Source: Dastarcus helophoroides (lineage: Eukaryota > Arthropoda > Insecta > Coleoptera > Bothrideridae). From it: a DNA stretch of 64,000 nt. The notes beneath the pieces are model-generated. The model did no database searches. It was not told where the DNA came from and saw only the letters and a program-made list of their open reading frames with translations. Below are positions 1 through 64,000 of the stretch, piece after piece. Where the stretch lies: assembly GCA_028583605.1 (NCBI GenBank), contig CM053336.1, positions 28,564,312 to 28,628,311 of the forward strand. Reading direction: 5' to 3'. The position numbers and the translations under genes are program-made. How positions within the stretch are numbered: position 1 is the stretch's first letter; every line of letters starts with the position of its first letter.

Positions 1-860
1 GTGACTTTACACTAAATTCTATTTACCTTGTAGGGTAATATTAAATGGGGCTTAGTAAATATTATGTACTCCTTCGATCTTGTATTGGTCAATATCGGTC
101 ACCGCTCACTTTCACGTTCTTGACATCACTGTTATTGATATACTTTTCAATCGATAAACTGTATTAACAATAAGTATGTACAATATTTCTATCATGTTTG
201 GATAATATTGATAAGACCAGCCAGGTTTCCCTTTTCTGCATCGTCGACTTGTTGATTAAACAAAAGCCCCATTTTGCCATGATTGACATTAATGTTGAAT
301 GACTGAGCACAGAGCGCGCAAGCAAAGAACACCGCGCGCAATTTGAAACACTAGGTTTTCGAGGTATTTGCTGCTTATTGTTGATTTCTCCTGTCAACTA
401 GAAATTATAATTCTGTATTTAAAATTTTGATTTTTTTTTCTGGACATTTAGAGATATAGTTGAAATGTAAATAAAAGAGCTGAAATTTCAGATTTAAATC
501 CCAAATTTTGATTTCAAAGTTAAATATTGATTTTTTTCCAATATCTACTTTAAACTGTTGAAGCCCAAATAGATAAAACTTACAGCTATAACGTCGACAT
601 TTAGAATTTTGAATTGTTTTTTCCAAGTTTAATAAAAACTTTTCCTCAGAACTAAAATGTTTAATTATTTTGATCACAATTTCGTTTATAAACAACAGTC
701 CAATTTTAAATTTTCACACTCAAACTTAAGAATTTTTAGAAAAAGTAGACATTTTGATATAAAACTGGAAACCGCTGTTGTTGTCATAAATCTTGATATT
801 AGATGTCTATAATTTTCTACACTTTACATTTATCAGTATTTCATAACATTTTGCTACATA
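1..860. other. AT-rich non-coding stretch
   Basis: No coding signal is supported on either strand. From about 410 to 700 the sequence is a loose mixture of A/T runs with AAATTTTGATTT-like words, resembling degenerate forms of the TCGAAATTT satellite seen at 50.2-51.8 kb. Confidence 0.5.
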
Positions 861-866
861 TAAATC

Positions 867-936
867 GCCAGCTTAGTTGGTAAGGGACCTATTAAAACGC
901 CGAAGGTTATGGGATCGAATCCGACGAGTGTCGCTT
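867..936 (+). other. tRNA-like relic (pseudo-tRNA or SINE head)
   Basis: A box-A-like TAGTTGGTAAGG lies at 874-885 and a box-B-like GGGATCGAATCC at 911-922, about the spacing of the internal promoter of a tRNA. A pyrimidine run follows, as expected for a Pol III terminator. I could not draw a complete cloverleaf, so a functional tRNA is unlikely. It could be the head of a tRNA-derived SINE or a decayed tRNA. Confidence 0.4.
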
Positions 937-1486
937 CTTCCTTTTTCGATTTTTTACAGATTTATTAACTTCTTATGTTTTTTATGCTTACATTATTATT
1001 AATAGTTATGTAATAAATCTAAACAGCAGTATGCGTTGGCGTAATCATGATAACTACTCCATGGATTACTCAGTATGATCCGAATATTTCAGGATTTCGT
1101 TTATTTTTAACTCCCATGTAAAGCTTCTATTAAAGTATTAAAGATGTGTTTAAAAGGTCTAGTTGTTTATTCCTAAGTATAACTTGGTACTAACATAATA
1201 TCCATGAATTTCTACGGCCTCTAGAATAGTGATCAACATTTAAGTTTCAAACCAAAAGCTTAATTTTTTTGCAAGCAATAAAACATGAACAGCTATACTT
1301 ATCGAACACATCAAGTTTTAGATGACAGTACGAACTGAAGAGATAAAAGTATTAATTATTTTATACAATGGTGACATTTTTTTGTGAGGAGACTGTTATT
1401 TGGATTCATTATATATTCATTAGTGACAAGGTAAGCACTTAAAAACATAAAAATTAAAAAAAATCTATTAAAAAAAGAAAAAAAAA

Positions 1487-1555
1487 TGGAACTCGTAGGA
1501 ATTGAACGCATGACCTTCAGCGCCAAAACCAATCTCTTTATCACCTGCTCCAAGG
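1487..1555 (-). other. Second tRNA-like relic, opposite strand
   Basis: On the minus strand a box-A-like TGGAGCAGGTGATAAAGAG (1534-1552) precedes GTTCAATTCC (box-B core, within 1494-1507), followed by a poly-A-rich stretch on the plus strand (T-run on the minus strand). It looks like a tRNA-derived unit but lacks an obvious intact acceptor stem. Together with the relic at 867 it suggests tRNA-derived SINE debris here. Confidence 0.4.
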
Positions 1556-1559
1556 CACT

Positions 1560-3244
1560 GGAAATGTTAAGTTCAAAGACCGGAATACTATTTATAATTA
1601 CTTATTTACAATTTTGAAAGCCATTATTATTTATTGTAGTAATCCTTTACAGAATAAGAACTATTCATTACGTAATGTACGCACAAAAACGTCGTAAAAA
1701 ACGTTCCTTGTGAGGTTTAAAAGTTGAAACTCCGTGACTAAAATTGAAAATTTGGTAATAACTTCCAGTTTTCAAATTTTTATTGTATAAATCAAGAGTT
1801 TTTCTCTGAATGATGCATTTCTTTTCAAAACTGCACGTTTGGACTTGGAATTGGATGTTCCTCTCTACATTTTAAAACCCGAAGTAAACGTTTAACTCTA
1901 TCTATGAAATTTAAAATGAAAGTCAAAAATTTGAGTTTGAAGTTTTGGCTTTCAAGTGACAAGTACATGAATTTAAAGTTTAGGTTGAAAATTTTCATTG
2001 TTTTTAAATACTTCGATCTGAAAATTGATGTTTTTGTCCCAAGTTTTGCTGCTGGAAATTCCTAACCTCTAATAATTTCTATCGCCCAAAAAACGAGCTC
2101 TATTTTATAAACAAAATTGTCCTTAGCGTTAAAAAAGAGAAAAAACGTAACCCTTGAGAGAAACTTCTATTTAAATTTCAAATTTCAAAAAAATCAACAA
2201 AAATTATATTACACAGAAAATAAAGTGTAAATAACCAAAACTGCTTAATTACTTAAATTGAAGATATAAAATCGCAATTAAGTATTTGCTAAATCTTCTT
2301 TTTGCTAAAGGTAGGCACATTTTTCAAATTTTAGTAGCAAAAACAAACATCAAACTTGTAATAACCAACACAAAACTATCCTTTAATTGTAGCAAGAAAT
2401 CAAAAAATAAAACTTAACACAAGCAACTTTATTTATGAAAACGCCATAATTATTTTTATTCGTCCAATGTAAAGTTCCCTAAAAAGTACATATTCTGCAT
2501 CGAGTGAAATGAGGTGTAGTAAAATAAAAAACAAAATTAGCTGCCACGCATGTTTTATTAAATTCTTAAATTATAGTAATAAATACACGTATACTTAACC
2601 AAAATAAGTTTTGAAGTATGAAAACACTTTCCAGTATTCTTGTCTTTAGATTTACATGGAAGGCCGAAGGCACTAAAGGTGTCCTTATAAGATGATTGCC
2701 CATATACTTTACATATTCTCACCAGTTTAAATTGGTTCAGGTTCTAAACACAGCAGCACAATACTTAATTTTTGCTCTTGAAGTTCTTCGAGAATGTTTC
2801 GAAATGTTATTAATGTATTTGTTAACCGTGATTTTCGGTGATTTTCTTCTGTGTAGTAATTTATGCACATAATTTATAATTAAACATCGAAGTCACCATA
2901 ACAAATCGAATTATTTAAATACTTAACAGTATTCCAAAGGTTAAGCAAAATGTTTAATAAAACAAGTTGAAATAGAATTGAAAATAAATTTTAGTATTAA
3001 AAATACACATTTAGAAAGATCCAGTGTTACTTTTGAAAGCTACCAGCTAACCACAACAGCTTCTCGGATATTTAATTTAGCGCGAGGTTATGTTTTCTGT
3101 GTATCCGTGCTTGTAATTGATTCCTCTCCCGCATTAAGCATTTTATCGACACCAAAGCTGTTAAAAAGCTTACATCATCGCAGTAAAGTCATTTCGGCAA
3201 TACTGTTCGGAGGCTGGATGTGATCGTATAAATATAAATGGAGA

Positions 3245-3247
<3 letters not shown>
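1560..3247. other. AT-rich non-coding stretch
   Basis: I see no gene. From about 1740 to 2060 there are repeated AAATTT/GAAAATTT words like those at 410-700 and 5620-5960. An 81-codon frame on the plus strand at 2978-3223 has no recognisable domain or codon bias and is treated as chance. Confidence 0.5.

Positions 3248-3294
<47 letters not shown>
3248..3294. repeat. (TA)n microsatellite
   Basis: About 23 uninterrupted TA dinucleotides. It sits next to the truncated 3' side of the Copia element and may mark the point of its truncation. Confidence 0.95.
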
Positions 3295-3295
<1 letters not shown>

Positions 3296-3416
3296 GGATT
3301 ACCAAATTCATCGTTTTTAATTCTAAATACCCACTTACATCCAACGATGTTTTAATTTTCCGTTTTGTCTACTAATGACCAAGTATTATTAATTAAAAGA
3401 GAATTTATTTTTGCTT

Positions 3417-5074
3417 TTATAGTTTTTTCTTATTTCTCTTTATCATTCCTATTTTAATTTCATCATATGATTTAGGAATTTCACATACAATAGAATAAGC
3501 AGATGATAAACTATCATCAAACATATCATCTTCATTATATGATATCACTGGACGATTTTTATTCCTATCACTCTTTCTTAGTTCAGGTAATGTGTTTTTC
3601 TCACTTTTATTGTTTTGAGATGAAGTCTTATTATCAATAGTTTCAGTACTATTTTCAACACATTTACTCTCAAATTTAACCTTTTCCTTTGACTTATTTT
3701 CATCAACTAATTCAAACATTTCATCTGATTTATCACTATCAGATTTTTCTACTAAATTTAAGTTATTAGTTTCATCATCATCGCAAATATTAGAATTTTG
3801 ATTTTCTAATTTAGGTCTTGAGATTAGGAAATTTGTTTCATCAGCTATTATATCTATCTATGACTAAAACACTTTCACTTTCCACGTCCCACACTTTATA
3901 CACATTCGGTTCATATCCTACCAGTATTCCTTTCCACGACCTTACGTCGAATTTTGATTTACTGGTTTTATTTTACGTACATAAACTCTACAACCGAATA
4001 CCTTTAAATATTTTAATTTTGGTTTCTTACTATGCCACATTTCATATGGTGTGTTATTTACTTTCCAGGCTTTTATTGGGCTCAAATTAATGAGATACGT
4101 AGCAGTCAATACTGCTTCTTCCCAGAAAACCTTTTCTAAACCTGCACCGTTTATCATTGCACGAGCTTTTTCCGTAACGGTTCGCACCATACGTTCCGAT
4201 ACAGTATATCGGAACGTATGGTGTATCGGATACACAATTTAACTATGGGCTACGTGGAACCTTTAAATGATAACTTATACCTTTCTTAATACAAAGACCT
4301 TTCATTTCATGTGATACATATTCTCGCCCGTTATCACAATACAAATTTAAAAACTGCAAATTAAAATGAGCTCCACTTTTCGCAACAAAATCTCGAAAGA
4401 CTGAAAATACGTCTGATTTATATTTAATTAAATATGTCACGCAATAATGCGTAAACTCGTCTACGAAAAGCACAAAATAATTTTTCACATTTATAGTAGA
4501 AAGAGTGATTGGACCACAAACATCCGTATGGACAATAAATAATGGTCTTTTCACATGACTTTTGTCTTTAGCTCTGTTAAAAGGTAATCAGGCTTGTTTT
4601 TCATTTATACAAGCTTCACATATGTCATTAGGCATTACTTGGTTAATTTCACTTATATCATTGAACATTTGTTTGTTCTTTATTGCCAAAAATTTTAATT
4701 TCCAAATTTGACCTAACCTTTTATGCCATAATTCATAATTACATTTTTCAGAGCAACTGACTGTGTTTATTGAATTTGTCATGTTCGTATAAACCATAAA
4801 TTCAACTGCAGTTAAATTATTTAGTGGCTTACCTGTCATTTACGACCTTACCATCTTTATTTATTATGATATCATTTCGATTGAAAATGATCGTCATACC
4901 AGCCTGCTGCATTTTCCGCACCGACAATAAATTGTACGGTACCACACCACGGAACAATACACTACTTCTTCCAATTTTCTTGGAATGCCCAAGTTGGTTG
5001 TCACCTTTAACCGGCACTTTTTCTGTGGTGGTGAAAATTCCACATACTGTATTTTTCACCATCAAAGGGTTCAA
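3417..5074 (-). pseudogene. Copia gag-pol polyprotein remnant (PR tail, GAG-pre-IN, integrase, RT start)
   Basis: Four reading blocks on the minus strand make a degenerate Copia polyprotein. 5074-4829 is the end of the protease region, with the NLLSVRKMQQAG linker. 4839-4588 is the GAG-pre-integrase domain (ELWHKRLGQ). 4554-4243 is the integrase with two catalytic Asp (HTDVCGP and YCDNGREY). 4235-3942 holds the catalytic Glu in SERMVRT and the AWKVNNTPYEMW region. 3719-3417 is the acidic/basic linker (LRKSDRNKNRP) leading into the RT (PKSYDE). Frame changes and stops separate the blocks. The protein would cut and integrate the cDNA of the element; this copy cannot. Family assignment is firm. 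Confidence 0.88.
4185..4223. repeat. Perfect 17-bp palindrome inside the Copia integrase
   Basis: The arms CACCATACGTTCCGATA (4185-4201) and its exact reverse complement (4207-4223) flank a 5-nt spacer. It replaces the residues just before the catalytic SERMVRT and breaks the frame there. It looks like a fold-back duplication during reverse transcription or repair. Confidence 0.9.
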
Positions 5075-5176
5075 TTATTTTTCGCACTTGTAACCTTTCC
5101 ATTATCTTTGAGAAAGTTTATCAATTGCTGACGAATATAAACCCTTTTAACACTGCATAATTTTATCACAATTGTC

Positions 5177-5190
5177 CTGGGCCCATAACC
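5177..5190 (-). other. Copia primer-binding site
   Basis: The minus strand reads GGTTATGGGCCCAG, complementary to an internal part of initiator tRNA-Met, as in Drosophila copia. It fixes the element's orientation and the approximate LTR/internal boundary. Confidence 0.75.
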
Positions 5191-5193
5191 TAT

Positions 5194-7481
5194 TGGAAAT
5201 GGAGTGTGTATGAATGATTTAGTTCAATGAAACACCACACTTTAATTATCGAGACTTTATTTATACGAGAGGTCTCGGAAGGTGTGTGTTGTCGCAACGA
5301 AATTATAATCTCAACTTCACAGTCGAAAAGGAATCTTTTCGTAATATTTTCAAATGCATCTGGCCCATTTCATGATACAATGCTAATATACATGTCAACG
5401 TTAATCCCTTAAAACCTATATTCAGAAAAAGGACTGACCAGCGTTCTTAGAATTAATCATCCACCTAAGAGTGTTCAAAATAAGTTGAAGTACCCGTATC
5501 AGATTTCATTTCGTAAAAGATACACAGAAATCCATAAGGTATTCGAGGGTGTCTAATATTTTACTTTAAAATAAGCACCGATAGATTTGTGCTGTCACGC
5601 TTTGAACGTGATTTCCTACATTTAGTTTTGGAAAAAAGACTAAAATTTCAAAAAAAGTCGAAATTTTGATAAAATTTCGGAATTCTTCGGAAATTAAAAC
5701 TTCGATTTCCAATTTTTTCGAAGAATCTAATGTTCCAAATTACGAATTTTTAAATTTTGAACGAATTTTATAAACCGAAACTTGACTAAAATTCGATTTT
5801 AAAGCTGCCATTTTAAAAAGGAGCATTTTCCTAGTTTAAACTTAAAAGTTTCAAAAAAAAATCGAAATTTAGAAGTATTTTCAAGAAATAGAAAATATTT
5901 ATAAACATTTAAAATTTATTCTCGAAATTTCATTTCCAAATTTTGATTTCGAATTAAAACTTTTGAGAAATGTTGCAGAAATTTCAAGGTTTGTTGACCT
6001 TAATCCCTGCACTACAACTTAAGTCTAGAAATTTTTACTTTAGATATGAAATTTCAACTTTAAATTAAAAAAATAATTCATAAAAAGACAAAATATGTAC
6101 TGATCACCTAAAACAATTTAGATAAATTCGTGTAAACACATTGATCACTCTCAAAGCTTATAGGAAACTTTATATACAATCTTATGTATTATTCGTTACA
6201 TAAAAATCATCTTTTCGTTAATGCCCATTTTTAGTATCTTGGAGGCTGCGTTTTGATAAATCCTTCCTTGATATTACGGGAAACACATGTGTGAAATTAC
6301 ATACTCCTAGATCTACCAGTTTAGGTTGTGTGTTTTCTGTCAGTCGGTGCTTAGAGATTTATTAAATATATCCCCAAATTAAACTGACTTGCTATTGCAT
6401 TTATTTGAAAAAATCGAGCAATTATAATGTTCTTAGGTTTCCTGGGCCATTTGTATTCAGAGATATATTTTTTTCAGTCTCAATGCTTACTAAAATGTAA
6501 AAGAAACATCGAATACCAATTATTTTTATCTAGTCTTCGTTTTATAATCCGAAGAGAATCAAGGCAAAAAGGGCGCTATAGGGACAGAAAAGTGGCTGTG
6601 ACATTTTTGTAGGAATAGTTTAGCAGATAATAAAGGTACCCGATTCTCAGTGACCGCACTTTCAATCGTAGACGCACTTTATGCAGCCGCACTTTCAACA
6701 CCACTTTTTGCTAACCTCTACTAAATTTTGATAAAATTACTGGATAAACATGAAATGTAATATTTTCCGTCCAAGCCAGGGGGTTTAGTTGTTAACCAAA
6801 ACCTAACACAATTTCGAGGAATTTTTTCATGGTAAGCAGTTACATATTTCTTTTATTTTTATTATTAATAAGGTGGCTAAATGATAAACTGTAGGGTAAC
6901 TAATTACTGAAACAACTAAAAAAAGTAAACAAACACATACCTAACAAAATCTGCTTTATTCAAAAATAAATATATACATAAACATATACCAGTCAATTAA
7001 ATAAAAAAATATACAAATAACAACAATAAAGCTAATTATAATATAAATAAAAATAAATAAAATAACACAAGTAATAAAAAATTACAATTTACATATTGTT
7101 TGACAAAAAATCAATAATTTGAAGGGAACACCCTAATGTCCATTCTTTGTTCCGGTACCTTCCGATCGTGCTTATATTAGTTGCCAAATGGAACCATTGG
7201 GTAGAACAGATGCATTTTCACAATAAGGTTGGCACTGTTTTACAAATCTGAATGTTTTCACCTGTTTTGCTTTAAATGTAATCAAATAGGTGAACCATTC
7301 TGAATTCATGGGTCTCAAATAATAACACAAATGTAATAGCTCCGGTGCAAGTATTTATATTCTAAGAAAATCTGAACAAATGTCCATAGATTTGCAACAG
7401 CTCTGACAATAAACATTATCAATTTCATCGAAATCCCAAATAAATTCTTGACCATTTGATATGGATACTTCATTTTCATAT
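5194..7481. other. Non-coding; probable Copia LTR side and AT-rich repeats
   Basis: The first about 250 bases should include the Copia LTR, with no clear end visible. 5620-5960 holds degenerate TCGAAATTT-type repeats. At about 6645-6720 there are several CGCACTTT words in a short GC-richer patch. 6930-7090 is very AT-rich. No gene is supported. Confidence 0.5.
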
Positions 7482-7776
7482 TGTTGCGCGTTATCGCTTC
7501 GAATGATTAACACTTGGTGAATTGTTACCACTTTATTTCAAAACTGAATTCGGAATTCTACAATTGTAATTTGCTAACTGACTGACTCTGAGGGAAAAAG
7601 CGACCGCCTTGTAAAAGTCTCGGTTGGGTTTCTTGAAGAACCCAGCAGATAAGGTTTATCGTTTGCCGAAATTTCTGGAGCGCTTATCTGCCATTTGATT
7701 TATTATCGCGGCCGCTTCCCCTTATCAAATTTTCTAGAAAATTCCAAACTAAACTTTATAATTACTTTTTGTTGCA
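7482..7776 (-). mobile_element. Diverged solo LTR related to the Gypsy at 36.5 kb
   Basis: Read on the minus strand, this aligns by eye with most of the 366-376 bp LTR of the Gypsy at 36515-42321. Shared landmarks, in order along the plus strand, are TGTTGCGCGTTATCGCTTCG (end of the LTR), CTAACTGACTGACTC, the GCGACCGCCTT block, GATAAGG, GCCGAAATTTCTGGA, CGCTTATCTGCC and the NotI-type GCGGCCGC. No internal region flanks it, so it is a solo LTR left by recombination, and clearly older than the complete copy. The end near 7776 is approximate. Confidence 0.75.
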
Positions 7777-8950
7777 CTATTCCCTTTTGCAGTGATCAAC
7801 TCACTCGCCACTTACCAGATTCCTCTATATTCAAGGGTCAGTCCTTGATGGCATACGTGCACCATTCTCCGTGCTCTTTGTGGAAAGGTCCTTTACTGCT
7901 GTGTAGCTTGATTTTTGCATGAAAAGGCGATCATGGAATGAATATTTTCTAATGTGGCAGTTGCTACACCTCTCGAAGTAACTGGAAAACTGGACCACAA
8001 TATGTTTTAGTGCACTGGCGTATTAAGAGGCGATAGGTACTCCAAACAAATCCGGCAGCAAGAAAACTTGAAATAAAGAGAATAAGCTCGTATGGAAGAG
8101 GTAAGCTTAAAAACGTCCCGCAATCGAAATTGCGGGAAGCTATAATTTAACGTCTCTGCGCATTACCCAGCTGGTGACTTTTATCGTTTGCTTGCTATCA
8201 ACTTATTATTGCTGTTTACATTTTTGATCTGTCAACTTTGGAGGTTATTGGATTATGAAACTGCATAATTCTGTGTATTATGAAGAATTTACATTTAACA
8301 AGGATCAAACCGGCAAGCGATTGTGTTATAGTTCAAGTGCATGAGTCGAACTATTATGTTAATGGAATGGGAGCCGTTTATTGACAGGAAGATATTATTA
8401 TAAATAAACTATAAGTAATAATATTTTAGCATAAAGATAGATTTTTTATTTAGGAATCCAAAATAAAACAGATCAGTTTACGTCACTGAATCTCAATGTT
8501 TCCAGCAGTTGCGTTGTTGAAGATGTTAAAAAAAAATAAGTTACGATCTTACTAAGTATTTTAATGAAATATGATAAGGTAATCTAACTAAGTGGAGAAG
8601 TAGCATATATTCTTTCTATTGTGCTTTGATTTATTGCACCTGTGCGGAAAGGTAAGGCAATTTAAATATCTAGGAAATGAAAACAGCTAACTCAGATATT
8701 TATTAATGAGTTTTAATTCATTTTCCCCCTCGGCCAGTTACTCAAAACTTAATACTTTTAGCAAAGAAGTAGCATAAACGTTACATTATATATTTTTGTT
8801 TTTAGTTTAAATGCAAATGAGCAATTTAAAGGAGTGAATAATTTTAAATATTTCTCAATGAGCGCAACATTGAAGAGACAAACCGCCGACCATTTGCCTG
8901 TGCTCTAGTCGTCAATTAAGCGGATTCTATCTTATCAATTTCTGTACCCA
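7777..8950. other. Non-coding stretch
   Basis: No convincing coding frame or repeat structure is visible. There is a short GAAAT-rich palindromic patch near 8115-8145 (CAATCGAAATTGCGGG). Confidence 0.4.
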
Positions 8951-9361
8951 TTGGATCTTGATTTATATCATGCAAATTGTACTCCAGGTGAAAAGAACCA
9001 AAATATTAATAAAAAAGTCAGTGAATTAATGAAAATGTTTCATGCAGAACGCAACCCACTATATCCATCTATTGTGACTAAATTTCCAAGAAGCTATCTA
9101 GCGGGCCCTCCAGCTACCCCACCCCTCATTGGTTTGTGTGGAAAATTGTATTTAAATGTGAACAAATTTGTGACCCACCTTACACCTTATAGATGCAGTA
9201 TATTGGAAACATTTTACTTAATAGATATTTGTGGTCCTAAAAAAATCAACACTGTTGGTGTTAAAGATGCATTAATTCTGTATGTCTCGTTTAATTTAAT
9301 AATGGAACGCACATTGCCATTGCAAGGAAAATTAGTGCTTTCAGTTACTTGGTTTTGTTGA
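8951..9361 (+). CDS. Unrecognised ORF, 136 codons
   Basis: An open frame on the plus strand, just beyond the C-terminal end of the P-like transposase remnant, which is on the opposite strand. The protein has a polar N-terminal third (PGEKNQNINKKVSEL), a proline-rich middle (AGPPATPPLIG) and a hydrophobic C-terminal part. I recognise no family. In AT-rich DNA a frame of this length is less common than chance short ORFs, and its composition looks protein-like, so it could be a decayed exon. No splice sites or homologues are claimed. Confidence 0.25.
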   Translation: MDLDLYHANCTPGEKNQNINKKVSELMKMFHAERNPLYPSIVTKFPRSYLAGPPATPPLIGLCGKLYLNVNKFVTHLTPYRCSILETFYLIDICGPKKINTVGVKDALILYVSFNLIMERTLPLQGKLVLSVTWFC

Positions 9362-9387
9362 CGTTAATTTTGCCAGTTTTCGATGTT

Positions 9388-10086
9388 TTACTTCGTTTCT
9401 GCCTCATTGAAACCGGCATTATGAGTTTTGCCCAAGATTTTGACCCTAGGTACAAGGTAGTAGTTTATTACAGTTCGTGTTAATTCTTCATTATATTGGG
9501 TACAGCCTACGAAACTAATAGACTTAGACAACACGTTTTGAACGATATACTGAAGTGAATAATAATTTAGTTGACCTTCTCCGATTGTTTTCAGAATCGA
9601 CCCTTCAAGTGTCGTGAGAATCTGAAGTAAGGAATCAGATGGATACTTCAAGTACCCTTCATCTAGGGATTCGATCATCTTATCAGTTTCGGAACCGTCT
9701 TTCTTTTTTGTTATCGATCTCACGCAATCTAAACATGTTGTCCATCTTTCAATTTTGCGGACAACAAATCGGAAAAAGTAGACTTGGACGCATGAATTTA
9801 CTTTGCACACATTATAGTCATAAAAATGGCGAAAGCCGTGTTGTTCCTGATTCATCTCCCCTCGTTTGATGATTTTCTTTAATACCATTTTCTATTAATT
9901 TGTTTCGTTTGTCGGTCTGTCGTCTTTAATATTTAGAAGCGTTTCGAAAGTTTCTGTGCCTTCTACATTTGATCCCTTCGAAGGCTTTATTAGATAATAA
10001 AAGCCTATTAGTCTGTGTATCTGAATAAATAAAAGCGGATCTGGTTGATCATGAGACCCGCAGCATCCCTGAATCATCCCAAACAT
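9388..10086 (-). pseudogene. P-element-like (THAP9-type) transposase, C-terminal block
   Basis: Two minus-strand frames (10086-9895, then 9888-9388). The first carries the run SHDQPDPLLFIQIHRLIGFY followed by PSKGSNVEGTETFETLL, the pattern seen near the end of P-like/THAP9 transposases (HPT...F..LYR..S.YSL..P.KGSNV). The second frame is the expected tail, with Cys pairs. A short frame break separates them. The sequence between this block and the catalytic block (10087-10981) has no readable transposase, so a central part is deleted or unrecognisable. Confidence 0.7.
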
Positions 10087-10981
10087 CCCCTGGAAATATA
10101 AAAAAAAAACAGTCGTTGCTTCAAGCAGGAAAATTTAAAAAGGTGAAGAACACATATTTACAGTACGGTTTTTTTATTGTTTAGATGTTTAGATTCTTCG
10201 TAACATTCTTATATTTTTTGCCGTTTTTCACAACTGGGGACTTATTTTGGTTTTTTTAACACGTTTCGGGTGTGTAAAATATGTTTTGACTAAATTCCAT
10301 TAAAAAAAGCGCTATAATACTTCAATCGCACATATTATACTGTACCTCAAGCGCATCTTGATTCAGTCAAGCTATCATAAGGAACTGCAACTTGCATTCT
10401 TTTTTCAAAAATTGCATCAGCTCGATTGCAGTCTTAAGAGTTGCGTGGAAACCAAGGCGAGTAATTTCTGATGAAATTGAATAATTCCGGGCCTTGGAAT
10501 CAATTTCCCACTGCTGCAAAAAATTTCACCATTTCCTACAAAAATTTGCTCATATTACCAAATTTTAATATAAACTTCACATGGTTTTACAGAGCGTCCC
10601 TCCAGGAATCGTAGCGATCGATATCTGGCGAAGTACTCATCTAAATAATTTGAAAATCTGGCAACTTAGCAAAGTCGGTGAGGCGAACACAATTAAAATC
10701 CGTAAAGTTCTAGCACCTCCGGTTATACGAACTTCGTTATTTTAAATGAGAAACTTGCGTTTTTTGGATTCTTAAAATTTCAGATATCTACATTTTTAGA
10801 AAAGAATTCGCGGAGCCTTGCATCTGTCAATTTTTTTTTTCTTTAAATACAGTTATCTCAAAAATTTTAACTTTTAAGAACAATGTTGGTTATCCAAAGC
10901 GTCCTTAAAATATTAAATGGAGTCCAAAAATCTAGAGTGTTTAAAATAATATAGTTGGTGTCAACTTTCGGTAAGTTTGGA
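10087..10981. other. Non-coding gap inside the P-like remnant
   Basis: The conserved middle of a P-like transposase would be expected here, but no frame supports it. It may be an intron, a deletion scar or an unrelated insertion. I see no terminal repeats. Confidence 0.4.
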
Positions 10982-11701
10982 TCATATTTCCGGTAAATTG
11001 CCATTGCTATTGCAACGTTTTTCAGTTCTAACTACAGCTCGAAAATGTTCCTTCTTTATTTCTCCATCAGGTGTCTTGCAGAATAAAATATATCTTAGTA
11101 AGAATATTAACGATGCACATATAAATTTTACTACAATAAATTCCTTGGACATAACGAAACTTCGTAGATTTTTCACCAAGTGCGAAAAATCAGAAATGAA
11201 CCATAAGCGTCGTGATTCAGATGATTCGGTGTTGCTATCACAGCTTAACTTGGTTCCATAAAGGCCGAAACATTTCCACACGGCACGATTCCATGTGGCA
11301 CCATCGGATGTGAAGACACCCACGAAGAAACCAATATTTTCCATCAATATAATGCACTCCACTATGAGTTGGGATAGCAAATTTCCCGGAACAGCTTCTT
11401 TACTGAGAAAAGGTGCTATATTTTGTACCCAGTTTACTCGAAAGGGCCGAAACATGAAAACTGAAGCGTAATCTGTCCTAACTTTTCTTTGACTCTCTGG
11501 AGTGTGCTCGTCGAAATCAGTGAAGCCCAAAACATATAGATTTGTTGTATCAAAAGATACACCTTTGCCTAGTTTCATTTTATAACAAACAAACTGAAAA
11601 TCAAGTTCACCTTTAGCAAATTCTTTGCTCCATTTTTTATAATAATAGAAAATCGCCGAGCACAACAAAATACGTCTACTCTTTTTATCTGTCAAAAACA
11701 A
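10982..11701 (-). pseudogene. P-element-like transposase, catalytic RNase H-like block, active-site residues lost
   Basis: A 239-codon minus-strand frame with hallmark strings of P-like transposases: LGKGVSFDTTNLYVLGFTDF, EHTPESQRKVRTDYASVFMF, FTSDGATWNRAVWKCFG and WFISDFSHLVKNLRSFV. The block normally begins with the strand F-D-E-M that holds the first catalytic acid. Here the same position reads VCYKMKL (TAT AAA), so Asp has become Tyr and Glu has become Lys, each one substitution away. The second catalytic Asp (TSDGA) is kept. The copy should be inactive as a transposase. The family is sure; whether anything is still expressed is unknown. Confidence 0.85.
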
Positions 11702-12653
11702 ACTAAGTATGCTATGTACTTGAAACTGTGAACATATGTTCGGGACATGTGTACCAACACAACAACAACAAATCGATAATCAAATGTACGTTGCCCGCGA
11801 AATTTAAAAAGTCACCTAATTTTTTGAATAGACCTCCTATACATATTTATAATGAATCCAATAAGTAAAAATATTAAATAAAAGTAAGGATCAGAAGGAT
11901 TAATCAAAAACAAAAACATAAAATGCTGGTAGCAGTAATCAGCAAGTTCAAATTTTCTGAATAATCTATTCATTATTTCCTACTTATAACAAAAATACTA
12001 CAACTATGAAATTTTTTTTTATTCGGTAATAAAAATAGACCATTCTATTTAAAATTTTTTTAGTAATTCTTGGACTTGCCAACCTTCACTCTGCAAATAA
12101 AAGATATAAAACAACATTTTAATAGTTTATGGAAACTAAAAGACTATCAACGATTGTTTATGTCGCAAATTGGTTACTACTACATCATACTGAGAGTTTA
12201 CAAATGGCTACATCGGTGTCCTATCTCCGGATATAGGAAATTAGGAAATGCACCCATCAAAACCACCATAAACTCTATATTATTTTGCTGCATTTTTATA
12301 GGGCTATCCAAATATGTAAAAATATACAGGGAGCTCTTTTTTTTAAAAAAAGTAAGATTATATCAACAGTGTCACATTCACTGAAGATATATATCTACTT
12401 CGATCCCCATCGTCAAAGTTGATTAAACGTCGGTAATCGAATTACCCGAAGTCATATAACTCGAGGCAACTTTGGATACAATCAAGTCAATCACGTGCAG
12501 GAATAAAGGATGGTTCTGAAAAAAAACAGAACCCTACTTTGTAGATAAAAAAATATCAGACGTCTACTGGTCGACCAAAAACTAAACTATGTGTAATTAT
12601 TATAAAAGTTACACAGAAATACAGCAATAAAATGGAAAGATCAGACGACTTAC
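11702..12653. other. Non-coding stretch
   Basis: No transposase block is readable between the catalytic block and the orphan exon. A 104-codon plus-strand frame at 12070-12384 has no recognisable feature and is not called. Confidence 0.4.
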
Positions 12654-12920
12654 CTGAATATTCAGAGATGAATTTTCCCCAATCTTCCTTTTTTTATTGG
12701 AGTCCAGATTTGACGAAATTTCGCGTTTCCGTTTCTCGCTTTTGATACTACTTCCATCAGCACTGAAACTATCCTGATCCTTTTTGGAACTGTTTCTCTT
12801 GCTATTTGCAACTCCATTTAATTTTTTTTTAACTTTACAGGAATGCAATTCGACTTTTGATCTAGCCCAATCAGTTTGACTAGAACTAGCATTTTGTTGA
12901 ACCCTTATTTGAATCGGCAT
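12654..12920 (-). CDS. Predicted internal exon, basic and serine-rich (89 codons)
   Basis: On the minus strand an acceptor (TTTATTTCAG) is followed directly by ATG at 12920. The frame stays open for exactly 267 nt to a consensus donor CAG|GTAAGT at 12654. The peptide is polar and lysine/serine rich, with two NLS-like clusters (KSEKRKRE and NKKRK), fitting a disordered nuclear-protein segment. It sits between the N-terminal and catalytic blocks of the P-like remnant but does not match any part of that family I know. It may be an exon of a host gene or of a transposon-derived fusion. Confidence 0.45.
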
Positions 12921-13153
12921 CTGAAATAAAATTAAATAGTCAAACAAGTAACAAAACAATCATTTTAAAATTAACACTTATATCAACAAGTTGCTTGCAT
13001 GCCTTTTAAAATTAAATTCGCTTAAAATTAATAGATCATGCAGCGAATTTCAAAATGTAAAAGTTCATTAAGTTATAATTTTGAAACAGCTACTTTCGCT
13101 TTGTGGACTTTTCCTCTATTTTTCAATTACTTTCAACAAAAACGCGCAACAAC

Positions 13154-13170
13154 TGGTGTCAGAAGTGGGA
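13154..13170 (+). other. LTR-retrotransposon primer-binding site, isolated
   Basis: TGGTGTCAGAAGTGGGA matches the primer-binding site pattern of Gypsy elements and is nearly identical to TGGTGTCAGAAGCGGAA just after the 5' LTR of the Gypsy at 36.5 kb. No gag follows it. The plus-strand sequence runs straight into the antisense viral-like fragment below. Confidence 0.65.
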
Positions 13171-13990
13171 TGCTGCTAATGTTGATCTTCCGAACATTGC
13201 ATTGATGTAAGTCCCCAATCTGCGAAGGTAAGCCTCACATATGGTATCTTGATAGTCCACCCTATTCTCTCCTGTCAGGTATGATGCCCCAATGTGATAT
13301 GATGCGGAGTAAGCAATGATAGGCACTCTGAGAGGCAGGATTGATGTGAAATCCGTTAAAGAAGGACATAGTTTACATATGGGTGACTTAACTAACCTCC
13401 TGGCAGCTTCATATGCTACTGCGAGTCTAAGAATACCAGCAGGGAAAGACCCAAATCTCATTGATGCATCAATTGAAAGCCCAATTTGAGTAACATTGTT
13501 ATGTACTGGGCCCTGCACTGCTGTTATGCCGTTGATACCTGCAAGCTTTAGGACATACAATGTACCGCACCAGTGCCCTGTGGTATGGGACATACTGACG
13601 TGCTCTTGAGTAATCTGCTGTCCAAACCTGTTAATTAAGGCTTTCCTGGTGTATCTTACCACCTCCCCCTGTCCAGAGTAATGATTGCACAACCACCAAT
13701 TGCTTTTGTTGCAACAATCAAGGTCAGGGCTGCTCTGAGGCTCTTTTGGTTAATCATCGTCCCTATTCTAGACAGTGTTGATACTTCCTGACCATTCCCG
13801 CCTTTAAACGCACGACTGCTGCGTTTATATATGTGTGCAGGATTTGTTCATTGTGACCTCGAAATCTGAAGTAGGCCCACACTGCTGCCTGCTGACATGC
13901 GTTATCAAGTGATGCAAGGTTGCATACGGGCAGTTTGTCACCTTGAGCTAATGCTGGATCAGTTCCCACAGCAAGTCCTGCCTCTCATGC
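13159..13990 (-). pseudogene. Candidate endogenous viral element (nucleoprotein/capsid-like), frameshifted
   Basis: Two long minus-strand frames (about 13987-13763 and 13692-13159, with a short third frame bridging them) encode a soft, alanine-rich, globular-looking protein that matches no transposon protein I know. Short runs such as GHWCGTLYVLKLAG and SMRFGSFPAGILRLAVAY, the lack of any other domain and the intronless, broken state are what one sees in integrated nucleoprotein genes of negative-strand RNA viruses. Chuvirus-like N is one candidate, but I cannot confirm the family. It carries at least two frameshifts. Its 3' end overlaps the isolated LTR primer-binding site, suggesting that a retrotransposon's reverse transcriptase captured it. 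Confidence 0.35.
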
Positions 13991-14013
13991 TGAAGCTAAA
14001 AATTTGTAACTGG

Positions 14014-14511
14014 TTATTTCTGCATAGTTAATAAAATAAAGAGAAAAAGCAATACCGTAACAAAAATTTCAATAAAACAATATTCACATCGTTTATCTTC
14101 CGGTTTCATCCCATTGCCTTTTAAATGAAGCATTTTAAAAATTGCAAGGTCAAACCCATATTGTGGTTTAATTTTTTTAATATACCGGTTCAACGTTACA
14201 ATAGATGGTACAGCCAAAATGTTATGGTTTTGCAAATGCAAATATGTTTTCCTGCTTTTGATGCGTAAAATTAAACACTCCAAAACCAATCGTCTGGTGT
14301 AAGCAAGTCCTGTTTTGTCTTTTACATTGGCTTGAGCATAACTCGCCCTCTTAGCCTCCTGCATTTGCAATGGGAAATCTTTTATCATGTCTTCTAGCTT
14401 TCGCTGGTCAAGTTTACAACAGCGCTTTAACAAACTATTCAATTTTTCCCATAGATTCAGTCTGGAACAGAAAGTTAGGAGGTTTTGCAAATTTGACCTA
14501 ACTTGAAACAT
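14014..14511 (-). pseudogene. P-element-like transposase, N-terminal helix-turn-helix block
   Basis: A 165-codon minus-strand frame containing the conserved pre-catalytic region of P-like/THAP9 transposases: FPLQMQEAKRASYAQAN, LAYTRRLVLECLILRIKSRK, TYLHLQNHNILAVPSIVTLN and RYIKKIKPQYGFD. In the family this sits between the coiled coil and the RNase H-like catalytic domain. Coding similarity ends near 14090 (GNGMKPEDKRC); the remaining hydrophobic residues read into an intron or junk. No THAP zinc finger is visible upstream, so the copy is also 5'-truncated or its first exon is too diverged to see. Confidence 0.8.
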
Positions 14512-14879
14512 GTAGACATAGCAGCATTAGGGGAAACCTCGAAGAGTTAAAACAATTTTTACATTTTATCGCATATCTTGCAATCGGAAATAGACGTTCG
14601 GCTAAAACTTTATCATTTTATAGATTTTTTGGTCGAATAATCGTTTTTATACTAAAAATAAATTCAGGAGATATGTAACCCTTGAAAATATAATTCAAAC
14701 GCAATAGGACGTTTTGTGTCAACTCTCCTCATATCGAGGTAAGTTGAAACAGTTAACTAGGTGAATTGAAACACCAAAGAATTGTTACTAAATAAGAATA
14801 AAATAATACTAAAACACGTCGCCATTAAAACATTTTGTTGCAAATTAACTTTAACGTTTTTATTCTATTCTGATAAACA
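14512..14879. other. Non-coding stretch
   Basis: AT-rich, no frame supported. A plus-strand frame that begins here (14782-15066) is the shadow of the transposase tail on the other strand. Confidence 0.4.
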
Positions 14880-15260
14880 ATTGTGGCATATGTACGACAT
14901 TTGTCTACCAACACAGACTTCGTGTGCCCATGTTTTGCACTCTAGGCATTGTACCCACTTTTCGTTTAGCTTGCTATTTGAATATGCTTCCAAACAACAC
15001 AGACAAAACATGTATCATCATGCTCTTTGGGCACGATCTTTCGATTTTGCGCATTTTTTTTCTTAGGTCTGTTAGCTTCGATGGCAGCTAGTTTACTTTT
15101 AACGGGAGAGTCAGTTTAGATAGCTGACTTTATTTTTCTCCTTTTTTGTTGAATTTCTTTCCTTGGCGCAGCTTTGGGAAGGGGTCTGACAGGTTCTGGG
15201 GAAAAAATATGTGGCATTGATCGACTCTCAAATAACTTCCACGATTTGTCATCATTCTCA
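14880..15260 (-). pseudogene. pogo/Tigger-like transposase C-terminal fragment with PHD-like finger
   Basis: The minus strand reads, in two frames, a basic linker (VRPLPKAAPRKEIQQKRRK, then TDSPVKSKLAAIEANRPKKK) followed by CFVC and EKWVQCLECKTWAHEVC. This is the same architecture as the tail of the Tigger at 31.5-34.1 kb, which ends in ESWIKCLMCGLWAHYDC. One in-frame stop and one frameshift are present. The DDE catalytic part is absent, so this is a relic of a different, older element of the same group. Confidence 0.65.
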
Positions 15261-15512
15261 GATAAAATTGGTGTTTGAAATTGTTCGCTGGCTCACTTGC
15301 ACTTTTACTTTTAAGGTAGTCAGCCCTGTGACTGCAAGGTGATTCTAATGGGGTTTAAATTGACGTAAAGTAATTAAGAACTTCGTTGGACTATCTTATG
15401 TAATTTTTATTTTTGCGCTCAGGTTGACAACTGACTATACTGCTAGCTTCTCCGCGCTTACAGCCTTTTCTTGCGAGGTTGCTGCGTTTCCTATTAATAC
15501 AATATTCAACAT

Positions 15513-15530
15513 ATTCCCCCCTTTAAAGGG
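15513..15530 (-). other. Polypurine tract of the deleted Gypsy
   Basis: On the minus strand AAAGGGGGGAATAT precedes a TG start (TGTTGAATATTG). This is the usual second-strand priming site at the 3' LTR boundary. Confidence 0.6.
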
Positions 15531-15542
15531 TACTTCAAAAAG

Positions 15543-16370
15543 TTATAACAAAACACAACATAAAAAATTATACCCAATAAAGATTTTTTGAACATCAGTT
15601 GGAACAAAATTGACACTCACTTCGTTTCGGTAGTTTACCACGCATGGCTTGGCTCTCGTGATCACTTGATTCTCGTTAATAACCAAGGCACTCCTGGACA
15701 CATTAGCAATGCTGACGAATCCATTACTGTCAGTGACGCACTCTTCTATGTAGCTTTCACGGCCAAGTTCGCCTTTGAACCGACCCTCTACGTAACATTC
15801 GTTACAGCAAGTTCCATTTGACTTGACCGCTACGAATGCTACGGTGCCTGGAGCTGTTACTATTGCCTCTTTTTCCCAAAGAGTAACCTTTCTTTCAGGG
15901 ATATTGTCCATAATTACATTCACTTTTCTTTGATCAAGTACTCGGACTTCATCTCCTTTTACTACGAATAAAGTTGCATTTTTATTCAAAAATTCTTGTC
16001 CTATCATCACCGGTATCATTTGAACACTCGTAGATACTATCAAAGCCTTCACCATTTAGGTGGCTTCGTCTACCCTTAATTCAAATGTTGTTTCTGCTAA
16101 CACATCTATTGATCCGCCTGCATATCCGTTTATTGTGACCTCAGACGGCTTCCATATGAGATTCAAAGCCCTCGCATCATCTTCTCTTATCGTCACTGGA
16201 GCACATCCTGAATCTACAAACGCCCCTGTTGCTTGGCCGTTAATTTGGCAGTCGAAGAAATATTTTTCATTGTGGTTCGGTTTGTCTACGTGTGCTAAAT
16301 GGGCTACTTGTTTATTCGCACGGCAGTTCTTAGCTAGGTAACCAATTCGTTTGCATTGATTACATCGCAT
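15543..16370 (-). pseudogene. Gypsy gag knuckle and aspartic protease, one in-frame stop
   Basis: The frame starts with a CCHC zinc knuckle (CNQCKRIGYLAKNC), then a retropepsin domain with the active-site triad in FVDSGCAPVTI and the GGSIDVLAETTFEL flap-side strand. An in-frame stop at 16056-16058 separates it from the rest of the protease (MIPVMIGQEFLN, matching the VLIGQEFL pattern). The frame then continues through a C-terminal linker to 15543 near the PPT. The product would process Gag; the nonsense codon and missing pol make it inactive. Confidence 0.75.
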
Positions 16371-16391
16371 CAGTTGTTTGGGGCAGCTATT

Positions 16392-16847
16392 CTAATTGTG
16401 CCCACTTTCCTTGTAATGGAAACATTTTCCCATTACCCCTTTATCAGGCACGCGTTTGGCGTAAGGTTTGGTAAACTTATTTGAAGTAGTCTGAGCCACT
16501 TTCGATAGCATCCTTTCTTTGCTCAGGTAACCGGTGGCGTATTGGATTTGCCTCTGGACTAGGTTTTTGATTTGTACCTTTGGCTTTTGAGATGGCTTTT
16601 CAGTTTTCTTTCCAATTTTGTTCGGATCGAAATTCTGAGGCTTTCCTCGATATCCGGGTGCAATCTTCTTTATCTCTTCCATGGTATAAACTTTTGGTTC
16701 AGCCATTTCGGTAGAGTTTGGTAAAGTTTTTGTATCCACACAGGAACCAGAACCGGGCAAGATACAAGCGTTCCAATTGGTCGGTTCTGACATCATAATC
16801 GTGTGTTTGACTATTTCGTACGCAAGCGCATTCGCAGTAAAATACAA
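16392..16847 (-). pseudogene. Gypsy gag C-terminal part
   Basis: A lysine/proline-rich linker (PSQKPKVQIKNLVQRQIQYA) is followed by a degenerate first knuckle (CFHYKESGHN, then a stop at 16392-16394 where NSC should follow), in line with the second knuckle at 16370. The capsid part upstream of 16847 is not readable. Part of the same coding sequence recurs inverted at 17855-17936. Confidence 0.65.
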
Positions 16848-16850
16848 TTG

Positions 16851-17850
16851 ACAGTTGAGACAACCAATTACTATTGATATACGTATTATTAATAATATTT
16901 TAGTTTTGTTATTAATGTTTTGTAGTTGTTTAGACTGTAATTATTTGCATGTCGGGCCCAACTTTCGGATTGTTAGTTTAAATAGCTGTTATTGAAAGAC
17001 ATTTTAAATAGGGCTTAGTAAACTTTTCGTTTGTTAAATGCCAGATTTAAGAAACTAACGCATATTAATGCACAATTTGAAAGAAGTGTGTGTGATTTAC
17101 AAATTAATATACCTAACAGTGGATTGTGTGTATTTATATTATACAATAAAAGAAATAATATGTGATTTCCAACTAATTTTAAGTTGAAAGAAATTGCAAT
17201 TTCTGAATAATCTTTTCAAACTCGTCTAGGCATAAATTTGAAAAATGATACAAAATTGTGGTTGCAAGAATACAGTGAAATTACTAACACGAATTGGATT
17301 ATTAAAAGTGGTATTTAGAATCCTCGTACGTGTTTATTTTAATTATTGTTCAAGTGAAAACTGCTTTAAGTGCTTTGAGCGATTTTTGATAGGGAAAAAA
17401 TAATGGTTTGCGTTACCATAAGGCTAATTCTCGTAGGCGACACGTTCCGATGCTTACAGTTTATTTACGGAGTTAGTTTTCTAAATGGATACCCCTCCCC
17501 CTCTTTTAGCTTTATTTTTGACAAATTCAAAAAATTAAAAAGCTGCATTGATTTAATTTTTTTATAAAATAAATTTACATTGTTTTATTCATTTTTCTGC
17601 CGTATAAATAACATTTTTCATTAACCCTTTGCCACAATATTAAAAAACCATACCAGAAGTTTTATGATACAGACGCATCATATGAAAAGTATAAAAATTA
17701 AATAGCACTATTTTATAGTGATATTAAAGCTACAATCTCTTCCAATAAGATAACTACTACACAACGCAGTTGTCAAAACTGCAATATTTGCATTCAACTA
17801 GAAATTGGGTACGGTCGAGAATATGTAAGAAATGGGCGTAAATTAACACT
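16851..17850. other. Non-coding spacer between the two gag pieces
   Basis: AT-rich, no gene. It separates a gag fragment on the minus strand from an inverted gag scrap on the plus strand, so it may be part of a rearranged element pair. Confidence 0.4.
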
Positions 17851-17854
17851 CAAT

Positions 17855-17936
17855 CATGACGTCAAAACCTACCAATTGGAACGCTTGTTTCTTGCCCGGT
17901 TCTGTAGTCCAGAGGCAAATCCAATACGCTAACCGG
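17855..17936 (+). pseudogene. Inverted, internally deleted gag scrap
   Basis: The plus strand encodes KPTNWNACFLPGS fused to VQRQIQYA. The first part matches the minus-strand gag at about 16745-16795 (EPTNWNACILPGS) and the second matches about 16535-16565. About 180 bases of coding sequence between them are missing at the junction TTCTG|TAGTCC. It is an independent, deleted copy in opposite orientation to the gag 1.1 kb away. Confidence 0.75.
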
Positions 17937-18816
17937 TGTAGATTTACAGAGACGACAAATATTCAGCATATAGTGCTTCAGGTGTTTTGTATCTGCCTGC
18001 CCTTGCACCAGTCTGAATATTCGGATCGTTTATTTCGTCAATAACGCACGAAACTGCATCTCGTCCAGTAATTTGGCGGCCGTGGATTAAATTCCCGAGA
18101 GATATTTTTCAACGTTTTGAGTTTTGTGATGCTGTAAGAATAATATATGATAGCGAAGGTAATCTTTTAAACCATGTGTTTACCCACGAATCATCTTTTT
18201 TTTTTCCTTTTTCACAGCTCTTAAATTATTCGAATAAGAGGCACTCGAGTATTAATGTAAGTACATTGTACCTATTGTTAGATCGACGTATAATTCGATC
18301 TTCGTGGGCGTTAAAATCAAAACTCACGTCAATTCAAAATTATATTTTCGACACTTCTTCGCACATGGAAGGTTGGTCTCGTTATTCCCTGACCCTCGGG
18401 CCACACACACTTTGAACCTTTCCCTCTATCTGCCCCGGCGACCGAGAGTAGAGAATTTGACATAAACCATATGCGCTTTTGAAAAGCTTATTAGATCTTA
18501 TTCTAACACTATTTTGGCTTTAAGCTACCCTTGATACATTTTTTATAAACAACAACCTAACCAATGTATGTTTCAAAATTAAATAGACCAGTGCGTCTAT
18601 CTTATCTATTTTTTAGAATTATAACATTTTAGTTTATGTTCATTTATTTTTTGTTTTTGCGTTTTATTTTTCATCAGACCGATTGTTTAACGAAACAAAA
18701 AATGTAAAAAGTATTTAGTCAGGTAGAAGAGCGCATGTGCAGTCTCAGTGGCCGAACAAAAAGCCTTAGAAAGAATTTTTCTAAAGGAAAAATACTATGA
18801 GCGGTAATTATTTTTA
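17937..18816. other. Non-coding stretch
   Basis: I see no gene. A GC-richer patch at about 18375-18465 has no recognisable structure. Confidence 0.4.
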
Positions 18817-19260
18817 AGCTCTACAAATCACCAGGCGAAGACGGAATCTTCCCAGCCCTGCTGCAAGAGGGCCTAACGGAGCTTATGACTCCACTAACTC
18901 AACTATTTAGAGCTAATTATGGTCTGAGGTTTATTCCTCAAACCTCGAGGGAAATTAATATGGTTTTCATCCCAAAGGCTGGAGGGCCCAGCCTAAATCT
19001 TATAAACAAACTTAACCTCATTTTTCCTGAAAACAATGAAGAAAATCATAGATTTTCACATTAGAAGCAACTTGCTAATACAGGACCAATTTGCTTATCA
19101 GTCAGCATTCATCGATATAGAGGGTGCCTTTGACAACACCTCATACGAATCCATAAAAAGAGCTGCACAAAACAAGGGCTTTGAAACAACAACCCAGTGG
19201 ATACAATCGATGCTTAGAAGAAGAAGAATCAAATCAAACTTAGCAGGAGACTCAGAGTAG
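18817..19260 (+). pseudogene. Non-LTR retrotransposon reverse-transcriptase fragment
   Basis: The plus strand reads KSPGEDGIFPALLQEG, then ANYGLRFIPQTSREINMVFI with PKAGGP, then after a frame break FIDIEGAFDNTSYESI. These are RT blocks 1-2 and motif A (F-x-D-I-E-G-A-F-D-N) of R1/Jockey-like LINEs. Motifs B onward (the YxDD part) are absent. Sequence just after 19260 is unrelated, so the fragment is truncated on both sides. Confidence 0.8.
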
Positions 19261-19785
19261 TATAGATTAAAGGGTTCCACAACCCATTTTCGGCACGGTT
19301 TTTGTATTAAGGGTTCTGCATCAAGTGTTTAGCACGGGGAAGATAGGGAAGGGTTGAGCACATCGTTTCAGCACGAGGCGTGAATGATGGTGCGCAGTAG
19401 GATGTGTGGGGGGTGAGGTGCGGTAGGATGTGTGAGTGTGGCAGGGGTCTGTGCTCTGGCGGGGGCCTCTGCTGGGGCTTTCGCTCGCGAGATGTGTCTA
19501 TTCAAGTCTATTGGGATTTAATAATAATGTCGGCTGATCGAAAGATATCGTTTGAGGTTTGGAGATATTGGTGGGAGTCCGCGTTGTTTTGTGGGACTAA
19601 TCGAAAGATGTCGCAAGGTGGCATGAAAAGTACGTGTTGTTTTTTAATAGTGTTTATTTTTGATATGTATACAAATATTATGGTATTTGAAAAAAGTCAA
19701 TTAAGATATATATGTTTATTTACGTTATAAATGAGCTTACAGTTTTTGTTTTAGTAATAATAATAGCATAAACACGAGAAACTTT
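19261..19785. other. Non-coding, with a G-rich plus-strand block
   Basis: From about 19395 to 19480 the plus strand has several runs of 4-6 G (GGGGGG, GGGG, GGGGG, GGGG) in otherwise AT-rich DNA. It could fold as G-quadruplexes with long loops. A 108-codon frame over it (19404-19730) has no recognisable domain. The left boundary of the Polinton may lie here, but I could not find a terminal inverted repeat. Confidence 0.4.
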
Positions 19786-20310
19786 TTAATTCTTTTGATG
19801 ATATGAACATATTTTTACATCTCTAGGTAAAACTCCGACACATTCGTATTTTTCGTATGTAGTGGGATCCCAAGAACCGCTTTCGATGCATCCAACATTA
19901 ACACATTGATTTATATAGAATAAGGATTCTTCAGCACTCAATTGCGAACGACAAATTTCACAATTTTGCTTTGATGTCGGGTTTCGCAAATGTAGAAGAT
20001 CCGTAGCATAGCTATCACTTGAATAGTAATGTTCCCAACAAGGTAGACTCCTTTAAAGTCTTACGTTCTCTTGCAGATATAAAGGTAAATTTTGCCAAAC
20101 ACTTTCTAATTCGAGAGGTTTCGCGTAATACAATAAATGCTTGAATGAGAAATGTTGAAATTCCTCTTTGCTGAACTCAATTAATTTTTTTCCAAGCAAA
20201 CGTTGATGAAATAATTCGCATTCTTTCGGTAACATTTTTATAAATTCCTCGTTACTAAAATCATCTAAGGTGTGTTTTTTTTCCTCATCTTGATGAGATT
20301 CGAACGTCAT
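19786..20310 (-). pseudogene. Unrecognised Cys-rich protein at the Polinton left side, one nonsense codon
   Basis: One minus-strand frame of about 174 codons, interrupted by a single in-frame TAA near 20053 (reading continues in frame as RSLPCWEHYYSSDSY). The N-terminal half is charged and helical (FSNEEFIKMLPKECELFHQR). The C-terminal half has Cys pairs (CEICRS, CVNVGC, YECVGV) that could bind zinc. It lies divergently from the PolB gene and tail-on to the next gene. I do not recognise the family; a Polinton accessory gene is the simplest reading from position. Confidence 0.45.
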
Positions 20311-20518
20311 ATTATCTGTTATTTTAAAAAGAAAAAAACAAAAATGTTAATATTTGTTTATTGTAAGAAAGAAAACTTACAATATTAAAATGATTAAATA
20401 CCTTATAATATAGACAATGCATAAACACGATACATATAAGATTATAATGAAAAAAATGATAAAAAAAGGTAGGAATACATTTTTGGAGAATATAATATAT
20501 ATGAAAAAAATATTTTAA

Positions 20519-20830
20519 TCAAACAATGTAAAGTTGAGATTCTTCAAACTCGTTCATACCTTCATTATTTGCGATCTCGTTGTAGACAGTTGAGCGTGCG
20601 GTGGAAGGCGATTTCCTAGCTTTCAACACTTCCAGATGAAAGAGAGTGTCCAACATGTCATGGTTAATCAGGTAATAACCTCCGTTGCTGATGTCGGTAA
20701 TGTCTTTGTCGCTTAAAGTATTAAAGCCTTCAGGTAAATAAAGCCTTTGGTTGTCATTCAATTCAACCAAAAGTCGAGGACCAAACTTGGTAGAAGCCTT
20801 GCGGATGGAGACGGATGGAACTGAGTTAAT
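20519..20830 (-). CDS. Unrecognised small protein beside PolB (KFGPR-type)
   Basis: The minus-strand frame is open from at least 20830 to 20519. It reads SVPSVSIRKASTKFGPRLLV, then YLPEGFNTLSDKDITDISN and LDTLFHLEVLKAR. The pattern T-K-F-G-P-R-x-L-x-x-L ... L-P-x-x-x-x-x-L-S looks like a conserved small beta-rich domain that I have a vague sense of in insect mobile elements, but I cannot name it. It sits between the Cys-rich gene and the divergent PolB gene. Either an ATG or a splice acceptor upstream of 20830 could begin it. Confidence 0.45.
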   Translation of the reverse strand: MNSVPSVSIRKASTKFGPRLLVELNDNQRLYLPEGFNTLSDKDITDISNGGYYLINHDMLDTLFHLEVLKARKSPSTARSTVYNEIANNEGMNEFEESQLYIV

Positions 20831-20875
20831 TGAATTTTTCTGCAGCGTTCACTTTTAATTTCTTGTTTGAATGGT

Positions 20876-20897
20876 ATGATGATGATGATGATGATGA
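20876..20897. repeat. (ATG)n microsatellite
   Basis: About seven ATG/ATGATG units on the plus strand. On the minus strand they would encode poly-His in a frame that I do not call as a gene. Confidence 0.9.
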
Positions 20898-21230
20898 GGT
20901 TCCACCATTTGCGGATTTTTTCGACGACACACCGTTTGAAGACATTTTATAAAATTTTGGAGCAAATAAATTGCAAAGCAAAACTTTGGAGCAAATAAAT
21001 CGCGTGACGCACTAATCAAAGATTTAACTAGAAATGATTTTACTTTCGTCAAGCAAGAGGCATATTCTATTTTGAGTAAGGGGGGTTGTTTTTATTTACA
21101 TCTGGCAATTCCATTAAAAACATATGTTTTACAAATCCTAAGTAGGGAACATACCATAAATGTACGTTCATATCATTAAAATGCTTTTTTCGTAATTGAC
21201 GTGTACGCGCACTTCTGCACTGAGAGTAAA

Positions 21231-21713
21231 AATGAAATTGTGTGATCGCTGTGGTAAAACTTATCAGAAATTCTGAATTAAACAGACATATTGTCAGTAT
21301 TCAGAAGAGAAAAAAGATAAAGAAAAACAAATCAATTTTATGCGAAACTTGCGGAATAGTGTTAACAAAAGCTCAACTCAAACGTCATAGTCATAAATGC
21401 TTGGGTAAGTTCCTTTAATTTGTCATTGATACATTTTTCTAAAGTTTAATGCATCTATTTAGAAAATAATCAATCGATCAGTACACATGTGAATAGGACA
21501 CCAGACAAATTGACTTATTCTCAAGACTCAGGTATAAATTTAATATGTATTTCTATTTATTATTGTAATATTCATTTCGTAGGAAGTTCTTCGTCTGAGA
21601 AATCTCGCAAACTTCATCGTCGTCGTCGCACACGTATGGTGAGAAATTGTGAAAAATGTCAAGTTCAAGTTCCTTCTAACAAATGGTCAAATCATATTCG
21701 AACAAACTTGCAT
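21231..21713 (+). pseudogene. polB: Polinton PolB, 5' exons (zinc-finger N-terminus) cut off by the LINE
   Basis: Three exons can be read. 21231-21406 starts with ATG and encodes CDRCGKTY, then (after a one-base frameshift) LNRHIVS and CETCGIVLTKAQLKRHSHKC, a pair of C2H2-like fingers. A donor GGGTAAGT follows. 21463-21531 lies between ATTTAG and GGTATAAA. 21583-21713 starts after TTCGTAG and encodes CEKCQVQVPSNKWSNHIRTN followed by LH. Phases agree across both small introns. The frame is cut at 21713 by the LINE and resumes after the duplicated target site at 26669 with KRNAVLLSNSN. Zinc-finger N-termini are common in Polinton PolB proteins. Confidence 0.7.
21702..21713. repeat. LINE target-site duplication, left copy
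   Basis: ACAAACTTGCAT here and at 26657-26668 flank the Jockey-like LINE exactly. Removing the LINE plus one copy restores the PolB reading frame (…TNLH|KRN…). Confidence 0.92.
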
Positions 21714-22105
21714 CTTTGTCTTTGTCTTCCAATCTCCATATGGGGTCAGGAATATTTTCCTCTTACCCCTTTGTCGCTCTGTTCTGAATAAGAACTTTAA
21801 CACCTCACTTGTTTCTTGCTGCCCTTTTTCCTCTTTAGCGATTTAGACCTTCCGTGTCCTTCTCTCTTGCGTTGCAGATCTTTCTTATCTGCTCGTACCG
21901 TGAGTTACTCTTTTGCCCTTTTTGAGATTTAGACCTTCCATGTCTGCCTCTCATCTGCTGCAGATTTTACTCTCTGCCTTTATCTCTCTTTCTGTAGAAA
22001 CATCCTCTTAATGCGCGTGTGGAGCGACTTGTTTTTCTTTCGCCTACTAGCCATTTGACCTTGCCCTCGGGAAACCACACTAAAACCCGAGGTTAGTAGA
22101 CTTCC
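21714..22105 (-). other. LINE 3' UTR with ACAAAG tail
   Basis: C/T-rich on the plus strand and without ORFs. It ends at the TSD with the minus-strand tail GACAAAGACAAAG, a short simple-repeat tail in place of poly-A. Confidence 0.7.
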
Positions 22106-24784
22106 TTATCTTCTTAAGACCATCCTAGGTCTTTTGACTCTTGGATAATCTTGTGGTTCATAATCCACTACTTCCCTAAGTAGTCGATTTGGGTGTATTT
22201 CAGCTCTATCAAACTCTCTTCTTGCGGCTTTTTTTACCGTTTCTAATATCGTTTCTATTTGTAAATCTTCATGAATTCTTCGGTTGGTTACGAACCAGGG
22301 AGCGTTGGCTATCATTCTTAGCGTTGTGTTTTGTACTGTTTGCAGTATATTCATGTTTGATTTTGCTGTATATCCCCAGCACGCTGCACCATAAGTCATT
22401 ATAGGTTGTATAACTGCTTTGTAAATTAGTCGTTTGTTTCTAAGACTTAGACGGCTTTTTCTGCACAGAAGTGAATAAATTCTTGTCCTTACCATTATTG
22501 CTTTCTTCTTAGCGTGTTCCATATGTTTCCTGAACGTTAGCTTTTTATCTAGAATTATTCCTAGATATTTTGCCTCTTCTGTCCAGGGAATGTCTTCGTT
22601 GAAAATATTTAAATTTTCCTCTGGCTGAGACCTTTTTCTTGTCATATATGTGGCCGTACTTTTGTCCCCATTGACTTCAATACGCCATTTTTCAAACCAT
22701 TCTTCCATTTGATTAAGTGCTTCTTGCAATCTTCTAACTATTATTTCTTGTCTTGTGTGTCTTGCTAAAATCGCTGTATCATCCGCATACAGCGCTATCT
22801 TTACTCCATTTGGTTTGGGAATGTCATGCATATATATGTTAAATAGAGTGAGGCCTAGAACCGAACCTTGCGGAACCCCAGCTCTTATTCTTCTTTCTTC
22901 TGTTATTATTCCGTCCAATTTTACCTCGAATTTCCTATTCTCTAAATAGGATTGTATTATCCTTGTTAATTTGGGATTGATATTTGCTCTATGCATTTTA
23001 TATACTAGTCCATTGTGCCAAACTTTGTCAAAAGCCTTGGCAACATCTAAACAGACCTACCCCGTGGACTGTTTATTGTTTAATCCTTGTGCGACTTCTT
23101 CGACCAACCTCAACGCCTGTTGTGTGGTGCTGTGTTCCGGTTTAAATCCAAATTGTTCTTCCGGTATTACCTCTAATCTTTCTAATTCTTCTTGCAATCT
23201 TGAGCAGATTATTTTTTCTGCCACTTTACCTATGGCTGGGAGAAGACTTATCGGTCTTTGATTTTGTGGATACGTTGGGTCTTTTCCCGGCTTTGGAATC
23301 ATCACCACCTGTGCGAATTTCCATATGCTGGGAAAATGTTCCATTTTTATTATCGTGTTGATAATTTTCCTGATTTTTTCAATCTCCGCTTCCGGGAGAT
23401 TTTTTATGGCCAGGTTGGAGATTTGATCTCTTCCTGGTGCTTTTTTCTTCGCCATATTCTTGATTATTGACTTAATTTCTTCCACATTTGTTTCTCTTAC
23501 TGGTTCTCCTTCCTCATTTGCTACTGCCTTTTGTCTCAGGAGTCTGTTTACTTGTGTTATTTGTTCATCGTTATAATTTCTGTAGCTAGGCTGGCATTGT
23601 TCCTCCAAGTGGTTAGCCAGAGCTTCTGCCTTTTCTTCCGGAGTATACACAGTTCCTCTTGGGGTGTGCATACAGGGAGTTTGTGTTCTTTCCCTTTTTA
23701 AAATTTTATGTAGTTGCCAGAGAGAATTATCTTGCACTGTTACTTCTTCTAGCTTTCTGTCCCATTCTGCATTTCTCTGCTGCTCTAAGGCCAGCCTCAA
23801 TGCAGTCTGTGCTCTGTTCATATTCCTTTTATCTCGAGGATCAAGGGTCCTGTGATATTTTTTCTTTAGCTTGTTTTTCTCTCTTGCTAGTTCTTTGATA
23901 TAGCGATTATTTTTTCTATAATCCCGTCTTTCCTCGTACGTCGCCACACTGATGGCATTCAGAATATTTTCTTGTATCTTTCTGACGCTTCTTTCCAATT
24001 CGTTGACATTTGAAATCTCCTCCATTAATGTCGGATTTTCTTCCAGATGCCTTTTGTATCTTTGCCAGTTAGTTCTTTTAACTAACTGTTGTTCTTCCAA
24101 TAAGCCTTCTTCTCCTATTTGTATATATATCGGGTTATGATCTGAACTTAGTTCAGATTTCGTATATATCTCCATATTTCTAGTTATATTCTTAAAAATT
24201 CCTATATCCAGTATATCAGGACGTCCTATATGGCCATAATGTGTTGGTTCTCTAGGAGCCAAAACACCTATGTCATTTTCAGTGACGTATCTTTCCAGTG
24301 CTGTGCCTTTAGTATTTCTCACCCTGCAATTCCATTGCGGATGTTTCGCGTTAAAATCTCCTGCGATTAACGTTTCTTCGCTCGCGATGAATATTTTTTC
24401 AAAATCTTCTTCGAGAACTGCTTTGTTCGGTGGAATGTATCCCGATGCTATTCTAATTTCTTTATTATCTTTCATTCTAATTGTCACAATATTATACTCT
24501 AAGTGACTTCTTTCCGGCTGATCTGGAGTATAGTGATCTAGGTTTCTTTTAACTAGAATTGCTGTTCCTCCTCCTCTTCTATTTCTATCTGCTCTGTAGA
24601 TTGCATAATTTGGTATTTTCATCTTGTCGCTTCCATTTAATTTAGTTTCGCTTAATAGAAACACGTCTACATTGTGCTCTATTAAAAACTCCTTTAGTTC
24701 TAGTATCTTATTTGTAATCCCGTCGCTGTTCCAGGCTACCACTTTCAGGCAGCTGGGTTTCCTTTTTTGTTGAGAGCTAGTCAT
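22106..24784 (-). pseudogene. LINE ORF2: AP endonuclease and reverse transcriptase, one nonsense codon
   Basis: About 893 codons. The N-terminal EN domain shows VVAWNSDGITNK, FLLSETKL (catalytic Glu), IASGYIPPN, AGDFNAKHPQWNC and SSDHNPI (catalytic His). The RT follows: KKKAPGRDQISNLAIKNLP, MIPKPGKDP, RPISLLPAIGKV and EEQFGFKPEHSTTQQ. Then an in-frame TAG at 23057-23059 stands just before motif A (VCLDVAKAFDKVW). The frame continues with PQGSVLGLTLFNIYMHDIP, YADDTAILA (YADD active site) and the thumb. EN would nick target DNA and RT would copy the LINE RNA there. The TAG cuts the protein before the polymerase active site. Confidence 0.9.
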
Positions 24785-24786
24785 TT

Positions 24787-26233
24787 TTAACCGACTAAAT
24801 TCAACAGTTTTTGCCCCCTCTCCATGAAGTCTTTCACTTCACTTGGTGTTGCTCCTGCACTGTTGAATTGCATTATCATCTCGCATAAGATAATGCTCAT
24901 TTCGGCTTTCTTTCCGGCGCTTTTTTCGGCTTTCTTTCCGGCGCTTTTTTCGGTTTTCTTCGTCTTCTTTTTCTTCGGTTCCTCTTTTTTGACCTTCTTT
25001 GTCAGTTTGTCTTCCGTGACCTGCTGTTTAAGTGGTCCTTTTGTTACGCTTGCGTAGCTTGTTTCGTTGTTTGTCTTCTTTTGAACAGTAATCCTACTGT
25101 TCTTGATTTTTGGTGCTGCGGGATAACCGCGACAGCTCGCTGGGTGAGCTCCATCGCAGTTAACGCATTTCGCTGGCTGCGACTTGGGTTGATCACAGCT
25201 GCGTGAATCATGTTTCTGTCCGCAGATGACGCAGAGCGGATCTGCGTGACAGTTTCTTTGACTGTGCCCAAATTGCTGACAATTGTAGCACTGCCCGACA
25301 TCCTTTCTATTTCTTAGGGCTTCAACTGTGATTTCCAAGCCACAGCATCTGTCCAAGTCGAAGATTTTCTTTTCTTCCCTCTTGACTTCTACGAAGACAA
25401 GAGGCATAATTGTTTGTTCTTTGTCCCTTTTGTGCATCCTTGACACTTTCAGGGGGTTAAATCCTTGTTTCTCTAAGTCCTTCTTGACTTGTTCTTCTTT
25501 GAGGGAGGTGGCTATTCCTCTAATAACCACCTTAAGGCGAGAATGTGTGATACGAGACTTTCCTCTCGTTTAATATTCTCGCTAAGGCACGGTAATCTTC
25601 TACGCGAGCAGGAAAAACCTTTATGCTGTCCCTGATCGCCTTGGCTTTTGTAAATTGTATCTTGCTTAACCTCATAAGCTTCGATACGTTTGCCCAATCT
25701 TCTTGTTTTCTCAAGATAATGGGTGGAATTATCCCATTATCTTGTGCCTTCTCTTGTTTCTCTTGTTTTTTCTTTATGATTATCTTTGCCTTGACAGTGG
25801 CCGTCTCTGAGGCCTCGCTGTCGCTGGCTGTTGTAGTGGTGCTCCTCTTCTTCCTTTTTCTCTTTCTCTCTTGAGAAATAAAAGGATTATCGCTTGTATG
25901 ATCAGTTCCGGTTTCCATATTAGAGGAAGTTTCGCAATCCGTGATTGCTACTTCTACCTCGTCGCTGTTGGCGAGAACTTGATAGTAGTTTTTAACTACA
26001 AGTTTCGCCGCCTGTTCTTTGTCCTTTTCGTTCATTGTCGTCGTTTGTTTTTCCGCTGGCAAACTCACTTCCATGTGAGTCACCGCAGAAGTTTCATTTT
26101 GGCAAGCACTGTTTCTAGAGGTGCTTGGCGCGTCCCTTTTCTTGATATATTTGACAGCCGCCTCAGCTTCAGCAATAATTGCTTCGAGGGTTTCAAGGGG
26201 CATATCCCTATACTTCATACTCGTGGGTTTCAT
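24787..26233 (-). pseudogene. LINE ORF1: Gag-like protein with CCHC knuckles, one frameshift
   Basis: Frame 26233-25532 begins at ATG (KPTSMKYRDMPLETLEAII, a charged, disordered N-terminal half) and reaches YHTFSP, where one base shifts it. Frame 25530-24787 continues VVIRGIATSLKEEQVKKDL, the PRE_C2HC/RRM-like region of Jockey Gags. Three CCHC-type knuckles follow (CYNCQQFGHSQRNC, CVICGQKHDSRSC, CVNCDGAHPASC), then a Lys-rich tail with the repeat EKSAGKKA three times (24900-24960). The stop codon TAA is two bases before the ORF2 ATG, so ORF2 is probably translated by reinitiation or coupling. The role is RNP formation on LINE RNA. Confidence 0.85.
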
Positions 26234-26243
26234 GGTTGGTTAT

Positions 26244-26273
26244 AACGGCCAAAATACAAGTATTTTGGCCGTT
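26244..26273. promoter_or_regulatory. Perfect 14-bp hairpin just upstream of LINE ORF1
   Basis: AACGGCCAAAATAC (26244-26257) and its exact reverse complement (26260-26273) are separated by 2 nt. On the LINE mRNA this hairpin ends 10 nt before the ORF1 start codon. Such a stable stem in the leader should matter for scanning or for RNA recognition by the ORF1 protein, but its role is inferred. Confidence 0.6.
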
Positions 26274-26656
26274 TAACTTCTTCTTTCTTCCTTTTCTTTG
26301 CTAAGATGCCTCTTAGCGTTTTTGTCCTAGATAAACTTAAAAATTCTACCATGCAAAAAGAATCTAATTCATGCAAAGTTAATCTCTATTGTTAGTAATA
26401 CTTATTTACAACTTAATAAGTTGTTGGTCAATGACTGGTAAACAGTCTAGAATTAGTAATGTTAATATGATAAACAACTTACCCCGTAATCGCAGGTATT
26501 AATTAGCTAACAAGCTTTACCGTAGCAACAATAATCCAAGAATCTGGCCGCACACGATAATTAAAACACTTTGGCTAACTTACTTGAGATTTTCTCGCTG
26601 TTGAATATCTCGGGAGAACGCACTTCACTATTCACTCACTGACACTCAACCAATAG

Positions 26657-26668
26657 ACAAACTTGCAT
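26657..26668. repeat. LINE target-site duplication, right copy
   Basis: ACAAACTTGCAT, identical to 21702-21713. Confidence 0.92.
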
Positions 26669-29600
26669 AAGAGAAATGCTGTACTTTTATCTAACTCAAA
26701 TTTAAAATTGTTGCATATCAGTTTTGGTGGGCGAATTCAAACATATATTTATGAAAATCGCGATCCAACATGTGTGATTCCTAAAACCTTCTTAGAAAAT
26801 TCAAAACATATTATTATACCGGAGTTAATCGAAAAACTTAAAAAACATACGAGTTATAAATTTAATTTAGAATTATTTGGAAATTATGTAAAAATGTCAA
26901 AGACGAACGAAGAAGTATCAATAAAATCATTTCAAACTAAAATGCGTGCCGTGTTCAGCAAAAATGAAATTGAAAAATTTCACCATGAAATGTTAGATCA
27001 AATTATAACGAAAATGGATGAATTTCAGGAAAGAAACAGCGGATGGACTTTATTTAACATCATTCATTTAGAGATAAATTTAAATAAATATCAACCGATA
27101 AGAGCGTGCGGTTATATTTCATTACCAAAAGAAATAGAAGAGGAAAAAGCTTGCATTAATGTAAAGAATAATGATATTTATTGTTTTAAATGGGCTTTAA
27201 TTTCTGCAATGGATACTGATGTATGTGTAAAACAAAATAAGATGTCATCTTATAATATTGGAGACATTACGGAAGATATTATTATATTGCAAAACAATAA
27301 AGTTTTAACTTTTATAGGCTTGGAATTTCCGCTAAAGTTATGCGATATTTCATTGCTTGAAAAATTGAATGACTGTATTAGCATTAATGTTTTTGGTTTA
27401 GAAGAAAATTCAGAAAAGATTCATCAATTTGTGGGTCCATTTTATCGAACTATGAGCGAAAAGCAAAATCATGTTAATCTTTTACTCTTGCGGAACTTCA
27501 ATAGTGAATCAGATTCTGGACATTACTTTCATATAAAACATATTTCGAGGCTTTTAAGAAGTCAAATGACAAAAAATAAAAGAATGGCCTGTATTTGCAA
27601 TTATTGTTTTCTTATATTTCATGAAAAAAATCAATACGATATTCATCAAATGGATTGCAATAAAACGATTACGTTTATGCCCTCTGAGTCGGATTCCCGT
27701 TTATACTTTAAAGAACATTATAAAAAATTACATGTGCCTTTTGTAGTTTACGCCGACTTTGAATGTTTACTTCGAGAAATTGACACATGTTTACCGAATC
27801 AAACATCAAATTCCTTTACGGTTAATGTTCAACATCACGTTCCGTGTGCGTTTGCATATAATATAGTATGCAGACCTGACGCAAATTACAACAAATTTAA
27901 AATTGATAAAGGAAGTAATTGTGCTCAAGATTTAGTTTTATCGCTTTACAGTGATATTGAATATATTTTTCAAAACGTATTCAAAGATCCCAAACCGATG
28001 AATCCTCCAACTGTTGAAGAGCAAAAAATGCAAAATGATTCTGTTTGTCACATATGCGAAAAGACACTCGGAATTGACAGAGTTGCAGATCACTGTCACA
28101 CTAGCGGTAAATATAGAGGACCTGCGCATAATGATTGTAATTTAAATTATCGAATTCCATCTTTTGTTCCTATATTTTTTCATAATCTATCCAACTACGA
28201 CTGCCATTTGTTTATAAAATTATTGAACTCTTTTGATGGACCCATTAACGTAATTGCCGTAAATAAAGAAAAATATATTTCCGTATCGAAAATTGTTCAT
28301 TTTGATTTTGATAAAAAAGATTCATTACAACTGAGATTTCTTGACTCATATCGATTTATGTCAACAAAGCTTGAAAAATTAGCACAAAATTTAGACTGAT
28401 CACAACTACATTTTGTTAAATCATTTTTCCCGATGAAGAGCGATTTTCCTTGATATCACGAAAAGGAGTATTTCCTTATGAATATGTAAATTCTTGGGAT
28501 AGATTAAATGACTGCGAATTACCTCCGCAATATAAATTTTATAGCAGATTGACAAATCAATCATGTTCTGATGAAGATTACCAACACGCAAAAAATGTAT
28601 GGAAAACATTTAAATGTTCGACATTGTGGGATTATTTAAAAATATATTTGCAATGTGATGTTTTAATTTTAACAGATGTTTTCGAAAATTTTAGAGATGT
28701 TTGTTATAAAATTTACAACTTGACACCCTTGTCACTATTTTACATCTCCGGGATTAACAGGAAGTGCTGTGTTAAAATATACAGATGCTAATTTAGAATT
28801 ATTCACTGACATAAATATGTATAATTTTATAAAAAAAGGTATAAGAGGAGATTTAACTCAATGTTGTAATAGACATTCTATCGCCAATAATAAATATATT
28901 TCAAATTATGATTCAAATAAAGAATCCAATTATCTCATATATTTAGATGTTAACCTGTACGGTTGGGCCATGTGTCAAGCACTTCCGTCGGGGAATTTTA
29001 AGTGGCTTGAGAATGTCAATGAGTTGAATATTATGATGATAAAGGCAGATTCAGATGTCGGATATATATTGGAAGTAGATTTAGAATATCCTCAAAATTT
29101 GCATGATGAACATAATTATTTGCCATTTTGCCCTGAAAATAAATAGCCACCAAATTCTAAAGTCGCGAAATTGTTAACAGATTTAACAGATAAAACTCAT
29201 TATGTGATGCACTGCAGAAATTTACAACAATGTTTACATTTCGGGTTGAAATTAAAAAAAAATACATAGAGTTCTTCAATTTGATCAATCATTTTGGTTA
29301 AAAAAGTATATCGATTTAAATACTCATCATCGTTCATTGTCCAAAAATGAATTTGAAATAGATTTTTATAAAGGAATGAATAATCAACTTTATGGAAAGA
29401 CACTTGAAGATGTATATAAAAGAAAAGATATAAAAATCGTGACAAATTGGGATAGCAAAGGACGTCATTTGGGAGCTCGAGCATTAATTGCTAAACCCAA
29501 CTTTCACAGTGTTACACATTTTACAGAAGACATGGCAGCTATTCAATTGAATCGTACTAAAGTAAAATACGATCAACCCATATACTTAGGCTTTGCTATT

Positions 29601-30095
29601 TTAGAATTATCAAAATGGTTCATGTATGATTTTCATTATAATTATATGTTTCCAAAATACGGTAAAAACTTAATTTTAAATTATATGGATACAGACTCAT
29701 TTATTTACGATGTAAAAACAGATGACTTTTACAAAGATATTGCTCCAGATGTTTTTAAGTTGTTCGATACTTCTAATTATAACGTTAATAATGTGTACAA
29801 TTTACCGATTGTTAATCACAAACAAATTGGTAAATTTAAAGATGAAAATGGAGGAAATATAATGCACGAATTTATAGGTTTAAGATCAAAAATGTATTCT
29901 ATAGACGTAGTTGATAAGAAAATAATTAAAAAGACTAAAGGAATTAAAAAAACTGTAACTGACTATTTAGATATAGAACATTATAGGAAATGTTTATATA
30001 ACAAAAAGTTATTTTACCACAGCATGTTCGTACTGAGATCTAATATCCATGAAATTTATACTCAACCTAAAAGTAGAATTAAAAAACTACAATAG
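26669..30095 (+). pseudogene. polB: Polinton protein-primed family B DNA polymerase, main body
   Basis: Continues the zinc-finger exons interrupted by the LINE. Landmarks: the 3'-5' exonuclease motif VVYADFECLL (about 27745), a Cys/His cluster CHICEKTLGI...DHCHTSGKYRG...HNDCNLNYR (28045-28150), FFHNLSNYDCHLFI (exo II), polymerase motif A YLDVNLYGWAM (about 28940), the NQLYGKTLED motif B region (about 29380), and motif C LILNYMDTDSFIYDV (about 29675) with both catalytic Asp. Lesions: TGA at 28397 followed by a frameshift, a frameshift near 28770, a TAG at 29144 and a frameshift near 29260. It would replicate the element from a protein primer; this copy is dead. Confidence 0.92.
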
Positions 30096-30268
30096 GTTTA
30101 AAATTTATTTTTAGATTAACATTTTAGGATATTTTTATATTATACATACATGTGTGTTAGTGAAGTTATTACAATATGTATGGAATATTAAAATAAACTA
30201 GAGTTAAACATTTTTTGTTTTAATATACGTATAGTTACATAAATTATATTGCAAAAAAATATCTATGT

Positions 30269-30810
30269 TTAAAACATCTTTTCATTATCAAGGAAATATT
30301 TTAAGAAGAAAACATTTTCCAAAGTACAAGTTTTTTCATGAGTGAGGCACCTTATCGTTGTAGGATATTTTCTTTTCAAAACTTTTAAACTGTCACATCC
30401 TATTTCATCCATATTGATCGCTCGAATTTTGTTATTGAGAATTTCTTCCACCCATTTTGTCTTTTCCAATCCCTTTACGTAAACTGTTGTTTTTGGTTTG
30501 ATGTTTTTAATCAAGAAAGATTTTACACTTTTGTATGTTATAGATCCGCAATTCCAAGCCAAATCATGGTAATTATTCTCCAACCATTTAACTTCTTTTT
30601 TTCTTTTTCGATTAAAGTAGAGAAATCATATGGAGGTCTTATAATAAAAGTTTGATATTCGAACATTTTGTACAATACACTTAATTCTTTTAATATGAAA
30701 TTATTATGAATATCTTTAAAACCTTGCACGTCGATGATAATAAAATGTTTTTGATTAAAATCAACCATCGCAAATAGGTTAGGGTTACGAAAGTAACGAC
30801 AACGAAACAC
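30269..30810 (-). pseudogene. Polinton-associated protein of RNase H/exonuclease look, one frameshift
   Basis: Two overlapping minus-strand frames (30810-30538 and 30583-30269) form one protein with a one-base shift in an A/T run near 30590. The start HFIIIDVQGFKD is a strand with a catalytic-type Asp; later PPYDFSTL, then NNYHDLAWNCGSITY, and TVYVKGLEKTKWVEEIL. I recognise this as an uncharacterised protein seen with insect Polinton-like DNA. The ribonuclease H-like fold is my inference from the IIDVQG strand and the spacing of acids. It lies convergent to PolB with a 170-bp AT-rich gap. Confidence 0.5.
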
Positions 30811-31008
30811 TAACCAATCATTTTGCTGATGTCATTATTTATACACGCTAGAATATTAATATTTACATTAGTTTTTTTACATCTCCAGTTATAGGAGTAT
30901 ACTCTATTATTCTATCGTGCAATAATAAGCAAAATGCTGAAGTATAATCTCTGATACTGTCATTGTCGGTTTCAAATTCTATTGTAACGTCTACAGGTCC
31001 GCTTTTAA

Positions 31009-31476
31009 TTATTTCATTTTGATTTGAAATAATTTATAATCTAATGAATTTAATAACGGTCTGGATTTGCCCACGTTATAATAACATTCTTGAAATCTAT
31101 TATACATATAATACAAATCTGCAAAACGATTTTTATCGAATGAGATTTTTAAATTTTCATATGGATAAATTTCTGAATTTAAATAAACTTTAACATTAAC
31201 TAAATTATCAGAGTCAAATTCAGTAGCATTTTGTTTAGGAATATTAAATCTGTGCGTTTGCAAACCGAAAATGATGAATCTAGGTTTTTCTAACTGATTA
31301 CTTGTTTTTATGCGCCATACGTGATTCGTAGCTTTAGGTAAATTGGGATATTCATACAAATCCCAACTTCTAAATGACATCTGTAAAGGTTTTTCATACT
31401 TTGAATAGTTTTATACAATTTAAGCCGTTCGTTATCACTGAGAGTAACGTGAGTCATTTTCCAGAATATTTTAGTA
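31009..31476 (-). pseudogene. Polinton major capsid protein, C-terminal part (separated by the Tigger)
   Basis: The frame 31380-31009 starts SFRSWDLYEYPNLP and contains KTSNQLEKPRFIIFGLQTHR and an acidic jelly-roll-like region, typical of the second half of Polinton capsid proteins. The stretch 31381-31476 encodes the preceding helix in a frame one base off, so a single-base indel near 31383 also breaks it. The remainder of the protein lies at 34120-34696. Confidence 0.8.
31475..31476. repeat. Tigger target-site duplication TA, left
   Basis: TA here and at 34120-34121 flank the Tigger ends exactly, the canonical Tc1/mariner/pogo duplication. Confidence 0.85.
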
Positions 31477-34119
31477 GAGGGAAGTCACCAAATATGGAAT
31501 ACCATTTTGTTTTAGGGATATAAAAAAAAACTTCATAGAAATGAAAACAGTTTAATGTTATTACTAATCAGTCATACATTTATATGTAGTAATTAACAGC
31601 CTTTAATCAAATATATTAGTTATTAAATTACAATCTAACACAAAAACCAAAATTACAAATAAGTAACCAAATATGGAATAGGTACCCATATATGGAATAT
31701 AAGCATAAATCATCATATCAATAACAAAAATAGACATAAATATCTATGAGATCAAATAATTAAAAATAACATATTGTGATAAATGAAAGAAGTTACTTAA
31801 TTCACTTGCAAAAGTCACAGATCCAAGTATCAAACTCTGGACCAGCACAATCATAATGTGCCCAGAGCCCACACATTAAGCATTTAATCCAGCTTTCTCC
31901 ACTTTTATCCATGGAAAAAAGTCTTGAACAGAACATACATTCTGCATCAGCAGAGTCAGGAGATACTTGGTCCATCAACTCATCATGTTCACTGCCTTCA
32001 TCAAACTGGATATCGTCCTGTTCCTCAGAGTCTTCTTCTTCCCAATCATCCTTATTTTTCTTCGTTTGTTTCTTTCTCTTCGCAGTTTTCTTCTTATTCT
32101 TTGTCTTGACTAATTTACTTTCTTTTTCTTGTCTCTTCATATTTTTATTTACTAAATCATTTTTGTAGGGTGAAGATGTTATGGCTGCTGCTACAGCAGC
32201 TTTTCTTCCTCTGTTAGATACTTTTCTTCGTTTCTCTGGTGCTGGACTTATGGCATGCGGAGACACCAGACCCAAACTGCTGCGATTAAGCCCGGAAGTC
32301 GAGGGTGCAGGTTCAGGTTGTACATTAGCAGTTGTTTCTGGTACAGGTATTTCTATCAGAACTTGACCAGTTTCAGATCTTGATTCCAGTGGAGTGATAT
32401 TGGTTGTACAACAGCATTTTGTTGCGCAGCAATAAAGTCCACATCACTGAACACATTTTTATTTAAAGGCCATAATCCAGTGACTTTGAACCCGTTGGCT
32501 GCAATTTCACCTGTTTGTACTTTCAAATAGGATTTGCCAAACAGCTCCACAATATCATATGGACTTAGAGGTCTGTTGTTGTTTCTAATCCATGCGTATT
32601 TCCTCACTGTAGTATGTTTTTAATGGCCCCATGAAAGTCTTGTCTAACGGCTGCAATTTGTGAGTCGTATGTGGAGGTAACGAAACTATGTCCACGTTAT
32701 TTTCCCTAGCAATATCTATTATATCGATATTGTGAGTATGACTATAGTGTCCATCTAGTATCAGTAAAACCCTTGATTCAGGAGTCGGGTTGATGTGTTG
32801 AATAAAGTGCCTGAACCAGTCTGTAAAGATGTTCATTTGAATCCACCCTGATGGATGTGCAACTCCGACTGATCCTGGAGGACAGCCTCTCATTAGCTGA
32901 GCCCTCATATTTTTTCTGGGAAAAATAATGAACGGTGGCACAAAATGACCAGTAGCATTCATGCAAACAACTAATGTCATAAGAGATCCTCTTTCTGCTG
33001 ATGTCAGTGCAGCTATCTGGCGTTTACCTTTGTGACCGATGATTTGTGGTATCTTACTTTGTACTATTATGAGGCCTGATTCATCCACGTTGTAAATTCG
33101 ATTTGGTAGATAATTATTTTTAGTGTAAAGCTCTTCAAGGAGGTTGAAAAAAGCATCCACTTTTTCTTTATCAAATCCAAACGCTCTGGCAAAAGATGTA
33201 CCAGTTGGTCTTCTTATCGCAAGTTTATCTTTATGACGATTTAAAAATAACTTTAACCACTTTTTTCCAGCTATACCTGATTTACCGAAGGGATTCTGCA
33301 AGTTGTTTCGCTTTGCTAGCATATACGCCATACGGCGAAGATCAGTTCTTGTTAAACCGTGAAACTTGCTCTCCATCATTAATATGTATTCTACTAGCTG
33401 ACGTTCAAGTTCGGAGCCCAATATAGTTTTTCGTCCCAATGTAGTAGCTGCTGCCACTTCTGGAGACTGTTCATCTTGTTGGCATAAACGAAATAAAGTT
33501 GTCCTAGGCACTTGAAAATGCTGTGCCGCTTTCAAATATCCCATTTTCTTTCCCCGGACGAATTTTATAGCTTCTGCCATTTTTTCTTCATCCCAGATTT
33601 TTCGTTTCTTGGTTGATTGTGAAGCCGACATTCTAAAAACAAACATAACATATAATTTTTTAAAGAAATAGTAGCAAGTACCTATCATGTGAAATATAAA
33701 GACCCAATTATGGAATATTCCATAATTAGACACCGACGACTGTCCATATTTGGATTTTTATACTAGTTCAAACTCGTCTAAATATTTTTTCAAATCACAA
33801 TATTTTAATGACTGAAGATCACAAAATGTTGAAATAAACATAATATCGATATACTAAATAGTATAACACTTATGTATACATACCTAATAACTGGTAATAC
33901 TCATTTATTACTTATCTTTAAAATTTTCTGCGTGACAACAAAACAAAACACGCCTGCCACACGTGTAGCGTTCGCGCAACTGACACGATGGTGTGAGTGC
34001 GGTAGTAAATAGACCGAATGAAACAAAAGATGGTCGTGTGTTGCGTTTCATATTTATATTTTTAGAGAAATTAAGGTATTCCATATTAGGATACTATTCC
34101 ATATTTGGTGACTTTCCTC
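31477..34119 (-). mobile_element. Tigger/pogo-type DNA transposon, 2643 bp, inserted in the capsid gene
   Basis: The TIRs start GAGGGAAGTCACC / GAGGAAAGTCACC and share AAGTCACCAAATATGGAATA. A TA duplication flanks the element. Internally the CCAAATATGGAATA word recurs about 195 bp from the left end (31672-31686), with related ATTATGGAATATTCC and CCATATTTGG words near 33710-33755. These are subterminal repeats that probably bind the transposase. It encodes a transposase on the minus strand with two frameshifts. Confidence 0.9.
31802..33733 (-). pseudogene. Tigger/pogo transposase with C-terminal PHD-like finger, two frameshifts
   Basis: The N-terminal psq/CENP-B-type HTH reads RKIWDEEKMAEAIKFVRGKK and GYLKAAQHFQVPRTTLFRLC. 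A second HTH region and the DDE nuclease follow: IYNVDESGLIIVQ (first D), SRVLLILDGHYSHTHNIDII (second D) and LPPHTTHKLQPLDKTFMGPL (third D). The frame ends near 32585; [20 protein letters not shown] is in a second frame and [13 protein letters not shown] onward in a third. So single-base indels lie near 32600 and 32395. The tail is basic, then acidic (KDDWEEEDSEEQDD), ending in CMFC...WIKCLMCGLWAHYDC...CDFC, a PHD-like zinc finger. The transposase cuts and pastes at TA sites. Confidence 0.88.
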
Positions 34120-34121
34120 TA
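34120..34121. repeat. Tigger target-site duplication TA, right
   Basis: Right-hand copy of the TA flanking the transposon. The TIR complement GGTGACTTTCCTC ends at 34119. Confidence 0.85.
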
Positions 34122-34696
34122 ATATTCAACTTATAATTTTCACCATCATAAACAACTACGTTATTGTCACTCTTTGCTCTAATTAGGATTAATTCATGTT
34201 TACAATTTGGAATTACTTTTTTATAATCTTCGGCAAATCCTAAAAGCATCCATAAAGGCACGCAAAAGTTAAAATATCCATTTATGTTTTTCATACATCT
34301 GGAATTATCCAAAGACCATCCTGCGTTAAGCAAAGAATCGCTTTCCTCCTTAGTTAAAGAAACGTAATTTTTCAAGGTTGTTGTTATTCCAACATTTCTG
34401 CAATGATCAATTTCAACACCATTCAGTTCGTAACGAATTTCATCAAACATCATAGGTACACAATTGTTACTGAGTAATATTTGAGGATTATAAACACCTT
34501 TATCATCTAACAGAGATCCTTCTATATATAAATAACTTTCGCATGGTAGTAAGAGCAAATCTTGATTTTGTATACATATGCGAATATTATCGTTTGCGTT
34601 AAACGATTCTATGAACGGAGAATAAGAATGGTACATTTTATTGTTAATCGTTTCATCGAAACGGGGTGATGATAAAATATTTAGATATTTACTCAT
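34120..34696 (-). pseudogene. Polinton major capsid protein, N-terminal part
   Basis: The frame starts with ATG (SKYLNILSSPRFDETIN) at 34696. It contains NDNIRICIQNQDLLLLPCES, FDEIRYELNGVEID, RNVGITTTLKNYVSLT and WMLLGFAEDYKKVI, the conserved strands and helix of Polinton double jelly-roll capsid proteins. The frame is cut at 34121 by the Tigger. Capsid genes support the view that Polintons can form virions; this copy is broken by the insertion and by a frameshift further on. Confidence 0.88.
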
Positions 34697-35137
34697 TGCG
34701 TAATTGTATTCCGATAGATTTAAAAAAAAAATTATTTTCCTCTGTTAAAGGAATAAAAGAAGTAACTGGAGACGAAGTTTTTTTTTATCTTCTTCGATTC
34801 ACTTCTAAAGAGTTACTGACTCTTTTGGAAAATAAACTATCGTATTTTTTGTTTTTAGTTTTATTAAAACTATTATAAATCCCTTAGATTCCGCCTTTAA
34901 AGAACACGACATTGCATATATTTCAAACGATAGAAAAGTTAGAAATCAAGCGGACCTACGTCTTGCCGAAAAGGCTTGGCAAAGGGTAAAATCGAAAGAT
35001 TCAAAAATTGGTAAAAAAATAAATGCTTGGTTAATAACGAATATTATGAAATCTAAAGCAAAATTAGGCATGGGAATGAATTCCGATAAGCGTAATTGTG
35101 CTAAAAAGAAACGTAATATGAAAAAAAGCGCAGAAGT
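34690..35137 (+). pseudogene. Polinton phospholipase A2-like minor capsid protein
   Basis: A divergent start from the capsid gene. An upstream frame (34666-34878: YSLRNCIPIDLKKKLFSSVK, VFFYLLRFTSKELLTLL) ends at a stop. The next frame reads NPLDSAFKEHDIAYISNDRK, then AEKAWQRVKSKDSKIGKKIN and KAKLGMG with a basic tail (KKKRNMKKS), stopping at 35137. The HD-x-A-Y signature matches the catalytic His-Asp of parvovirus-type PLA2 domains found in Polintons, where it is thought to breach endosomes. The calcium-loop part expected before it is not readable. Confidence 0.7.
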
Positions 35138-35140
35138 TTA

Positions 35141-35632
35141 ATGACTCGCAAGAAAAGTCGAATAAAATACAATAACATTTTACATTTGAATAATATTTTA
35201 AAACATTTGATGATAAAATCAAAATCTGCTATAAAAAGAAAAAATCCTCCAAATGTAAAATCAGCTATCAAATTAGCATTAAATGAATCAAGAAAGGTTG
35301 CTGCAGGAAAGAAATTAAAACAACCATTAAGTCGAATTATACCCGAACCTAAAAGTGGAGGTATTTTGCCTTTCTTAGTTCCCTTATTTGCCGGCTTATC
35401 AGCTCTAGGGTCATTAGGCGGAGGTGCTGCTGCAATCGCTAGAGCTGTAAATAGCGCTAAAAATGCCCAAAAACAATTATCCGAAAGTCAGCGACATAAT
35501 AAACATATGGAAGCTATAGCCGTGGGAAAGGGTTTCTTCTTGAAACCATATCGTAAAGGTCTAGGATTGTATTTTAAACCAAAAAACTATGAAACTTGCT
35601 ACCCTCGAGACCCTAAGATGAAAACGATTTAA
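35141..35632 (+). CDS. Polinton small hydrophobic capsid-type protein (pX/pVI-like)
   Basis: An intact 163-codon frame starting ATG four bases after the previous stop. A basic N-terminal half (KSAIKRKNPPNVKSAIKLAL, KKLKQPLSRI) leads to a glycine-rich membrane-active segment GGILPFLVPLFAGLSALGSL followed by GGGAAAIARAVNSAKNAQKQ, then GKGFFLKPYRKGLGLYF. This matches the adenovirus pX/pVI-like protein of Polintons, which is packaged with DNA and cleaved by the element's protease. It lies between the PLA2-like gene and the protease, as expected. It is one of the few intact Polinton ORFs here. Confidence 0.75.
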   Translation: MTRKKSRIKYNNILHLNNILKHLMIKSKSAIKRKNPPNVKSAIKLALNESRKVAAGKKLKQPLSRIIPEPKSGGILPFLVPLFAGLSALGSLGGGAAAIARAVNSAKNAQKQLSESQRHNKHMEAIAVGKGFFLKPYRKGLGLYFKPKNYETCYPRDPKMKTI

Positions 35633-35640
35633 GAAATATA

Positions 35641-35968
35641 GGTCAACAAATTTTATGCAAATTTCGGGGAGTTTTTATGTTAGACGACTTACCTAAATCA
35701 CCCAAAAAAAACAGAATGTGGCATTGTAAATTTAGATAAATCCATTGGTTTAGGTACTCATTGGGTAGCATATTATAAACACAATAATTATTCGGATTAT
35801 TTCGATAGTTATGGAAATCTTCGACCACCTAAAGAAATCGTAAAATATTTAGGAAATAATATTCCTTATAATTATACGCAATATCAACCGTATAATACCG
35901 TAATCTGCGGACACTTATGTTTACAGTTCTTATACGAAAAATGTTTTCAAACAAGGGATACGCATTAA
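35641..35968 (+). pseudogene. Polinton adenain-like cysteine protease (PRO), frameshifted
   Basis: The N-terminal frame reads FRGVFMLDDLPKSPKK up to an A-run at about 35700-35710, where one base is gained or lost. The other frame continues GTHWVAYYKHNN (catalytic His), YFDSYGNLRPPKEIVKYLG (the acid region) and ICGHLCLQFLYE (catalytic Cys), stopping at 35968. It would mature the capsid proteins. Apart from the frameshift all catalytic residues look kept. Confidence 0.85.
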
Positions 35969-36510
35969 TCTTCTGATTTATTATTATGAGGTTTAAGTGT
36001 TTCTGAAAGGGATCGAGAGTGATTATGTGAGCGTGTGAAAAATATTTAGATTAACCTAAGAAGTGTTTTAAGTGCCCTTAAGATAATATTTAGCATCCTT
36101 CATGGTAAACATCCGTTTTACCTATCGTGATATTATTTCATGCGAAAATAATCGTTTTTATATATTGAACGCTGTTATTCTTAATTTCTTAAAATTTGTA
36201 AATTATGTTGGCACGATAAATGCGGCTTTTTATGCATTAATAAAGAATGCGAGATGAATAAGGGTCGTTACTGAAAAGGATTTCATACATTTATTAAGTT
36301 ATAACGAACCGAAATAATTTGATAAATTGTTATTAATCTATATAAACAGTAAGTAGATCTTTTAACTGTCATTCAATGTCAAATGATAGAGTGTTGAAGA
36401 CAGTTTATGTATGATTAACTATTGAAAAATTATCGATAAGTAGGTATCATGAATGAAGATGTCATTAAAAATATTGTACAAACACGTTAAAATTATTCGA
36501 AAAAAATATG
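35969..36510. other. Non-coding Polinton spacer
   Basis: Begins at the protease stop and ends at the Gypsy target site. No frame is supported. A packaging ATPase gene would often be found near here, but none is visible. Confidence 0.5.
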
Positions 36511-36514
36511 ATAG
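36511..36514. repeat. Gypsy target-site duplication ATAG, left
   Basis: ATAG here and at 42322-42325 flank the two LTR ends exactly. Confidence 0.85.
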
Positions 36515-36880
36515 TGTAACGCAATGTAAATAGATGAAATAGGATTTAGAATAGAATTGTAGAATTTAGTAAATAAAAAAAGTTTCTAGAAGCTTCTAAT
36601 AAGGGGAAAGCGGCCGCGATAACGAAACAAACGGCAGATAAGCGTTCCAGAAATTTCGGCATTCGATAAGCCTTATCTGCCGAAAATTCTGGAAGCCCCG
36701 GGCCGAAACTATAAAAAGGCGGTCAGTTTTCCCTCGAGTCAGTCAGTTAGAAGCAAGTTGGTTTGCAATTAGTAAATAATTAGTGAGTTACTGTTCAGTT
36801 GAAATATGCCGAGTTAATTCAGTAATAAAGTGGGTATAATCTATCACGTGTATCAATTCGAACCGATAACGCACGTAACA
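36515..36880 (+). repeat. Gypsy 5' LTR (366 bp)
   Basis: Starts TGTAACGC and ends GTAACA. It contains GCGGCCGC, a TATA-like CTATAAAAAGG at about 36708-36718, a probable initiator region around TCGAGTCAGTCAGTTAG (36734-36750) and an AATAAA-like TAATAAAGTGG near 36822. Interleaved inverted repeats lie at 36632-36694. Confidence 0.93.
36708..36750 (+). promoter_or_regulatory. Gypsy LTR core promoter
   Basis: CTATAAAAAGG is a good TATA box. About 25-35 bases downstream, CCTCGAGTCAGTCAG contains repeated TCAGT, the insect initiator consensus. The same arrangement is kept in the 3' LTR. Transcription should start near 36740. Confidence 0.65.
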
Positions 36881-36881
36881 T

Positions 36882-36898
36882 TTGGTGTCAGAAGCGGA
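36882..36898 (+). other. Gypsy primer-binding site
   Basis: TTGGTGTCAGAAGCGG directly follows the 5' LTR after one base. Same class as the isolated PBS at 13154-13170. Confidence 0.8.
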
Positions 36899-37014
36899 AT
36901 TATTCGTGGATTGTGCTTTATTACTCGAAAAAAAATTCGTGCCAGGTGCCGTAGTTGACTATCTCGGACGTTTTAAACTGTTAAATAGGTATACGAGGCG
37001 CGTCAAATAAATTC

Positions 37015-38397
37015 GTGAACATTCAAATACGCTTTATGGATACGAGATTAAAATCGGCGAAAATGGAACAACAAATGCAAGCGTTATTAGCAATGTTTAA
37101 AGAACAAGCAGAGGAAAGACGACAAGAAAAAGAACAAGAGGAAGAACGACGACGACAAGACGAAGAACGAAGACGACAAGAAAAAGAACAGGAGGAAGAA
37201 CGAAGACGACAAGACGAAGAACGAAGACGACAAGAAAAAGAACAGGAAGAAGAACGAAGACGACAAGAAAAAGAACAGGAGGAAGAACGAAGACGACAAG
37301 AAAAACAAGAAGAAGATCAGAAATGGAATGCGGAAAAACAAGAATTGCATAGTCTACTAGCAAATATAACTGAAAAAATGGGAGCCGACGTTACAAAAAT
37401 GAAAGAAGAAGTGAAAGAACAAATTAAAGGAATGAGAGAAGAAATGCAAGAAGAGATTGACGAAGTCAAAGAAGAATTCAACAGCAAGCTTCTTGATTTG
37501 ACAAATGCAACAAAGAGGGAGATCAGCAACATAAAAAATAACATGAAAAAGTTGCTAAGTGGACAAAGCACACAACATGAATCCGAAAGTGTACCTGCTA
37601 GTTCTTCCCAAAAGGTAAAACCTCCGACCTATGACGGAAAAACATCCTTCCACACCTACAGAAAACAGTTCAAAGCTGCTGCTAAGGCCAATCAGTGGAC
37701 GGAAAAAGCAAAGGCAACCTCATTAGTGGTATCCCTGCGCGGAGATGCTCTGGAATTACTCCGAACTCTATCGGATCAAGAACAAGCCAATTATGAAGAT
37801 CTAGTTAGGGCTTTAGAGCTGAGATTTGGAGACCAACTTTTGCAGCAAGTTGTCCAGTCGCAGCTGCTAGTAAGAAGACAGAAAAGTGGAGAAACGCTGC
37901 AAGAATTAGAGGCTGAAGTTAGAAGATTGGCGTACATCGCCTATCCAACAGCACCAACCGACTTTCTGGAACTCCACGCAGTTAGAATCTTCATAGAAGG
38001 GATAAGAGACCCGGAATTTCAGAGAGTAATACGCCTGTCAAACGTCCGAACATCAAGGGAGGCACTAATTAGAGCTTTGGAGGTTGAAGCCGCTTACAAG
38101 GTTTCAGAGCCAGGGGCGTCACGCAGAATAAGGAAATCAGACATCGAAGAGGCGACAAATGACCCTGATCTCGTGAACATAAACGCCAACATGAAGGAAA
38201 TGAACGCGAACATGAAGAAAATGGACGGGAGCATGAACACTAACTTGAAGAAAATTGACGCGAGCATTCAGGAACTGGTGGGGAGCCTCAAAGGCAAATC
38301 CAACAGAAGCACATGTTATAACTGTGGCAAACCGGGGCACTTCAAGAAAGATTGCAGGTCAGCCCCAAGAAGTCGACAAGCCCCACAGGAAAACTAA
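37015..38397 (+). CDS. gag: Gypsy Gag
   Basis: An intact frame of 460 codons; the first codon of the open frame (AAC preceded by GTG) may not be the true start and the ATG at 37036 (MDTRLKSAKMEQQ) is more likely. Residues about 30-105 are a Glu/Arg/Gln-rich coiled coil made of repeated EERRRQ(D/E)KEQE units, followed by further coiled coil. The retrotransposon capsid domain (KPPTYDGKTSFHTYRKQFKA, SLRGDALELLRTL, FGDQLLQQVVQSQLLVRRQK) follows, and one CCHC knuckle near the end (CYNCGKPGHFKKDC). It overlaps pol by 46 bases. Confidence 0.92.
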   Translation: MNIQIRFMDTRLKSAKMEQQMQALLAMFKEQAEERRQEKEQEEERRRQDEERRRQEKEQEEERRRQDEERRRQEKEQEEERRRQEKEQEEERRRQEKQEEDQKWNAEKQELHSLLANITEKMGADVTKMKEEVKEQIKGMREEMQEEIDEVKEEFNSKLLDLTNATKREISNIKNNMKKLLSGQSTQHESESVPASSSQKVKPPTYDGKTSFHTYRKQFKAAAKANQWTEKAKATSLVVSLRGDALELLRTLSDQEQANYEDLVRALELRFGDQLLQQVVQSQLLVRRQKSGETLQELEAEVRRLAYIAYPTAPTDFLELHAVRIFIEGIRDPEFQRVIRLSNVRTSREALIRALEVEAAYKVSEPGASRRIRKSDIEEATNDPDLVNINANMKEMNANMKKMDGSMNTNLKKIDASIQELVGSLKGKSNRSTCYNCGKPGHFKKDCRSAPRSRQAPQEN

Positions 38398-41300
38398 AAT
38401 CAGCCAGTGGGAAGGGGCACTTACTGGCTGGTGTCGAGCAACGAGCCCCCAAAACTCTTTCCATCAAACAGATAAAAAGGATCATGGAAAGTTTAGTAGT
38501 TGCAGCCAGCATAGATGGAAGGAATGTACAGGCCACAGTCGACACAGGCGCCATGGTTACTTTGGCACGAAGGAACATTCTACCGTCGCAACCGAAGGTA
38601 CTGTCGCAAAGAATGGTCCTCAGAACAGTTACGGGAGATACTGCGCCAATTATAGGAGAGGCAGACGTCATGATTGGTCTGGGAAAACTAAGGATTTCGC
38701 ATCGGGTGTTAGTGGCAGATATCGAAGACGAACTGATTCTGGGGATGGACGTAATCAGGCAACATGGTTTTACTTTCGACCCAGCGCAGAACATTTTAAA
38801 GATTGGAAATGAAGAGCTTGTCCTGACTACACCAAAGGACACTCCAAAGGAGGTAAGACTGTTTGTGATGGAAGGAGATTTGGGCTGCTGCGTTGGATTA
38901 GTGGAACCGACTTATGACATTTCCAAGAATTTGCTAGTGGCGAGATCCGTGGTTAAAGCATCTCAGAAGGTACCTGTGAGAGTTGCCAACGTGTTCCCAA
39001 CAGCACGCTCAATCAAAAAGGGTACTACTCTGGCAGTCTGTACCCCGGTAGCCTCAATAAGCTCCTTGGGAGACAGTTGTGCGCCAGTACAGGAAACGAA
39101 GATTGGACAAGTCAAGTTGGAAGTGGACTTGAAACACTTGTCCAAGGAAGAAGTAGTTCTGGCTAGTTCATTTCTAAAGAAAAACCACGGCGTTTTTACC
39201 GATGGAGACCGAAATCTAGGAAGGACCGACGTAGTTCGACACAAAATCAACACCGGCGATGCAACACCTATTCGTCAACCCCCTAGAAGATTACCGGTGG
39301 TCAAGCAAGAGGAAGTCGCGGGACTGGTTAAGAAGATGATGAAGGATGGAGTCATCGAGGAGTCCAATAGTCCATGGTCTTCCCCTGTAGTCTTGGTTAC
39401 AAAGAAGGACGGGTCAACAAGATTCTGTGTCGACTACCGGAAATTAAACGACGTCACTAAAAAGGACAGCTACCCCTTGCCAAGAATTGATGACACCCTA
39501 ACGACCTTGTCTGGGCCCACCTGGTTTTCAACTTTGGACTTGAAAAGTGGATATTGGCAAGTAAGCATAGACCCCGACGACAAAGAAAAGACGGCCTTTT
39601 CATCTGGGAGTGGATTATATCAGTTCACGGTTATGCCTTTTGGACTATGCAACGCACCGGCTACTTTCGAACGTCTAATGGAACTGGTACTTCGAGGACT
39701 CGCTTGGAAAACTTGCTTGGTTTACCTAGATGACGTCATGGTGATGGGCAAGAGCTTTAAAGAACATTTGGAAAATCTTCAAGAAGTTTTCGACAGATTA
39801 AAGCAAGCCAACTTAAAGCTGAATCCAAAGAAGTGCTCTTTGTTCCAAAGGAAAGCAGAATTTTTGGGCCACACTGTATCAGCCGCAGGAGTTGAAACTA
39901 ATATCAGCAAGACTCAAGCAATTCGTGACTGGCCAAGACCCAAAGACAAACATGAACTGAGGAGTTTCTTGGGGCTATGTACCTATTATAGAAGATTTGT
40001 GAAAAGTTTCGCCAACATCGCTGCGCCGTTGCATCAACTAACGGAAGGAAGAAGGCCGTACGTCTGGACTCCCGACTGTGATACCGCTTTCCGGAAACTG
40101 AAGTCCGCCTTGTGCACGAGCCCTATCTTGGCTTATCCTCAGCGAGATGGAAAATTCGTATTGGACACTGATGTCAGCAACGTCGGCATTGGGGCTGTGC
40201 TGTCCCAAGTTCAAGGCGGTGAAGAAAGAGTCATCGAATATTACAGCAAGATCCTGACGAAGCCAGAGAGGAACTATTGCACCACCAGGAAGGAACTTCT
40301 TGCGATAGTGAAGGCCCTGGAACACTTCCACAAGTACTTGTATGGGCAAGAATTCCTTATCAGGGCAGATCATTCGGCACTTTCTTGGTTACTCCGAATG
40401 AAGAACGGGGAGGGACAGACGGCTAGATGGTTAGAAAGGCTTCAGCAGTATCACTTCAAGGTGCATCATCAACCGGGACGACAGCATAACAACGCTGACG
40501 CTTTGTCCAGAAGACCTTGTGGTGATTGCAAACACTGCAAACGAGTTGAGGACCATAAGGACATGGTGAATATAAGAGTCACTTCTGTCCAGCCAGAAGA
40601 CGAATGGACTGTTGAAGGTCTTCGGAAGCTACAGAGGAGCGACGCTGATATCGGACCCATATTGGAATGGAAAGAAGCTGGAGACAGACCGGAATGGCAA
40701 GAGGTTTCCGACAGAAGTCCAGCTCTTAAGAATTTGTGGGCTCAATGGAAATCCCTCCAGGTCGAGGACGGGGTATTGAAGAGAGCATGGGAAAGCGCGG
40801 ATGGAAAGCGTGTCAACTTGCAGTTGGTGGTGCCTCAGGAGAAGATTCCAAAGGTCTTGTGGGAGGTGCACAATGGGACTTCTGGTAGACAACTAGGGAT
40901 GAACAAGACCCTGGAGAAGGTTCGAAAACGGTTCTATTGGGTTAACTGCAGAGAGGACGTCGAGCGGTGGTGTCGGAAATGTGTCACCTGTGCTGCTTCC
41001 AAGGGTCCTCGTACGAGAACCAAAGGGGCTCTGAAGCAATATAATGTGGGAGCTCCATTTGAAAGAATTGCAATCGATATGGCAGGACCATTCCCAGCTT
41101 CAGACGATGGAAACAAGTACATCCTGGTGGCCATGGATTATTTCACTAAATGGCCTGATGCTTATGCCATCCCGAACCAGGAAGCCACCACAGTCGCAAG
41201 GGTTCTTGTGGACAACTTCATCTGTCGATTTGGTGTTCCCTTTGAACTACACTCGGACCAGGGAAGGAACTTTGAATCGGGGGTTTTCCAAGAGGTATGT

Positions 41301-41915
41301 TGTCTTCTTGGAATAAGGAAAACTCGAACAACACCTCTTCATCCACAGTCTGACGGAATGGTGAAGAGATTTAACAGGACCTTAGAGGAACATCTTTCGA
41401 AGGTCGTTACCAAACATCAGACCGACTGGGACCGACATCTACCACTGTTTCTGATGGCCTATCGCGCGGCAACTCATGAAACTACAAGTCAGACTCCGGC
41501 AAAAGTGATCTTCGGGAGGGAACTGCGGCTTCCGTGTGACTTGGTGTTTGGATCACCAAGGGAGGTCCCCAGGGAAACGATGGGTTTCGTAGATGACTTG
41601 AGGGAAGCGATACTGGAGACGCATGCTCTGGTCCGGACGAAGATCAACTTGGCGACGGACCGGATGAAGGCCAGATATGACGTGAATGCCAATCATGGTG
41701 GTTTCAGTGAGGGCGAGTTGGTATGGCTATACAACCCTCAGCGAAAGAAAGGAGTTTCGCCAAAGTTTACGCCATTTTGGGAAGGGCCGTACCAAGTGCT
41801 GAAGAGGATCAACGACTTGGTATACAGGATCCAGCGTAGCTCCAGGAGTAAAATGAAAGTGGTACACCTTAACAGACTATGCAAATTTAGTGGCGAAGTG
41901 ACTGATTGGAACTGA
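38352..41915 (+). CDS. pol: Gypsy Pol (PR-RT-RH-IN), open but with integrase active-site changes
   Basis: 1187 codons in the -1 frame relative to gag, so it is probably made by -1 frameshifting in the 46-base overlap. Protease: ATVDTGAMVTLA. RT: NSPWSSPVVLVTKKDGSTRF, FSTLDLKSGYWQV, GLCNAPATFERLM and YLDDVMVMG (YLDD). RNase H: FVLDTDVSNVGIGAVLSQ, RNYCTTRKELLAIV, IRADHSALSWLL. Integrase: zinc-binding region HNGTSGRQLG...CRKCVTC, where the second His of HHCC reads Gln; core AIDMAGPFP and LHSDQGRNFE give both Asp. The catalytic Glu in the usual GMVERFNRT reads Lys (GMVKRFNRT, codon AAG near 41361). A chromodomain-less C-terminus ends VVHLNRLCKF. PR, RT and RH look intact; strand transfer should fail. 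Confidence 0.95.
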   Translation: MQVSPKKSTSPTGKLKSASGKGHLLAGVEQRAPKTLSIKQIKRIMESLVVAASIDGRNVQATVDTGAMVTLARRNILPSQPKVLSQRMVLRTVTGDTAPIIGEADVMIGLGKLRISHRVLVADIEDELILGMDVIRQHGFTFDPAQNILKIGNEELVLTTPKDTPKEVRLFVMEGDLGCCVGLVEPTYDISKNLLVARSVVKASQKVPVRVANVFPTARSIKKGTTLAVCTPVASISSLGDSCAPVQETKIGQVKLEVDLKHLSKEEVVLASSFLKKNHGVFTDGDRNLGRTDVVRHKINTGDATPIRQPPRRLPVVKQEEVAGLVKKMMKDGVIEESNSPWSSPVVLVTKKDGSTRFCVDYRKLNDVTKKDSYPLPRIDDTLTTLSGPTWFSTLDLKSGYWQVSIDPDDKEKTAFSSGSGLYQFTVMPFGLCNAPATFERLMELVLRGLAWKTCLVYLDDVMVMGKSFKEHLENLQEVFDRLKQANLKLNPKKCSLFQRKAEFLGHTVSAAGVETNISKTQAIRDWPRPKDKHELRSFLGLCTYYRRFVKSFANIAAPLHQLTEGRRPYVWTPDCDTAFRKLKSALCTSPILAYPQRDGKFVLDTDVSNVGIGAVLSQVQGGEERVIEYYSKILTKPERNYCTTRKELLAIVKALEHFHKYLYGQEFLIRADHSALSWLLRMKNGEGQTARWLERLQQYHFKVHHQPGRQHNNADALSRRPCGDCKHCKRVEDHKDMVNIRVTSVQPEDEWTVEGLRKLQRSDADIGPILEWKEAGDRPEWQEVSDRSPALKNLWAQWKSLQVEDGVLKRAWESADGKRVNLQLVVPQEKIPKVLWEVHNGTSGRQLGMNKTLEKVRKRFYWVNCREDVERWCRKCVTCAASKGPRTRTKGALKQYNVGAPFERIAIDMAGPFPASDDGNKYILVAMDYFTKWPDAYAIPNQEATTVARVLVDNFICRFGVPFELHSDQGRNFESGVFQEVCCLLGIRKTRTTPLHPQSDGMVKRFNRTLEEHLSKVVTKHQTDWDRHLPLFLMAYRAATHETTSQTPAKVIFGRELRLPCDLVFGSPREVPRETMGFVDDLREAILETHALVRTKINLATDRMKARYDVNANHGGFSEGELVWLYNPQRKKGVSPKFTPFWEGPYQVLKRINDLVYRIQRSSRSKMKVVHLNRLCKFSGEVTDWN

Positions 41916-41932
41916 TCGGGACGATCATTTCT

Positions 41933-41943
41933 AAGGGGGAGGC
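41933..41943 (+). other. Gypsy polypurine tract
   Basis: AAGGGGGAGGC lies directly before the 3' LTR (first base 41946), priming plus-strand synthesis. Confidence 0.8.
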
Positions 41944-41945
41944 AG

Positions 41946-42321
41946 TGTAACGCAATGTAAATAGATGAAATAGGATTTAGAATAGAATTGTAGAATTTAG
42001 TAAATAAAAAAAAGTTTCTAGAAGGTTCTGATAAGGAGAAAGCGGCCGCGATAACGAAACAAACGGCAGATAAGCGTTCCAGAAATTTCGGCATTCGATA
42101 AGCCTTATCTGCCGAAAATTCTGGAAGCCGCGGGCCGAAACTATAAAAAGGCGGTCAGTTTTCCCTCGAGTCAGTCAGTTAGAAGCAAGTGCAATAAGTT
42201 GGTTAGCAATTAGTAAATAATTAGTGAGTTACTGTTCAGTTGAAGTGTGCCGAGTTAATTCAGTAATAAAGTGGGTATAATCTATCACGTGTATCAATTC
42301 GAACCGATAACGCACGTAACA
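41946..42321 (+). repeat. Gypsy 3' LTR (376 bp)
   Basis: Same ends as the 5' LTR. It is ten bases longer because of TGCAATAAG inserted after AGAAGCAAG and one extra A in the early A-run. Confidence 0.93.
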
Positions 42322-42325
42322 ATAG
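42322..42325. repeat. Gypsy target-site duplication ATAG, right
   Basis: Second ATAG copy, directly after the GTAACA end of the 3' LTR. Confidence 0.85.
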
Positions 42326-43098
42326 TTTAAATCCAACATGAAAGATGCGTTAGCGTTAGAACGTATATCGAACCTATAACAAAACCTTTGAAAAAAATTT
42401 CAAAAGTAAAACAACCCTCATTACCGCTAACATCTAAAACTGAAATAAAAAAATGATTGTCACGAACAAACAAATCCTGTTAAAAATGAGAGCTTAGATG
42501 ATGTTTTTTACACTCAAAATTACGATAGTAATGATTCTGTTGTATCTGATAAAAATGATGACGGAAAGAAATAATTAAAAACAAATCTCTAAAAGATTTA
42601 GATTTAAAATATGGAATGCATTTTGATCCTGATGATCAAACATGGAAAATTGGAAGTAAACCTTTAACAATCAATGACAATAATATTTATTTAAACGGAA
42701 AAAATTATGAATTAACTGTTGGATTACGCGAATTATTATTTTTAAAAAACCTGATAAACGTAAATGTACACAAAATGATATTTCATTATATTTGGAAATT
42801 ATAAAATTGTCTAACTTATTAAATCGCAATTTTGATAACAAAAAACAATAGGCTGGAAATAGAAGCTATAAATATAATTTAATTAAAAGACTTCAAAGTA
42901 AATCTCATTCGGGAACGGGACTGATGGAATATTTTGAAAATAAAATAAATTATGTTTATTGGGACGATCCTAATGAAATAGTTGACAGACTTAAATTGTT
43001 ATTAGCATCGCAGCATGCTGGTCATACAAATCTCAATAACGAAATATATTCGATTCTGGAAGAATTAAGGGAAAAAAAATTATTATATAAATTATTAA
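42326..43098 (+). pseudogene. Polinton DUF8207-like protein, frameshifted
   Basis: The readable blocks are an acidic linker (SLDDVFYTQNYDSNDSVVSD), KYGMHFDPDDQTWKIGSKPL with NGKNYELTVGLRELLFLKN (42616-42750), a frameshifted middle, and KINYVYWDDPNEIVDRLKLL with LLASQHAGHTNLNNEIYSIL (42924-43060). The YWDDPNE-x-VDRL-x-LL-x-ASQ-x-AG motif is a widespread domain next to Polinton and herpes-like integrase genes. I know it as DUF8207; its function is unknown. At least three indels break the frame. The hairpin retroposon inserted just after its C-terminus. Confidence 0.7.
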
Positions 43099-43102
43099 TA
43101 TT

Positions 43103-43114
43103 ATGTATTTAAGC
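43103..43114. repeat. Target-site duplication of the hairpin retroposon, left
   Basis: ATGTATTTAAGC here and, identical, at 43485-43496, flanking the GC-rich insert. Confidence 0.85.
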
Positions 43115-43120
43115 AATCAC

Positions 43121-43178
43121 CGTTGTTAGTCGTACCAATGAAGGTGGATTGAGTAGCTTTCAATTGGTGCGACAACAC
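43121..43178 (+). ncRNA. Hairpin 1 of the array
   Basis: 5' arm GTTGTTAGTCGTACCAAT, 3' arm AATTGGTGCGACAAC. The pairing has one bulge and one T.G wobble. Apical sequence GAAGGTGGATTGAGTAGCTT then TC. Confidence 0.7.
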
Positions 43179-43182
43179 GCAA

Positions 43183-43243
43183 CCGAGGGTCGTTTATCGA
43201 CGAAGGTGAATTGAGTAGCTTTCGCCCGGTAAAAGGACTCTCG
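43183..43243 (+). ncRNA. Hairpin 2 of the array
   Basis: 5' arm CGAGGGTCGTTTATCG pairs with 3' arm CGGTAAAAGGACTCTCG through two wobbles and a bulge. Apical sequence GAAGGTGAATTGAGTAGCTT then TC. Confidence 0.65.
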
Positions 43244-43265
43244 CTAGCGCACCTAATAACACGAG

Positions 43266-43335
43266 CGCGGTCGACGGCACGCGCTAAAGATGGTGGACCG
43301 AGTAGCCTTCTTTAGAGTGACTGCTGTCGATCGCG
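43266..43335 (+). ncRNA. Hairpin 3 of the array
   Basis: 5' arm CGCGGTCGACGGCA...CTAAAGA pairs with 3' TCTTTAG...TGCTGTCGATCGCG: 14 outer pairs (two G.T) plus 7 inner pairs around a small internal loop. Apical sequence TGGTGGACCGAGTAGCCT, the most diverged loop. Confidence 0.7.
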
Positions 43336-43390
43336 GACGTCTGCCATCGGAGGTGAATTGAGTAGCTTTCGATCGGCGGTCTCCGCAGCT
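43331..43390 (+). ncRNA. Hairpin 4 of the array
   Basis: 5' arm GCGGACGTCTGCCATCG pairs with 3' CGATCGGCGGTCTCCGC with one bulge and a mismatch. Apical sequence GGAGGTGAATTGAGTAGCTT then TC. Its 5' arm overlaps the end of hairpin 3 by a few bases. Confidence 0.65.
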
Positions 43391-43484
43391 CACAAAATTA
43401 TCACCACAGTAATGTTCACTAAAAGACGGCGGTCAAAGGAACGAAAGTTTCGGAACTGCGTTAAAATACCAAAGATCCATGATG

Positions 43485-43496
43485 ATGTATTTAAGC
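43485..43496. repeat. Target-site duplication of the hairpin retroposon, right
   Basis: ATGTATTTAAGC, identical to 43103-43114. Confidence 0.85.
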
Positions 43497-43501
43497 TTTC
43501 A

Positions 43502-43545
43502 TTTGTATCATGTCTATTGATAATTTGTATCATGTCTATTGATAA
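43502..43545. repeat. Perfect 22-bp tandem duplication
   Basis: The 22-bp unit starting TTTGTATCATGTCTATTGAT occurs twice without a mismatch (43502-43523, 43524-43545), six bases after the hairpin element's right TSD. A recent slippage or repair event. Confidence 0.9.
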
Positions 43546-43592
43546 GTTCGGTCGATCACATTCAATTCATCCTGATAAAAATTTAAATAGAC

Positions 43593-43778
43593 TTGTGCAA
43601 TTCGTTGAAATTAGAGTTAAGACAAAAATTTTATTCCACAACAACTAAGTTAAAGCAAACACAAAAAGATCTTGATAGTATGAAAACAAAATTAATTGAA
43701 TTGGAAAATTCTATCACAAACGTAAAAAGTCGCCTTGCAAGTTTAGAAAATAAAATGTTAGAAACAAACCAAAAATAA
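43593..43778 (+). CDS. Small coiled-coil protein, Polinton accessory (fragment)
   Basis: The frame reads LKQTQKDLDSMKTKLIELEN and SITNVKSRLASLENKMLETN, a clear heptad-repeat coiled coil, ending 45 bases before the integrase start. The codons before about 43630 are in doubt because the upstream frame shifts (HPDKNLNRLVQFVEIRVKTK is in another frame). I do not know its function. Confidence 0.45.
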   Translation: MCNSLKLELRQKFYSTTTKLKQTQKDLDSMKTKLIELENSITNVKSRLASLENKMLETNQK

Positions 43779-43823
43779 GACATTCAAAGATTTTAGATAA
43801 AACGTACATGTAATTATACAGAA

Positions 43824-44733
43824 ATGAGTAAAATTCAGTTAGTTAACGAATTACATAAAGCTGCCAGAAAAAATTTTAAACGTAGAAGTGTGATTTTAAA
43901 AGGTCTTAATGATTTATGGCAAGCAGATTTGGTTGAAATGGGGGAATATGTCAAACAAAATAAAGGTTACCGGTATATTTTAACCGTAATTGATGCTTTC
44001 TCTAAGTTTGCTTGGGCTTTGCCGATTAAAAATAAATCCGCTAACGAAGTTGTTAAAGCTTAAAATCTTATGCAATGTTTCTCCTAAAAATTTACAAACA
44101 GATGGTGGCAAGGAGTTTAACAACGATAAATTTCATAAGTTAATGAAAAAATATAATATTAATCATCACGCAACGTTCAGTACATTAAAGGCTTCTATTG
44201 TGGAAAGATTTAACAGAACATTAAAGGGTTGGATGTGGAAAAAATTTAGTTTTAATGGATCCTATAAGTGGATTAATCTCGTTAAAGATTTAATTGAAAA
44301 ATATAACAATACAATTCATCGTACGATCAAAATGCGTCCGCGAGAAGTGAATAAATTTAATCAAAAACATTTATTAAAAACTGTATATAACAAAATTAAA
44401 GTATTTCCGCACCCAAAATTCAGAATTGGTGACAAAGTTCGCATAAGTAAATTCAAACATACATTTGAAAAGGGTTACACCCCAAATTGGAGTATGGAAG
44501 TTTTTACTATCGATGAAATTAAAAACACCAATCCTGTCACGTACATTCTGAAAGACGGAGAAAATAAAATTATTAAAGGAGGATTTTACGAATATGAATT
44601 ATTAAAAGCAAAACACCCTAATTCATATCTTATCGAAAAAATTTTAAAGAGAAAAGGAAATCTTTTATATGTAAAATGGCTTGGATTTTCCATCAAGCAT
44701 AATTCTTGGATAGATAATCGAGATCTTATTTGA
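43824..44733 (+). pseudogene. int: Polinton retroviral-type integrase with chromodomain, one frameshift
   Basis: Starts ATG at 43824 (SKIQLVNELHKAARKNFKRR). Catalytic triad: D in LWQADLVEM, D in NLQTDGGKEF, E in SIVERFNRTLKGWMW. One base is gained or lost near 44060 between VVKA and LKILCN, in the loop before the second Asp. The SH3-like region FRIGDKVRISKFKHTFEKGY is followed by a chromodomain at the C-terminus (YLIEKILKRKGNLLYVKWLG, NSWIDNRDLI), which would target chromatin. Stop at 44731-44733. All catalytic residues remain; the frameshift inactivates it. Confidence 0.9.
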
Positions 44734-44736
44734 AGG

Positions 44737-45305
44737 AGTAGGAGGTGTCATAGAGTAATTAAATTTCAAGTGAGCATTTCTTCGGCAAATCGTAGAACTT
44801 TTTGCCCCCCTCTAAAAAGCCAAGATACGAAATTTTCACCCTCTACAAAGAAATAAGCTCATGCTGATACGAATACGAATTATCGAAAACAAAATATCCT
44901 AATTCATATCTTAAACCAATAGGATGCAACGCAATCCCATAAAATAAAATCTGTTTATTTGTTGCACCAAATCTAGGAATGTCTCGCTCCCCACCCGGCT
45001 AGGTTCATCATCAGGCATCAGGCATAGGGCATCAACTTCGATGCAATTGTGCTGACGGTGAGTTTTTAAACATTTTTTATTTTATTTATTTTATTGCATG
45101 TAATTTTACATTTTTTTGTTTGTTTGCCATTGAAGGAGTTATTGCTAGAAGCACAAAAAATAAAACTGAGGAAATTAGATTTAAAGTTTTAAAAATTTGA
45201 CATGTTTTTGCAATAAGCCCTTCAATTATTTTAAATTTTAAGTTGTGTATGTATTTATCTTTGTTTATTTTAATCTAAAATGCGATTATTTCTCTTTTTT
45301 CTAGG
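44737..45305. other. Polinton right flank / upstream part of a spliced unit
   Basis: The Polinton end should lie here, but no inverted repeat with the left side was found. A likely splice donor GACG|GTGAGT is at 45059, the start of a series of intron-like tracts. GGCATCAGGCAT is repeated near 45013-45035. Confidence 0.4.
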
Positions 45306-46148
45306 ATTTTTTGATTTTTCTCAAAATGGGAAGAAGATAATTTGTTATTGTCTTGATGCAAGAAGAATGCAACCTAGACTACAAATTCATGCAGCCCTCC
45401 AGGCTATGGCGATGGCCATAGTTTCTGTATGGACCAATAGGTGGTAGTACTAAAGAGTCACTCGCTTGACGCCTGTGAATGTTTTAGTACTTACTTGTCT
45501 GAACATTTATTAGCATTCGAGTTGGATATACCAAACTGACGAGATCTAACAAGATCGAAACCGGTATTTGGTTTCCAAACCACGAATCTAATAAATGTTT
45601 CAAACCTATTGGTCTATGCATTATAGATAGAATCATTGTCTTGATGGTAAGTTTTTTTTTAATTTTATTTTTGTTCAATGTTACTTTTTTTTGTTTCCAG
45701 TTGTTGATTTTTTTAATTTTGGCTATTGTTTAACAGTAGAGTTCTGAAATTAATACATTTCAATTAATTATTTTTATCATTTAATTTAAAATGCGTTTAT
45801 TTAGGATTGCAATAAATATTTATGATTTTAAAGCAAATATTAAATAATTTTATAATACAATCTTTCTTAATTGCATTTTTTATGATTTTAATCTAAAGTG
45901 CGTTTATTTTCTTCTAGGGTTGTTTCGAGGATTTAAAAACAGTCGTCAGAGGCGTAAAGAGCTACGCATCAATAATGAGGACATCGAGACTTGTCTGTGC
46001 CGAACCTCTCCATATTATATCGACGATTTCGATTTTTTTTGCATCCCATGGATGCATATGGGTAGGTTCGGCACCCAACATCCAACTTTATTCCCCTGGG
46101 AGTACGAGGACTCCCAGGAGGAATTACTAAAATTATATTTTTAATTTA
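45306..46148 (+). CDS. Spliced-looking transcription unit, unknown product
   Basis: Intron-like patterns recur. TTTTTTCTAG|GATTTTTTG at 45305 opens a short exon that ends at TCTTGATG|GTAAGT (donor now at 45647, because the hammerhead element inserted exactly at the exon end). TTTTCTTCTAG|G at 45917 opens the last exon, which encodes FRGFKNSRQRRKELRINNED, then TSPYYIDDFDFFCIPWMHMG and PTLFPWEYEDSQEELLKLYF, stop at 46142-46144, then an AATAAA at 46150. The phrase TAATCTAAAATGCG(T)TTATTT occurs before two acceptors and, degenerate, near 45787, so the unit seems to have grown by duplication. I recognise no family. Confidence 0.35.
45347..45358. repeat. Target-site duplication of the hammerhead element, left
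   Basis: ATTGTCTTGATG here and at 45635-45646, both perfect. Confidence 0.88.
45359..45634 (+). mobile_element. 276-bp retroposon carrying a hammerhead ribozyme
   Basis: Flanked by a perfect 12-bp TSD. No ORF. The sequence is highly foldable: CTATGGC/GCCATAG hairpin (45413-45430), ATGGACCAATAGGT (45433-45446) pairing with ACCTATTGGTCTAT (45605-45618) as an outer stem, GTACTAAA/TTTAGTAC (45449-45490), and inside these a type I hammerhead. Short TSD-flanked units with a hammerhead are known from Penelope-like element ends and from animal retrozyme-like circular RNAs. This could be either; no Penelope RT or GIY-YIG frame is present in the window. Confidence 0.75.
45501..45601 (+). ncRNA. Type I hammerhead ribozyme, minimal stem III
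   Basis: The core is complete: CTGACGA at 45536-45542, stem II GATCT-AACA-AGATC (45543-45556), GAAA at 45557-45560, then CCGGTA with cleavage triplet GTA (cut after 45566). Stem I pairs ACCAAA (45530-45535) with TTTGGT (45567-45572), then after a TAT/T internal loop TTGGA (45522-45526) with TCCAA (45574-45578), and is extended by ATTCG/CGAAT and GAACATTTATTAG/CTAATAAATGTTTC. Stem III is only ACC/GGT with no loop; because ACCGGT is palindromic, two molecules could pair to form a dimeric active ribozyme, as described for Penelope-type hammerheads. Confidence 0.82.
45635..45646. repeat. Target-site duplication of the hammerhead element, right
   Basis: ATTGTCTTGATG followed directly by GTAAGT. 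Confidence 0.88.
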
Positions 46149-46149
46149 A

Positions 46150-46155
46150 TAAATA
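46150..46155 (+). terminator. Polyadenylation signal AATAAA
   Basis: TTTAATAAATACA six bases after the stop of the last exon of the unit above. A downstream T/G-rich stretch follows (CATTTTTTACATCAGAGTTTT). Confidence 0.5.
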
Positions 46156-46270
46156 CATTTTTTACATCAGAGTTTTATTTCCTTTTTTCTTTTATATGTA
46201 TATCAATCATAAGAAAAAAATTCTTAATTACATATATATTTCAATTAACATTACATATGAATATAAATTG

Positions 46271-46272
<2 letters not shown>

Positions 46273-46340
<68 letters not shown>
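46273..46340. repeat. (AT)n microsatellite
   Basis: Uninterrupted AT dinucleotides, about 34 units. Confidence 0.95.
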
Positions 46341-46343
<3 letters not shown>

Positions 46344-46734
46344 CATCTCGCTATCTATCGGTCATCTTACATATAACCCGGAATTAACTCATCTACCAGA
46401 AGGAGTGCATATATATTAAATTTTAATGCGTATACTAGATTATTATGGTACTCTTAATACGAATCACACAAAAAATTGAGCAAAAATTTTTTGAAATTTC
46501 AACGAAGCTAATATCTCTATATCCTCCGACGAAAACGGCATCTTTCGATCATCAGGAGTATATTATTCAGTTAAAGTAGCAGCTTTCGGTCATCCTGTAT
46601 ATTTTGGCGGGATCTATGTTGCAGTGGATCAGTCATCCGGCTTTGTTGCCAATTTTAAGTTGAAGCTATTGCCAGGTGCACGCGTGTTGAAGTGGGGGAC
46701 GGGGAAGCCGTGATTCATTTATCCCATACAATCT
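46341..46734. other. Non-coding stretch with a short diverged repeat
   Basis: GGCATCTTTCGATCATCAGG (about 46529) and GCAGCTTTCGGTCATCCTG (about 46580) are two related copies about 50 bases apart. Nothing else is recognised. Confidence 0.4.
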
Positions 46735-46945
46735 CGCGGACCGCATTACTTTCGCGTTGCGGTCTATTTCTGAGGTATCGGCATATTTTGAAAACGCTAA
46801 TTGTTCCGTATTTGCGTGAGTATAAACTCTCCGCGCACTCGCATCGCACTATTTTTGCGTCGCGTCTATTTTTTAGGCGTCGGTATTTTTGAAATCGTTT
46901 ATTGTCCGTTATTTGCATGCATGGAAACTCTCCGGGTACTCGGTT
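46735..46945. repeat. Two tandem copies of a GC-rich unit of about 100 bp
   Basis: Unit 1 (about 46738-46838) and unit 2 (about 46841-46942) share, in order, TTGCGGTCTATTT.TGAGG / TCGCGTCTATTTTTTAGG, the TCGG.AT.TTT block, ATTGT.CGTATTTGC / ATTGTCCGTTATTTGC and AAACTCTCCG..(A/T)ACTCG. Unit 1 also holds the hairpin GACCGCA/TGCGGTC. GC-rich compared with its surroundings; a decayed mobile element or promoter repeat. Confidence 0.65.
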
Positions 46946-48585
46946 ACTAACGTATTTATTTACCTTAATTTGGAGGAATGGAATGAATTATTTATTGGTT
47001 TTTCAATATTAGTTGAATACTGTACATGCAAAATTTGATCTGAATTTTGAAAACATCCAAACGTTTAATTTCTAAGGATATTGAATCTGATTAGGATGAA
47101 CTTCTATTCCCGTCTTTAAGTAAAACGATAGTTACAACGGTCAGTGATTCTGAAATTAGTAATCCTAACATAAAATAATTATAAAAATTAATGTAATGTA
47201 GGAGAAAAATTTGGATTTCTCGCAAAATGTTTTTAGAGTGGTTAATAAATTGTGTACTTTATCCTAAATTTTTGTTTTTTATTTTAGTCCAGTACATGCA
47301 ATTGATATTTCAAATGAAAATAATAAATAAACATGTTTTACAATTTGTAAAAGAAAATTATAAAAACTCCCAGCGTTGGCAGATTAATTTGTGGACAGTA
47401 GTTGATAACATTATGTTTATGCTATTTTAGGTTTTTTTAGCACATTTTTGTGTTCCATATACAATGTAGAATACGTTAATGCACTGGAATAAAGCAGGAG
47501 AAATTTGTTGTAAAAAAGTTATTTCCTTTGTTTTCCATTTATAACAAAAAAGGGCAGTGAAAAAATTATGATCATTAGAAAATTGATAGTTTAAACCTTT
47601 ATATGTAAATAACTATTTAATATTTCGCTGTTCTATAAATTTACCCTCCATGGTTTTTTCATATGAATTTTCGGTGTTACAAGGGACTTAAATGAAATTT
47701 TTCCAAGTCAATATTATGAACAGCAATTTCTTCCGTTCAGTTTTTAAATATAATTTACTAATAAAAAAAGTTAGATTTTTAACTTTGCAATTTGCAATTT
47801 GAAATCGATTTGGAAAAAGATTACATAATCAAATTTGATCTTTTTTGAAAATGTAACTTTCGAGGATAAGTTTGAAATTAAATAAAAAGCAAGTTTCGAG
47901 ATGATTGAAATTGCTAAAAAAAGCAAAATCAAAGCTTCTATAAATGTAAAAGTTTTATATAAAAGCAATATATCTTAAAATTCAAAGATTAAAGAAAAAG
48001 ATATAAATTTGAAATCAAAATTAAGGAAACGTTTGAATTTCAGTTCATCTTTGAAATTATGTTTTAATGTGTACATGGGAAAAGGAGACACAACATTTTA
48101 AATTTAAAATCAAAACATTATAAAAGCAGTAAAAATAATTGAAATTTCTGAATGAAATCAAAACAAACAAAAAAACAATCAATATTTCTCTCCAGTTTTT
48201 CAAGAAGTAATAATCTTTCGAGGAAAATTTTTAAGCCAATTATTTGTTATTACTTTTGGAATTATTTTACATGAATTTTGAGATTTCTAAGCGTAGAAAA
48301 TATCTTGATTTAAGATGTAGATCGAATTAGGTAAACTTATAGAATCGAAGATTTTTTCTAACTGAATTTAGTCCGTAGCAAATACGCTTTTTTATAGTTT
48401 GTCATTATAATTTTAAATTATTATAACCTACCAAATTACTACACAATATTAAATTGCATATCTTGAAAACTTTTACTTTTACATTATATTATTACCAATT
48501 TATTATGTCAGCTTCTTAAATTGCATTCAATTCTAATCAAAATGCAGAGGAAATTATAATATTTTGAAAAAACCCCATTTCAGAG
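46946..48585. other. AT-rich non-coding stretch
   Basis: No gene. From about 47760 to 48310 there are scattered GAAATTT/AAATTTGAAAT words resembling old satellite. Confidence 0.45.
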
Positions 48586-48990
48586 ATTTTTGGCAAATAA
48601 AAATTGTCAACTTACTAAAGAATACAGCAAAAAGTCCTCTAGAAGCTCAAATATGAAACATCCATATTTAAATTAATGGAAAAAGCAGTAAATGATGCAG
48701 TAAGTAGATTTGTTTTTCAATATTTAACTATATTCTAATAGATGACAGTCGTAGAATAATGTTAGTTATATTTTTATGTTGGACATTTAAATGCAGCCAA
48801 AAATTCAAACATATTCGCCGCCCTCTAGATGCTAAAATATAAAATATTGAATTAACGGAAAAAGCAGTAAAAGATGCCTTAAATAGATTTATGTTTTAAT
48901 GTTTAGCTATATTCTAAAAGATGACACCACCAGGTTTTAAACATATTTAAATGTAGTCAAAAATGCAAATGTATTCACTAAATTTAAATT
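48586..48990. repeat. About two copies of a 200-bp tandem repeat
   Basis: The blocks GCCCTCTAGATGCTAAAATA (48821) / GTCCTCTAGAAGCTCAAATA (48634), ATTAA(C)GGAAAAAGCAGTAAA(A)GATGC (48852, 48674), and TTTAGCTATATTCTAAAAGATGAC (48901, 48725) recur with a period near 180-190 bp. A third partial copy starts at 48950 (AAATGTAGTCAAAAATGCAA). Confidence 0.7.
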
Positions 48991-49518
48991 TGGCGCCATA
49001 AGCAGGAGAGACGAACTTCGCGCATTAACCATTTTTCCGATATGCTGCAATGCGAAAATGATTCTTATTGCCGCTATTCGTAAGGGTCAATCCGTAGCTG
49101 TAATTGGAGTCAATATAAATACCATAAAAGTACAAAACTGTGTACATTGAAGACATTTAAAAGAGAGATTTAGAAGTGTTTAGAAAATTTGTTTACCTAG
49201 GAGATTTAAAAGAGTTTTATTTAAAAAAAAGCTACTGAATTGCCCATTTTAAACTGTGTAACTTGAACCCTATAAAACCGATTTTGTTTAGTTTTATTAA
49301 TATTCACCAAGCAGCCTTTGATAATAGAAATTATAAACACAGCGACTACTTATAAATAAATTCATTAGTTCATAAAAATATTCGGTAGTCTTGTTCACGG
49401 CTTATTTGCATGTTTCTGTGGAGGCGGTACATTTTAATGAATCAATAATTATAATTTATTTATTATTTCAATTTCCCTCCAATTAGTTGTTAGTTATGTC
49501 AGCGTTATTGCACATGGA
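48991..49518. other. Non-coding stretch
   Basis: No frame or repeat supported. Confidence 0.4.
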
Positions 49519-50013
49519 AAGCGCCAAATACCGCGACGCATTCCAAAAGATTATTGGTTGCAATCCATCACATGATCTGTAGGATTTCTATTGGGTGAAT
49601 AAATATCGTGGATGATCTTGGTCTCTGGATGATCTATCTACTGTAACTTCTAACTTGCATTATACGGAAGATTACCTATCCTGACTAAAATAGTTGTTAA
49701 AAATAGTCCATATATAACTTCAGCTTTTGCAATTGTTTATGGGCAGATTTGAAACTTTTTCTACAAGATATTCTGCATTAAATGGACTCTCGCCCATATT
49801 TTTATTTGCTATTGCAAGTATCACGTTCCTAAACTTAATCACTAGACTTGATTACACTAGCAGAAAGTTTTGCAAAGTTAATGTAAGACGCAAATTTCAT
49901 GTTTTAAAATACGCGCGCTTGTCATCTTATGTTTCCAACCAATAGCAATTCGCAAACAACCTGACAAATTCTGACCAATAACTTTTTGAAATGCGTGGGG
50001 GCATTTGACGCTT
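49519..50013. mobile_element. MITE derived from the MULE at 54.7-60.2 kb, about 495 bp
   Basis: The left end AAGCGCCAAATACCGCGACG followed by CATTCCAAAAGATTATTGG, and the inverted right end (TATTGGTCAGAATTTGTCAG, CCAACCAATAGCAATTCGC, GAAATGCGTGGGGGCATTTG), match the TIRs of the 5.6-kb MULE over about 100 bases. The interior has no transposase. I could not find an unambiguous 9-bp TSD, so the outer ends may be off by a few bases. Confidence 0.7.
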
Positions 50014-50214
50014 CATTTAAATATTTTTTCCTGTATATTCATTACCAACAATTTGTGAACAATAGTTCGTATTATTTACTGTCTCTTATTTAATTCAACA
50101 TTAGCCGAATTTCCAATTTTCTGTTAATTAATATGGATTGTGATTGTTCAATATTGATAATATTGATCAATCAAATTGATAACCAAAGACCACTCCGTTT
50201 CACCAAGATTCTTA

Positions 50215-50733
50215 TGATGAAAAGCTTTACTAAAAACGAAATTTAGAGAAAAAAGTCGAAATTTTCAGATTAGGACAAAATTTCAGAAAAACGTCGAAAT
50301 TTTGAGAAAAAAACTCGAAATTTTGAGTTTAAAGTCGAAATTACGAGAAAAATGTAAAAATTTCGATATTAAAGTCAAAATATCGAGAAAAAAGTCGATA
50401 TTTAAAAAAAAAGACGAAAATGAAAAAAAAAACGAAATTTTGAGAAACAAGTCGAAATTTTCAGATTAAGGGCAAAATTTTAGAAAAGAGACGAAATTTC
50501 GAGAAAAATGTCGAAATTTGAGAAAAAAGTCGAAATTTGAAATGAAAAGTCCAAATTTCGAGCAAAATAGTGTAAATTTGAGAAAAAAGTCGAAATTTCG
50601 TGAAAAAGGTCGAAATTTCGATATAAGAGTCGACATTTCGAGGAAAAGGTCAATATTTGAGAAAAATTGGAAATTTCAAAAAAAAGTAGAAATTTTGAAT
50701 TTAAAGTCGAAATTTCGAGAATAATAATATTAG
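50215..50733. repeat. TCGAAATTT satellite array, block 1
   Basis: An irregular tandem array of units like GTCGAAATTTCGAGAAAAAA (18-21 bp, some with TTTGAG or TTCAGATTAAGG variants). Each unit is close to palindromic around AAATTT. The block ends where LINE sequence (50735) begins. Confidence 0.9.
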
Positions 50734-50838
50734 TTTATTAAGATGTATAAATAATACATATTTTTACATTGACAGGAAAACATTATTGGTTAACAAGAAA
50801 CATTCATTTTAACATAGACACCTAACTTTCTCTTAAAA

Positions 50839-51129
50839 CTAGACAAATTTTTTTTTACTTTTTATTTCATTTGACAGATTATTAAATAAAAACACACCCT
50901 TATAAAATAACGATCTATATGTCGATTCTTTACTAACAGTATTTATATATATATTACTACAGTTACGTGTTTCATAATTATGTACTTCGTTAACATTTCT
51001 TATATTGTACATTAAGTATTCTGGCAACAATCCTTTAATAATTTTATAAATAAATACCATAGTTTGATAAATAAAATAAATAAATAATAATAAAATATTG
51101 CTGTACAGACAGTGAGCCCAGACAATCAA
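50839..51129 (-). pseudogene. LINE RT C-terminal fragment
   Basis: The minus strand reads VFIYKIIKGLLPEYLMYNIR, NEVHNYETRNCSNIYI and SLFYKGVFLFNNLSNEIK, the extreme C-terminus of CR1/Jockey-type RTs (Y-K-I-I-x-G-L-L-P-x-Y-L ... F-Y-K-G-x-x-x-F-N-x-L). Satellite arrays bound it on both sides. Confidence 0.8.
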
Positions 51130-51149
51130 GCATCACATCGATTGGTCTG

Positions 51150-51840
51150 TTAACATTTCGATATTAAGGTCAAAATTTCGAGAAAAAAGTCGATATTTGA
51201 GAAAAAAGTCGAAAATTGAGAAAAAAAACGAAACTTTGGGAAAAAAGTCAAAATTTTCAGATTAAGGGCCAAATTTCAGAAAAAAACATCGAAAATTCAA
51301 AAAAAAGTTGTAATTTAGCACAAAGTCGAAATTTGAGAAAAAAGGTGAAATTTCGAGAAAAAAGTCGAAATTTTGAGACAGAAGTCGAAATTTCGAGAAA
51401 AAAGTCGACATTTCGAGAAAAAAAAGTCGAAATTTCCGAAAACGGTCAAAATTTCGACCCTTATTCTCGAAATTTTCGAGAAAAAAACAGGACATTTTGA
51501 ATTTAAATTCGAAATTTCGAGCAAAATGTTAAAATTTCGATATTAAGGCCAAAATTTCGAGAAAAAAGTCGAAAATTGAGAAAATAAAACGAAATTTAGA
51601 AAAAAAGTCAAAATTTTCAAATTAAGGGCCGAATTTCAGAAAAACATCGAAAATTCGAGAAAAAAGTTGAAATTTAAGAAAAAAGTCGAAATTTCGAGAA
51701 AAAAGTCGAAATTGCCGAAAAAGGTCGAACTTTTGAGAATAAAAGTCAAAATATCGAGAAAAAAGTCAATATTTAAAAAAAAGGCAAAAATTAGGAGAAA
51801 AAAAATGTTGAGAAAAAGGTCGAAATTTCGAAGAAAAAAA
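51150..51840. repeat. TCGAAATTT satellite array, block 2
   Basis: Same units as block 1. It starts about 20 bases above the C-terminal LINE fragment and runs directly into RT motif A sequence at 51841. In effect the array stands in place of RT motifs B to E. Confidence 0.9.
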
Positions 51841-52585
51841 TTAACTAACGAGCTACTTAAACCAAATAGATGCAATTTCTTTAGCAGTATACAATGATGA
51901 ACTTTATCGAATGCTTTCGACAAATCTGTTTATATCACATCAACTTGTAATCGCTTATCGAGAGCATTCGATACATACTGCGTAAATTCCATTAAATTTG
52001 TAGTAGTCGATTTGCCGATTACGAATCCATGTTGTTCTGCTGTTAAATTAGAAAAACTTGCATCATATACATATAACACATTCGATGTTGGCGCCATATA
52101 TGAAAAAGTACTTGTTGGTGCCAGCAGGTGTTTTACACGATAACGAAAGAGAAGATTATTGCGCGGCCACCAGAGAAGGCAGTGGTAGAAATTTCGGTCG
52201 GTTAGTTGATTAGAGTTTTGCTGGGGTTTTTCCTATTTTCCTTTCCCTTCCCTGGCAAACCTTGGGCAGAAAACACCGAACATTCAGGTGAGTCATTTAT
52301 GCATAAATTTTTGACATCATCTTTGCGGTACGTACACTCGAAAAGTTTAGCAATATTCGACATCAATGCCACTGGTCTATAATTTTTTACATCCGCTCAA
52401 TCGCCAGATTTGTGTATGGGTATGATGTATAAAGTTTTCCATTGGGTGGGAACCAAACAAGAATTTAAAATTAGATTAAAAATATGTTTCAATGGTAAGA
52501 TCAGGAAATTGATGCAATCGACAATCAAAAAAGCCGGTAAATTATCGGTCCCAGTAATATTATAACAATAGTAGAATAGCGACAA
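51841..52585 (-). pseudogene. LINE RT fragment (fingers to motif A), interrupted
   Basis: The minus strand reads GTDNLPAFLIVDCINFLILP, VPTQWKTLYIIPIHKSGD (then TGA), DVKNYRPVALMSNIAKLFE (52585-52300). A foreign GC-richer segment of about 200 bases (52085-52285) follows, then AEQHGFVIGKSTTTNLMEFT, QYVSNALDKRLQVDVI and TDLSKAFDKVHHCILLKKLH (52040-51830), which is motif A. It is a CR1/Jockey-like LINE distinct from the two others in the window. Confidence 0.8.
52085..52285. other. Foreign 200-bp segment inside the LINE RT
   Basis: GC-richer than its surroundings, no ORF. It ends CATTCAGGTGAGTCA, which looks like a splice donor. It interrupts the RT frame between the IAKLFE region and AEQHGF. 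No clear TSD was found. Confidence 0.4.
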
Positions 52586-52654
52586 TAAAAACTAACGTAA
52601 ACTCACTTATGGTTCAAAATATTAGCCAAAGACATAAAAAAGTATTAATTAACG

Positions 52655-52875
52655 CACGTTTCGAGAGAAATTAGAAGCAAAAGAGTGGACAGATATAAAC
52701 GAGGAAGATGTAGATGTAAACGAAACACTAACATTAATATATAGAAACGTTACAGAAGTTCTTGACGAATTGGCACCTACAACTGTAGTTAAATTTACTA
52801 ATAAAGATCAACAGTGGTATGACCATGAGATTAAACAACTGGTGAACCTCAGGGATGAAGCTTATTGTAGGCGCC
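52655..52875 (+). pseudogene. Inverted LINE fragment (EN-RT linker)
   Basis: The plus strand reads EAKEWTDINEEDVDVNETLT, LIYRNVTEVLDELAPTTVVK and DQQWYDHEIKQLVNLRDEAY, the segment before the RT in CR1/Jockey LINEs. It lies head-to-head with the RT fragment on the minus strand 70 bases away, the arrangement made by twin priming. Confidence 0.65.
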
Positions 52876-54669
52876 AATTCTACCTTTCACCCCGCGGTCA
52901 GTTCCGGGTAGCAGGGTAGCTGTAAAACTACCTGATATCCTTATACCTAGTATCCAACAGTCGTAGTTATCACAAACCACTGACAATATAGACCGATAAC
53001 ATAAATGGCACGATTTTCCTTGGTTTGCGGCTCTTTGGTTAGGTTCCCAATCGTAAGATAGCGCTCATAGCCGGTTGTTTTTAGCTAGCACTTCCCGCGT
53101 TTTCGATCATAACAAATGACAAATTTCAATTCACTAACGGCGGCGGTGCGAACGTTTTGTTTTCAATCTGTCAATTAGGAAATTTCTAATTTATTTTCAT
53201 CATGGATTATAATTTTTTGAAAATGCTTCGTGATGCTATATTCCATTGGTTCAGTTGTTTATGTAATATGTATGTGTCTGTTTCAGGAACGGGGTCAATG
53301 ACCATGAAGTGAGTTTTTTTTTATAAAAATTTATCATCTAGTGATTACAGCATATCATTACCTCATCCCAAATAAAACAAAACTAGTAGTATATTCACAA
53401 TCAATAGAAGGTTGCCGAGTTTTAGTATCCTGGTATCTGTAGGCAGTATCCAACATTTTGCATCCCATGTAGGTTAGCAGAAAACTATCTCAAGTGTTCA
53501 AATATTCTTTTGATCGGAGTTTGTCTGCTTTAGATGATGAAATTAATGTTTAATGCAATGTCCGACAATTTTTGAAAAATGAGTCAAGAATCTTTGGTAC
53601 ATGAACTAGTGACACTTTTATCATGCAACAGTTGCAAAAATGCTCTGTTTTGCTCAGATAATCTAGTTCTTGAAGATAGTAAACCTATTTCAGTTATATT
53701 ATAAGACAGTATTAGAACTTTGGTCATCTTGGTTATCTTCAATAATTGAAATGTATTTTAGGGGACAAGATTTGTATTTCAATTTTTGAAGATTAATGAG
53801 GTTATTAATGGTCGAGACAAAAGATTGCAATCTGTGAATGGCCCTCCAAACAGCGAGAAATTTCAATTTTACAGAAAGTGAATAAATTATTATTAGCTTT
53901 CATGAATAAAGTATCTCGATTAACAATAAAAAAGTTTTCTTTGTTTCAGTTTCATGACATTCACAATGGAATCGTTGGACTTCTTCACAATAAACCCTTT
54001 TATCGAGTATTGTTACAATTATATCATGCTTATAAGTTTAATAAGGAAGCAATTTGTAAGTAGTACTGTTGTATGTTTGTTGATTAGCGTTTATTGTTAA
54101 TAAGAACTATGCTTATAATGAACGGATTACTTTAACCTTTTGAGGTTCGTATAAATGGATATCATTGTGTAAGAATTATGAACTAAGTGTAAGAAGTTTC
54201 CTATGTACGCCTATTTTTATTGGGTTATAGAGTTTATTATTTGCTATTAATATTTTCACTTATTTTTTTGATGTACATAACAAATATTTAATATAACTTA
54301 TGAGGAAGGATGATTTTTTTTATTGATAAATTTTGATTATTCCCTAGTAATAGATTTTAAAATTATTGTAATATGTGTACTATTTTTTGTTGTGAAAAAT
54401 ACTTCGCTCAAATGGTCTACATTTGATCGAAGAATGTTTTGCAAGAGAAATAGATAATACATTCCAAATAATTGAATTTAAATTTCCCGCTGATCCTGCC
54501 TTTAATTAGTCAATAATAAAGACATCTATAAATTTAAATTCGACTTCAGCACCATCTCCGAATTGGGAATCTGATGACGTCATCTGGGCGAAGTTCATTG
54601 TACGGCCATTACGCGTCTATAGTGTTAGTGGTTTGTGGTAGTTATGAATTAGACGTAGGAACATTAAGT
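52876..54669. other. Mostly non-coding, with a copy of the FED exon
   Basis: 53757-53795 repeats the start of the exon at 61319 (GGACAAGATTTGTATTTCAA then TTTTTGAAGAT). 53878-54063 has a 61-codon frame of unknown meaning. GGTAGC...GCTACC-like words occur near 52905-52945. No gene is claimed. Confidence 0.4.
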
Positions 54670-54678
54670 TAGATTTAC
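54670..54678. repeat. MULE target-site duplication, left
   Basis: TAGATTTAC, identical to 60236-60244. One extra A separates it from the TIR. Confidence 0.8.
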
Positions 54679-54679
54679 A

Positions 54680-54792
54680 CGAGGCGTTAAATACCGCGAC
54701 GCATTCCAAAAGTTTATTAGTTACAATTCGTCACGTGATTTGTTGAATTTCTATTGGCCGAACAGAAGATTGAAAAAGCGCGGGCTTATTAA
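54680..54792 (+). repeat. MULE left TIR
   Basis: About 110 bp, ending near GAAAAAGCGCGGG. It matches the inverted right TIR at about 60128-60235. Confidence 0.85.
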
Positions 54793-54968
54793 AGTCCTAT
54801 ATCCTCCCTCGCACTCTAAAACTCGCCAAACTTACCCTGATTCTGTTCTTCGCGCTTCATAAGTTTGACTAGTTTCAGTTAATCTTTGGCGCTTAAACGT
54901 TTGTTTGAGTACCGGACATCTGATTTTACTTGATTTAAATAGTATTTAAAAATATCCAATTTTTAAAA

Positions 54969-55385
54969 ATGTCCGTTAAGTGTTTTATTTGTGGTAAAAT
55001 CTTTACCACTCAATTTAATTTAAATAAGCATTGTCGAGTTAAACATAATGTTAACAAACAAATGTATTCCTATATTGGAAGCAACTTTAATTTTCAGTGT
55101 TTAAGCTGTGATTGTTCATTTAGAAATAGTGATGACTTGACTTGTCACTTAACAAATGAACATTCATTAAATATAGAACAAGAAGAAAAAGAATTCCAAA
55201 GTATTGAAGGTATGGTAAATAAATTCAAACCAATTCTCAGTGATATTAAAACACGTAGTTTTAGAGTTCAAATCATGGAAAGTCGATGCAGAAAGTAAGG
55301 AAAAATGCAATTATGTTATTCATGGGGGAAATAAAGTTTTATACTCGGGTGATGAAATAAAATATTTTTATTGTTGCAGAAGTGG
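54969..55385 (+). pseudogene. MULE transposase exon 1 (C2H2 fingers, FLYWCH-like start)
   Basis: ATG at 54969. Two C2H2 fingers: CFICGKIFTTQFNLNKHCRV with KH, and CLSCDCSFRNSDDLTCHLTN with EH. Then EQEEKEFQSIEGMVNKFKPI. One base shifts the frame near 55255; EFKSWKVDAESKEKCNYVIH and YFYCCRSG continue in the other frame to a donor-like AGTG|GTATGT at about 55386. This is the DNA-binding N-terminus that should recognise the TIRs. Confidence 0.7.
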
Positions 55386-55661
55386 TATGTATATGTCACA
55401 GGAATTATGTAATATCTGTGGTTGTCTAGGAAATTTGCATGCATAGAAAAATATGTCAGGTACCAAAACTTTCACTTGCCCAGGCAACGAACGTTTTAAG
55501 TAAAACTAGTGAACCCTTTGGTTGGTTTGGCAGAAAAAAAATGATTTTTTTAAGCTCACTAATATGTAGAGATTTAAGGGATATAAAATCCATTGATACC
55601 GGAGCAGGAATAATTTAAGTTTCCCGCTCTTACTCTCACTCTGACGCCGCTAGATGGATCC

Positions 55662-55840
55662 AAGCACTAGGCATTGACCAATAAATTTCCATTCCCGACG
55701 ATTCACGATCGTCCCCTACCAACGGAAAACACCACAAGGAGGGTTGGTCGTTAACCGCCCTGGCTTGGCTCACTCTCTCTCAGTTCCACCACCGAACGGA
55801 GAACACCTACCAGAGAATTCCGAACACGTGCCTAGTGCTT
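55662..55840. mobile_element. Small inverted-repeat unit (possible MITE) in the MULE intron
   Basis: AAGCACTAGGCA at 55662-55673 and TGCCTAGTGCTT at 55829-55840 are exact reverse complements, 179 bp apart overall. The flanks do not show a convincing TSD. Confidence 0.4.
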
Positions 55841-56306
55841 CGACCGTTAATTTGCTTTAAGATTATTTACCCGTTTAATCTAATAGTGCCACGGCGAAAA
55901 CTCCAGCTAAAACTGTAAGTCTGCGCATTTCTTTTTATCCATTTGTCCGAATTATATATTTGTATCGTGCTGCATTGTCCAATTGTTGTGAATTGTTTAT
56001 TTACGTCCTGTGGACCTTACACGACCACGTGCTTGTTAAAAACGAGCAAGTTCTAGGTGAAATTCGAATTTTATTCGAGTTTCGTCCGAAGAATTAATTC
56101 TTATTCTCTTGTCTTGTAATATTTTATAATTCCTCGATTGTAATCGCCCCTGGAAGATTTCCTAACCGCGTGCAAACGTCTTAATAGCTAATTCGAGAGT
56201 CGGCGACTTGACGCCCCTTTTATTTCATTTTGTTTGTTTAGCTGCACGTGTAGAAACCCATTAGACGCCATTTTCTCGTATTTACCAGTGACATTGTCTC
56301 TTGTAG

Positions 56307-56410
56307 TTGACACGCAGTGCACCAACTGTTGGTTGACACGCAGTGCGCCTTCTGTGGCTGACACGCAGTGCTACCATCTATTGGTTGACACGCAGTACAC
56401 TACTTGACAT
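56307..56410. repeat. 26-bp minisatellite, four units
   Basis: TTGACACGCAGTGC begins the units at 56307, 56333, 56359 (TGACACGCAGTGC) and 56385 (last unit GTAC). The remainder of each unit is variable but ends TGTTGG, TGTGGC, TATTGG. Period 26 bp. Confidence 0.9.
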
Positions 56411-56762
56411 TTCTCTGGCGCAATCTCGCGTTCATAGACACAATTCCATCTGTCACTTGTCTTGTCTATGATACCAACACTCCGTTAGTGACATTTGCAA
56501 TTTCCCTGTTGGACAGTGTTGCCAATAGGCATTTCTAATTATTGTGTGTGTGTGGAGCGAGTTTTAGCTGTGGTTATCTTCGTATACCAGCTTGTTCCTT
56601 TCCTTATTTTCCATTCACTCACCACGCTTTATTTACGCGTTTTATTTTTAATAATTTATACCGAGTACGGTATAACCATCAGTTGGTTTGCAAGTTATAT
56701 TTAAATTTGGCTCAAAACATCAATTTAAATACACTGATATATTTTCATGTTTCCAATTTAAG

Positions 56763-58828
56763 AAATATTATTAATCGAAAGCGAAACCTAAAAAGCCAGG
56801 GCACTGCAAAATTAAATTATGCTTGCATTAGTAAGATTACCCTACGGAAGCATCAAGACAAATTTTATGCGAAAAGAATCATCACACACTATGGTCACTC
56901 AAATGACATCGAACATTTAAGAATAAGTACATTAGATAAGCAACAGTTGGCCACAAAATTAATAGATGGTGTATCATCAACAAAGTAAGTTTTGAAACCT
57001 TTTTTTAATTTAATAATAGAAGAGGGCAAAAGTCTTATAATAAACCATTATTTACATGGAATTATTTTTTAACTGAAATATATGGGTTTTTTTATCTTAT
57101 AAAATACTGGATAATATTCGAGGCAACATAGGAGCTGATCTAAAGAGAGTTGATATTGTTACAAAGCAGGATTTGGAAAATATAAAACGAAGCCACAATA
57201 TAAGTCAACAAGATGGGGTAAAACATAAAAATGATGCTATGAGTATAGAACTATGGGTGGAGGAATGTAAAATAGCACAAAGTAATCCAGTTCTAATGTA
57301 CAAGCCACAAGGTCATTCATATCAAAATCTTTTGGACTTAGATTTTTGTCTTATTGTTATGAATGAAATGCAAGCTTCATTACTTGACCAATTTGGAAAA
57401 AATATTATTGCTGTTGATAGCACACATGGCCTTAATAATTATGACTTTGAGATGACTACTGTTATGATAGTAGATGAATTTAATGAGGGCTTTCCTGTTG
57501 CTATCATGTTTAGCAACAGAAAAGATATATTAATTAATGTAATATTATTTGAGGCAATAAAACAAAAAGTGGGTCTTATTTCATGTCAAACTTTTATGAG
57601 TGACCTTTGTGAAACATTTTATAATGCTTGGGTATAAGTTATGGGTCCGGCAAAATACCAGCTTTACTGTTCTTGTCATGTGGCTCGCGCCTGGCGCTCA
57701 AATTTATGTAAAATACCAGACATTGATAAAAAAGCCTGTGTTTATAAAACTTTAAAGTATCTGCAAAAAAACGCAGGTGTATCCACATTTCAAGCGGAGT
57801 TAAACAGTGCTTTAACTAGTATGTTTGATGATCCTGATACTAAAAAATTTGCAGAATACTTTTCAAGATATTATGTCAGTAATTATACAAAATGGGCATA
57901 TTGCTTTAGAAAAAGTTGTGGAATAAATACTAATATGAAGTTAGAAAGTATGCATAAAGTAGTAAAATATTTTTATTTAAATGGAAAACATGTAAAACGG
58001 TTGGATAAAGGTTCACATGCTACTCTGAAATACATTAGAGACAAAGTTGTAGATAGGATGATCAAGCATACTAACGGTAAACAAACTGCTCAAAAAGCAG
58101 AAAATTTTAAGCGGCATAGAACAGCTCTTTGCTCATCATTTACTCTAAATTGGGATAAACATTTAACATGGTCGGTAGTTCATGATGACATTCAGTGCCT
58201 TGTTAGAAAGAATGATGTATTAAGAAAATGCTGCAAATTGGACTGCGAATTTTGTGATATTTGTATTCATCAGTATAGTTGCAGCTGTTCTGATTTTTTG
58301 ATAAATAGCGTAATTTGCAAGCATATTCATTTTGTTGCTCTCAAAAATTGTAATGTTACCGGTTCTTTCCAAAAAATAAATTATGATGAAAATGTTGTAG
58401 ATGAGTGTGTAAGTTTCTTTAATAAAATCAATGTTAATTTAAAATGTAATAAGAAAGAAAAATTATTAAAAGAATTAGCAGATTTAACTATGCTTGTAAA
58501 TAACTATAATGTGGATAATTTGAATGAAAATAATTTTCAGAATTTACTGTCAAATATACGTCTTGCTAAAAATGTAATCAAACTGTCCTCGGCATCTGAT
58601 ACAAAGAATAATTTTAAAGACGTAGCAGATATTTCAGAACAGAAAAGTATAATCCCACAGAAACGATTTTTCTCGACGAAAAAAAAAAAACATACAAATT
58701 CATGTTCGACAGGTATTAATGTAAAAAATCCCAGTTTAGATGAATGTAGAGATATATCAAATATGTTAAAAGGGGATAATGTTTTGTATATATCAAATAA
58801 TGCAAAAGAAGACCATAATTATTTATAA
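56763..58828 (+). pseudogene. MULE transposase body (catalytic domain and SWIM finger), one nonsense codon
   Basis: Exon 56763-56985 encodes RKRNLKSQGTAKLNYACISK and ITHYGHSNDIEHLRI. It is followed by a 119-bp gap with a weak acceptor, then ILDNIRGNIGADLKRVDIVT. Catalytic domain: NIIAVDSTHGLNNYDF (first D), CQTFMSDLCETFYNAW (second D), then an in-frame TAA at 57635-57637, continuing GPAKYQLYCSCHVARAWRSN and NTNMKLESMHKVVKYF (third acid, E). C-terminal SWIM finger: CSCSDFLINSVICKHIHFVA. A Lys/Asn-rich tail ends at 58828. It would excise and insert the element; the single TAA after the second Asp disables it. Confidence 0.85.
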
Positions 58829-60127
58829 AATGTTAATAATAAGCATCATAATATGGATATGTGTGATATTGTATTATTGAGATATCACACCTTATTCTAT
58901 CTCATGGTCTATGTATTGTATATTTACATTATAGATATGTCTATACCAAACCTTTATACCTATATGTAAAACATATTTGATATATTTCAAGTAATTAAGC
59001 TAGTAATTTGGTGAGGGTGGGTGACGGATATTTGGTACTTGTTTGTTTTTATGTTGTTTTAATTATATATTTTTTAAGGATAGTTTTTTTTTGTAAAATG
59101 TTAATGTTGTAAATATGGTTGTATTGATAGAATCAATATATTTATTTTTTAATGGAATAATGCTTTATGGTGGTGGTATAATTTGAAAAAATTTGTAATA
59201 TCTTCCTAATTCTATTATTTTTTAGATGTGTCATCACCATAACGAAATAATATTTTTATGTCTAATAACATTTTCTATAAAAAAAGGTAAATAAATATTA
59301 ATTTTTTTTAGTATGTAGTATATTATTTAAGGTTTTGTGTTTGTATGTGTATAAAAAAATATTGTGATTTGTGTGTAATGATAACATTATTTTTCTTTTC
59401 ATTTCATTAACTTCTTTAATCTTTCTTCGGATTTGACAAAATGCATTTTATGACACCCAAGAAAAACACCGGTTTTGAATTATTACAGCAACTTATATTT
59501 TTTTCAAAAAATTGTTACCAAAAAAGTTAATCAAATGAAAATAAAAATATTGTTCTATGAGAAAAAATACATTACATGTCAAAATATAAAGTTAATTATA
59601 TTCTTACAACAGTTTGTGCTTCGATTTATTTTATTCCCCACCTAAAATAAGTATAAACGAAAATTGAAAATAAAGATTTGTATCCTTGATAAGAAGTCTG
59701 GTAAGAAAAAATGCTAAAACACCTAACTTAATAAATTAAAAAAACTATTTCAAAATAAAGTATACATGAAGAGAGCTAAGACATAGTCAAGCTCACCAAA
59801 TGGAATAAACTTAATTACATCTGAGGCTCTCAGCATGCCATTAAAAATGTTTATTCGCATCTTGAATCCTACCAACTTGTGCATAAATAACAATTTTAAC
59901 AACTAATTTCAGTAAGGTCCTTTTGCTTTTCAAATGTTGCAAAATTCCAAAAATAAATAACTGATTTAATTTACGTCTACTCATTTTAATGTAAATTAAT
60001 TAAGGGTGAGTTGTATGTGTTACTTGCTGTAATCTTGCATTTGTATACTTCGTTGATTGAGGAAAAGAGATTAAAAAACTCAGTATAAGTAGTAGAAGGT
60101 ATGCAGACGCATATTTGTGTTTTAAAA
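58829..60127. other. AT-rich 3' part of the MULE
   Basis: Follows the transposase stop. A possible poly(A) signal region lies near 59284-59295 (AAATAAATA). I see no second gene. Confidence 0.5.
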
Positions 60128-60235
60128 AAACCCGCGCTTTGCTATCTGATGTCTCTAACCAATAGAAATTCACGAATCCCCTGAAGAATATTGACCAATG
60201 AGCGTTTGGAATGCGTCGCGATATTTAACGCCTCG
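60128..60235 (-). repeat. MULE right TIR
   Basis: Begins at CCCGCGCTTTG and ends GCGATATTTAACGCCTCG. Inverted relative to 54680-54792. Confidence 0.85.
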
Positions 60236-60244
60236 TAGATTTAC
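60236..60244. repeat. MULE target-site duplication, right
   Basis: TAGATTTAC, identical to 54670-54678. Confidence 0.8.
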
Positions 60245-61318
60245 CCTTAGATAATATAAATAAATGGATGGAGCATTCGATGGCAAATAAGGGCCGGGAA
60301 AATAGAGATAGACAATCATTTTGCCATCGGGATCGACAATTTGCGCATGCTCGAGATTTTAAAACGTATGATATGGTCGACACTGTCGCCAAAATCCCTT
60401 AAGCGTATTTTACACTTACGACACTATAAAATTAAATTTGATTATAATTTTAATTATTTTCGGGTCTATTCGAACACTCCGCATTTATCAATTATTTAGT
60501 ATTTTCAAGATGATTTAAATTATTTGATTTTCAGAAAACAAGTTTACTAGTTTTTAGGCTTCAATACAATAAAATAGATTGTTTTTAAATTTACCTAGAA
60601 ATTAAATTGAAATAAAACAAAATATAAGATATATAGTATATTACCAAATGAGAAAAATGAAACATTATACTACATTTAAGTATTTATAGTGTTTAACATT
60701 TTGCAATAACACCACATGCAACCTAACATTAGCATAAACAGAATTTATAAGTATGTATTAAAAATAATCAACATAAACCAAAGGAACATTTCGCATTATC
60801 AAGCATCGATGGTCATATGAACGTGCAAATTAGATTTAAAGCATGTCATATAAGGGGGAATAAACTACACAATAAAGACGGATTTGACAGAAAAAAAATT
60901 CCACCATCTGACATATATTTTAATAATTCGTGTATACGCATTAAAAAAGATGCAATTAATGAGATTAATAATTATAAGCAAAATAAAAAATAAATTAGTA
61001 TTTACACCAATGTTTAGCCAATAACTTTTGCGTTAGCTTGCAGTCAACTGATTTTTAATGGAACAAAATGCACAGCATAAGCATAAACAAATAAATCAAT
61101 GCTTTTAAAAAATAGTAACAATAATAATAAGAAATAGACTCATTTGATATATAAAGATTGTCCCCTGAAATCAAGAAAAAATGCAAAACTCAACACTTGC
61201 TCGAATGCAGTCATCAGAGATGAAGATGAAATACTGGGTATTTCTCTGATGATAGCTTGGCTATTGAAGCGCGTTAAAGCAATTGTTATCGTGATTTTTT
61301 AATTTTTCTTGATTTCAG
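60245..61318. other. Non-coding stretch, with one bulged hairpin
   Basis: At 61211-61252 TCATCAGA pairs with TCTGATGA and GAAATAC with GTATTTC inside it, separated by a one-sided bulge. Otherwise nothing is recognised. Confidence 0.45.
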
Positions 61319-61548
61319 GAGAAAATATTTGTATATCAATTTTTGAAGATAACCAAGAACCAGTCCGTTCCACGAAAAAAAAAGATATATTTACTAACAA
61401 TTCCACCACCATTATTAAGCCTTTGCAAAACAGTAACACTCAAAAATCAAACCTGAACATTACCCCAAACTTTGTCTTCAAACGCGATATTAGGAAAAAT
61501 CTGAAAATAAAACAATCTGTTGTATTTCCTTTGATAATTTTTCCATAA
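61319..61548 (+). CDS. Orphan last exon, unknown (GENICISIFED)
   Basis: A good acceptor (TTCTTGATTTCAG) at 61307-61319 precedes a 76-codon frame starting GENICISIFEDNQEPVRSTK, then KPLQNSNTQKSNLNITPNFV and a basic segment FKRDIRKNLKIKQ, with a stop at 61546-61548. The short D/E-x-N-x-E-P motif followed by basic residues is faintly like a securin N-terminus, but I would not name it on that. Two other scraps of the same sequence occur in this window (about 50178-50210 and 53757-53795), so it belongs to a repeated or retroposed sequence. Confidence 0.35.
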
Positions 61549-62437
61549 AAGATGTGGTAAAATATCAATGATTGTGAAGTTAATTTATGGGCATATTATA
61601 AGGCTACATATTTAAATGAATTTACAGCAATATATAAACAAAAACATCATTAAATTCACTTCATTTATAAAGATGGAAATCGGTATCCAAACTCAATGCT
61701 TTTTTCTTGTGTACTTTAGTAAATTTTTAATATCTGGCTTTTATCATTGATCTACTACAACAAACCAATAAGGCCTTGTTAAATAGGCTTTTCCTTCTTA
61801 GTTTCATAGGCATCTAAATTCATGGTTATTTATAACAGATCTTAAAAATTTTGAATTCCTAATATTAATTTTTTTTAAAAGTTCAATCCACTTGCAACGG
61901 GTAGCCCTATTTTGCCTTCATAGCACCGTTAGTAGAATGCAGAAGCAAGGATAGATGGCAATAAACCGCTTTTTTAAATAAGGGAAAATTGTAATTTTCG
62001 GGAAAAATTTCGTTCAATAACGAATTCCATAGCTTGGAAATTTTGTGTATATCACCGGAAACATATTTAATTGAGAATTCAACGTTGGGAGATACTTCGA
62101 CGTTTCCTTCCAGTTATATTCGAAGTGAAGCTGTACACTCTCCAAATCTCGTGTTGTCGTCCCGTAATTGGCCCTAAATAAGTATGTAAATATTGACTAT
62201 AACTTACAATCATAACTTAGTGTAATATGTTATCGTTGAAGTCGATATTCTATATTAATACTTTGGAAAAAAAACATTACTGTTTTAAAATTAGTGTCAC
62301 TAAGCACGAGAAAGTAGTTTCAGTAATTATCAAAAGTTTTATAATGACATAACTGTCGAAACTGCAGTGACACAATTCGTGAACATAAGTGATAATAAAA
62401 CAATAATCAACTTGAACGTTCTTATAAATTAACTTAA
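61549..62437. other. Non-coding stretch
   Basis: AT-rich; nothing supported. Confidence 0.4.
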
Positions 62438-62626
62438 TGTCCTACAGGTCCGATATTTTACAATAATTAGCCTACCTTGAGGTACATTATATGGAAAATA
62501 ACGCCCAAGTGCCTTATGACTATCTATAACGCCCTTGGGAATTATAAACCGATAACACGTCATCATATTGACATAATAAATGTCAAAAAAAAAGGAATTC
62601 GAATTAAATAGCAGATTTGTAGGACA
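62438..62626. mobile_element. piggyBac-like MITE, 189 bp
   Basis: TTAA (62434-62437) precedes TGTCCTACAGG, and the inverse TTTGTAGGACA is followed by TTAA (62627-62630). A TTAA duplication with TGTCCTACA TIRs is the piggyBac signature. There is no coding capacity. AACGCCC occurs twice inside (62500-62506 and 62528-62534). Confidence 0.6.
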
Positions 62627-62660
62627 TTAAACGTTGAAGGCATCACAAGTGTTAAAGGAT

Positions 62661-62736
62661 AATAACGCCCTCAGTCGATGTACATCCCTCGAGCGAGAGG
62701 CTCTCGGGAAGTACACTGTCGATCTCGGGCGTTATT
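62661..62736. repeat. 76-nt imperfect palindrome
   Basis: AATAACGCCC (62661-62670) pairs with GGGCGTTATT (62727-62736). Inside, TCGATGTACATCCCTCGAG pairs with CTCGGGAAGTACACTGTCGA with small bulges, leaving a short GAGAGG-type loop. The outer motif AACGCCC is also present in the neighbouring MITE. Confidence 0.75.
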
Positions 62737-62784
62737 TTAGAACACCTTTGGTACCTTAATGACTAAAATATTTATCAAATATCA

Positions 62785-64000
62785 CTACCTAAATATATTA
62801 TTGATGATTGTGTATTTTCTTCTAATAGAATTTTTAGGTAATGATAATTGTTTACAAAAAAAATGTATTCTTATTTTTAAATATAATTTAATAATAATTT
62901 TAATTATTTCAGTTCTGTGATTATCCAAAAAATCTTGATCATTAATATGTTTAAAAATGCCGTCACTTAAAAATACCTTTTGGTTAATTTTAATGAATAT
63001 ACGATCCTCAAAATGTTTACTATTGCATTTCAAATTGTGAGAATACTGCCTAAAAAGTCTCTCTATCTCTTTGCATACTTGCACTACATGGAAAGATGGC
63101 ATAACTAATTTCCCTTCATCCTTTATCGAAACCAAAGATTTATCTCTTTTCAATTTTTCTATCAATATGTTTTTACAGAATTCACAATGTAATGAAAGTA
63201 TCATCTTTTTCACAACAAAACCAGCAATGTATTCTACAATATTAAATGCAAATAAACTTAACTGTTCTTCAGTGGCAACGTAGTCATGTCCGTGTTCACT
63301 AATAAGCCAGTCATCAAAATTTGTTTCTTCGCTTGCCCTGTCACTTGTTCTAATATTAGAAATCTGACTCCCAACATTAAGAATAGATATATCCTTCATG
63401 TCTTCACAGGAGCCGGACACAAAAATCTCATGCCTGATTAAAAGTCTTCTATAAGCACTTTTAAACTGGTGAGCTGTTGGGTTGTTATTAAAACCGCCTT
63501 TAGATCTTATAGCGCTAAAAAATACTTCTAAATGATCTTGACTCAGCTTATACGTAAGAAGGTACCTAAAGTTGTATTTATTCATGAGCAATTTGAATAG
63601 GGAAACTGAATTCTAAAGATCAACTATAAAACCCAAAAAACCAGTATTACGTGTAGAATCTAAAATAGAAATATTATGGACTTCCAGTTTGCAAATAAAT
63701 TCTACCAAATGACTGACTTTTTCCTCGATAGCACTCAGATTATCAAGAGAAATCTTTTGCTTTAAATTACTTTTAGCCCAAACATTTCTGCTGTTTAAAA
63801 TATCGAACATATCATTCACATTTTTTATAAATGTGGCTGTACATTCGCTATCCTTGAATTCATCAAAATGTTGAGAACAAAAGTAAAAAGCGTCACTAAC
63901 ACTCTTGCTGAGCGTCTGAGCGGCTAGACGGACATTCATTTTTTCATTTTGCCAATTTAAATGCCTTCTAGATAATTTATTGGCAAGTCTTAAACCCTCT
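62785..64000 (-). pseudogene. Second P-element-like (THAP9-type) transposase, C-terminal half, runs off the window
   Basis: The minus-strand frame is open from the window edge (EGLRLANKLSRRHLNWQNEK) through MNVRLAAQTLSKSVSDAFYF, VNDMFDILNSRN and TGFLGFIVDL. A single in-frame TAG follows (63613-63615). Reading continues FRYLLTYKLSQDHLEVFFSA, IRSKGGFNNNPTAHQFKSAY, then the C-terminal zinc-type pair CEFCKNIL and a stop at 62785. TYKLSQDHLE-x-FF-x-AIR-x-x-GG-x-NNNPTA is the signature of the last catalytic region of P-like transposases, including the final acid. It is much better preserved than the P-like remnant at 9.4-14.5 kb and of a different subfamily. Confidence 0.9.

Follow-up and report, generated by a model that had tools for sequence, protein, structure and literature searches.

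Four hairpins with a common loop and unrelated outer stems in the 3′ UTR of a young, apparently Jockey-like LINE

LINEs usually insert by target-primed reverse transcription, and how a LINE protein chooses its own RNA is, to our knowledge, understood in detail for few elements. A hairpin in a structured 3′ UTR is a feature of the stringent-type LINEs UnaL2, ZfL2-1, ZfL2-2, SART1 and R2. The available part of PMC5135761 places the stringent-type hairpin right at the end of the 3′ UTR, calls that of SART1 central, and states that UnaL2 requires a GGAUA-loop hairpin together with a pentanucleotide 3′ repeat. According to the accessible text of PMC4176376, exchange of the stem in ZfL2-1 leaves about half the rate and exchange of the loop leads to a dramatic fall, and the region of ORF2 between the endonuclease and reverse transcriptase (RT) domains binds the 3′ stem-loop, contacting the stem generally and the loop specifically. 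The LINE described here has in common with the stringent type its 3′ UTR stem-loops (four, predicted) and a 3′ end of short repeats without poly(A), the short repeat being a likeness to UnaL2 in particular; with ZfL2-1 it would share a loop that matters on a stem that can be exchanged. It differs from these elements in that a single hairpin is described for them in the portions of the sources available, whereas four hairpins with one loop accompany a Jockey-like ORF2 in this LINE. Recognition hairpins in LINE 3′ UTRs are already known, and the four-fold array with the same loop is a variant of them. Searches of the open-licence literature covered arrays of hairpins, structured retroposons, the letters of the loop and the tails of Jockey elements; no four-hairpin LINE tail came up among the papers listed, those with the loop letters being judged by their titles.

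The window analyzed is a 64-kb stretch of DNA from Dastarcus helophoroides. The insert that carries the hairpins and its immediate surroundings are as follows.

42852-43112, + strand: host sequence, the 3′ end of a Polinton-type gene (86-aa frame)
43103-43114, no strand: left target-site duplication, ATGTATTTAAGC, 12/12 identical to 43485-43496
43115-43484, + strand: GC-rich insert of 370 nt, identified through its genome copies as a 5′-truncated LINE copy with 3′ UTR only and the 3′ end CCATGATG
43485-43496, no strand: right target-site duplication, matching the left copy

The sequence-only reading of this DNA had proposed retroposition with a perfect 12-bp target-site duplication (TSD), and this was confirmed; a 12-bp word common to both flanks of the insert arises in 2 of 1000 flank shuffles. 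The Polinton-type frame that runs from 42852 has its stop codon at 43110-43112, within the left duplication. One database relative of the 86-aa frame was found, P0242, with 59% identity across 79 residues; its database sequence ends at the residue matching position 79, and the window frame stops 7 residues later. Relatives of the 86-aa piece were also sought in viral contigs, with none found there. As judged from these comparisons, the LINE copy entered a Polinton-type gene at its stop codon, by the target-primed route usual for LINEs. Polinton-like pieces occupy window positions 26663-35632 and 42852-44733. They include an endonuclease VII match in the frame 26663-28399 and a double-jelly-roll capsid at 34094-34696 (−). 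An integrase piece is also present; the rve domain is found in its relatives, and its chromodomain match is under the cut-off. Where relatives are named among the matches listed, they are proteins of fruit fly and blow fly.

A search of the host genome (539-Mb assembly, 50 contigs) with the insert returned 286 candidate copies. Forty were scored, namely the window copy and 39 others, which are 96-98% identical to it and cover at least 362 of the 370 bases each. When 30 copies including that of the window were fetched with their flanks, 28 were found to run upstream into a LINE ORF2, remaining colinear with copy L164 for 106 bases to the full 1.5 kb fetched; the exceptions, the window copy and L183, are both truncated inside the UTR. 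The upstream ORF codes for a reverse transcriptase (RVT_1, 4.5e-39, in L164). In L193, which is L164 extended, a 448-aa ORF1 with CCHC-type knuckles, recognized by eye, is directly followed by an ORF2 that is open for 808 aa and is then broken by a stop. The ORF2 frame continues past this stop and ends 5 nt before the UTR sequence found in the insert, and therefore the insert is the LINE 3′ UTR minus its first 5 nt.

Eight of the 30 copies are 5′-truncated within the fetched flank, at eight different points. Direct repeats of 7-14 bp, the short ones scored without a chance control, are present at seven of these eight, and none was found at L178. L171 and L183 are not independent because both sit in an alike target sequence. 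This sequence, ...TCTCAGAAGAGTTTCGCCTC..., is seen in the 3′ flanks of L171, L183 and L192, and a common GTCAGTTAGAGTCGGTGTAGTTAA stretch is present in those of L164 and L172. The 3′ ends have none to several ATG or GATT units: the end of the window copy recurs with few variants, (ATG)n or (GATT)n follows in several of the other copies, and reading of the listed sequences revealed no A-tail at the 30 fetched 3′ ends. Divergence of the 30 young copies from their own majority averages 1.3% and is at most 3.2%. An RT ORF upstream of the same 3′ UTR, variable 5′ truncation, TSDs and a constant 3′ end identify the element as a LINE.

A second LINE, Jockey/X-element-like, is located in the window at 22106-26233 (−), and its named matches among 120 listed are jockey, X-element and reverse-transcriptase proteins from beetles and a spider. 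The ORF2 of the LINE under study is 43% identical to that of this other element over 196 aa, and the two-ORF LINE appears Jockey-like when placed by way of this identity. As in Jockey/X-element-like arthropod LINEs, there are two ORFs, with CCHC knuckles seen by eye in ORF1 and an RT in ORF2; the short-repeat end and the hairpin-array 3′ UTR set it apart from them. No such hairpin or loop array was found in the 506 nt that follow the ORF of the window's other LINE, where the word GGAAGGTCTAAATC occurs twice. We consider it practically certain that the insert is a 5′-truncated 3′ UTR copy from a LINE that is young and multicopy, has two ORFs and appears Jockey-like. The array is a feature of the RNA of that LINE, the truncated window copy being without any LINE ORF.

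The insert had originally been taken for a free-standing, SINE-sized mobile RNA, a reading that did not survive the genome search. Seen alone, the window copy does look complete, with its TSD and 370 nt, and insect SINEs (tRNA- and 5S-derived) resemble it in size, TSD and simple-repeat 3′ end, as described in the available part of PMC8010984. The insert differs from them in that its best Pol III A and B boxes are no better than those in shuffles and that it belongs to a LINE and does not form a unit of its own, as the continuation of 28 of 30 fetched copies into ORF2 indicates (40 of the 286 candidates having been scored). Stringent-type LINEs can have a partner SINE with the same 3′ end, and none was seen among the 30 fetched copies. 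The probability that it is a free-standing SINE-like structured retroposon is in our estimate close to nil. The case illustrates that 5′-truncated LINE tails can mimic new SINE-like RNAs when a single copy is seen.

The structure of the 3′ UTR, as predicted from the MFE fold of the + strand, comprises the following elements.

43129-43173, + strand: hairpin H1 of 17 pairs, with its loop motif at 43143-43161
43184-43243, + strand: hairpin H2 of 22 pairs, with its loop motif at 43205-43223
43269-43332, + strand: hairpin H3 of 24 pairs, with its loop motif at 43292-43310
43333-43386, + strand: hairpin H4 of 20 pairs, with its loop motif at 43352-43370
43387-43484, + strand: 3′ remainder of the UTR as far as the ATG-repeat end, with little structure (274 of 500 shuffles fold as well)

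The four hairpins have the loop GGTGRAYYGAGTAGC in common, with ACC in H3 in place of the ATT found in the other three. The loop word GGTGRATTGAGTAGCYTTC, allowing up to 3 mismatches, occurs at four places in the 64-kb window, all of them within the insert, against an expectation of 0.05 in the window, and 0 of 100 shuffles reach four. When the loop was kept fixed and the arms were dinucleotide-shuffled, 0, 2, 0 and 6 of 500 shuffles matched H1, H2, H3 and H4, respectively. These results uphold the four hairpins with a common loop proposed in the sequence-only reading; its description of the stems as completely different and pairing over 14-20 bp was right in that all four pair and the outer stems are unrelated, with no detectable alignment with each other, but the numbers of pairs are those given above and an inner stem is common to the four hairpins as well as the loop. 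The left arm of this inner stem reads GAAGG, GAAGG, GATGG and GGAGG, and the right arm is CTTTC in three hairpins and CCTTC in one. An inner mismatch in H3 (T, insert position 177) is private to the window copy, the family majority being A, which pairs. The central ten loop letters, GRAYYGAGUA, are predicted to be mostly unpaired, although for four of them in H3 the value is only 0.55-0.62.

Comparison of the arms between hairpins gave one result of 12 below 3% (the left arms of H1 and H2, 22 of 1000 shuffles). An ordinary tandem repeat with decayed stems, which had been named beforehand as an outcome that would speak against the proposal, does not describe the array, since the arms of different hairpins do not align. 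Each arm is, on the other hand, matched to its own partner: own arms pair with a mean of −29.7 kcal/mol versus −17.3 kcal/mol for swapped arms, with one common core used in all, and the true arrangement is the best of the 24 permutations. The fold is also specific to one strand. The insert with its duplications (393 nt) folds at −138.5 kcal/mol as the + strand (z −4.6, 0 of 100 shuffles as good), versus a z of −1.1 for the − strand, with 12 of 100 shuffles as good. Each hairpin includes 3 or 4 G.T pairs in the MFE fold, and stem imperfections are divided into 15 G.T versus 1 A.C (p 5e-4), or 7 versus 1 outside the common inner stem (one-sided p 0.035), in a test in which the arm limits were taken from the + strand fold and the stems have 4 other mismatches and 7 gaps besides. 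This asymmetry is expected if the + strand RNA, not the DNA, was kept paired, and the RNA-strand signal claimed earlier holds. No closing stem around the four hairpins was detected (327 of 2000 shuffles as good). A covariance model built from the four hairpins matches only those four in the window, the next best having an E value of 2.7. In pair counts across the hairpins, the covariation score is reached in 7 of 500 shuffles and the number of double-change pairs in 80 of 500, both resting on four sequences and on a structure derived from them.

Older copies were reached by looking for the loop with C as the next base, a letter selected for its absence from that position in all four known loops. 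This pattern occurs at two places in the genome, both of them copies of this UTR, L195 (95% identical) and L196 (78%), and a genome search with L196 as query yielded further old copies. The old set comprises 11 of 58 distinct copies, 79-91% identical to the young majority. The loops are seen in 10, 11, 9 and 11 of the 11 old copies at H1 to H4; GGTG-R-A-YY-GAGTAGC is kept in most, with some other single changes and one H1 loop with a 4-nt gap. The old and young majorities differ at 25 positions (sites without a 60% majority were left out). Paired stem positions account for 13 of these and the four 15-nt loops for 3, each at an R or Y letter; the other 9 are elsewhere. The 13 stem differences hit 12 pairs, leaving 9 paired and 3 broken. 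One of the retained pairs is a double change, from T-A to C-G, and the other eight are one-sided exchanges between G.U and Watson-Crick pairs; one of those broken is a C.A in H2 that 14 of the 30 young copies share. At the level of single copies, the 11 diverged sequences include 13 double changes that keep the pair, versus 13.1 in shuffles, with breaks in 97 of 882 pair cells. Decay after insertion presumably explains much of this breakage. Mutation rates were 0.008 in the loop, 0.012 in the stem and 0.021 elsewhere for the 30 young copies, and 0.092, 0.168 and 0.118, respectively, for the 11 old ones, figures that mix post-insertion decay with shared variants and carry no weight.

It had been suggested that the stems changed while staying paired. 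This can be said of 9 of the 12 altered pairs between lineages, but the copy-level double changes do not exceed those in shuffles, and the other outcome named beforehand as speaking against the proposal, a genome-wide absence of compensatory stem changes, is nearly the case, the one found between lineages being that from T-A to C-G. Covariation between the old and young lineages, as read from these alignments, is weak. Support for structural constraint comes from pairing in the young family, which is arm-specific and tolerates G.U, and to a weak degree from covariation. The lack of an excess in copy-level double changes and the broken pairs would suit a decayed tandem repeat, a DNA foldback or a cruciform without RNA function. 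Against this stand the failure of the arms of different hairpins to align, own-arm pairing far above that of swapped arms, and imperfections that are mostly those tolerated in + strand RNA, and we regard such an explanation as improbable.

The mechanism that we favor is that the LINE's own ORF2 protein would dock at each of the four hairpins in the LINE RNA, in keeping with the earlier idea of the loop as a binding site used repeatedly. This protein would read the constant 10-nt loop on top of the common inner stem; it would need only some stem below the loop, so that the outer stems would be free to be any paired sequence. Once bound, it would start reverse transcription at the short ATG/GATT-repeat 3′ end, in place of a poly(A), and four sites could raise the chance or the avidity of binding in cis. 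We judge ORF2 docking the most likely mechanism, and somewhat more likely than not to be the correct one, because a protein that reads only loop and inner stem predicts unrelated outer stems for a multiplied site. The RNA-strand signal, the confinement of loop differences between old and young copies to R or Y letters, the lack of an A-tail and the precedent of ZfL2-1 and UnaL2 are also in its favor. Points against it are that the hairpins lie some 100-350 nt away from the 3′ end, the fact that the precedent is in the L2 clade and the LINE here is Jockey-like, the weak covariation, and the frequency of the H2 C.A among young copies.

The distance from the 3′ end bears as well on the possibility that the hairpins bind the LINE ORF1 protein (gag-like, CCHC) and constitute a packaging or RNP-assembly signal rather than a site for RT docking. 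A multi-site array far from the 3′ end would suit a packaging signal, and the knuckles seen by eye in the 448-aa ORF1 of L193 are compatible with it; loop-specific recognition of a 3′ hairpin is, however, documented for the ORF2 proteins of other LINEs in the parts of the literature available, and we consider ORF1 binding unlikely. Just below it we rank the recruitment of a host RNA-binding protein acting on the stability, export, localization or translation of the LINE RNA, which we likewise doubt. A constant loop and inner stem with free outer stems is the usual appearance of a protein-bound hairpin, and the array has no match in Rfam: a search of the whole window at the gathering score gave nothing in the insert, and one of 43000-43600 with E up to 5 gave only a thermometer family, with an E value of 0.95, outside the insert. 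We know of no host factor with this site, and the loop followed by C is found genome-wide only in the two UTR copies mentioned above, a pattern that probes one neighboring base.

Returning to ORF2 docking, a further step would be to regard the quadrupled recognition hairpin as a multivalent platform, and the RNA as a natural stem-swap experiment in which only loop and inner stem are read; this we put forward tentatively, as possible but somewhat short of probable. A young multicopy LINE with four hairpins of the same loop and different stems allows a direct test of loop-only recognition, and the array is also suited to asking whether several binding sites in one RNA help.

The loop was also sought in other collections. 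In IMG/VR the 19-mer loop was found at 0 places; a search for paired loops gave 3 places, which by eye are repetitive sequence and not hairpin arrays. A looser paired pattern gave 44 stretches in IMG/VR that were filtered by folding; the most similar case, L128, was rejected with a z of +1.5, and among the best 10 of 43 rows the other passing stretches have different letters around the word. From the GTDB contigs at least 118 stretches with the 15-mer loop were folded, and the best of them, L103, apparently lies in a ferrous-iron transport gene and was taken as chance. Phages gave 2 weak matches, with an E value of 0.1, and plasmids none.

Metazoan retrozymes and hammerhead Penelope-like elements are comparable to the insert as small structured RNAs spread by retroposition, as presented in the available part of PMC7229834. 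They differ from it in that no Rfam family, the hammerhead included, is found in the insert. A separate hammerhead ribozyme lies in the window at 45518-45589 (+); it matches Rfam HH9 with 33.9 bits, under the gathering score of 52, with an E value of 2.1e-6 in a 1.3-kb search, and is the single such match in the window. Its stem III is very short, a form of hammerhead known from Penelope-like elements. The hammerhead sequence is also present 3′ of the LINE copy L182, and so it occurs elsewhere in the genome.

Two other features of the window were recorded. A Gypsy-type LTR element spans 36513-42321, with LTRs at 36513-36880 and 41944-42321 that are 95.5% identical. It has a gag-like ORF, and its polyprotein of 1187 aa includes RT, RNase H and integrase and matches protease weakly. 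At 50237-51839 a degenerate 20-bp repeat (near GTCGAAATTTCGAGAAAAAA) forms two arrays, which are separated by about 450 bp.
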